27,930 bases of DNA. Source: a virus. Position numbers and translations under genes: made by a program. The notes beneath the pieces were generated by a model. That model ran no database searches and had not been told where the DNA came from. It saw nothing but the letters and a program-made list of their open reading frames with translations. The DNA lies in the IMG/VR virus record IMGVR_UViG_3300032046_000171, positions 1 through 27,930 of that record. One strand, 5' to 3'. Below are positions 1 through 27,930 of the stretch, piece by piece (the first letter of the stretch is position 1; the number at the start of each line of letters is the position of its first letter).

Positions 1-104
1 TTGGCGATCTTCTCCAGGTAGGGCAAGACGCTTGCCCTGTCTTTGATCGGGCCGCCCTTCGGCTCGGCCACCCGCGACACGGCGAGGGAGCACCTTGCCG
101 TCAC
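1..104 (-). CDS. Hypothetical protein, 5' part only (runs off left edge)
   Basis: This leftward gene starts with GTG at 104 and stays open to the window edge, giving about 34 residues (it begins VTARCSLAVSRVAEPK and continues KGGPIKDRASVLPYLEKIA). The GTG overlaps the stop of the upstream leftward gene in a GTGA junction, which is typical of translationally coupled phage genes. A purine-rich ribosome binding site (GAGGGGG) lies just upstream. No family can be recognised from this fragment. It continues the operon of small leftward genes. Confidence 0.6.
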   Translation of the reverse strand, partial: MTARCSLAVSRVAEPKGGPIKDRASVLPYLEKIA

Positions 105-469
105 GGTTTTTCCCCCTCGCGGTCGTACCCGTCATGGGCGCAACCGACCTGACCACACTCCCCGCAGAACCGCTCACGAGCGAGCGGGGTACAGTCGTCG
201 GGGTCCTGGGGGAACGGGCGGTCATCCCCCACCATCATGAGCAAGACCTGACCGGTCCGGGGCTTAATGCCTGTCCAGGCGGTGTCCTGGTCCGGGGCGG
301 TTTCCCACCCCAGCGCGTAACAAGCGACCCCCGGCCCGTAAGAGCGAGAGGTGACATGATCGATCCCGTGGAGGGGGTCGCCCTCCTGGAACGGTTCATA
401 GTTGCTGGATAGTTCCAGGGCCTGCCAAACTCTGGGGGCCAGGTCCTTCTCCGCTTGAGTCTCCAACAT
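101..469 (-). CDS. Small hypothetical phage protein with C-terminal Cys pairs
   Basis: A protein of 122 residues starting MLETQAEKDLAPRVWQ. The start at 469 was chosen over a longer upstream ATG because a textbook AAAGGAGG site (complement of 477-484) sits 7 nt upstream. The body is acidic and aromatic (YEPFQEGDPLHGIDHV, CYALGWETAPDQDTAW). The C-terminus carries FCGECGQVGCAHDGYD, a CxxC plus C/H cluster that could bind zinc. No family is recognised. It lies in a leftward operon between a 65-aa gene and a gene that runs off the window. Function unknown. Confidence 0.72.
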   Translation of the reverse strand: MLETQAEKDLAPRVWQALELSSNYEPFQEGDPLHGIDHVTSRSYGPGVACYALGWETAPDQDTAWTGIKPRTGQVLLMMVGDDRPFPQDPDDCTPLARERFCGECGQVGCAHDGYDREGEKP

Positions 470-498
470 CGTTGCCCCTCCTTTGGGCCTTCTGGGGC

Positions 499-696
499 TC
501 AGTCCTCGTCGGCTATGGCGTTTTCGATCGCGGAGGCTACGAGGTAGTCTCCCCACGCTTGGCGGCGGGCGCACACGGCCCGCCGGCACGCTCTCCACAA
601 CCTCGAACGATTGAACCCCTTGAGAGCTTCTCCCGTGTTCCCCCTCAGAGGGGCCGTCTGGTCGTAAAGCGCTTGCTTGATCTCTTCCCTTGTCAT
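499..696 (-). CDS. Small hypothetical protein
   Basis: A protein of 65 residues starting MTREEIKQALYDQTAP. It has an excellent AGAAGGAGG ribosome binding site about 8 nt before the ATG. The sequence is mostly helical and basic in the middle (RSRLWRACRRAVCARRQAW) with an acidic end (AIENAIADED). No domain is recognised. A leftward TATACT hexamer lies at 777-782, upstream of this gene and at the end of the preceding one; it could be a -10 box, but no convincing -35 accompanies it. The gene belongs to the leftward set of small genes. Confidence 0.65.
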   Translation of the reverse strand: MTREEIKQALYDQTAPLRGNTGEALKGFNRSRLWRACRRAVCARRQAWGDYLVASAIENAIADED

Positions 697-782
697 CGTC
701 GGTCCTCCTTCTGTTACTGGGTACTCAGACTGAGATGGAGAGAGAGGGTGAAGGGCTCACCAGACTCTCCAAGCACAGTATA

Positions 783-1163
783 CTAGCCCACTAGCGCGCA
801 CGGATAGGCTACAGAGAAGCCAGCTGGAAGAGCCCTGGAGGGCATGTAGCCCGGATTGTAGGCGGGTTTCCGCAACGCACCCGGGCGAGAAGTGCGGTAG
901 TAACGCGCTTGTCGGCGCCTGACTAGCGCTACTTGCTCATCTGGACTGGACTTGACCGTGCTACGATGGCCTGGACTACGCTTGTGTTCGCTCTTCCCTC
1001 TCTTCGCTGGCTTCGAGAAAGTGACAGGATGATAGCCTGGATTGACTTTCTCGCCTTCTGGACGACGTTCGATGACCCACTCTCCAGCGCGCTTCACGAC
1101 ACGAGACGCGCAAGGATTGCGGGGTTCGACGCCTGAGCCGAGGGACCACGGCAGATCGGGCAT
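783..1163 (-). CDS. Small basic hypothetical protein
   Basis: A protein of 126 residues starting MPDLPWSLGSGVEPRN. An ATG at 1307 would give a longer product, but the one at 1163 has a strong AAAGGAGAG site 4-8 nt upstream and is preferred. The protein is rich in Arg, Lys and Ser (SKPAKRGKSEHKRSPGHRS), which could mean nucleic-acid binding or a disordered protein, and it has no recognisable domain. It lies in the leftward operon, 86 nt upstream of the next gene. Coding status rests mainly on the ribosome binding site and on the position. Confidence 0.5.
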   Translation of the reverse strand: MPDLPWSLGSGVEPRNPCASRVVKRAGEWVIERRPEGEKVNPGYHPVTFSKPAKRGKSEHKRSPGHRSTVKSSPDEQVALVRRRQARYYRTSRPGALRKPAYNPGYMPSRALPAGFSVAYPCALVG

Positions 1164-1328
1164 GTCTCTCCTTTCTCCCTTGAGGGAGGGTGAACGGGCG
1201 TTTCGGTCAAAAGTCTGATTGAGCAAAGGGGCAAGAATAGGCCATGAAATGGGGTTCTGCCCCCTCCGCGTATCGGCTGCCGACCGCCCGAGCCCCCAAA
1301 GGGGCACTGACAGGCCTGCAAGGGCATA

Positions 1329-1346
1329 AATGCGAGGTATCCCGCA
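1329..1346. repeat. Direct repeat copy 1, operator-like 18-mer
   Basis: The 18-mer AATGCGAGGTATCCCGCA occurs here and again at 1412-1429, 83 nt apart. The core TGCGAGGTATCCCGCA is itself an imperfect palindrome (12 of 16 positions symmetric), as expected of a dimeric repressor or activator site. The similarity extends a few bases upstream (GCATRAATGCG). This copy lies between the terminator-like hairpin at 1371-1394 and the leftward gene starting at 1163, where an operator for that gene could sit. Confidence 0.6.
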
Positions 1347-1370
1347 CTATCGCCTAGCGATAATGAGAAT

Positions 1371-1394
1371 GGGACGCCTTTCTAAGGGCGTCCC
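1371..1394 (-). terminator. Terminator-like hairpin after the 94-aa leftward gene
   Basis: A 10-bp stem (GGGACGCCTT / AGGGCGTCCC, one G-T wobble) closes a TCTA loop. It lies 37 nt past the stop of the leftward gene at 1432-1716. The leftward strand continues with ATTCTCATTATC, moderately U-rich rather than a clean U-tract. It is flanked by the two 18-mer direct repeats. Direction is inferred from the genes around it. Confidence 0.5.
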
Positions 1395-1411
1395 TTCGCT
1401 ACAAGCGCATG

Positions 1412-1429
1412 AATGCGAGGTATCCCGCA
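1412..1429. repeat. Direct repeat copy 2, operator-like 18-mer
   Basis: An exact second copy of the 18-mer at 1329-1346, located just inside the 3' flank of the leftward gene that ends at 1432. With the first copy it brackets the terminator-like hairpin. The paired, near-palindromic sites suggest a regulatory protein that binds both, possibly by looping, or a recombination site. The sequence does not decide between these. Confidence 0.6.
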
Positions 1430-1431
1430 TG

Positions 1432-1716
1432 TCAGCGTACGCTCGACCGCCTCACCTTGTGGGTGCGTCTCTGCGGGCGCGCACCATCGTAGGCAATCAA
1501 GGCACACGCCAGTCTGGCTGTGGTGTCAGAATGCCCATAAGGGTAGATGTTGTGCTTCTGTCGCTTGTCGATCCCGCGTAGAGCAATCCCGACCATTTGC
1601 ATCTTGTGAGTGATCGGATCCTCTCTCCATCCTTGGTCATACCTTGCCCACCCCGCTCCGGGCAGTTGAATGACAGCTTGCCCCGTCGGTTTGAGCAACC
1701 TTGCTCTGCTTTGCAT
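1432..1716 (-). CDS. Small basic hypothetical protein, first gene of the leftward cluster
   Basis: A protein of 94 residues starting MQSRARLLKPTGQAV, preceded by AAAGGAGAGG about 10 nt upstream of the ATG. It is rich in Arg, Lys and His, with a Trp/Tyr-rich stretch (GAGWARYDQGWREDP). No family is recognised. It is the first gene leftward of the long noncoding region, and a terminator-like hairpin follows its stop. Coding status is supported by the ribosome binding site and by the fit to the leftward operon, not by homology. Confidence 0.5.
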   Translation of the reverse strand: MQSRARLLKPTGQAVIQLPGAGWARYDQGWREDPITHKMQMVGIALRGIDKRQKHNIYPYGHSDTTARLACALIAYDGARPQRRTHKVRRSSVR

Positions 1717-1920
1717 GGAAAGACCTCTCCTTTCCTGCTCTTCTTCCCGCGTTATCCGCGCCTATGCCTAGACTTCCTGTCCCTTTCTTGGGGCTAGGGG
1801 TCTATCTCTCTGCTCCCTCTCTCCTCCTGTGCTGCTGTAGGATGGAAAGAGCCTACTCCCTCCTCCTGGACTTCTTGCGCGAGGGTGAAAGGTGATCTTT
1901 GTCCCTTTCCTTGTAATGCC

Positions 1921-1950
1921 CTAGGGCCCTAGCATGCCCCCCTATGGGGG
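1921..1950. repeat. Adjacent palindrome CTAGGGCCCTAG and GC hairpin
   Basis: CTAGGGCCCTAG (1921-1932) is a perfect 12-bp palindrome. It is followed 5 nt later by CCCCC-TAT-GGGGG (1938-1950), a 5-bp all-GC hairpin with a 3-nt loop. There is no U-tract on either side, so a simple terminator is unlikely. It may be a protein-binding or structural element of the divergent control region. Confidence 0.5.
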
Positions 1951-2314
1951 AATGTAGGGGAGGGGCGAGAAAGAGGCCTTCCTACCCAGCTTCCGCTAGT
2001 CCCATCATTTCAGCTCCTCCATCCAGCTCATCCAAGCGATCTGACCTCCTCTCTTGTCCGGGCGATTTCGCTCGACGGCCAACCAGGATCCATCGATTTC
2101 CTATCACCTTCCCGGGTCTGTCTCTCGAGCGGTTTCACTCCCCGGGTTCACTCCACCGTTTGGTGAAGGGGGCTCTTTGCGTGCCCCGGCTTCCCAGCGC
2201 ACAGTCTCCCGGACTGCCTGGGGAGGTCTCCCTTGGTTTCCGCGCCCTGCCCCCTCCTCTTGTGCCGAGCATTTCTACTCACCGTCTTGAGCGGGTCGCT
2301 GCAGACAGCTTGTC

Positions 2315-2324
2315 TACGATCGTA
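2315..2324. promoter_or_regulatory. Palindrome TACGATCGTA, possible operator
   Basis: A perfect 10-bp palindrome, embedded between two TGTCTAC repeats. A near copy (TACGATCGTT) lies at 2478-2487, 163 nt downstream. Short palindromes repeated in a divergent intergenic region are typical of repressor sites. This is an inference from symmetry and position only. Confidence 0.35.
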
Positions 2325-2540
2325 TACGTTCTGTCTACAGTTCATCCTTGTCCCCATTTGTCCGCCTACGGTGGACGTTCCCCCGCGGGCGCGAACCAGA
2401 GCGTTTGACGCTGCGCGTTCGCACGGGGCGCCCATTGCCCCTCCAGGGACCGCGGCGTCAACCGTAGTCGTTTTGGGTACGATCGTTCTCATTTTGAGTA
2501 TCACACCCCATGCGTACTGAGTCCCATCCCAAAAGAGGCC

Positions 2541-2555
2541 TTGTTGGTCCAACAA
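2541..2555. promoter_or_regulatory. 15-bp inverted repeat upstream of the rightward operon
   Basis: TTGTTGG-T-CCAACAA is a perfect 7-bp inverted repeat around one base, the classical geometry of an operator for a dimeric helix-turn-helix repressor. It lies about 50-90 nt upstream of the promoter-like element and 97 nt before the first rightward gene. Regulation of the rightward operon is inferred. Confidence 0.4.
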
Positions 2556-2604
2556 CAGGACTGGTGTCTCTAGGGGGCCGGTGCTCGCGGTGTGGTCCAT
2601 CCGT

Positions 2605-2635
2605 TTGCCGGACGAATCCCGCCCGCGCGTACATT
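2605..2635 (+). promoter_or_regulatory. Promoter-like element, copy 1 (TTGCCG-N19-TACATT)
   Basis: TTGCCG (2605-2610) is followed after exactly 19 nt by TACATT (2630-2635), within the wider matches TTTGCCGG and CGCGNGTACATTGA. The same arrangement with the same spacing occurs at 4747-4777. A 19-nt spacer is long for a standard sigma70 promoter, but two conserved boxes at fixed spacing in front of transcription units suggest a phage promoter class. The ATG of the first rightward gene lies 17 nt downstream of the TACATT box. Confidence 0.6.
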
Positions 2636-2651
2636 GATTCGAGGAGGAAAC

Positions 2652-2819
2652 ATGGTGATGTTGATCGCGGCGTTCGTTGTGGCGGCGACCGCGCTCGGAC
2701 CGATTCTGCTCATCTGGGCGCTCAACACGCTGTTCGGATTGGGGATCCCCCTGACGTGGGGCACGTGGTTTGCGGCGCTCATCGTCGGCGGGGTTACCAC
2801 GTTGAAGATGAGGGGGTGA
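2652..2819 (+). CDS. Small two-helix membrane protein
   Basis: A protein of 55 residues starting MVMLIAAFVVAATALG. An ATG at 2592 would give a longer product, but GAGGAGGAAAC directly before 2652 decides the start. Two hydrophobic segments are visible, roughly residues 2-27 (ending LLIWALNTLFGL) and 32-49 (TWGTWFAALIVGGVTTL), with a short basic tail. Small membrane proteins of this shape are common in early regions of large phages and have no assigned function. It is the first gene of the rightward operon behind the promoter-like element. Confidence 0.75.
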   Translation: MVMLIAAFVVAATALGPILLIWALNTLFGLGIPLTWGTWFAALIVGGVTTLKMRG

Positions 2820-2821
2820 AC

Positions 2822-2989
2822 GTGGATACGGACCAGACGCCGGTCGACATTGCGGATGGCGGAGAGTTGTTCTTCGAGATTTACGACGATCTCAGCGTAG
2901 AGGACCGGGCCATCGTCCTTGTGTACCTGGCGAGCAAACAGTGGAAGGAAGATGCAAAGCAGTTGCGGAGAGAACTCGAGGAGGAGTGA
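2822..2989 (+). CDS. Small acidic hypothetical protein
   Basis: A GTG-started protein of 55 residues (VDTDQTPVDIADGGEL, then FFEIYDDLSVEDRAIV and LASKQWKEDAKQLRRELEEE). It starts 2 nt after the stop of the membrane protein gene, with GAGGGGG as ribosome binding site. It is acidic and mostly helical, ending in a short charged helix. No domain is recognised. Its stop overlaps the next ATG (TGATG), so the two are probably coupled. Confidence 0.7.
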   Translation: MDTDQTPVDIADGGELFFEIYDDLSVEDRAIVLVYLASKQWKEDAKQLRRELEEE

Positions 2990-3177
2990 TGGAGAAAACA
3001 CACGAGATCCGCTTCACCCGCGAACAAGCGGAAGAGGTCCTGTCCCGGGCGGCGCTCAAGTTAGTCCCAGACCGTCCGTCGCGGGCGACTGTCAAGGTGA
3101 CCATCCGCCCCAGCCGGGAAGTCGTCGTCACGTTCACCTACGAAGAGAAACTCCGTCGTAGGCGATGGACCCCATAG
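2989..3177 (+). CDS. Small hypothetical protein, alpha-beta pattern
   Basis: A protein of 62 residues starting MEKTHEIRFTREQAEE. The ATG overlaps the preceding stop, with GAGGAG just upstream. The pattern is strand, helix (REQAEEVLSRAALKLV), then two amphipathic strands (ATVKVTIRPSR, EVVVTFTYEEKL), compatible with a small alpha/beta fold. No family is recognised. Confidence 0.7.
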   Translation: MEKTHEIRFTREQAEEVLSRAALKLVPDRPSRATVKVTIRPSREVVVTFTYEEKLRRRRWTP

Positions 3178-3187
3178 GGAGGGGGCC

Positions 3188-3391
3188 GTGAGCAATCAGA
3201 GCATAGCTGCGTCCGTGTGCCTCCTCGAGAGGGGACATCCGAGCGGTCGCGTCTGTGGAACGTGCCGCCACCGCCGCGAGGACTTCTGCGAAGAACGCTC
3301 GAAGGCGAATTGGCGGGGCAAGTGGAAGGAGTTCTTCGTTGGGCCGGAAGACCATTGCCGTCTCTGGAAGCACTACGAAGAGGAACGATGA
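3188..3391 (+). CDS. Small Cys/His-rich protein, probably zinc binding
   Basis: A GTG-started protein of 67 residues beginning VSNQSIAASVCLLERG, with a GGGAGGGGG site upstream. It contains CGTCRHRREDFC and a later HC pair (EDHCRLWKH), a spacing consistent with one zinc site. The tail is aromatic and charged (WRGKWKEFFVGPEDH). No named family is recognised. It overlaps the next gene by 4 nt (ATGA). Confidence 0.7.
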   Translation: MSNQSIAASVCLLERGHPSGRVCGTCRHRREDFCEERSKANWRGKWKEFFVGPEDHCRLWKHYEEER

Positions 3392-3552
3392 CCAACGCCC
3401 TCTTGGCCATGGTCGTCATCCTGGGAGTCTCCCGGATGTTCGTGCTGGATGAAGAGTACCCAGAGCAGCTGTGGGGCACCCTGTACGGCGCCTCGGCGGC
3501 CGCGACGCTCTCCCTCGCCGTCTGGGTCCTCATCGAGGCGTGCGGGAAATGA
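3388..3552 (+). CDS. Small membrane protein
   Basis: A protein of 54 residues starting MTNALLAMVVILGVSR, with the ATG in a 4-nt overlap with the upstream stop. There is an N-terminal hydrophobic segment (about 3-18), a polar acidic stretch (DEEYPEQLW) and a second hydrophobic segment (about 31-51, GASAAATLSLAVWVLIEAC). This suggests a two-helix membrane hairpin. Function unknown; it is translationally coupled to both neighbours. Confidence 0.68.
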   Translation: MTNALLAMVVILGVSRMFVLDEEYPEQLWGTLYGASAAATLSLAVWVLIEACGK

Positions 3553-3725
3553 CTTGGCCGCAGCGCGCAGTCGCGGTCTCTTTCCTCTCTGCCGCGATCC
3601 TGGCCGGGTTGTCCGAATCTGGATCGTACGTGGTGCAGGCTCTCTGTGTGGCTTCGGCGGTTGTCTGCATAGTGCTTTGCGCGTTGTGTTTGTGGAGGTG
3701 TTCAGAGGATGAAAGGAGGTCCTGA
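3549..3725 (+). CDS. Small membrane protein
   Basis: A protein of 58 residues starting MTWPQRAVAVSFLSAA. The ATG overlaps the previous stop (ATGA). Two hydrophobic segments cover about residues 6-20 and 28-48 (YVVQALCVASAVVCIVLCAL), with an unusual number of cysteines (CVAS, VVCIVLCALCLWRC) and a charged C-terminus (EDERRS). It forms a pair with the preceding small membrane protein. No function can be assigned. Confidence 0.65.
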   Translation: MTWPQRAVAVSFLSAAILAGLSESGSYVVQALCVASAVVCIVLCALCLWRCSEDERRS

Positions 3726-3964
3726 TGGTGCCCGGGAACCTAGCGGCGAACGTGACTGTCAAGCCGAAGATCGAGATCAACCTCGACCTGTCGAGAATAA
3801 GCCCGAGACTGGTCCAGCTCGCGATGGAGGAAGTGCTTCCGTGCCTGCTGCGGGCGGCACCGACGAAAATCAACATCCTGTTTCCAGAGAAGAACCCCTA
3901 TGTGGAATGGACGGTGCCGCAGGAGAACAGGTTCCTTTTCAACGTGACCTTGTCCCTAGAGTAG
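3725..3964 (+). CDS. Hypothetical protein
   Basis: A protein of 79 residues starting MVPGNLAANVTVKPKI, preceded by a near-perfect GAAAGGAGGTCCTG site. Alternating hydrophobic and charged residues (KPKIEINLDLSRI, TKINILFPEKN, FLFNVTLSLE) suggest beta strands around one helix (RLVQLAMEEVLPCLL). No family is recognised. A competing frame from 3709 overlaps it completely but looks noncoding in this stretch. Confidence 0.7.
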   Translation: MVPGNLAANVTVKPKIEINLDLSRISPRLVQLAMEEVLPCLLRAAPTKINILFPEKNPYVEWTVPQENRFLFNVTLSLE

Positions 3965-3990
3965 CGCGCCCGCCACGGCCCCCCGCCGAA

Positions 3991-4740
3991 GTGTTCAAGC
4001 AGGCCGCTCCCGCCGGCACGATCCTTCTCGGCTACCGAGGCAGTGTCGCGCATGGAACCTACGCCCCGCTCTACGGCCCAGGGATCCGCGACGACGTCGA
4101 CCTCATGGGCGTCATGCTCGGCCCCCTCGGGTCCTACTTCGGCCTCCAGAACTTCGAGCAGATAGAGTTCATGTACGAGGAACCTCTCGGTCGCGTCTGG
4201 GACTGCATCACCTACGAGCTCCGGAAGTACGTTCGCCTCCTGCTTGGAGGGAACCCAAACGTCCTCTCCCTGCTTTGGCTCGATTGCGACAAGTACCTCC
4301 TGATGTCTCGTGCCGGGGAACGCCTGATTGACAACCGCCGGCTGTTCGTCGGCGCCCAACAAGTCCGCAAGGCCTTCGTCGGCTACGCCTACGGGCAACT
4401 CAAGAGGATGAGCCATTTGGCCCCCGATGCTGGCGCTGGGCGCAGGGCCCTGTTCCATCAGTTCGGGTACGACACGAAGAACGCCTCTCACCTCATCCGC
4501 CTGCTCCGTATGGGCGTCGAGTACCTCGAGACTGGGATCCTGACCGTGGAGCGTCCCGATGCGGACGAACTCCTTGCCATCAAGAAGGGGGAATGGTCGC
4601 TATCTCGAGTGGAGCAGGCCGCAGATGATCTGTTCGGCCGCATTGATGCGGCTACGGGTTCCTCCCCCCTGCCAGAGGAGCCAGACCGTATAGCCGCGGA
4701 GCGGATTCTGATGGACATCTTCGAGGAAGAGCTGCTTTGA
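3991..4740 (+). CDS. RlaP-type nucleotidyltransferase (DNA polymerase beta superfamily)
   Basis: A predicted nucleotidyltransferase of about 249 residues. From a GTG at 3991 it reads MFKQAAPAGTILLGYRGSVA, and GYRGSVAHGTYAP plus DDVDLMGV form the nucleotidyltransferase signature: the Gly-Ser motif around residues 17-18 and metal-binding aspartates at 35 and 37. The segment LLLGGNPNVLSLLWLD is typical of the phage and bacterial RlaP/YcgL-like family, members of which occur in RNA-repair contexts. The frame is open back to 3709, but that part overlaps the previous gene and looks noncoding; an ATG at 3907 is the alternative start. No good ribosome binding site is visible, so the start is uncertain. 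Substrate unknown. Confidence 0.8.
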   Translation: MFKQAAPAGTILLGYRGSVAHGTYAPLYGPGIRDDVDLMGVMLGPLGSYFGLQNFEQIEFMYEEPLGRVWDCITYELRKYVRLLLGGNPNVLSLLWLDCDKYLLMSRAGERLIDNRRLFVGAQQVRKAFVGYAYGQLKRMSHLAPDAGAGRRALFHQFGYDTKNASHLIRLLRMGVEYLETGILTVERPDADELLAIKKGEWSLSRVEQAADDLFGRIDAATGSSPLPEEPDRIAAERILMDIFEEELL

Positions 4741-4746
4741 GCCGGT

Positions 4747-4777
4747 TTGCCGGCTTGACGCTCGCCGCGAGTACATT
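4747..4777 (+). promoter_or_regulatory. Promoter-like element, copy 2 (TTGCCG-N19-TACATT)
   Basis: TTGCCG at 4747-4752 and TACATT at 4772-4777 are separated by exactly 19 nt, as in the element at 2605-2635. The flanking bases also match (TTTGCCGG and GCGAGTACATTGA against GCGCGTACATTGA). It sits just after the nucleotidyltransferase stop and 58 nt before a strong terminator. It could start a short RNA or the glycan operon transcript. Confidence 0.6.
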
Positions 4778-4783
4778 GAGATG

Positions 4784-4866
4784 ATCTACCTCCGGCCAGC
4801 CGCCTGAGCGGAAGGCGGCGTGCCTCTCTCCAGCGGGGCCCCCGAAGTCCGGGGGCCCCCTCCTTT
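4784..4866 (+). ncRNA. Candidate small RNA or transcription leader
   Basis: Between the promoter-like element and the terminator there is no ORF, but two hairpins are visible. The first is GCCGCC (4799-4804) pairing with GGCGGC (4814-4819) around a 9-nt loop. The second is the terminator stem. A transcript starting about 7 nt after TACATT would be about 80 nt long, a normal size for a phage small RNA. Alternatively it is an attenuated leader for the glycan genes. The start point is inferred. Confidence 0.4.
4835..4866 (+). terminator. Strong intrinsic terminator
   Basis: A perfect 10-bp stem (GGGGCCCCCG / CGGGGGCCCC) with an AAGTC loop is followed by CTCCTTTTG. This is a canonical Rho-independent terminator for rightward transcription. 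It ends the small-gene and nucleotidyltransferase operon and any short RNA from the element at 4747. Confidence 0.85.
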
Positions 4867-4914
4867 TGCCGGATGGAGTCTCAAGATCTGTACCTTACAT
4901 CAAGGGTGGTGGTG

Positions 4915-5346
4915 ATGTTGCGCAGAACCTTCGAGACACTGTGGCCGCGAGGCGATGCCGTAGCCGAGGCGCGTGTAGTTGATGTCGAACAACAACTTGG
5001 CGCGGCAGGATGGAGGCTGAACACGAGCAGCCGGGCGTCAGACGTCGGGTGGGTGGCGGGGTATCTTCCGCGAGGCGTCCTCCTCCCTTATTGCAGGGTG
5101 TTGGTGTTTGACGACATCTTCGCCGGGCAGGATGCTCTCCCCGGGGCGCCCCTATCTTCGTGCGCCCACGTCGTCATCTCTAGCGACGCCCTGATCTACA
5201 ACTTCAAGCAGCTCGCTAGATCCGCGCATTGCGAGGCTCGATCTGATGCGGAGGGGATTCTCATACGGGAGATAGCGGAGGACCTCGTGTCAGTTCTCCT
5301 CGCGGGGGCTCTCTCCAGGGGCAAGGGAGGAATCCGAGTTGGGTAA
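4915..5346 (+). CDS. Hypothetical protein, first gene of the glycan operon
   Basis: A protein of about 143 residues from an ATG at 4915 (MLRRTFETLWPRGDAV), preceded by AAGGGTGGTGGTG. An upstream ATG at 4873 (MESQDLYLTSRVVV...) is possible but sits against the terminator and has no ribosome binding site. The C-terminal half (VVISSDALIYNFKQLA, EDLVSVLLAGALSRG) is hydrophobic and could form an alpha/beta fold. No family is recognised. Its stop overlaps the TTG of the next glycosyltransferase by 8 nt, so a role in the same sugar pathway is likely but unproven. Confidence 0.6.
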   Translation: MLRRTFETLWPRGDAVAEARVVDVEQQLGAAGWRLNTSSRASDVGWVAGYLPRGVLLPYCRVLVFDDIFAGQDALPGAPLSSCAHVVISSDALIYNFKQLARSAHCEARSDAEGILIREIAEDLVSVLLAGALSRGKGGIRVG

Positions 5347-6463
5347 GACCATCTTCTACCCTCCGACTGTGTGCTGGTCGAGAGAGTTCCAACGCCCTCA
5401 CCAAATCATGCGCCTCATGGCGCAAAGAGGATGGACTGTCTTCTGGGGTTCTCCGCGGCTGGAAGACAAGGAGCTGACCGAGCTCGAGAGGAACATCTTC
5501 CTTGTCCACGACTGGAGGCGGTGGCTGAAGTCCGTTGACTACCAGGTTGACGTCCTGTACTGGACGCATCCCAGGCAGGCGGAGTTTCCGGACCTCTCTA
5601 GGGTCGCGTGCCATGTGTCCTATTTCGAGTCACTTGATGAGTTTCCGGAATGGGATGCCCATGAGCCCTTAGCCCTATCAATGGCTGATGTGGTGTCTGT
5701 TGTGTCCGACTACCTGATGAGGAAACAGGCCAAGCGACATCCTCGCGTCTTCATGTCTCGAAACGCGGCGGATCCTTCGGCCTTCTCGGGCGGGGGCATC
5801 CAGATTCCAAGCGAGTACAGGAAGCTCGAGCGGCCCATCGCCGGCCTTGTGGGGGTCATCGCCCAGTGGATTGACCTCGAGATCCTCGAGGCGGTCTCCA
5901 AGGTTTGCACCGTCGTCCACGTAGGCACTATCTGGGGAGACACCCCAAAAGGCGAGATCCCCCCGTCTGTCCATCTTCTGGGGTACAAAGGCTACTCTGC
6001 CCTCGCCCCATACTACAAGGGGCTGGATGTGGGCCTTGTCCCGTTCAAGCTCTCTAAGATTGGCGTGGCGTCGTGTCCGATCAAGACCTACGAGTACCTG
6101 GCCGCTGGGCTTCCTGTCGTGTCTACGCCCCTTCCGGAGTCTCTGGTGCTGGCCCCCTTTGTCGTATGTGCCGAGAGGGGTTCCTTCCCCAGAGAGGTAT
6201 TGAAGGCCGCGAAGTCAAAGAACCCCTACGCTGCGCTGAACCGTGCTGCGTTTGCCAGCCAGAACTCCTGGTCCTCTCGAGTTGATGAGATCGAACGGCA
6301 GATCAAGATGGCGTGGGGGCCTCGACGCACGCTGGCCTCGCGGGCCGGCCTTCCGGAACCGCGGGAGCCGAAGACCCCTGTGGGGCGCGCCCCGGAACCG
6401 CCCGGACAACAGCGTGTCGGCCGGCGCGATCCCGCACTGCCGCGGCACAGGAGTCGAACGTGA
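5339..6463 (+). CDS. Glycosyltransferase, GT-B fold (GT4-like)
   Basis: A GT-B glycosyltransferase of 374 residues that would transfer a sugar from a nucleotide donor. The N-terminal domain has the acceptor-side motif FQRPHQIMRLMAQRGW (about 18-33). The C-terminal donor domain includes HLLGYKGYSALAPYYKGLDV, VGLVPFK and the nucleotide-sugar signature KTYEYLAAGLPVVSTPLPE. The TTG start at 5339 is supported by AAGGGAGG 8 nt upstream. The last 40-50 residues are Pro/Arg-rich (EPREPKTPVGRAPEPPGQQ) and probably disordered. The stop overlaps the next GTG by 4 nt. Donor and acceptor are unknown. Confidence 0.85.
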   Translation: MGKTIFYPPTVCWSREFQRPHQIMRLMAQRGWTVFWGSPRLEDKELTELERNIFLVHDWRRWLKSVDYQVDVLYWTHPRQAEFPDLSRVACHVSYFESLDEFPEWDAHEPLALSMADVVSVVSDYLMRKQAKRHPRVFMSRNAADPSAFSGGGIQIPSEYRKLERPIAGLVGVIAQWIDLEILEAVSKVCTVVHVGTIWGDTPKGEIPPSVHLLGYKGYSALAPYYKGLDVGLVPFKLSKIGVASCPIKTYEYLAAGLPVVSTPLPESLVLAPFVVCAERGSFPREVLKAAKSKNPYAALNRAAFASQNSWSSRVDEIERQIKMAWGPRRTLASRAGLPEPREPKTPVGRAPEPPGQQRVGRRDPALPRHRSRT

Positions 6464-7377
6464 AGCTGCAAATCCTCTCTACGGGCAGCGGCCCCTACGG
6501 CGCCATCCACCGCGCCCACATGGCGCCCGTCATTGCCGCCCTGGGGGACAGTGAGATCTTCTGGGACCCCTCTCGTAGAGTCGGCGGGGGGTACAACCAG
6601 CCCCTAAAAGGGTTCCTCACTTTTGCTCTAGGGTGGGAGGAGGGACCGGCTGACGTCTTCATGCCACACGGCATCGCGGACAAGAACCTCCGCAATGCCT
6701 GGAACATTCAGGGGTTCCGCCAGGCTATCGTTTCCGGCCCTGCGTGGGCGAAGAAGCTCGTCTCCCAGCACAGGGCTTGGGACACGATCTTTATCGGCGG
6801 GTACCCGTTCCTCGATCCTGTGTTTGAGAACTGGCCTGTCGCGGCGGGCTCCGTCGTTTGGGCGCCAACGCACTCCAACTCGGCAGTAGACCTCGATGCG
6901 GCCTCCGCCGCGATCCAGGGGGCGATGGCTGGACTTCCTTCTTTGCTGTTGGTCGTCTCTAAGCATCCTTACGACCAGGGAGCGGGCGGAGAGTACGGCA
7001 TGTCTGCCCGGCAAATGGCCGCGGCGAAGGTAGTCATTGCGGACATCGGCTCCACGGCCTACGAGGCAATGGCCCTCGGGAAGCCGGTTGTGTTTCTGGA
7101 CTTCATGCACGCCGATGGGCAACTCAGTTGGTGGCCGGGCTCGTTTGAGGAGCAGATCTACGCCGAGAAGATTGGGCGCCACGTGGGCAGGCCGGAAGAT
7201 CTCGCCCCTGCTCTGGCCGATGCGGTCGAGCTCGGACCTACCCCCCACGAGGTTGAGTTCATCGAGCAGATCTTCCCCGCCGCATTGCGCGGCGTCTCGG
7301 GGAAGGTCGTTGCAGACAGACTACGCCAACTATGGGAAGCGAAGACGGCCTCCCGCTATTGGTGCGGTGCGGGGTGA
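6460..7377 (+). CDS. Glycosyl/glycerophosphotransferase-like protein (GT-B, TagB/TagF-like)
   Basis: A protein of 305 residues starting at GTG 6460 (VKLQILSTGSGPYGAI), with ACAGGAG upstream and a GTGA overlap with the previous gene. An open extension back to 6313 is a shadow inside the previous gene. PHGIADKNLRNAWNI and the later VVIADIGSTAYEAMALGKPVV match the HG...K and D-x-x-S-x-x-x-E pattern of CDP-glycerol glycerophosphotransferases and related GT-B enzymes. VVSKHPYDQ is also typical. The protein is shorter than TagF and may use another donor. It belongs to the coupled glycan operon. Confidence 0.78.
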   Translation: MKLQILSTGSGPYGAIHRAHMAPVIAALGDSEIFWDPSRRVGGGYNQPLKGFLTFALGWEEGPADVFMPHGIADKNLRNAWNIQGFRQAIVSGPAWAKKLVSQHRAWDTIFIGGYPFLDPVFENWPVAAGSVVWAPTHSNSAVDLDAASAAIQGAMAGLPSLLLVVSKHPYDQGAGGEYGMSARQMAAAKVVIADIGSTAYEAMALGKPVVFLDFMHADGQLSWWPGSFEEQIYAEKIGRHVGRPEDLAPALADAVELGPTPHEVEFIEQIFPAALRGVSGKVVADRLRQLWEAKTASRYWCGAG

Positions 7378-8159
7378 TGATGAAAACTGATCTGGTCATT
7401 GCCGCGGCGCGCGATGCCCGCTCTCTGGCCCTGTGCGCGAGGGGCGTCGCCTGGTCTAACCTCTCGCAGGTCGACCGAGTGGTCGTTCTCGTCAACAACG
7501 CAGACGGCACAAACGCCACGATGGACGTGCGACGAAGCGCCGTCGTGCTGAGTCTCGAGCACGGCTGGGATGTTATCGAGTACGCGGGTGATGGTGCCTG
7601 CGGGGACGCCTTGGCGTGGTATGTGCGGGGGGCGCCGGCGCAGGGCTTCGTGAAGATCGACTCGGATATGTTCCCCATTCACAGAGGATGGGTTGGCGGC
7701 CTCTTACGCGAACTGCGTAACGCAGAACTGGTAAGCGGCATGACCAATGCCAACTGGCATTGCTCTGGCGAGTTCATGCGCGCGCTGGACCGCGATCCAT
7801 CCCCTCTCCTGTACAAGGATGCTGCGCGCAACATGGAGATCTGGCTTGAAACGCTCTCTCAATGGCAGAAGGTGACAGAAAAGGGTACTTTCCGCGATTT
7901 CTATGTCGAGACCCCGGAGTGGATCTCCGGCAATGCTTTCGCGTTCAGTCGAGGCTGGTTCGACTCGATCCCGCCTGAAGCCTGGGCGGGGAAGATGGAC
8001 GAGGCGGTCATCAACCTGCCGGCAGGCCGACGCGCGCCCGTTCCCGTGATCGGGGAGTCCCTTCTCTTGCACTGGGGGTATGGGCCCGCGACGAGGCAAC
8101 TGGAACCGATGTGGAATGACGCTTCAGAAAGACTGCTCAAACTGTGGGGTGAAACGTGA
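7377..8159 (+). CDS. Glycosyltransferase with DxD motif (GT-A, GT2-like)
   Basis: A protein of 260 residues starting MMKTDLVIAAARDARS. The ATG at 7377 overlaps the previous stop (TGATGATG), and a second ATG follows directly. The N-terminal strand-helix pattern with VVVLVNNAD, then DALAWY and VKIDSDMFPIHRGW (metal-binding DSD, about residues 93-95), is the layout of an inverting GT-A transferase. Later NAFAFSRGWF and HWGYGPATR would form the acceptor side. Exact family and sugar are not clear. It overlaps the following GTG by 4 nt. Confidence 0.75.
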   Translation: MMKTDLVIAAARDARSLALCARGVAWSNLSQVDRVVVLVNNADGTNATMDVRRSAVVLSLEHGWDVIEYAGDGACGDALAWYVRGAPAQGFVKIDSDMFPIHRGWVGGLLRELRNAELVSGMTNANWHCSGEFMRALDRDPSPLLYKDAARNMEIWLETLSQWQKVTEKGTFRDFYVETPEWISGNAFAFSRGWFDSIPPEAWAGKMDEAVINLPAGRRAPVPVIGESLLLHWGYGPATRQLEPMWNDASERLLKLWGET

Positions 8160-9247
8160 GACAACTGACCGCGGTGATTATCCCCGCGAGGGGAGACGGC
8201 GAAAGGATCCGCGCACTGAGGGCAGACGGGAACAAACTCCTGCTCCCGTGGGGCAAAGGATATGTAGTCGACGCCTTGCTGGATACGTTCAGCGCAACGC
8301 CGGACGAGATCGTGATTGTCACTTTGCCGCAGCACCTTGATGAGCTGGCAAAGGTCGTTGGGGACAGAGCGTCTATTGTTTCTCATCCTCGTGAAGAACG
8401 TGACTCGCCCGTTCTCTCCTTGGCTGTCGGGCTCGAGCGCCTGTCTGCCCTCCCGGGCAACGCGAGCGTCGCGGTCCTCTTCTCAGACACGATCCTTGCG
8501 AGAGCGGTTCCGCTGACATCACAACAGCCGGAGGCCGACGTCGCCTTCGTCAAGGACGGCTTTCGTTATCAGGTGTGGCGCGGCATGGACTATCTAGCAG
8601 GGGCGCAACGGTGGTCCTACCCGCTCGGTGAGCATAAGCCAGCCTTGGCGGCAATCGGAATCTACCGGGCACCTCTTACTCACTGGTCGAAGATCGTATT
8701 GCCAGATAAGTGTACTGGTCTAGGCGACATGGACTGGTGGGCGTTCTACCCCAGGGAGGTTCCAGTCGACTCGTGGCATGACGCGGGAACGGTCGAGTCT
8801 TACTCGGAGTCTTGCCGCCGCAGCGGGCATGTGGAGTGGGAAACGGGTCGTCAGATGCAGCGGCGCTTTCGGCGTTGGGCGGCAGATCGCTATCTGCCGT
8901 GGGCAACAACCTTGAGGGAGGTCGCTTCCTACGATGCGGTGAGGGCCACAAAGATCGGGGGGGTCGAACTGTTCCCGCTCGGGGGTTCCGGCATGATGGA
9001 GGCAATGGAAGGGAACAAGAGAACGTGGACCCCCATCCGCAGCGCAAGGCTCCGCTTCAGCGAGATCGGCATGGAGAACGAAGACTCTCTGGATGTCTCC
9101 ATCCGTTCGGTTATGCTTGACCCTGGCGGCAAGCGGATCGGGGAGGTCTCCGATGTTCGTTTTGTACCCGTCCGTCGAGGGGAGACTCTGTACCGGGCGC
9201 GAAGCGGGGAGAAGGTCTATGCGGTACAGCGCAAGGAGGCTGAGTGA
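8156..9247 (+). CDS. Sugar nucleotidyltransferase-like protein with C-terminal extension
   Basis: A protein of 363 residues, GTG start at 8156. The first part has the NTP-transferase signature AVIIPARGDGERIRAL and NKLLLPWGK, the region VAVLFSDT, and DSWHDAGTVESYSE, which resembles the W-D-x-G-T motif of NDP-sugar pyrophosphorylases. It would activate a sugar phosphate to an NDP-sugar. Residues from about 220 to the end form a further, unrecognised domain (GGVELFPLGGSGMMEA, TWTPIRSARLRFSEIG). The gene is linked by GTGA overlaps to both neighbours, which fits supply of a donor to the transferases upstream. Confidence 0.75.
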   Translation: MRQLTAVIIPARGDGERIRALRADGNKLLLPWGKGYVVDALLDTFSATPDEIVIVTLPQHLDELAKVVGDRASIVSHPREERDSPVLSLAVGLERLSALPGNASVAVLFSDTILARAVPLTSQQPEADVAFVKDGFRYQVWRGMDYLAGAQRWSYPLGEHKPALAAIGIYRAPLTHWSKIVLPDKCTGLGDMDWWAFYPREVPVDSWHDAGTVESYSESCRRSGHVEWETGRQMQRRFRRWAADRYLPWATTLREVASYDAVRATKIGGVELFPLGGSGMMEAMEGNKRTWTPIRSARLRFSEIGMENEDSLDVSIRSVMLDPGGKRIGEVSDVRFVPVRRGETLYRARSGEKVYAVQRKEAE

Positions 9248-10347
9248 GAGCGTTGCTCATAGCGGGAACCAGGCCGGAGATCGTCAAGCTCTACCCCGTG
9301 TACCTGGAGTTGATCGCCCGGGGGCACTCCTGCGAACTTGGTTGGTCTGGGCAACAGGCGGACCTGGGGCCGCAGACACTGAACGTCTTCGGGTGGAGGC
9401 CGCGGTTCGCGAACAACCGCCCGGACAGAACAGCCGCCAACCGCCTGGTTGATGTCACCTCGGGCGTCCTCGAGTGGGCCACCGCCGCCATCAGGGGGTA
9501 CGGGCCGGACGTCGTAATCGTTCAGGGGGACACTACGACGACGCTCGCCGGGGCTCTCGCCGCGTTCTACTCGAAAGCACAGTGTGCCCATGTCGAAGCT
9601 GGTTTACGCACACATAACCGATGGTCACCCTATCCGGAAGAGATGAACCGGGCCCTCGTCGACCGGCTCTGCGACATCCTGATTCCTCCTACGGAGGAGG
9701 CGAGATCAAGGCTCGAGCAGGAGGGGCTCCTCCCGTCAGCGCCTGCTGGGAACACGGAGCTCGACGCGGTGCGGATCATCCTCCAGCGCCGGGCCCTCCG
9801 CGAGGTCGGGGAAGGGCCCGTGCTTATCACGGTGCATCGCCGGGAGAACGCCGGGCGCGGAGCGGAGGAGGTTGCCAGGGCGGTTGACCTCCTAGCGGAA
9901 GCATCCCCCGAGAGGCGGTTTCTGGCGGTGCGCCACCCCAATGCGGGCCATAATGCGGGCCATTGTGGCCCGTTCGACGCCTTGAATCGGGACAACCTGA
10001 AGGTCGTCCCCCCCATGCCGTTTGACGCCTTCGTGGCCGTCCTTTATCACTCCCCGCTGGTCATCACCGACTCGGGGGGGATCCAGGAGTCGGCGGCGTA
10101 CCTTCACGTCCCGCTTATCGTCTGCCGAGAGTCCACGGAGCGTCCAGAGGGGGTCCAGGCGGGTTGCGCCTGGTTGGTGCCGCCAGAGTCCGGGGCTCTG
10201 GCCAGAGCCGCCCTGAGCCTGCTTCGAGAAGACTCCCCAGAACGCGCCGCCATGAAGGCGGCTTCTTGCCCCTATGGGGACGGATACGCCGCAGTTGGGG
10301 TAGTTAGCATCTTAGAAAGAGAGGTTCGTGTCCCCGTAGCGCGCTAA
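9244..10347 (+). CDS. wecB: UDP-N-acetylglucosamine 2-epimerase (WecB family)
   Basis: A protein of 367 residues that would interconvert UDP-GlcNAc and UDP-ManNAc in the cytoplasm. Family motifs appear in order: GTRPEIVKLYP (8-18), VQGDTTTTLA (93-102), HVEAGLRT (116-123), PEEMNR (131-136), GNTELDAV (about 169-176), HRREN (208-212) and TDSGGIQESA followed by RESTERPEG. All catalytic regions are present and the length is normal. The GTG at 9244 overlaps the previous stop. A tandem 12-bp duplication (9940-9951 and 9952-9963) adds a second Asn-Ala-Gly-His near the substrate loop. It is the last gene of the glycan operon, directly before a terminator. Confidence 0.92.
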   Translation: MRALLIAGTRPEIVKLYPVYLELIARGHSCELGWSGQQADLGPQTLNVFGWRPRFANNRPDRTAANRLVDVTSGVLEWATAAIRGYGPDVVIVQGDTTTTLAGALAAFYSKAQCAHVEAGLRTHNRWSPYPEEMNRALVDRLCDILIPPTEEARSRLEQEGLLPSAPAGNTELDAVRIILQRRALREVGEGPVLITVHRRENAGRGAEEVARAVDLLAEASPERRFLAVRHPNAGHNAGHCGPFDALNRDNLKVVPPMPFDAFVAVLYHSPLVITDSGGIQESAAYLHVPLIVCRESTERPEGVQAGCAWLVPPESGALARAALSLLREDSPERAAMKAASCPYGDGYAAVGVVSILEREVRVPVAR

Positions 10348-10358
10348 CCGGCAAACGA

Positions 10359-10398
10359 GAAGGCCCCCCGAAATGAGGAACGGGGAGCCTTCTTGTTG
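10359..10398 (+). terminator. Intrinsic terminator of the glycan operon
   Basis: A 12-position stem (GAAGGCCCCCCG / CGGGGAGCCTTC) with a single mismatch closes a 10-nt loop and is followed by TTGTTGTAT. It lies 12 nt after the epimerase stop. The stem is strong and the tail moderately U-rich. Confidence 0.8.
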
Positions 10399-10424
10399 TA
10401 TCTGGCGGAGTTTTGCAGTAGAAT
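10396..10424 (+). promoter_or_regulatory. Sigma70-like promoter
   Basis: TTGTAT (10396-10401), a 17-nt spacer and TAGAAT (10419-10424) fit a host sigma70 promoter well. It starts in the terminator tail and points at the ubiquitin-like gene, whose ATG is at 10470 behind a GGAGGGG site. This promoter differs from the TTGCCG-N19-TACATT class, suggesting separate control of this two-gene unit. Confidence 0.6.
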
Positions 10425-10469
10425 CAGTTCAGCCGCCAGGCAGGTCTCTCAGGGCGGCTGGAGGGGACC

Positions 10470-10691
10470 ATGGTGAACGTGCGCGCGGTGTTGCCAACGC
10501 CCAGGGGGCACGCAGTTCGGACCGACGTCACCCCGCAGCGGGTAATCAACGCCTTTCGGCACTTCGGCTACGCGCCGCCCAAGATGTTCATCAGAGATGA
10601 CGAAGAAAGGATGCGGAGAGTGTCAGATCCTAAAGCGCTTGATGAGGGACAGACCGTCTACTTTGTCTTCCCTCTTGCAGGCGGCTGCTGA
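10470..10691 (+). CDS. Ubiquitin-like / ThiS-MoaD-like beta-grasp protein ending in Gly-Gly-Cys
   Basis: A protein of 73 residues starting MVNVRAVLPTPRGHAV, with GGAGGGGACC before the ATG. The pattern is two strands, a helix (PQRVINAFRHFGYA), strands (KMFIRDDEERMRRV), then ALDEGQTVYFVFPLAGGC. The final block matches the L-x-D/E-G-D/Q-x-V...-AGG end of MoaD/ThiS sulfur carriers and ubiquitin-like modifiers, with Gly-Gly at 71-72 and one extra residue, Cys73. In such families the Gly-Gly end is adenylated and either thiolated or conjugated. No E1-like enzyme or JAB peptidase is seen in the window. The fold is inferred from pattern alone. Confidence 0.6.
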   Translation: MVNVRAVLPTPRGHAVRTDVTPQRVINAFRHFGYAPPKMFIRDDEERMRRVSDPKALDEGQTVYFVFPLAGGC

Positions 10692-11187
10692 CCAAAGAGT
10701 CTACGCGGTCGAGGTGCTTGGGGAAGACAGGGTGTCCTTCTTCGAGCGCGAGGGGTTCTTGGCTGTTCAGGGCTCTAACGGTCGTGTCTACTACGTGTTC
10801 GACCGTGTCGCGGAGAAGTACCTTCTCTCCCAGCGGGCGCCACACCGCAATACCAGCAAGTGCCCTCCCGAGATTCGCTTTGTCGATCGCTATCCATACT
10901 GGTTTGAGGAGAGCTCGGATTGGGTCATCTGGGGCTGGGACAAGGATCTAGCGGAGCGCAAGGTTCTCGAGGAACACTTCTGGATGCTCCACTCGTTCAA
11001 CCTGCCGCGTCTCGACGAACTCGTTGGCCTCGTGCTCGAGATCGAAGACGACGTGGATGACGTTCTGTCTCGCGCGTGCGATCCGCTGGCGCGCCCCCCG
11101 CACTACTCGGAGGCGACAGAAGCCATGCTGGCCCGCATTGGGGCTGCGCTGGACTATGACGCTTACTCTGTCCTGGACTCCCTGTAG
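10675..11187 (+). CDS. Unknown protein coupled to the ubiquitin-like gene
   Basis: From a TTG at 10675 the product is about 170 residues. The frame is open from 10597, with ATGs at 10597 and 10642, but none of these starts has a good ribosome binding site and the upstream part overlaps the Gly-Gly protein gene. The body has a strand-rich N-terminus (YAVEVLGEDRVSFFE, VQGSNGRVYYVFDR), a Trp/Tyr-rich centre (YPYWFEESSDWVIWGWDKD) and an acidic C-terminal helix region (VLEIEDDVDDVLSR). No family is recognised. Its 3' end overlaps the convergent sigma-like gene by about 190 nt. Its position suggests a partner or target of the ubiquitin-like protein. Confidence 0.6.
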   Translation: MQAAADQRVYAVEVLGEDRVSFFEREGFLAVQGSNGRVYYVFDRVAEKYLLSQRAPHRNTSKCPPEIRFVDRYPYWFEESSDWVIWGWDKDLAERKVLEEHFWMLHSFNLPRLDELVGLVLEIEDDVDDVLSRACDPLARPPHYSEATEAMLARIGAALDYDAYSVLDSL

Positions 11188-11887
11188 GACAGATCGCATC
11201 ACGCAGCCCCTCCAGTTCTTCCGTCGAGCAGCATTCCTTCAGGTAGGCGATCGCGAGCAGCCAGGCCTCTTCTCGTTCCACGCGCTCGCGGTCCGAAGTT
11301 GCCCCTACGTAAGCGCGAATCGCTCGAGCGTGGTCCCCCGGAAGCCCGTCCACGATCTCCCAGAGCCTCTCCCGGGCCACTGTGCCCTCTACGCTGTTTC
11401 CGCCTTCGTCTAGGGGCCGGCCGGCGGGCGCGTCCTCGTCGTACTTCTCCTGGAGGATCCCGTGAAGGTGACGGGCCTTTTGGGACTGGAGAGAGCGGAC
11501 CTCTGTTGCGACTGCGTGCCCCATCAGAAGGTTTGCCCACGATGAGAATCGAACAGTCTTCCCCTCCAGCTCTTTGCAGGGGCGGGAAGGGTCAAAGGTC
11601 TTGATCGCCCTCCATAGCGCCACAGACATCACGCACGCGGCCTCGTCCAGAGAGATCTCCCATGAACAAGGCTTGCGTGCATTTTCTCGTTGGGGGCGCG
11701 CCCCGCCGTAAGGGGCGGAGAGTTTCCGGGCGAACTTCATCATGCGTCGCGCGTTGTGGCAGTAGAGCTTGGCGACGGCATCCTCATCTCCCGCGGCTGC
11801 TTTGGCGGCCAGGTAGGCCTCCTCCCCTGGCGACAGAAGGGGATACCTCGTACAGAGGCCCTCAAGGCCGGCAAACACTGATTTCAT
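10997..11887 (-). CDS. Divergent sigma factor-like protein (sigma70 family)
   Basis: A leftward protein of 296 residues starting MKSVFAGLEGLCTRYP; AAGGAG lies 9 nt before the ATG at 11887. LLSPGEEAYLAAKAAAGDED and AVAKLYCHNARRMMKFARKL match sigma regions 1.2 and 2.1. ISLDEAACVMSVALWRAIKT, FDPSR and VRFSSWANLLMGHAV match regions 2.2-2.4, including the FDP and F-S-[ST]-[WY]-A hallmarks. LWEIVDGLPGDHARAIRAY resembles the start of region 4, but the helix-turn-helix is weak. The last 65 residues are low-complexity Pro/Arg/Ser and overlap the convergent gene. A one-base indel near 11200 would end the protein at 11199 instead. It would direct RNA polymerase to phage promoters. Confidence 0.72.
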   Translation of the reverse strand: MKSVFAGLEGLCTRYPLLSPGEEAYLAAKAAAGDEDAVAKLYCHNARRMMKFARKLSAPYGGARPQRENARKPCSWEISLDEAACVMSVALWRAIKTFDPSRPCKELEGKTVRFSSWANLLMGHAVATEVRSLQSQKARHLHGILQEKYDEDAPAGRPLDEGGNSVEGTVARERLWEIVDGLPGDHARAIRAYVGATSDRERVEREEAWLLAIAYLKECCSTEELEGLRDAICPTGSPGQSKRHSPAQPQCGPAWLLSPPSSAGGAPADRTRETERHPRRLRSRARGQRVRRDAAG

Positions 11888-11921
11888 GGCTAGTTGCTCC
11901 TTGGCGTAACCTTGTATTGCT

Positions 11922-12326
11922 ATGGTGGAGACAGATGAGGCGGTGCGTTTCGACCAACTGACAGCCGAACTTGCGGCTATGTCGGCCAGTGTTACAGCTC
12001 GACGCAGGTTGCTGGAGAGCCTAGTGCGCGAGCTGAAACCGGACGTTGCAACAGCCCGAGCGGCAGATCTGCTGATCCGCGAGGCGGATGATCTCGAGCT
12101 CGGCCGACGGGCGCATACCGTGGCCCTCCAGATCGAATCGGAGCTAGATAGACTGGATCCTGATACTGGGCTCCTTCTTCGTCTAATCCTCCTTAGAAGC
12201 GTACTCGAACACCCGGTCAATCCGGCAGAAAACCCGGCCATCTTGAAGGCCTTGTCCGACGCCGGCAAGGTGTTTGGCGGCGGGCAGAACCGCGGCCCGG
12301 TCGCCCCCACGGAGGTAGAGGTCTGA
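11922..12326 (+). CDS. Hypothetical helical protein
   Basis: A protein of 134 residues from an ATG at 11922 (MVETDEAVRFDQLTAE). No Shine-Dalgarno site is visible; an in-frame GTG at 11943 has GGAG 12 nt upstream and may be the true start. The protein is mostly helical and charged (SVTARRRLLESLVREL, ADDLELGRRAHTVALQ, TGLLLRLILLRSVLEH) with a Gly/Pro tail, so a coiled-coil or small DNA-packaging adaptor is conceivable. No family is recognised. It is divergent from the sigma-like gene with only 34 nt between them. It overlaps the next gene by 1 base within TGATG. Confidence 0.65.
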   Translation: MVETDEAVRFDQLTAELAAMSASVTARRRLLESLVRELKPDVATARAADLLIREADDLELGRRAHTVALQIESELDRLDPDTGLLLRLILLRSVLEHPVNPAENPAILKALSDAGKVFGGGQNRGPVAPTEVEV

Positions 12327-12532
12327 TGAAGTGCGCTGCGTGCGGCAAGGACTTGGAGTTTCTCCGCTCCGAACTGAAGTGGCGCAGCACGTCGGAAGAC
12401 ATCTATCAGTGTCGGGGCTGCAAGAAGGTCCTGAAGTTCCCCGGCGGCGGCCGCGATGAGTTCTTCTCCGGCATCCCTGAGCCGAAAGGCCAGGCCGCCG
12501 TGATGAGGAAACTGTCTCGTCCGCAGCCATAA
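12326..12532 (+). CDS. Small zinc-ribbon protein
   Basis: A protein of 68 residues starting MKCAACGKDLEFLRSE. Two CxxC pairs (C3-C6 and C29-C32, the latter in YQCRGCKKVLKF) make a compact zinc ribbon. The C-terminal third is polar. GGAGG lies about 11 nt before the ATG, and the start overlaps the previous stop. Such proteins often bind nucleic acid or stabilise complexes; the specific role is unknown. Confidence 0.75.
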   Translation: MKCAACGKDLEFLRSELKWRSTSEDIYQCRGCKKVLKFPGGGRDEFFSGIPEPKGQAAVMRKLSRPQP

Positions 12533-12611
12533 CATATCCGGAGGGGCTGCCGGTTTCACAGCCAGTCGGGATTCCGCGTAAACCAACCCCATCTGGCAGG
12601 AGTCCGCAACC

Positions 12612-13469
12612 ATGAAGAAAGCTCTTCGCGCCGTAACGCTACTCGTCCTGATGGCGGTCCTCGCCGTCTCGCTGGCGGGTTGCTTTGAGAAGCCTGCCGT
12701 CATCACCGTCTCCCCGGTCAGGTTCGGGGGCTACCCCAGTGCCACCGCGGGCGGCCTCAAGGTGACCTTCACGGTCGCCGGAGTGGTCGGAGATGTGTAT
12801 GTAGACTTCGGGGACGGATCCGATTTCGTCATGCTCCCGTCAAGCCGCACAATTAGTCATGTCTTCTGCTACGAAGGCGCGTATGCTGTGACGTTCACCA
12901 CCGGCAAAGCGCTAGGCAGATCGACTGTGTATGTCCTTAACAACAGGCCAATCGTCTACGTTCCATTCTGGGTTGAGGGGCCCGTGGTCGGCGCAGGCGA
13001 GTTCCTGATGTTTGATCTCAGGTACATGGAACGAGGTTGTGCGGGCGGGGGTGCGCCCCTGCGGGCATACGGGGTCGCCCCCGGGCAGGACCAGAACTAC
13101 ATCCGCATCTCGGCGGTAAATGCTCTCGGAAGCAGGATCTCGATCTTCAACGCCGATCGTGTCCTGGTGAACGACATCTGGATTCCCCTGCCGCAGTTCC
13201 TCGGGTGTTTCGCTCAGTGGTCGGGGGACACCCCGCGGTTCCCGTTCATCTTCCCGGTGCTCTCTGCGTTGGATACGACAACGCTCGGCTGTGAACCCGT
13301 GTGTCCACCGCCTGATGACCCGTGGATTCCGGAAAATCCTGGCCCCAACGACATCGAGATGCGATTCATTCTCGAGGCGCGCAACCAGTGGATGCCGGAA
13401 GGTCTCGACTCCTACCCACGACGAGAGTGGGCCATCTACGCCCCGCTCCACAACTGCACCCTTCCCTAG
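12612..13469 (+). CDS. Predicted lipoprotein with PKD-like domain
   Basis: A protein of 285 residues starting MKKALRAVTLLVLMAV. Residues 1-23 form a lipoprotein signal peptide with lipobox L-A-G-C and the lipidated Cys at 24, so the product should be exported and membrane anchored. VYVDFGDGSDFVMLP, HVFCYEGAYAVTF is the D-F-G-D-G...H-x-Y/F-x-x-x-G-x-Y-x-V pattern of PKD-type beta-sandwich domains. The C-terminal half has several Cys and Pro (CEPVCPPPDDPWIPE). AGGAG precedes the ATG by 9 nt. A role in changing the host surface, such as superinfection exclusion, is an inference. Confidence 0.78.
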   Translation: MKKALRAVTLLVLMAVLAVSLAGCFEKPAVITVSPVRFGGYPSATAGGLKVTFTVAGVVGDVYVDFGDGSDFVMLPSSRTISHVFCYEGAYAVTFTTGKALGRSTVYVLNNRPIVYVPFWVEGPVVGAGEFLMFDLRYMERGCAGGGAPLRAYGVAPGQDQNYIRISAVNALGSRISIFNADRVLVNDIWIPLPQFLGCFAQWSGDTPRFPFIFPVLSALDTTTLGCEPVCPPPDDPWIPENPGPNDIEMRFILEARNQWMPEGLDSYPRREWAIYAPLHNCTLP

Positions 13470-13485
13470 TTAGAGGAGGAAGTCC

Positions 13486-13734
13486 ATGCTGAATGTCTTT
13501 ACTTGGATCATCGAAAAGGCCACGTCCATACTCAAGACCGGCGCCAGCGCCGTCCTTCCCGCCACGCAGATTGAGGCTGTCGGGGGCAGGCGCGTATGGC
13601 TCTGTCTGGTGGGCATGGTGTTCGTCGTCGCCGGCCACTACATCGGCATCCCGGAGTCCCTGCAGTACGCCTGTTTGGGATTGGCGGGGGCATTCGTTGT
13701 TGGGCAGTCGGCGGTCGACTACAAGCGGGAATGA
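13486..13734 (+). CDS. Small membrane protein, possible holin-like
   Basis: A protein of 82 residues starting MLNVFTWIIEKATSIL, with AGAGGAGGAAG before the ATG. There is an amphipathic N-terminus and two hydrophobic segments, about 36-51 (VWLCLVGMVFVVAGHY) and 59-73 (LQYACLGLAGAFVVG), then a charged tail (SAVDYKRE). This shape is like class II holins, but no lysis enzyme can be identified next to it with confidence, so the holin label is tentative. It overlaps the next gene by ATGA. Confidence 0.65.
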   Translation: MLNVFTWIIEKATSILKTGASAVLPATQIEAVGGRRVWLCLVGMVFVVAGHYIGIPESLQYACLGLAGAFVVGQSAVDYKRE

Positions 13735-14150
13735 AGAAGCGGCGGATCACCCACCTTGTCGTTGGGCTGGAGACCTATCCCGTCGTCTTCGCGCCCGAGC
13801 ATCTCGCCGCCATCGAGCGGCACGACAAAACGAGTGGGGCGCTAAAGACCTCGGCTGGATACGACGGGCTCGTCTCGTTCAAGTTCGGTGTCGTCCTGCT
13901 GAATCCCAACATCAGGGTGACAGAGAACAAACCTCTCCTGGTGTTGGGGCACGAGGCGCTCCACCTCGTCGAGTACGCCGCGGCGACCCCCCTTGGAGAG
14001 GAGCCGGTGGACAGGATCTCGCGCGCCTTCCTCACCATGCTTGTCGAATCCGGCATCATAAATCCAGACGAGATCGAGATTGTGGGGATCTCTCCGGAGG
14101 AAGCCGGTCTTCCATCTCCGGAGGAATGTGTGGAGATCCTAGGGGTATGA
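13731..14150 (+). CDS. HExxH zincin-like protein
   Basis: A protein of 139 residues starting MKKRRITHLVVGLETY, coupled to the preceding gene by a 4-nt overlap. The key feature is LLVLGHEALHLVEY (about residues 71-84), an HExxH metallopeptidase motif on a predicted helix, preceded by the strand-like VVLLNPNIRV. A third zinc ligand is not obvious; a glutamate in the EEP/DRIS segment or later could serve. This suggests a small metalloprotease of unknown target. ImmA/IrrE-like or lysis-related roles are possible but not shown. Confidence 0.68.
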   Translation: MKKRRITHLVVGLETYPVVFAPEHLAAIERHDKTSGALKTSAGYDGLVSFKFGVVLLNPNIRVTENKPLLVLGHEALHLVEYAAATPLGEEPVDRISRAFLTMLVESGIINPDEIEIVGISPEEAGLPSPEECVEILGV

Positions 14151-14222
14151 ACAATGAGCGGGTCATGGGCATCTCGGGCGTTGGCGCGGGCAATCGACCT
14201 TAGCGACCACACTCGAGTAGAG

Positions 14223-14249
14223 GCAGGTTCGAGTCCTGCCGCCCGCCCA
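14223..14249 (+). other. tRNA 3'-end-like segment (T-arm plus acceptor 3' strand)
   Basis: GCAGG-TTCGAGT-CCTGC forms a perfect tRNA T-arm (5-bp stem, 7-nt loop). It is followed by CGCCCGC and CCA-like bases, ending immediately before the first base of the tmRNA. No complete cloverleaf could be drawn upstream. The best 5' partner strands (GCGGGTC at 14158, CGGGCG at 14175) leave no proper D-arm or anticodon arm. It may be a tRNA remnant, an integration (attP) core derived from a host tRNA gene, or part of an unusual tRNA. Confidence 0.55.
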
Positions 14250-14576
14250 GGGGGCGCTTGGCTTCGACAGGCGCAGTGAAACGAGGAGTGCGCGCAACCA
14301 CACCAACACGTGTGAACACTCTCAAGTCTCTCTTCGCGCGAGCGAAGGGCGCGGTCCTCGGCCTCGTAGGCTGGCTGACAAACCGCGGCGAACCCGCCTA
14401 CGCTCCGGTCGCCTGCTTCGCCTAGCGGTCGGTAGCTCTCAGAGGTGAACGCTGGCCAGGCACAAGGCTCGTCGGTTGTGGCGCCTGGCCGCGCTGATTC
14501 CAGAGCCGACTACTGCGCGTAGCAACTCGTCGCGAATCTCGTCTGGACGCGGATTCGACCTCCGCCGCCTCCACCA
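14250..14576 (+). ncRNA. ssrA: tmRNA (transfer-messenger RNA)
   Basis: A complete tmRNA of 327 nt. The 5' end GGGGGCG (14250-14256) pairs with CGCCTCC (14566-14572), one G-T wobble, followed by discriminator A and encoded CCA (14574-14576). The tmRNA hallmark GGCTTCGACAGG follows the acceptor strand, and the T-arm GCGGA-TTCGACC-TCCGC is perfect. Helix P2 is visible (ACGAG 14281-14285 with CTCGT 14538-14542; GAGT and GCGCGC with ACTC and GCGCGT). An 8-bp helix GGCCAGGC/GCCTGGCC (14454-14461, 14483-14490) with GGCTC/GAGCC forms a downstream pseudoknot. CGCGGT/ACCGCG (14350, 14382) suits PK1. The tag probably ends YAPVACFA with stop TAG at 14423; an alternative frame from GCG 14388 reads ANPPTLRSPASPSGR. 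It rescues stalled ribosomes with SmpB. Confidence 0.93.
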
Positions 14577-14618
14577 GGAGAACAGGTATTGGGCGAAGAC
14601 CAATAGGAGGAAAGTGCG

Positions 14619-14909
14619 TTGGAAAAGGACCGACTGGACGATCTTGTCGATCGGCAAATAGCCTGCGAAAGAACCCTGAATGACCTGGACAAGTCATTGG
14701 ATGATAGGCTGGAGAAATTGCGCATTGGGGTTGTCGCTGGGATCAAGGAGGAGCTTGCCCCCATACGCAAAGTGCTCTGGGGGGATGGCGACCTCGCGGG
14801 GGGATTAGTCGCCCGTGTGGCAATGCAGTGGCGGGTCATGGCGTGGGTGGCGGGTGTCCTCGGAAGCGTTCTCTCGGGTATAGTCGTCTGGGCGACGATC
14901 AGGAAGTAG
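14619..14909 (+). CDS. Coiled-coil protein with C-terminal membrane helix (XhlA-like shape)
   Basis: A protein of 96 residues from a TTG start at 14619 (LEKDRLDDLVDRQIAC), with AGGAGG 8 nt upstream. Residues 1-45 are a charged helix suited to a coiled coil (ERTLNDLDKSLDDRLEKL). Residues about 75-93 (AWVAGVLGSVLSGIVVWAT) form one membrane segment with a basic end. Small haemolysin XhlA-like proteins that accompany holins have this architecture, but sequence identity is not evident. The terminase gene starts directly after its stop. Confidence 0.65.
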   Translation: MEKDRLDDLVDRQIACERTLNDLDKSLDDRLEKLRIGVVAGIKEELAPIRKVLWGDGDLAGGLVARVAMQWRVMAWVAGVLGSVLSGIVVWATIRK

Positions 14910-16298
14910 ATGCCGGTCCTCAAACTCCATAGCTCATTCTTCGGCGAGCACCCCAAGCAGGACAAGCTGCTGACCTGCGAGGAGCGCTGGCAGGTCGTCG
15001 CCGCGGGACGGCGCTTCGGGAAGGGCAACTTCGCTCTACGCAAAGCCGCCAAGATCGGGGCCCTGCATCCTGGATGCCGCATCTGGATCGTTTCGCCCAC
15101 GTACTCCTTCACCGATCCCATGTGGGATAAGGCTGTGGCGGCGTTTAGCCAGATGAGGGTCGGCGCATCCTCCTTCGTCCAAAAGACGCGCATCAAAGAC
15201 CGAGACATCGTCTTGTTCAACGGCGCGGAGATCCAGTTCAAGACCTCGGTCGAACCTGACAGCTTACGCGGGGCCGGCGACTTGATGGAGTTCTTGATCG
15301 TCGACGAAGCCGCCTACTGCGAGGAAGAGGCCTGGAAAGCGGTCCGCCCGGCGCTGATGGACCACAAGGCGCCAGCCGTGTTCATCTCGACCCCCAACCG
15401 GCTCAACCCCAAAAACTGGTTCTACGATCTGTGGCTGAAGGGGCAGACGCACTTGAGCGTTGTCTGCCCGGGTTGCGGGGGCGGGGGGCAGTGCTCCCTG
15501 TGCTGCGACAGCGGGTCGGTCCTCATCGAGAACCCCGCGAAGACCGAGGGGTACGCCTCGTGGCAGTTCTCCAGCTACGACAATCCGTACATCGACCCGG
15601 CGGAGATCGACGACCTCATTGCCACATCCAACTGGAACAGCCAGGACGTCCGCCGAGAGATCTTCGCCGAGTTTCTTGGAGGCACCGCGGTCATCTTCCC
15701 CTATGAGGCGGTCCGAGACTGCATCAAAGGGCAATTCGAGGCGTACACGCCAGGCTGCATGTACGTGATCGGAGTTGACCTGGGCCGCGTGGAATCGCAT
15801 ACCGTGGTTACGGTATTGCGTTTTCCGGCGTCCGATCAAGAGGTCCCCCACGTAGTGCGCATCGAGCGCTTTCAGGGATCGTGGGGCGTGCAGAAACAGC
15901 GCATCGCGGACATCGCCAAGCACTACGCGAGCCCTCCCGCTTTCATCGACGCCACAGGCCTTGGCGACCCCCTGCGCCACGAACTAGAGTTGGAACCGTA
16001 CAACGTCCGCAAGTTGAACCCAGTCAAGTTCAGCGGGACCAGCAAGCCGCAGATCGTAGACGCTCTAGTTGGAGCGGTGAACGGAAGCTCCATCTCCTTC
16101 CCGGAGCACGCACAACTCGAGAAGGAGCTCGTCGGCCTGGAGGCCAAGACGACTCCCGGAGGAACGACTACCTACCAGCGCTCAAAGGGCGTCCCTGACG
16201 ACTGCGTCATGTCTCTTTGTCTTGCCTACTGGGGGTTCCTGACTTTGGGAGGAGGGACGAAAAGAGGAGGTCTCTGGATCCGGGGGATTGGGAGATGA
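14910..16298 (+). CDS. terL: Terminase large subunit with a zinc-ribbon insertion
   Basis: A DNA-packaging motor and nuclease of 462 residues. The ATPase domain has Walker A GRRFGKG (33-39), Walker B LMEFLIVDEAAY (125-136) and the coupling motif FISTPN (158-163). The C-terminal RNase H-like nuclease has IGVDLGRVESHT (Asp290), FIDATGLGD (Asp347) and VPDDCVMSLCLAYWG (Asp431). Between the domains lies CPGCGGGGQCSLCC (Cys 186, 189, 195, 198/199), a small zinc-ribbon-like insert that most terminases lack. The ATG follows the previous stop without a gap. No small terminase subunit is recognised nearby; the helical protein at 11922 is only a candidate by position. Confidence 0.93.
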   Translation: MPVLKLHSSFFGEHPKQDKLLTCEERWQVVAAGRRFGKGNFALRKAAKIGALHPGCRIWIVSPTYSFTDPMWDKAVAAFSQMRVGASSFVQKTRIKDRDIVLFNGAEIQFKTSVEPDSLRGAGDLMEFLIVDEAAYCEEEAWKAVRPALMDHKAPAVFISTPNRLNPKNWFYDLWLKGQTHLSVVCPGCGGGGQCSLCCDSGSVLIENPAKTEGYASWQFSSYDNPYIDPAEIDDLIATSNWNSQDVRREIFAEFLGGTAVIFPYEAVRDCIKGQFEAYTPGCMYVIGVDLGRVESHTVVTVLRFPASDQEVPHVVRIERFQGSWGVQKQRIADIAKHYASPPAFIDATGLGDPLRHELELEPYNVRKLNPVKFSGTSKPQIVDALVGAVNGSSISFPEHAQLEKELVGLEAKTTPGGTTTYQRSKGVPDDCVMSLCLAYWGFLTLGGGTKRGGLWIRGIGR

Positions 16299-16328
16299 CT
16301 CTGCGTAACCTTCTAGTGGTCATTCTTT

Positions 16329-16347
16329 GTCTGTCACTTTGACAGAC
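16329..16347 (+). other. Hairpin with consensus TTGACA in the terminase/structural gap
   Basis: GTCTGTCA-CTT-TGACAGAC is an 8-bp perfect stem with a 3-nt loop in the 85-nt gap after the terminase gene. There is no U-tract. The right arm supplies a perfect TTGACA -35 hexamer, but no good -10 is found 16-18 nt downstream (sequence near CAATCG). It may be a processing site, an operator over a promoter, or a weak terminator. Confidence 0.35.
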
Positions 16348-16383
16348 CGTCAGCTCCGCCTGCAATCGTAAGGGGGTACTTCT

Positions 16384-16746
16384 GTGGCCAAGCAAGTCCC
16401 AGTGAACATCGGCTTTGGCGGCTCCCATCTGGACACCCAGCTCCAAGGAATCCTCGCCGGGTTGGCCGTCGATTCCATGCTCGCCCACGTCAAGATGACG
16501 GCTGTCACGGGGGCGTCGGCCGGGAGTGACATCACTCTCGACGGGATCTCCACGGACGACAAGATCCTGTTTGCGGTCATCGTCCACGACATGGCGGCCG
16601 CGACGCCGAGTTTCTCCTCTGTCGACATCGCCCAGACGTCCGAGCTTCACGTTGACGACGACGATGTCATCCACTGCTCGGTCGACACGACCGACTGCGA
16701 AGTGTTCGTCCTGTGGGTCGACAAGAGCACCGCGCAAGTCAACTAG
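16384..16746 (+). CDS. Probable small virion protein (head decoration or fibre-like)
   Basis: A GTG-started protein of 120 residues (VAKQVPVNIGFGGSHL), with TAAGGGGG upstream. It is strand-rich and polar, with repeated Asp (ELHVDDDDVIHCSVDTTD) and a tail VFVLWVDKSTAQVN. Its size and its place between terminase and portal suggest a minor head protein such as a decoration protein. No family is recognised, so this is a positional inference. Confidence 0.6.
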   Translation: MAKQVPVNIGFGGSHLDTQLQGILAGLAVDSMLAHVKMTAVTGASAGSDITLDGISTDDKILFAVIVHDMAAATPSFSSVDIAQTSELHVDDDDVIHCSVDTTDCEVFVLWVDKSTAQVN

Positions 16747-16755
16747 CGATAGCCC

Positions 16756-18267
16756 ATGGCTGAAGGCTGGAAGAGTCAGATTTTCGTCGGCTCCGGGGAG
16801 GCCTCTCCTCCGAGCGACCCTCTGTCCCTGTCGCTCCGCATGACGATGCTGGGGCAGAAGGCGGCTCGACCGAACCGCAAAGGGGAAAACGAGAAACCCC
16901 TGCCGGACGCCAACCGCCAAGAGACCGAGAAGTCAGGACCTGAAGTTCTGCCGTGGCCCCACGGAATGGACCCGGCCGAGATTGCCGCCTTGTACGACGA
17001 GGACTCTACGCATCATGCTTGCGTGAACCTCAAGGCCGCAGCCCTTCTGAGCAACGGCTACAAGTTTGTCAACCCCAAAGGCAAGTCCAAGGTCCCGCCG
17101 GCCATGATCGAGGAGTTCGAGGCCATGTTCCCGGATGGCGTTGAGGACTTTGCCACCGCGGTTGAGCGGGACTTCTGGAGCCTGGGTAACGCCTGGATTG
17201 AGGTTGTCCGCAACAACGCCGGCCGGGTAACGGGGGGGGCTGCCAGCGGGCGCGTGGCTGAGCTTCGCCACGTCCCGGCGAGGACAATGTGGGCAGTGAA
17301 CCCCAAGTTCAAGGAAACGCGGGGCTCCTACGTCCAAGTTGTGGGCGGAGAAGAGGTCTACTTCCGTGCCTTTGGAGACGTAGAGCCGGCTTCTGCCGAG
17401 GGGCAGGATGCGGTCAACGAACTCGTCCACCTGAAGAACTACACCCCCTACGATTCGTGGTACGGGATCCCGCCCATCTGGGCCGCCCTGTGCGCCGTGC
17501 TGGGGAACAGGCTTTTCGAGCAGCACGCGATGGACTATCTCGAGGACCGCGGCCTAAGCCGCTACCTCCTCGTGATGGACGGCGCCCACATGATGCTCGA
17601 CGAGAAGGACGAGGCCGTCCTCAACAGTTATATCAACGGCCTCATCTCGAATCGCAACACCAAGCTCATCCTGTTGGGGACTCCCAGTGGGACGAGCTCC
17701 ACCGTTCATGCACTTCGGGGAGAGGTGAACTTTGACACCCTCGACGTTGTGCGCACGGCGAACCGAGACAGCATCGCCAGGGTGCATAACGTCCCTCCGC
17801 GGCTCCTGGGGATCATCGCTTCCGGAGCGCTTGGGGGGGCCTCAGAGGGCGACGTTCAGTTCGAGTATTTCAAGCGCATGTGTGTCCGGCCCCGGCAGAA
17901 GGTTTGGAGCAGACTCTTCCAGCAGATATTCTTCGGGCAGGACGCCAAGCGGGCGAAGTGGACTGTCGAGTTCAACGAGCTGGACATCGCAGATTTCCTG
18001 CGGTTGATGCAGGCGAACGTGGGGTACATCCGATCGGGCGTCCTGACAGTCAACCAGGTCCTGTCCTCCCTCGGGCATGATGGGATCGGCCCGGCCGGTG
18101 ATCGGCACATCATCATCGCCGGCGGCACCCCCACCGACCTCGAGCAGATCGGCGCGCTTCCCGCGGCGGCCCCGGGTCCTGGGACGAGCGACCCGGGAGG
18201 GAATGACAGCCGCGGCCAAGGTGACGGAAGCGGCGGCGACCAAACCGCCGGTCAGGGTGACCAGTAA
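16756..18267 (+). CDS. Portal protein (PBSX/HK97-like)
   Basis: A protein of 503 residues forming the dodecameric portal through which DNA enters the head. DPAEIAALYDEDSTHHACVN leads into the portal core. NYTPYDSWYGIPPIWAALCA followed by QHAMDYLEDRGLSRYLLVM is the characteristic Y-G-I-P-P...F/Y-x-x-x-G motif of PBSX-type portals. VRTANRDSIARVHNVPPRLLGII is the conserved wing/stem segment. The last 40 residues are a Gly/Asp/Gln-rich disordered tail (GQGDGSGGDQTAGQGDQ). The stop overlaps the ATG of the protease gene (TAATG). Confidence 0.88.
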   Translation: MAEGWKSQIFVGSGEASPPSDPLSLSLRMTMLGQKAARPNRKGENEKPLPDANRQETEKSGPEVLPWPHGMDPAEIAALYDEDSTHHACVNLKAAALLSNGYKFVNPKGKSKVPPAMIEEFEAMFPDGVEDFATAVERDFWSLGNAWIEVVRNNAGRVTGGAASGRVAELRHVPARTMWAVNPKFKETRGSYVQVVGGEEVYFRAFGDVEPASAEGQDAVNELVHLKNYTPYDSWYGIPPIWAALCAVLGNRLFEQHAMDYLEDRGLSRYLLVMDGAHMMLDEKDEAVLNSYINGLISNRNTKLILLGTPSGTSSTVHALRGEVNFDTLDVVRTANRDSIARVHNVPPRLLGIIASGALGGASEGDVQFEYFKRMCVRPRQKVWSRLFQQIFFGQDAKRAKWTVEFNELDIADFLRLMQANVGYIRSGVLTVNQVLSSLGHDGIGPAGDRHIIIAGGTPTDLEQIGALPAAAPGPGTSDPGGNDSRGQGDGSGGDQTAGQGDQ

Positions 18268-19493
18268 TGCCTCTTGGGAAGTGGCCGAACTTCGATTCGT
18301 GTGTCTCCGGCGTGATGGAAGAGAAGGGATTCTCGCGCGCTCGCGCCGAGAGGTACTGCGGGGCGATCCAACACGCCGTCGAAGGGCAAGCGCACGGGAA
18401 GATGTTCGTGCCCGTCGCCTTCGACCAGAAGGCGCTGGAGAAAGATGGGCTGATCTGCGGGTTCGCATCGACGCCCGTCGTGGATTTCGGCGATGAGAAG
18501 TTCCGCGATGAGATGCCTGCGCAGATATGGCTGGAGGCCGTTCCTCTGTTCTTCGAGAGAGGGCAGGAGATCAACCTCTTGCACCGTGACATCCCAGCCG
18601 GGATCACGGAGCGCGTAGAGATCAGCTCCAAGGGCTTGTGGCTCGCCACCAGGCCGAAGTACGCATACGTCCAAGAGATGGTGCGGCTCGGATTCCTCAA
18701 GGGATTCTCTGTCGAATACTTCTACAACCATGAGGACTACGACCTCATCCCGAGCACGAATCCGTTCGACCCGCGCCCTATCCGCCGGTTCAAGCATCTT
18801 CTGTTGAAGCGGGTCTCCTACGTAGATGTTCCGATGAACCCAGAGTCTCTCTTCGAGGGAGCCAAGATGAACCTAGATGGTCTCCGCTACGTGTTCGATG
18901 ATAAGTCGGGCACGTTGACGGTTTTCGTAGATGATCAGGCGACCTTCGCCGAGCTGGCGCGGTTGTTCTCTGGACAACTTGCGGTCACCGCGCAGGTCGT
19001 TCCAGACGGAAGAGCGGTGAAGGCGTTCGCCTTCAAGATGGCACAAGGCCCGGATGAATCCGGGACCCCTCGCTCCGGCCCCCTCGCGCGTTTCTTTGGC
19101 ACTAGAGGGGACAAGAGTGCGGGGACAGACGAGGAGGACACGTTGGACAAGGAGCTCCAGGCGAAGTACGACGCCCTCGCCACGGAGGTTGAGGGCCTCT
19201 CGAAGAAGATGAAGGACCTGACCGCCGTGACGCCGGAGGCGCTTACCGCCCTCACCGCGCAGGTTGACGGCCTCAAAGCCGCGCTGACCCCCAAGCAAGG
19301 GGAGAAGGCGCTCGCCGAGAGGATTGCCGACCTCGAGAAAGGCGACAAGGGCGCAGACCGCGTGACCGCGCTCGAGACGGGCCTCGCGGAGCAGAAGGCG
19401 CTGACGGCGCAAGTCGTGGCCTACCTCGAAGCCCAGAAGGGCGCGAGCACTGCTCTCAAGCCAGTGGCCCCGTCCGTCCCTGACCGCTGGTAG
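18267..19493 (+). CDS. Prohead protease-scaffold fusion (XkdF-like)
   Basis: A protein of 408 residues. Residues 1-45 include FDSCVSGVMEEKGFSRARAE and YCGAIQ, a small module also seen in front of XkdF-type proteases. The protease domain has LICGFASTPVVDF, His106 in EINLLHRD and Ser148 in FLKGFSVEYF, consistent with the His/Ser pair of herpesvirus-like assembly proteases. Residues about 290-395 are a charged coiled coil (KELQAKYDALATEVEGLSKK and following heptads), the expected scaffold. The protein would cleave head proteins and be removed during maturation. An internal translation start for the scaffold is listed separately. Confidence 0.82.
   Translation: MPLGKWPNFDSCVSGVMEEKGFSRARAERYCGAIQHAVEGQAHGKMFVPVAFDQKALEKDGLICGFASTPVVDFGDEKFRDEMPAQIWLEAVPLFFERGQEINLLHRDIPAGITERVEISSKGLWLATRPKYAYVQEMVRLGFLKGFSVEYFYNHEDYDLIPSTNPFDPRPIRRFKHLLLKRVSYVDVPMNPESLFEGAKMNLDGLRYVFDDKSGTLTVFVDDQATFAELARLFSGQLAVTAQVVPDGRAVKAFAFKMAQGPDESGTPRSGPLARFFGTRGDKSAGTDEEDTLDKELQAKYDALATEVEGLSKKMKDLTAVTPEALTALTAQVDGLKAALTPKQGEKALAERIADLEKGDKGADRVTALETGLAEQKALTAQVVAYLEAQKGASTALKPVAPSVPDRW
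19143..19493 (+). CDS. Nested scaffold protein from an internal start
   Basis: Within the protease gene, AGGAGG (19132-19137) lies 5 nt before an in-frame TTG at 19143. Initiation there would give a 116-residue product consisting only of the coiled-coil scaffold (LDKELQAKYDALATEV...). Phage lambda makes its scaffold Nu3 by just such an internal start within the protease gene C. The arrangement here is read from sequence, but actual use of the start is inferred. Confidence 0.45.
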   Translation: MDKELQAKYDALATEVEGLSKKMKDLTAVTPEALTALTAQVDGLKAALTPKQGEKALAERIADLEKGDKGADRVTALETGLAEQKALTAQVVAYLEAQKGASTALKPVAPSVPDRW

Positions 19494-19544
19494 CAGCGCT
19501 TCCCGCGCACCGCACTCACCACCTCAAGAGGGGGTAGCACAACC

Positions 19545-20558
19545 ATGAGTCTTGCTAGAGACCAGATCATGCAGAAGTTCCTGAGCTCCGTCATCGGAGC
19601 AAACGGGCTTCTGAACGCGACGCAAGCCAAGACGTTCACCGACGAACTCGTCGAGGAGACCGAACTTCTGAAGCTCTGTGATCGCCGGATGACCAATGAA
19701 AAGGCGGGTGACTTCTTCAAGATCAACCTTGGGTCGCCCGTGACCGTCGCCGCGTCAGAGGGAACGGAGTACCTCGACGAGACCGGCGAGCCGACGACCT
19801 CGAAGTACAGCTACTCTGTGAAGAAGGCGCGCACTCAGTTCGAGTTCACGTCGGAAGACGACGTGTGGACGATTGAGGGGCCGGCCTTCAAGGAGCACGT
19901 CGTCCGCCTGTGGGAGCAGCGCATGGCGCTTGACATGGAGAACCTCGCCATAAGCGGTGATGAGTCCCTCTACGCGACTCCGTCGTCCGCTTGGGAGAAG
20001 TTGATCGACATCAACGATGGCTGGCTCCATGCCCTCACCACGGCCAACGGTGTCCATATCCTCGACGCGGCCAATGTCACGATTGGCGGAGCGTCCGCGG
20101 CCTACCCGAGCCACTCGCTGTTCGCGGCTGCCTATGGGCTCGTCCCGACCAAGTACCTGAAGTTCGCGCGGCAGAACTACCGCTGGATCACCAGCCCGCA
20201 CGTCATTCAGGACTACCTGCACTGGCTCGCTTCCCGGCAGACCTCGCTTGGCGATGCGATCCTCCAGGGGCGGGCAGAGTTGACCCCGGAGCGGATTCCG
20301 TTCCTCGACGTGTCAGCGTTCCCCGAGGATCTCGGAGAAAACGACGACCAGTGCGTCGTCGTGCTCGCGGATCCGAAGGCGTTCGTGTGGATGGTTCACC
20401 GCGAGATGAAGCTCCTGAACCGCTACGTTCAGGAGAAGGACTCGTACCGCTACACCGGGTACACGTACTCCGACTTCATCGTCACGAACTACTCCTCGAT
20501 TGTCAAGGTCGTGAACGTCGAGCGCAACACCGACTTTGCGGTTGAAGAGGAAAGCTAG
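19545..20558 (+). CDS. Major capsid protein (HK97 fold)
   Basis: A protein of 337 residues starting MSLARDQIMQKFLSSV, with CAAGAGGGGGTAG upstream. Its position directly after the protease-scaffold gene and its size match a major head protein. TFTDELVEETELLKLCDRRM, then VTVAASEGTEYLDE and KKARTQFEFTSEDDV, correspond to the N-arm/E-loop and strand-helix transitions of HK97-fold capsids. LADPKAFVWMVHREMKLLNR and TGYTYSDFIVTNYSSIVKV are typical of the C-terminal A-domain. No long N-terminal delta domain is visible, which fits use of a separate scaffold. Confidence 0.85.
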   Translation: MSLARDQIMQKFLSSVIGANGLLNATQAKTFTDELVEETELLKLCDRRMTNEKAGDFFKINLGSPVTVAASEGTEYLDETGEPTTSKYSYSVKKARTQFEFTSEDDVWTIEGPAFKEHVVRLWEQRMALDMENLAISGDESLYATPSSAWEKLIDINDGWLHALTTANGVHILDAANVTIGGASAAYPSHSLFAAAYGLVPTKYLKFARQNYRWITSPHVIQDYLHWLASRQTSLGDAILQGRAELTPERIPFLDVSAFPEDLGENDDQCVVVLADPKAFVWMVHREMKLLNRYVQEKDSYRYTGYTYSDFIVTNYSSIVKVVNVERNTDFAVEEES

Positions 20559-20564
20559 GCCTCA

Positions 20565-20954
20565 ATGAAGTGTGAGGCCCTAAAGGGCGATGGGGCGCAG
20601 TGCCGGGCGAACGCCGTCGCTGGATCACCCAGCGGCGGGCGCTTCTGTGCCTACCATCAGCAGAAGGCTTTCTCTCCTGTCTCGGAGGCCTCTGCCGGTC
20701 CAACCGTCCCCTCCGGCGGGGACGGTCCAGGCGGTGGAGATCCTGTGACGGGTGAAGTCACGGGCGAGGATGGGGGCGAGATGGTTCAAGTCAGGACCGA
20801 CAACGAACGGTTCAGGATCCGCTTCCTTGGCTCGGGAAGTTACGGGCTGATGAAGGAGAGGATCACGCTCCACCAGGGCGACTACGCCGAGGTCGATCGA
20901 GAAACTCGCGACCGCCTCTTGGAGCAGGAGCCGGACGTGTTTGAGGAGGCGTAA
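20565..20954 (+). CDS. Head protein with N-terminal Cys/His motif
   Basis: A protein of 129 residues starting MKCEALKGDGAQCRAN. The N-terminus has C-x9-C-...-FCAYH (Cys3, Cys13, Cys28, His31), like the short C-x-A-x-x-x-x-G-x-x-C...C-x-x-H zinc motif found in various phage proteins. A Gly/Pro-rich linker follows, then a C-terminal beta module (QVRTDNERFRIRFLGSG, ITLHQGDYAEVDRE). It sits between capsid and connector genes, so a role in head completion is likely but not proven. Confidence 0.65.
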   Translation: MKCEALKGDGAQCRANAVAGSPSGGRFCAYHQQKAFSPVSEASAGPTVPSGGDGPGGGDPVTGEVTGEDGGEMVQVRTDNERFRIRFLGSGSYGLMKERITLHQGDYAEVDRETRDRLLEQEPDVFEEA

Positions 20955-20956
20955 CT

Positions 20957-21601
20957 GTGCCCCTCGTCGAGCTCGAGGAGTTCAAGGCCTCAATCTACTG
21001 GGACTCCAAACGCACCGTCACTGATGCCCAGGCGCAGCAGGCGCTCGACTTCGGAGAGGATCGCTTCCTGAAAAGGACGTTCCGCAAGAGGTTGGGCTAC
21101 TGGTTCGATCCGGTAGAGACGACGCTTACACTGCATGGCACTGGACTCCCCATGCTCCGCTGCATCTACCCGATCCTGCGCCTGGACTCGGTGATCGTCG
21201 ACGGGGTGGACATCACAGATGGCGTGACCTTTAACGGACATTTCATGTACCGCTCGGCCCAACTTACGTTTGGGGGCGTCCCGAACACAGATGGCTATGT
21301 CACCTACGGCAACGTGGTCATCGAAGGCGCGTTTGGCGACCCGTCCCTGGAACGCGGGGAGTCCCTGCCCACTCCGGATGAGGATGACTTGACGCCGGTA
21401 GTCCCGTGGGACGTGAAGGACTGCGTCATGCGCATGGCGTGGCACCAACTCCGTCGCGAGCGGCAGGTGGCCGAGATGATCGACGACCGCCGTGGCGCAG
21501 CCCAGACGCAAGTCGCAGACCTGGCCGGAGATCGGCAGGTCAACGACACGATAGCGGCCTGGACAGTCAAGGAATACTCAAGCGCGTTCGACATCAGGTA
21601 G
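20957..21601 (+). CDS. Head-tail connector / adaptor protein
   Basis: A GTG-started protein of 214 residues (VPLVELEEFKASIYWD), with GAGGAGG upstream. ALDFGEDRFLKRTFRKR, then LPMLRCIYPILRLDSVIVDG and VVPWDVKDCVMRMAWHQLRR, follow the helix-sandwich-helix pattern of the HK97 gp6/SPP1 gp15-type adaptors that sit under the portal. Typical adaptors are near 100-180 residues; this one carries an extra beta-rich middle. The assignment rests on pattern and gene order. Confidence 0.68.
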   Translation: MPLVELEEFKASIYWDSKRTVTDAQAQQALDFGEDRFLKRTFRKRLGYWFDPVETTLTLHGTGLPMLRCIYPILRLDSVIVDGVDITDGVTFNGHFMYRSAQLTFGGVPNTDGYVTYGNVVIEGAFGDPSLERGESLPTPDEDDLTPVVPWDVKDCVMRMAWHQLRRERQVAEMIDDRRGAAQTQVADLAGDRQVNDTIAAWTVKEYSSAFDIR

Positions 21602-21606
21602 TCATC

Positions 21607-22593
21607 GTGGAGAAACCGCTTCCGTCCTCCTATCAGTTCCACGGCCCTGTGCCGAAACTTCGTGGCGGGCTCTTCCTGGTGAATGACCCGAAGGGGACCA
21701 AGCCTCTCACTTGGGCCTACGGGGAAAGGATCCTATCGAATCTCGTGCGCCCGCAGACGGCGCCGACGGAGAGGTACAAGGCCTACGAGAACCTTCTCCT
21801 CCAGATTGGGAAGCTCGCTAAACGGACGTACATCGCGGCGGCCAAGGCGGGGAAGGCAAACGATCCCGAGCGCCCGCTGGCCCAGATGACCCAGGACTTG
21901 CGCAAGGCCGAGGGTCATGCCCCCGACACGTTCCTGCATGACGACGGGCGGCTTCTTGAGAACATGGAGGTTGAGCTCGCCAAGGGATCCCCCGGCCGTA
22001 GCGGGTACGCGGGCGTCCAGATCGTCCCCGGATCGGGCCGGGGCTCTCATGGCAAGATGGAGCAGTTCCGGCTCTTCTCCATCCTGTGCCAAGAAGGCCT
22101 GGTCCTGTATGCCGACCAGATGGACCCAGAGAAGCTCCGGAAGTTGCTCGCCTGGCGATTCTGGAAGTTCCCCGTAGAGAAAATGCCCGTGCTGTTTGGG
22201 GAGAAACTGGAACGCGAGAAGCGCAGCGGGAAGATCGCGCCAGGGGCCTATGACGCCGACGACATGGTCGCCGCCGGGTACTTCAGGACGAAGAAGGGCG
22301 GATGGTATCCGACCCAAAGACTGCGGCAGTTTCGCAAGGCGATGCAGAAGATCGACGCCGAGAAGGCCAAAGGCCGGAAGTTGGTCTTGCTCATCCCCCC
22401 AAGGCCGATGTTCTCCAGTGAGATCGTAGCCGAGCTCGACAAGACCATCGGCGATGCTCTGCGACGCTGGCATCGCGAGGCGGTCAGGATTGCAGTGCAC
22501 GCCCTCGGCTATCAGGTCTGGACCTCTGCGTCTTCTCGTAAGCAGCTCGCCGACATGAGAGCCATCGACGTCGATACCGCGAGGGAGTTCTAG
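21607..22593 (+). CDS. Tail completion / virion morphogenesis-like protein
   Basis: A GTG-started protein of 328 residues (VEKPLPSSYQFHGPVP); the open frame extends upstream to 21406, but that part overlaps the connector gene. The C-terminal section LLIPPRPMFSSEIVAELDKT resembles the I-P-A-R-P-F...segment of HK97 gp10 and phage virion morphogenesis proteins that close the head-tail joint. The middle is basic and helical (RLRQFRKAMQKIDAEKAKGR). At 328 residues it is about twice the usual length, so extra domains are present. Confidence 0.6.
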   Translation: MEKPLPSSYQFHGPVPKLRGGLFLVNDPKGTKPLTWAYGERILSNLVRPQTAPTERYKAYENLLLQIGKLAKRTYIAAAKAGKANDPERPLAQMTQDLRKAEGHAPDTFLHDDGRLLENMEVELAKGSPGRSGYAGVQIVPGSGRGSHGKMEQFRLFSILCQEGLVLYADQMDPEKLRKLLAWRFWKFPVEKMPVLFGEKLEREKRSGKIAPGAYDADDMVAAGYFRTKKGGWYPTQRLRQFRKAMQKIDAEKAKGRKLVLLIPPRPMFSSEIVAELDKTIGDALRRWHREAVRIAVHALGYQVWTSASSRKQLADMRAIDVDTAREF

Positions 22594-23204
22594 TGCCCGA
22601 TCGAGTCACTCTTGAACAGTTCAAGGAGGCCCTAGGCTCTGCCCTGGATGCCGTTCTGGACGGGGTCGAGTTTGACGTTCCGATCGCGGAATACTCGGAC
22701 ATTCGCAAGCTGCAAGTCCTGGGAGACCTGCCCCGCGTAATCTTTTGTTGGGCTCTGAAACACGCGCCAGAGTTAGTGCTCAACATAGACAAGGAGATCG
22801 ACGAGTCTCCAACGCCGGGGACCGTCACCTACACCGAGCGCATCCCTCACCGGATGGAGGTGTACATCAAGATCGCCTCGGACACCCAACGCGAGGCGGG
22901 TGCGATGCGGGACGCGATTCTCGCCGGTCTGGGGAAGGCCCCTTGCGTTGAGAGTATCCCCCTCTACTACGTGGGCCACAGCGACGAGGCCAACGAGTTT
23001 GATGGAGGAGTCTTCCAGTACACGTTCGTCTACAGCGGCTCGATCTTCCTCACCGGTCACTCCGTGACCGGGCCGATGGTGACGGGCGCCGCGCTGAAGA
23101 TCTACGTCGCTCCAAAGATGGCCCTTCCAGAGGATCCCGAGGAAGACGACGTCCTGGACGTGACAACCACCGAAGAGGCCCTTGAGGAGATCAGTCCTGC
23201 ATAG
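22593..23204 (+). CDS. Tail terminator-like protein
   Basis: A GTG-started protein of 203 residues (VPDRVTLEQFKEALGS); the GTG shares a base with the preceding TAG. The core MEVYIKIASDTQREAGAMRD and YTFVYSGSIFLTG shows the strand-helix-strand layout of tail terminators, and the gene lies directly before the tail sheath. The C-terminus is acidic (PEDPEEDDVLDVTTTEEALE). The assignment is by position and pattern. Confidence 0.6.
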   Translation: MPDRVTLEQFKEALGSALDAVLDGVEFDVPIAEYSDIRKLQVLGDLPRVIFCWALKHAPELVLNIDKEIDESPTPGTVTYTERIPHRMEVYIKIASDTQREAGAMRDAILAGLGKAPCVESIPLYYVGHSDEANEFDGGVFQYTFVYSGSIFLTGHSVTGPMVTGAALKIYVAPKMALPEDPEEDDVLDVTTTEEALEEISPA

Positions 23205-23233
23205 CGGCCGCACCACATCCAAGGAGACAAGCA

Positions 23234-23407
23234 ATGCACACGGTGAAAAACCCCAAGAGGGAGTTGCGGGTCATCAACCTGCCTACGAGGACCCTCTACC
23301 TGGCAGCCAGGGAGATAGTGGACCTCACGGACGAAGAGTACACCTGCCGGGACGTGCGCGCCCTGTTCAGGGTTGGTCTCCTGAGAGATGTCGGAGGTGA
23401 CCGCTAG
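23234..23407 (+). CDS. Small conserved-looking tail-region protein
   Basis: A protein of 57 residues starting MHTVKNPKRELRVINL, with a clean AAGGAGACAAGCA site. It reads on through LPTRTLYLAAREIVDLTDEE to a GGDR end. Its stop shares a base with the GTG of the sheath gene (TAGTG). Small proteins in this place between tail terminator and sheath are common in contractile-tailed phages, function unknown. Confidence 0.7.
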   Translation: MHTVKNPKRELRVINLPTRTLYLAAREIVDLTDEEYTCRDVRALFRVGLLRDVGGDR

Positions 23408-24936
23408 TGCCGGGGAACGAGAGATACCGCGCTCCAGGCGTTTATACCAGCGAAGTCCCGGTCGGCGGAGAGCCCCTTCAGCCCGCTGGGAGTTCTGCTG
23501 CTGCGATGATCGGAACAGCCGGGTGGGGGCCGATGGGGGCGTACACCTTCATCTCGAGTTGGACTAACTTCGTGAGGAAGTTCGGGAATGACGGCGGCTA
23601 CCTCGCCCAAGGCGCCCGCAACTTCTTCCGCATGGGCGGGACGAGACTGTACGTCGTCCGCACCTGCCACTATGAGGACCTGACTAGTCCGATCAGCGCC
23701 ACTGCGGTCAAGTCCGAGATTGTGGTCATGTCCAACGAGGCCACGCCGGCAGAGTTGTTCACTGTGACGGCGCTCTACCCGGGCACGTTCGGAGACAACC
23801 TTGTCGCGCGCATGGAAGACGTCGACGCCGAGGGCGAGACGTTCTCCCTGGAGATCTACCAGGAGGTCGGCGACAAGCTGGCCCTCCTGGAGAGTTATCG
23901 CAGCCTGTCACTAGATGACGAATCGGCGCAGTTTGCCGAGGACGTCATCAACGCTCGGTCGAAGTACATCGAAATCGAGGTAGCTGGCGACAGCGTCGAG
24001 CACCTCGCCGATGACACCGAGTGGGACCTAACGGGCGGAGACGATGGGTTAGCCGAGATCAACGACGAGGATTACGTGGGCGACGACGCCGGGTCGACCG
24101 GGCTGTACGCTCTCGACACCGTTCCCGAGCTGTTGACGATCCTCCATCCGGGCATCACCTCCAATTCGGTCATTGTGGACGGGCAACAGTATGTCCGCGA
24201 CTCCGTCGACCGGCGCGGGTGCGACATCTACATCTTCGACCTGCCCGTGGGGTACGACCCGCAGGAGGCGCTAGACTTCGTCGGCAACGAACTGATGTCG
24301 ACCAGCTACGAGGCCTGCTACTTCCCGTGGGGCGTCGAGGGCAGCGCGACTGTGCCGATGGCCCCGTTCATGGCTGGCGTCTACGCCAAGAACGACTTTG
24401 AGTACGGCGTGTGGTGCGCCCCGGCGGGCACGAAATACAGCCTGCCGCTGACGGACCTCATGTACGACCTGTCGTTTGGCGACATCCAGCTCCTGAACCC
24501 GTATGGGATCAACTGCATCCGCCGGCTGTTCATGGAGGGATTCGTGCCCTGGGGGGTGCGAACCCTGGAAGTCAACTCGCACTTCCGCTACCTGAACGTG
24601 CGGCGGTTCGTGAACGTCATCAAGAAGACTCTCCAGTCCGGAGCCAACCAGTTCGTGTTCGAGCTGAACGGGCCGGCCCTGTGGGTCCGCATTGAGGACA
24701 CGGCGCGAATGTTGATGATGTTCTTCCACTCGCTGGGAGCTTTTGCCGGCGCGACACCGGCCAAGAGTTTCTACTGCAAGTGCGACGAGGAGACGAACCC
24801 GCCCGAGCTCATCGACCAGGGGATTGTGACCTGCGTCATCGGGATTTGTCCGGCAAAGCCGGCCGAGTTCGTCGAGTTCGAGATTCGTCTCTACAACCAC
24901 GGAGTGCTTCCAATCGCAACCACCCCTGGAGAGTAG
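23407..24936 (+). CDS. Contractile tail sheath protein
   Basis: A protein of 509 residues, GTG start at 23407. The N-terminus YRAPGVYTSEVPVGGEPL and AAMIGTAGWGP is the sheath signature (P-G-V-Y-x-x-E, then G-x-A-x-x-G-P). FRMGGTRLYVVR and LYPGTFGDNLVA are further family motifs. The C-terminal part VRTLEVNSHFRYLNVRRFVN, VIKKTLQSGANQFVFELNG and EIRLYNHGVLP form the core sheath fold that interlocks neighbouring subunits. This gene establishes the contractile tail. The middle (about residues 100-250) is an acidic, variable outer domain. Confidence 0.93.
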   Translation: MPGNERYRAPGVYTSEVPVGGEPLQPAGSSAAAMIGTAGWGPMGAYTFISSWTNFVRKFGNDGGYLAQGARNFFRMGGTRLYVVRTCHYEDLTSPISATAVKSEIVVMSNEATPAELFTVTALYPGTFGDNLVARMEDVDAEGETFSLEIYQEVGDKLALLESYRSLSLDDESAQFAEDVINARSKYIEIEVAGDSVEHLADDTEWDLTGGDDGLAEINDEDYVGDDAGSTGLYALDTVPELLTILHPGITSNSVIVDGQQYVRDSVDRRGCDIYIFDLPVGYDPQEALDFVGNELMSTSYEACYFPWGVEGSATVPMAPFMAGVYAKNDFEYGVWCAPAGTKYSLPLTDLMYDLSFGDIQLLNPYGINCIRRLFMEGFVPWGVRTLEVNSHFRYLNVRRFVNVIKKTLQSGANQFVFELNGPALWVRIEDTARMLMMFFHSLGAFAGATPAKSFYCKCDEETNPPELIDQGIVTCVIGICPAKPAEFVEFEIRLYNHGVLPIATTPGE

Positions 24937-24946
24937 GTGATCGCCC

Positions 24947-25918
24947 ATGAGTGACGACACGAACGAGAGAAGGGCTCGAAAGGGCCTCTTCACCCTCTCT
25001 GTGGTGGGGAAGCCTGGTGAGCATAAGCTCCAGTCCGTCTCCGGTTTCCGGCAAGCGATCGACCTGATCGAGGGCGCGTCCGAGTCAACGCGCATCGACA
25101 AGTTCGACCTGCCGTCTCAACTGAACATGGAGGCGCTCACGCTGCGCGAAGCCCCGTTTGCGGGCTGTGGCGACCAACCGGAAGGCAACTTCTTCTTCTC
25201 GCTGTACCTCAACGGGACGGAGGTCGCTCACGTTCGTAGTGTGTCCGGCCTTGGAGTGAACTGGGCGGTCAGCGAGAACCGCGAGTCGACCGTCCTCAAC
25301 GTCCAGAAGCTCTTCACCAAGCGCACCACGCCTGAGATCACCATCAAGCAGGTCATTGAGCTATCAGAGGGGGACGCCCTATTCGATGAGATTGCCAAGA
25401 TGGGCACGTACCAGGGCCCGGGAAGGGCGTTCTCTGTCGTGGGTGGGGCAACGTGCGCGTACCGCGGAGACTGGAAGATCTCTCTGAAGAAGAGAGACGG
25501 GAGCGAGGTCGCGAGCTGGACCATCTACCAGGCGTTCCCGAACTCCTACACTCCGTTTGACGATCTGGACGCAACGTCTGATGACGTGGCGCTTCGGACC
25601 CTAACCCTCAGATCCTCACCCGCCTTCGGGACGATCAACATCGAAGAGCGGGTTTCTTCCTGGCCCGGCGGCGGGCAGATTGTCAGCCCGGACTTCCTTC
25701 TGTGGGTGTCCTCGGCGTTCAACCTGCCGACCCGGCAAACCCTCGTGCTCAACCTGTACCACCCCGACGCTCTGCCCGGAGCGGGCGAGCCCGTGAAGCG
25801 GTGGAAGCTGTTCAACTGCTGGCCGTCCACAGTGACGTACCAGGATCTCGATGCCGGCTCTCCCGCGCTCTGCACGCGCGAAGTCGGGATCGCCTACGAC
25901 GGCTACATTCCCGTGTAG
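24947..25918 (+). CDS. Tail tube protein (T4 gp19-like) with repeated domain
   Basis: A protein of 323 residues starting MSDDTNERRARKGLFT, directly after the sheath gene as expected for the tube. EVAHVRSVSGLGVNWAVSEN and RTTPEITIKQVIELSEGDAL are tube motifs. SWTIYQAFPNSYTPFDDLDA followed by SDDVALRTLTLRSSP is the conserved C-terminal block of gp19-like proteins. A second version of that block ends the protein (RWKLFNCWPSTVTYQDLDA, then TREVGIAYDGYIPV). The protein is twice the usual 140-170 residues, so it appears to be a fusion or internal duplication. A cytosine-rich gap with a hairpin follows. Confidence 0.82.
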   Translation: MSDDTNERRARKGLFTLSVVGKPGEHKLQSVSGFRQAIDLIEGASESTRIDKFDLPSQLNMEALTLREAPFAGCGDQPEGNFFFSLYLNGTEVAHVRSVSGLGVNWAVSENRESTVLNVQKLFTKRTTPEITIKQVIELSEGDALFDEIAKMGTYQGPGRAFSVVGGATCAYRGDWKISLKKRDGSEVASWTIYQAFPNSYTPFDDLDATSDDVALRTLTLRSSPAFGTINIEERVSSWPGGGQIVSPDFLLWVSSAFNLPTRQTLVLNLYHPDALPGAGEPVKRWKLFNCWPSTVTYQDLDAGSPALCTREVGIAYDGYIPV

Positions 25919-25954
25919 CCGCACCTTAGACCCTCCATCTCCTCCACCACCAGC

Positions 25955-25988
25955 GGGGCAGGCCGGGCAACCGACCTGCCCCTGCTTT
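25955..25988 (+). terminator. Hairpin after the tail tube gene, probable terminator
   Basis: GGGGCAGG (25955-25962) pairs perfectly with CCTGCCCC (25975-25982) around a 12-nt loop, followed by TGCTTTG. The stem is strong and the T run short, so partial termination is likely. It would lower expression of downstream genes relative to sheath and tube. Confidence 0.6.
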
Positions 25989-26015
25989 GATCCCAATCGG
26001 TAAAGGAGTCCAGCC

Positions 26016-26804
26016 ATGGCCAAGTCATTCACCTTGCCTGTAGGCCTTCTCGAGGAAGGCGTTCTTCGGACGCAGGTCGAGATCAATATCCCTACCGCGC
26101 GCACCCTGAAGCGCGTGCGTGATGCCCTTCTTGGCGAGAAGGGGCGCCTCAACCCCGAGGTCTACATGGTCGCCTTGCGCGAGAGCGTGGCTTCCCTGGA
26201 GGGAGGTCCGGTGACCGACGCGCGGCTCCATGCGTTGGCCTGGGTTGACGCGGAGTTCATCTACTACCAGGCGGCCCGCCTCGAGTTTGACGAGCCGGAT
26301 CCGGAGATCCCGATCGTCTGCTCGTCCTGCGATCGCTTCATCAAGGTCCGTTTCCCATTTAACAGTGTACGCATCGTCGACCTGTCTGACCCGGAGTGCA
26401 AGTCGGCGTTCGCCAACTCGACGCGCACCATCTCGTTTGCGCTCGGTGAGCCGATCACTACGCTCGATCTCGCCAAGACGCCCGTGAGCGCTGGGTCTAT
26501 CGGCCTGCTCACCGTCAAACAGCAACTCGACCTCCAGCGCAAGGGGACCAAGATCGGCACGGCAATGCTCGAGTCGATCTTCGGGGCGATCGCGGAGTTG
26601 GGCGGGCGCCCGCGCGGGTCGTTCGCCCTAGCGGACATCGAGGGGATGCTCTCCTCGGACATCAAGAAGATCGAGCGCACGTACAACGCGAACATCCCGG
26701 GCGTCTTCCCGCCGACCGACATCACCTGCCCGTCATGCGAGAAGCCTCTCTCGTTCACTACGATCGACTGGGTGACCGACTTCTTGGCGGGGCATCGGGC
26801 GTAG
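26016..26804 (+). CDS. Tail assembly chaperone with two CxxC pairs
   Basis: A protein of 262 residues starting MAKSFTLPVGLLEEGV, with AAAGGAG before the ATG. It lies between the tube and tape measure genes, the place of tail assembly chaperones. IVCSSCDRFIKVRF (about 100-113) and ITCPSCEKPLSFTT (about 237-250) supply two CxxC pairs that can form one zinc site, a feature seen in T4-type baseplate/tail chaperones. A second frame overlaps its 3' end and reads on for about 70 codons, the usual layout of the chaperone frameshift pair. Confidence 0.75.
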   Translation: MAKSFTLPVGLLEEGVLRTQVEINIPTARTLKRVRDALLGEKGRLNPEVYMVALRESVASLEGGPVTDARLHALAWVDAEFIYYQAARLEFDEPDPEIPIVCSSCDRFIKVRFPFNSVRIVDLSDPECKSAFANSTRTISFALGEPITTLDLAKTPVSAGSIGLLTVKQQLDLQRKGTKIGTAMLESIFGAIAELGGRPRGSFALADIEGMLSSDIKKIERTYNANIPGVFPPTDITCPSCEKPLSFTTIDWVTDFLAGHRA

Positions 26805-26839
26805 GGAGATCGGAGGGCGGCACTCTCTACGCGATTCTT

Positions 26840-27022
26840 GTGCCCTTCTATGGGACGCCTGTTTTGGAGACCGAAGATCACATCCTCTGTACAACCTACC
26901 ACGGATGGACCATTGACGACTGCGACAACCTCCCCCTGCCCGTGCGACGGATGCACATGAAGATGATCCAGGCGGATCGCGAGCGCGAGGCGGCGATGGC
27001 CGAGGAGCTAAAGCACAAGTAA
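26840..27022 (+). CDS. Second tail chaperone reading frame (possible frameshift extension)
   Basis: From a GTG at 26840 this gives about 60 residues (VPFYGTPVLETEDHIL ... LPLPVRRMHMKMIQADRERE). The same frame is open upstream through 26735-26839 in the -1 frame relative to the chaperone gene, so it may be made only as a frameshifted extension. No canonical X-XXY-YYZ slippery site was found in the overlap; the nearest is GCG-GGG near 26788. A GGAGGG about 22 nt before the GTG is too far for good initiation. Helical and charged at the C-terminus. Confidence 0.6.
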   Translation: MPFYGTPVLETEDHILCTTYHGWTIDDCDNLPLPVRRMHMKMIQADREREAAMAEELKHK

Positions 27023-27432
27023 TGCGTGTTACCCGGCACTACCTCACAGAAGGCCCGATGTCGTTCCTAGACATCACCGGGGGTGTCGCAGCGGAACTCT
27101 TGGAGTCCGGGGTCGACTGCGGCATCGCCGTCATCTCGTCCCGGCACACCACCGCGGCGATCCTCGTCCAAGAGAACGAGCGGGGGCTCCTCCGAGACCT
27201 CGCCGCCGTTCTCGAGCGCACAGTCCCCCAGACTGCTCAGTACAGCCACAATGACCTCCAAGGGGAACTCCCCAACGGACACGCCCACTGTCGGGCTATC
27301 TTTCTGCCAACGAGCGTAGTCCTGCCAGTTTCCTTCGGCCAACTCGTCCTCGGCCGCTGGCAAAGCATCCTCCTCGTCGAGCTCGACACCTCCCGCCCCC
27401 GCGACATCGACATCACCATCATCCCAGCGTAG
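27022..27432 (+). CDS. YjbQ/UPF0047 family protein
   Basis: A protein of 136 residues starting MRVTRHYLTEGPMSFL, ATG overlapping the preceding stop (TAATG). It matches the YjbQ/UPF0047 family along its whole length: ISSRHTTAAILVQENERGLL (39-58), YSHNDLQGELPNGHAH (74-89), LPTSVVLPV (95-103) and LGRWQSILLVELD (110-122). The His, Asn and Gly-His-x-His residues of the active-site pocket are present. Cellular YjbQ proteins have thiamine phosphate synthase activity in some assays and are otherwise poorly understood. Finding it between tail chaperones and tape measure is unusual; it may be a metabolic cargo gene or a reused tail component. Confidence 0.85.
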   Translation: MRVTRHYLTEGPMSFLDITGGVAAELLESGVDCGIAVISSRHTTAAILVQENERGLLRDLAAVLERTVPQTAQYSHNDLQGELPNGHAHCRAIFLPTSVVLPVSFGQLVLGRWQSILLVELDTSRPRDIDITIIPA

Positions 27433-27441
27433 GAGTCACCA

Positions 27442-27930
27442 ATGCCCAGCGGGATTGGCACCGACCTTCTCTGCCGCGTCTTCCTGGGTGCGGTAGACCA
27501 GGGGGCCAGCACCGGTATCAACAACGTGACCACGGCCCTAAACCGTTACAACACGGCTATCGGTCAGGGGGCTGGGGCTCAAAAGCAAGCTACTGCTGTT
27601 GCCATGAGCCAGTCGAAGGTCATGCGGGACTCCGCTCAGTCGTCCTTCCGGTACACCTTCTACGCACTGATGGCGTTGCGCGCAGGACAGGCCCTTCTGT
27701 CTCGCGTATTCATCAAGGGGCTGGCGGAGAACGCCGCCACCTACGAACACGCCTTCGTGCGCACCGGGGCTATCCTCCAAGCGACATCCGAGCAGATGGC
27801 CGAGTTGCGTAAGCAGGCCTACGACCTGCCGACGCGCCTTCCGTTTGGCTCGAGCGACGTCGCCGAAGCCCAGAAGATCCTCGGCCAGTCCGGACGAAGC
27901 CAAGCCGAGATCCTTCAGATGGTGGAGAGT
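27442..27930 (+). CDS. Tape measure protein, N-terminal part (runs off right edge)
   Basis: The ATG at 27442 follows TAGGAG by 5-8 nt and the frame stays open for 163 codons to the window edge. It begins MPSGIGTDLLCRVFLG and continues with helical, Ala/Gln-rich sequence (QATAVAMSQSKVMRDS), a hydrophobic stretch (YTFYALMALRAGQALL) and FVRTGAILQATSEQMAELRK. The section VAEAQKILGQSGRSQAEILQ is the typical tape measure motif in which a helix is followed by a G-x-S turn. It sets the tail length in the virion. Position after the chaperones supports the call. Confidence 0.82.
   Translation, partial: MPSGIGTDLLCRVFLGAVDQGASTGINNVTTALNRYNTAIGQGAGAQKQATAVAMSQSKVMRDSAQSSFRYTFYALMALRAGQALLSRVFIKGLAENAATYEHAFVRTGAILQATSEQMAELRKQAYDLPTRLPFGSSDVAEAQKILGQSGRSQAEILQMVES

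What the first reader, a model, noticed from the sequence alone, without database searches (positions are those of the whole stretch)
10470..11187. Ubiquitin-like protein ending Gly-Gly-Cys with its own promoter and an unknown partner
The 73-aa product fits a beta-grasp fold and ends AGGC. Ubiquitin-like and ThiS/MoaD carriers act through a C-terminal Gly-Gly; one residue beyond it suggests that a peptidase exposes it or that the Cys takes part itself. The gene forms an isolated unit with a tightly coupled unknown gene, between a terminator and a convergent sigma gene. This could be a phage protein-modification or sulfur-carrier system.
Basis: partly seen in the sequence, partly recalled or inferred. 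Interest (0 to 1): 0.75.

Follow-up and report, generated by a model that had tools for sequence, protein, structure and literature searches.

The report
Phage ubiquitin-like protein ending Gly-Gly-Cys
A contractile-tailed phage carries a tiny gene for a protein that probably folds like ubiquitin and ends Gly-Gly-Cys; the only related phage found keeps that exact ending at the same place in its genome although the rest of the protein has changed beyond recognition, so the ending is probably the working part, but no matching ubiquitin-type enzymes were seen.

Summary
A 73-codon ORF (10470-10691), with a strong ribosome site and its own promoter-like site, ends LAGGC* and overlaps a second ORF (to 11187) that runs towards a sigma-like gene. 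AlphaFold2 on the single sequence gives beta-beta-alpha-beta-beta-beta (pLDDT 72). The best PDB matches are ubiquitin-like/beta-grasp proteins, including the sulfur carrier TtuB. The last 22 residues align in register with MoaD, with the Cys one residue past Gly-Gly.

One relative was found, another phage contig (L001; terminase 52%, sheath 57% identical). It has the same block: small gene, partner (35%), convergent sigma gene (33%). Its 64-aa small protein shares no detectable sequence with the window protein except the tail, VYxxxxLxGGC*. So the Gly-Gly-Cys end is kept where the body is not. That body is not predicted as beta-grasp (pLDDT 56).

No E1 (ThiF) or JAB gene was found in any of the five (incomplete) phage records. 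The partner matches no family and shows no E1 GxGxxG motif by eye. Carrier, decoy or conjugation function is therefore inference. I judge this a new orphan variant of phage ubiquitin-like proteins whose tail is functional; mechanism open.

The parts
10347..10400 (+). G+C-rich hairpin after the UDP-GlcNAc 2-epimerase gene, terminator-like, isolates the unit
   Evidence: RNA fold -28.0 kcal/mol; the scanner lists only short stems here, on the other strand
10396..10424 (+). promoter-like site TTGTAT-17-TAGAAT
   Evidence: 8 of 12 to consensus; inference; the syntenic site in L001 (656-684) scores 10 of 12
10460..10466 (+). Shine-Dalgarno-like GGAGGGG, 3 bases before ATG
   Evidence: sequence
10470..10691 (+). 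73-aa ubiquitin-like (beta-grasp) protein ending LAGGC
10656..10688 (+). conserved tail VYFVFPLAGGC (L001: VYILRRLIGGC)
10675..11187 (+). partner ORF, overlapping the end of the ubiquitin-like ORF; orphan family with one relative (L001, 35%); start uncertain (TTG 10675; ATG 10642 or 10597 possible)
10997..11887 (-). convergent sigma-like ORF, overlaps the partner's 3' end; syntenic in L001 (33% identity)
   Evidence: Pfam Sigma70_r1_2 E 1.1e-4

Best explanation
A small, independently transcribed phage gene makes a ubiquitin-like (beta-grasp) protein whose flexible tail, LxGGC, is its functional part. Shown by computation: the beta-grasp prediction; the tail in register with the MoaD end plus one Cys; conservation of the tail and of the gene pair with the sigma gene in a second phage. 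Inferred: the tail enters the active site of an enzyme that handles ubiquitin-like proteins, most likely one of the host, or is handled by the co-translated partner. As made, the terminal Cys blocks the diglycine, so the protein is either (a) an inactive precursor that a peptidase trims to Gly-Gly for use as a carrier or modifier, or (b) used with its Cys on. I think (a) somewhat likelier than (b), because one-residue caps on Gly-Gly, including Cys, are known on ubiquitin precursors. The partner probably binds or handles the small protein, since the two are co-encoded in both phages.
For: Single-sequence AF2: pLDDT 72, order E3-7 E14-17 H22-31 E38-42 E48-51 E62-66, tail 71-73 under pLDDT 50. 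Foldseek PDB: the leading matches are ubiquitin and UBL domains (best E 2e-3, TM about 0.48). VIA-align: the listed rows are nearly all ubiquitin-like, PB1 or Ras-binding beta-grasp domains, best Z 5.9, TtuB Z 5.2. Profile alignment of residues 51-72 in register with the MoaD C-terminus, score 20.7 against a maximum of 19.4 in 100 body shuffles that kept the tail. In L001 the gene at the same place ends RRLIGGC. The similarity lies in the tail: z 4.2 with it, 0.1 without the last 8 residues. In the window the GGC codons overlap the partner frame, but in L001 the aligned partner residues lie about 45 bases downstream, so a shared overlap does not force the ending. Human UBB ends in a Cys after Gly76 that USP5 and UCHL3 remove (PMC4522658).
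Against: The L001 counterpart is predicted as helix plus four strands at low confidence, not beta-grasp, and gives no MoaD/ThiS profile match. There is no ThiF or JAB in any record, although all are fragments. Z below 6 and Foldseek E above 1e-3 are weak. Only one relative exists, so the conservation rests on two sequences.
Confidence: 0.4

Rival explanations
1. Decoy/inhibitor: the ubiquitin-like protein docks on a host E1-like enzyme (of a ubiquitin-like defence system or of sulfur metabolism), and the terminal Cys, which keeps Gly-Gly from being activated, traps the enzyme by a disulphide or by dead-end binding.
For: Bacteroides fragilis ubiquitin ends in Cys, forms a disulphide-dependent complex with human E1 and inhibits ubiquitination in vitro (PMC3352274). 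Bacteria use ubiquitin-like conjugation against phages (PMC10097602, title and abstract). No conjugation genes were seen in the phage fragments. A rapidly diverging body with a fixed tail is expected under conflict.
Against: No host is known and no interaction data exist. BfUbb lacks the terminal Gly-Gly, so the parallel is partial. Tail conservation also fits use as a carrier.
Confidence: 0.2
2. Tail as ligand of the partner: the small protein is a structural or regulatory subunit (for instance of a toxin-antitoxin-like, anti-sigma or transcription-control pair next to the sigma gene) that contacts the partner through VYxxxxLxGGC; no carrier chemistry.
For: Pair and sigma gene are kept together in both phages. 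The tail is kept while the fold seems to differ. No ubiquitin-pathway enzymes.
Against: Does not explain why the tail of the window protein is in register with the MoaD/ThiS diglycine end.
Confidence: 0.25
3. Chance ending: two unrelated small proteins in the same place happen to end Gly-Gly-Cys; the beta-grasp domain has an unrelated binding role.
For: Apart from the tail the two small proteins have no detectable similarity. Only two sequences are known.
Against: Gly-Gly-Cys ends occur in about 6 in 10,000 ORFs, and V-Y and L at fixed distances from the end also match (local alignment: 16 of 5000 shuffles reach it).
Confidence: 0.1

Closest known systems
MoaD/ThiS/TtuB sulfur carriers (Pfam ThiS, PF02597)
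   Same: size, predicted beta-grasp fold, beta5 followed by xxGG in register
   Different: not matched by the Pfam model; one extra Cys after Gly-Gly; no ThiF/MoeB or sulfur-pathway gene nearby
Ubiquitin precursors with a one-residue cap (human UBB, Gly76-Cys)
   Same: beta-grasp and Gly-Gly-Cys end; cap removed by USP5 or UCHL3 (PMC4522658)
   Different: no significant sequence match; single domain in a phage; no peptidase identified
Bacteroides fragilis ubiquitin BfUbb
   Same: prokaryotic ubiquitin-like protein ending in Cys, without its own E1/E2 (PMC3352274)
   Different: BfUbb is close to eukaryotic ubiquitin, has a signal peptide and lacks the terminal Gly-Gly
[quoted passage not shown]
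   Same: phage-encoded ubiquitin-like domain with conserved C-terminal glycine (PMC1779556)
   Different: TAPI lies in the tail operon beside a JAB/NlpC protein and has an extra C-terminal domain; this gene is in a separate unit by a sigma gene

Membership tests
Ubiquitin-like beta-grasp fold | beta-beta-alpha-beta-beta(-beta) topology | tested here: met
   AF2 single sequence, pLDDT 72, order E-E-H-E-E-E; leading PDB matches ubiquitin-like or related. By prediction only. For the L001 counterpart the prediction was not beta-grasp, at pLDDT 56
MoaD/ThiS carrier family (PF02597) | match to the curated family model | tested here: not met
   no Pfam match up to E 10
MoaD/ThiS carrier family (PF02597) | C-terminal Gly-Gly free at the end of the translated protein | tested here: not met
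   ends Gly-Gly-Cys in both phages; the Gly-Gly itself is in register
MoaD/ThiS carrier family (PF02597) | cognate E1-like ThiF/MoeB enzyme | tested here: inconclusive
   none in the five phage fragments; genomes incomplete, host unknown
Bacterial ubiquitin-like conjugation operons (E1/E2/JAB) | ubiquitin-like gene beside E1, E2 and JAB genes | tested here: not met
   neighbours are an orphan ORF and a sigma-like gene; JAB and ThiF absent
Phage TAPI | located in the tail operon with a JAB/NlpC TAPK protein | tested here: not met
   separate unit about 12 kb from the sheath gene; no JAB
Ubiquitin-like carrier by function | C-terminal adenylation, thiocarboxylate or conjugate | not testable with these tools
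   needs biochemistry

The most novel reading that the evidence does not exclude
A phage-specific two-gene ubiquitin-like system in which the protein works through an intact Gly-Gly-Cys tail, with the Cys as a reactive group, together with a partner that is not E1, E2 or JAB, for example to disable host ubiquitin-like defence enzymes or to modify proteins by new chemistry.
Probability: 0.15. Interest if true: 0.85.

Novelty: new variant of a known kind. Interest (0 to 1): 0.5.

Why it matters
Stand-alone ubiquitin-like proteins outside tail operons appear little described in phages; my paper searches were limited. A tail that is kept exactly while the body diverges is a sharp, testable lead to either a phage carrier/modifier with a built-in Cys cap or a counter-defence decoy against bacterial ubiquitin-like immunity. 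Both would be new phage strategies.

Tried and rejected
Close relatives by peptide patterns of the small protein and of the partner in IMG/VR: none beyond L001. tblastn of both proteins in 50,697 phages, and of the partner in 72,556 plasmids: nothing credible. DNA pattern for VYxxxxLxGGC* in IMG/VR: only L001 lies at the end of a plausible gene. A related pattern in 85k genomes: 11 chance hits. Partner motif pattern in IMG/VR and genomes: only L001, the rest chance. Partner profile in about 1,200 genomes of three phyla: no match, though without a positive control in those sets. I thought I recalled a widespread family resembling the partner; no search supported it, so I dropped it. A shared ribosomal frameshift joining the two ORFs was rejected: the partner lies in a different frame relative to the small gene in L001 than in the window. 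Relatives of the gene after the sheath (L045, L046, L048) lack the pair in their available sequence.

Full report
What is there. The window is a fragment of a phage with a contractile tail: terminase at 14910 and sheath at 23407, T4-baseplate-like protein at 26016 (weak). Between a surface-sugar gene cassette that ends with a UDP-GlcNAc 2-epimerase gene (9244-10347) and a convergent sigma-like ORF (11887-10997) sits a two-gene unit. The first gene (10470-10691) has a clear Shine-Dalgarno sequence and codes for 73 residues ending LAGGC. Upstream are a strong hairpin and a weak promoter-like site. The second ORF overlaps its end; the exact start of the second is uncertain.

Fold. AlphaFold2 on the single sequence gave mean pLDDT 72 with the order strand-strand-helix-strand-strand-strand and a low-confidence tail. 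Foldseek against the PDB gave ubiquitin and UBL domains as the leading matches, best E 2e-3. VIA-align gave ubiquitin-like and related beta-grasp domains nearly throughout, Z up to 5.9, including the sulfur carrier TtuB at 5.2. These scores are modest, but their consistency supports the fold. The last 22 residues align in register with the end of MoaD proteins; the score of 20.7 exceeded all 100 shuffles of the body that kept the tail, maximum 19.4.

The relative. One phage contig, L001 (IMGVR_UViG_3300033141_001438), shares terminase (52%), sheath (57%) and the next tail gene (63%). It has the same block: promoter-like site, small gene (64 aa), partner (35% identical), convergent sigma gene (33%). 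In L001 a GTG in the partner frame overlaps the TAG stop of the small gene, so the two genes look coupled there as in the window. The small proteins share the tail VYxxxxLxGGC and nothing else detectable: alignment z-score 4.2 with the last 8 residues, 0.1 without. Gly-Gly-Cys ends are rare among ORFs, about 6 in 10,000 after removing copies of these loci. In the window the GGC codons overlap the partner frame, while in L001 the aligned partner residues begin about 45 bases later, so a shared overlap does not force the ending. The tail therefore looks selected.

The complication. The L001 protein is modelled as one helix and four strands at pLDDT 56, without the first beta hairpin. Either it is a strongly diverged member that single-sequence prediction cannot handle, or the tail has been kept on a different body. 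The second reading would point to the tail as a recognised peptide rather than to ubiquitin-like chemistry.

The machinery. The ThiF and JAB models found nothing in the window or in four related phage records, while the built-in controls rang. All records are fragments, so this is not proof of absence. The partner has no match in Pfam, PHROGs or NCBIfam, nor in the PDB by sequence. By eye it has no GxGxxG nucleotide motif, and no His is among its invariant columns with L001, so it is not an obvious E1 or JAB. A Cys near its end (RxCxP) is conserved, which could be catalytic, but this is only a pointer.

Interpretation. I favour a ubiquitin-like protein whose tail is handled by an enzyme of the host or by the partner, most simply as a Cys-capped precursor. 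The known parallel is human UBB, whose extra Cys is trimmed (PMC4522658). The main functional rival is a decoy: a Cys-ended ubiquitin of B. fragilis forms a disulphide-dependent complex with human E1 and inhibits ubiquitination (PMC3352274), and bacteria use ubiquitin-like conjugation in phage defence (PMC10097602, title and abstract). The other rival is a simple partner-binding tail without carrier chemistry.

Novelty. Phage ubiquitin-like domains are known as TAPI in tail operons (PMC1779556). This gene lies outside the tail operon, has a Gly-Gly-Cys end, and has an orphan partner, so I call it a new variant of a known kind.

Noticed in passing
window 13596-14150 (real start probably later, near 13731) and L001 3085-3444: Small protein with an HExxH motif (GHEALHLVEY; L001 FHETFHTIEH), conserved in both phages at 28% identity, no Pfam match; a zincin-like peptidase 2.4 kb from the ubiquitin-like gene. 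It could in principle trim the tail, but such genes are common in phages (own knowledge).
   Followed up: partly
window 5339-10347: Cassette of sugar and cell-surface genes (glycosyltransferases, NTP transferase, UDP-GlcNAc 2-epimerase) in the phage; not seen beside the pair in L001.
   Followed up: partly
window 27022-27432: UPF0047/YjbQ family protein encoded in the tail gene region.
   Followed up: no
window 3709-4740: RlaP-like nucleotidyltransferase (RNA repair family), PHROG 388.
   Followed up: no
window 12612-13469: Putative lipoprotein with a PKD domain encoded by the phage.
   Followed up: no
L001 324-659: CxxCxxCC metal-chelating-domain protein directly upstream of the Gly-Gly-Cys gene in the related phage; not at that place in the window.
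   Followed up: no
window 10997-11187: 3' ends of the partner and of the sigma-like ORF overlap on opposite strands by about 190 bases; in L001 by about 50.
   Followed up: partly

Follow-up and report, generated by a model that had tools for sequence, protein, structure and literature searches.

The biology of tmRNA is well established: the RNA is charged with alanine and bound by SmpB, enters stalled ribosomes, replaces the broken template and releases the ribosome at its own stop codon (PMC8012679). The A at position -4 of the resume context is nearly invariant, and mutating it abolishes activity in E. coli (PMC2481249). Phage-encoded tmRNAs are uncommon but known: one survey (PMC9004378) counted them in 402 out of 18,146 phage genomes. 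The preliminary description of the locus treated here was correct in calling them rare. Phage ssrA may serve to speed up the recycling of ribosomes, to degrade aberrant or host proteins, or to interfere with the host system. Known phage ssrA genes include those of the mycobacteriophages Bxz1, Wildcat and SlimJimmy and of Bacillus phage G.

We analyzed a 27,930-nt virus record, of which the full stretch is called the window and supplies the coordinates unless another contig is named.

The phage and its tmRNA gene

The window is a 27.9-kb fragment of an uncultured tailed phage with a contractile tail (a myovirus), and contains genes for TerL (14910-16298), portal (16756-18267), capsid (19545-20558), sheath (23407-24936) and tail tube (24947-25918). 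A block of host-like genes at 3709-10347 encodes an RlaP-like nucleotidyltransferase, a glycosyltransferase, a MobA-like NTP transferase and a UDP-GlcNAc 2-epimerase, perhaps for the modification of surface sugars.

A tmRNA (ssrA) gene of the one-piece form, 327 nt long, is located at 14250-14576 on the plus strand, as are all of its elements described below. With cmscan, the Rfam model RF00023 matched over its full length (positions 1-374 of 374) with 66.6 bits (E 3.9e-24; gathering cut-off 47 bits), and a search of the phage's own genome gave the same match again. The preliminary description had placed a tmRNA with acceptor, encoded CCA, sequence motif and helix P2 at exactly these coordinates, and had proposed to check it with the Rfam tmRNA models in Infernal and with ARAGORN. 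The former confirmed the gene, and the latter made no tmRNA call in the window.

The elements of the tRNA-like domain (TLD) are evident from both the sequence and the cmscan alignment. The 5' strand of the acceptor stem, GGGGGCG (14250-14256), forms seven base pairs with CGCCTCC (14566-14572), which include the alanine identity pair G3-U70 (G3 at 14252, U70 at 14570). The 3' segment (14549-14576) consists of a regular T-arm (GCGGA/TTCGACC/TCCGC, 14549-14565), the acceptor 3' strand, the discriminator A and the encoded CCA (14574-14576). GGCTTCGACAGG is located at 14260-14271, and GGCTTCGAC is visible, as are both strands of helix P2, which has a few mispairs and, according to the cmscan alignment and the MFE fold, extends approximately over 14269-14296 and 14516-14545. 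Together with the predicted pseudoknots, which with the long P2 helix replace the D and anticodon arms of a tRNA, and an in-frame stop codon in a hairpin loop (see below), the covariance-model score, the alanine-type TLD and P2 identify 14250-14576 as a real, phage-encoded one-piece tmRNA.

The close relative by TerL (about 52% identity) is the phage contig L002 (IMGVR_UViG_3300033141_001438), with portal and capsid identities of 45% and 50%, respectively, and it was the one close relative with a tmRNA that was found. A disrupted TLD in relatives had been named as an observation that would speak against the gene; the TLD of the L002 tmRNA (2506-2850, 81.5 bits) is intact. In the window, the tmRNA follows the gene at 13596-14150 and precedes the TerS-like and TerL genes. 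L002 has its tmRNA between homologues of these genes, although extra genes, including an HNH endonuclease gene, separate it from them. The same flanking homologues around both tmRNAs point to inheritance from a common ancestor. No tmRNA was found in the other related phages (L038-L043, L245-L251), which says little because these are only fragments of genomes. Nucleotide relatives of the window were absent from 50,697 phage records, a TerL profile search revealed nothing closer than the known relatives, and a search of bacterial genomes with the capsid revealed no prophage or host.

Several further observations were made around the tmRNA genes. Directly adjoining the 5' end of the window tmRNA is a tRNA-like element (14186-14249). 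Its acceptor strands read GCGGGCA/CGCCCGC and its T-arm, GCAGG-TTCGAGT-CCTGC, is perfect, but only 30 nt separate the two and an anticodon arm is not recognisable; neither ARAGORN nor the Rfam tRNA model called it. A similar element adjoins the L002 tmRNA (2414-2505; acceptor-like GCATCCT/AGGGTGC, T-arm-like ACTGG-TCCGATT-CCAGA), and thus a tRNA-like leader may be common to both phages, perhaps for 5' processing. Just downstream of the L002 tmRNA, 52 nt (2999-3050) are 79% identical to its 3' part (E 1e-8) and represent a partial duplication. In the further relative L039, an array of ten tRNA genes (Glu, Ser, Trp, Val, Arg, Ile, Arg, Ile, His, Ala; 20-3863) encloses a ribonucleotide-reductase-like gene and lies just upstream of a TerS-like gene, which is the place of the tmRNA in the window.

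The end of the tag

The tag frame closes with AYAPVACFA and the stop codon TAG (14423-14425), which together occupy 14396-14425. AYAPVACFA is identical in 6 of 9 residues to SYAPVAVAA, the tag end of the phage tmRNA in contig L103 (IMGVR_UViG_3300022723_000207), in which the whole tag reads ADDHVSYAPVAVAA. The match has a BLOSUM score of 28, compared with 1.1 +/- 5.2 for the null, and none as good occurred at about 6,400 stops of dinucleotide-shuffled copies. The tag frame of L002 ends IGTPVTVCA and also has its best match in the YAPVAVAA family (P 0.018 per stop). Moreover, the Pro codon of -PV- marks the start of the stop-codon hairpin in all three tmRNAs (window, L002 and L103). The L103-type match, the shuffles and the position of this hairpin settle the tag frame as that which stops at UAG 14423-14425 and ends -YAPVACFA. 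Two frames had been offered in the preliminary description; the YAPVAVAA-type tags support this one, and the other, reading ANPPTLRSPASPSGR from GCG 14388, has no support and is rejected, the supported tag end being in a different frame.

The claim that the tag end is non-canonical also held. Instead of the C-terminal L/V-A-A of a ClpXP-type ssrA degron, the window has -CFA and L002 has -VCA, and both have another residue in place of the second-last alanine that the usual -LAA and -VAA ends share. Two pattern scans of IMG/VR yielded 68 distinct tmRNA sequences, including those of the window and L002. By an automatic rule, an open frame with a -LAA/-VAA-like end was present in all of them except the window, L002 and L096 (-LTA); in the roughly 66 other phage tmRNAs, the tag end is almost always -LAA or -VAA. 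ARAGORN and a simple -LAA rule both overlook divergent phage tmRNAs.

When bacterial genomes were scanned for YAPVAVAA followed by a stop codon, 117 contigs were found, nearly all from Hyphomicrobiales or other alphaproteobacteria. The tag was ANDNYAPVAVAA in 113 of these, and in all four contigs that were checked the match lies inside alphaproteobacterial two-piece tmRNA genes. Among viral contigs scanned for the YAPVA pattern, L103 was the only tmRNA, and the hits in L351-L356 were chance matches inside genes. A tag search in phages gave only a chance match. A Bxz1 tag sequence did not match and was left out of the evidence. We infer from these comparisons that the window tail derives from the YAPVAVAA tag type of L103 and the alphaproteobacteria, with changes of the third-last and second-last residues. 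As a pointer to the host, this type of tag end is only a hint.

Predicted structures in the tag region

A simple pseudoknot scan, which recovered the known pk1 elements of the controls L082, L112 and L103, revealed no canonical pk1 in the window tmRNA. Two adjacent strong pseudoknots are predicted. The first (UCGGCC.CGUAGGC.GGCUGA...GCCUACG, 14358-14402) overlaps the tag frame and has a counterpart of similar topology and position in L002. The second arises from the hairpin CCGGUCGC...GCGGUCGG (14405-14449), which has the stop codon UAG in its loop region and is extended to a predicted pseudoknot by UUCGCCU/AGGUGAA. Two adjacent pseudoknots are also predicted in L002, with the same topology and distance to the stop codon, and in both phages this codon is placed at the end of the 5' strand of the second stem. 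Two pseudoknots had been listed in the preliminary description, and the summed energy of the predicted pair goes beyond that of dinucleotide shuffles (P 0.007 for the window; 0 of 150 shuffles for L002). With synonymous-codon shuffles, the effect was weaker (P 0.018 for the window and 0.038 for a slightly shortened L002 stretch). Upstream, the hairpin CUUCGC-GCGA-GCGAAG (14332-14347) corresponds to H5 of the covariance model in the cmscan alignment and lacks an in-frame stop codon. Downstream, a pk4-like 3' hairpin or pseudoknot is predicted from GGCCAGGC/GCCUGGCC and a downstream strand, making a further pseudoknot near 14457-14513 likely.

Should the two adjacent pseudoknots exist, the first codon of a short tag would lie within one of them, whereas a long tag would run through both.

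Where the tag begins

To characterize resume codons, a strict rule was applied to phage tmRNA resume contexts, and the 42 distinct contexts that passed, 98% of them with A at -4 and 95% with T at -5, were used to train a weight matrix. Real sites had a median score of 17.9. The best sites in the window and L002 scored -2.7 and 0.8, respectively, and a recognisable resume codon was not found in either (P 0.58 and 0.44 versus shuffles). GTG 14312 was first favoured by its matrix score, until the shuffles showed this score to be at chance level. Of the U(-5) A(-4) context, which is typical but not universal, GTG 14312 and GCC 14396 have only the A(-4), which the in-frame codons GGC 14387 and GAA 14390 lack.

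The first possibility is a long tag, for which the candidate frame (14312-14425) runs from a putative start at or near GTG 14312 over 37 codons to the stop codon UAG 14423 and would yield the tail VNTLKSLFARAKGAVLGLVGWLTNRGEPAYAPVACFA. In L002, the frame is likewise open for 36 codons from the corresponding GAC and stops at the same structural place, and each of the two starts is preceded by A at -4 and followed by a codon with A as its middle base. In both phages, the codon usage of the long frame resembles that of genes, including the stretch ahead of the YAPV codons (window +19.4, compared with 18.9 +/- 10 for genes and -22 +/- 11 for false frames; shuffle P <0.0005 for the window and about 0.007 for L002), and the coding signal goes up at codon 20, which is GTG 14312. 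However, in a calibration on other phage tmRNAs about 3 of about 30 non-tag stretches also reached P<0.01, so the codon usage of the 36- to 37-codon frame is moderate evidence of coding. The 36-residue frames of the two phages, aligned without gaps, show a weak, mostly C-terminal similarity (P 0.014), and conservation is absent from the first 24 residues. Coding would pass through the H5-like hairpin and both predicted pseudoknots, which would need to be unwound, and the resume context is at chance level. Published tags of 8 to 35 residues (PMC8012679) are in favour of a long tag, as is the finding that pk1 can be replaced, for example by a hairpin, with tagging in E. coli being kept (PMC4236655). 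On balance, a long tag is a tentative reading, and would be a special case of the explanation that we prefer (see Discussion). The preliminary description had noted neither the want of a recognisable resume codon nor a possible tag length of up to 37 codons.

Alternatively, the tag may be an ordinary short one of 9 to 14 residues ending YAPVACFA, in which case an insertion would separate P2 from a degenerate pk1. Examples would be AYAPVACFA, starting at GCC 14396 with its A at -4, or GEPAYAPVACFA, with 12 residues like ANDNYAPVAVAA. These lengths agree with those of the alphaproteobacterial tag (12 residues) and the L103 tag (14 residues), and the position of the stop hairpin relative to the codons matches that in L103. 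On the other hand, all short starts scored poorly (GCC -12.1, GGC -17.0, GAA -20.1), two of them lack the A at -4, and no convincing pk1 was found upstream of a short tag. In addition, the AYA codons fall within the strongest of the predicted pseudoknots, which covers the GCC UAC G start. We regard a short tag as about as tentative a reading as the long one.

That no resume codon was recognised, that no convincing pk1 was found upstream of a short tag and that the AYA codons are predicted to be buried count against our preferred explanation; these marks would also be expected of a decaying gene. The absence of an SmpB gene from the fragment and the single close relative found with a tmRNA also count against it. 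In such a defective tmRNA, the TLD would be kept while the tag region lacks a resume signal or has suffered a one-base deletion, and the RNA would be a relic or a decoy for SmpB. This retains some probability because the two half-frames of the preliminary description, GCGAAC... and ...TACGCTCCGGTC, are shifted by one base against the ANDNYAPV of ANDNYAPVAVAA. A TLD-only phage RNA (DS6A) inhibits the host tmRNA (PMC4131195, PMC11915505), and the partial tmRNA copy beside the L002 gene would also fit. Nevertheless, an intact TLD, P2, the pseudoknots, an open frame and tag ends that resemble each other are kept in two phages whose TerL proteins are about 52% identical. The covariance-model score is well over the cut-off, and the codon usage farther upstream, being gene-like, speaks against simple decay. 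Decay thus appears rather improbable.

Discussion

The gene, its alanine-type TLD, P2, the predicted pseudoknots and the frame to UAG 14423-14425 with the tail -YAPVACFA constitute the observed part of our explanation; beyond this, we infer tmRNA activity, an SmpB partner and the fate of tagged peptides. Probably, the phage tmRNA would rescue ribosomes and add the tail -YAPVACFA, and the products would then be degraded less or by another protease. During infection, the tmRNA would be charged with alanine and would bind SmpB, presumably that of the host, as no SmpB gene is present on the 27.9-kb fragment. It would then enter ribosomes stalled on broken mRNAs, the template would be swapped for the tmRNA's own frame, and release at UAG would leave the unfinished protein with a tail ending -YAPVACFA.

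ClpX reads the terminal Ala-Ala of the tag, and the changed tail would therefore be expected to weaken ClpX recognition. As in the preliminary description, we hypothesize that the altered tail avoids ClpXP or redirects the products; the likeliest outcome would be that ribosomes are still rescued, and that degradation of the tagged products is less efficient than with -LAA/-VAA ends or falls to another protease. A more far-reaching version, namely a phage lineage in which a tag of about 36 to 37 residues is written through the H5-like hairpin and two pseudoknots, and its end -CFA/-VCA uncouples rescue from ClpXP disposal, is unlikely. If the rescue parts are indeed kept and the degron end is altered, the possible roles of phage ssrA would become separable by experiment, and a tag frame overlapping pseudoknots would bear on how ribosomes move along tmRNA.

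The standard one-piece bacterial tmRNA (RF00023) resembles that of the window in its TLD with G3-U70 and CCA, P2, pseudoknots and full-length covariance-model match. Compared with standard and phage tmRNAs, the window tmRNA ends -CFA instead of -LAA/-VAA, and neither a canonical resume context nor an ordinary pk1 was found in it. The SlimJimmy tmRNA belongs to the same family and has a tag ending ...DYAVAA; it is unannotated in the phage record (L272, OQ995428.1, 130-541) and matched with 99.7 bits, with a tag of about AAFVDADYAVAA. A high-GC phage tmRNA (L079, 1541-1880, minus strand) has a compact body of 323 nt and an unusually long tag of 26 residues, ANDMDRSASDLTFPTEWVREFDLVAA.

The L103 tmRNA is likewise a one-piece phage tmRNA with a stop hairpin starting at the Pro codon, but it has a regular pk1, a canonical resume context (score 9.1) and the end -VAA, and the window proteins had no match in the examined L103 stretch. 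The alphaproteobacterial two-piece tmRNA (RF01849) with the tag ANDNYAPVAVAA shares the tag end YAPVA(V)(A)A with the window (tag DNA TATGCTCCGGTTGC compared with TACGCTCCGGTCGC). However, RF01849 genes are permuted, whereas the window gene has its acceptor halves at the two ends of 327 nt and shows no circular permutation, and cmscan gave no RF01849 match in the window. Despite the similar tail, the window tmRNA is therefore outside the alphaproteobacterial two-piece family. The tmRNA of the related phage L002 is placed alike relative to the flanking homologues and has a 36-codon frame, two predicted pseudoknots at the same places and the tag end PVTVCA, although the two RNAs are only about 37% identical in a gap-free alignment in frame. 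In comparison with known phage tmRNAs, the tail, the missing recognisable resume site and possibly the tag length are novel.
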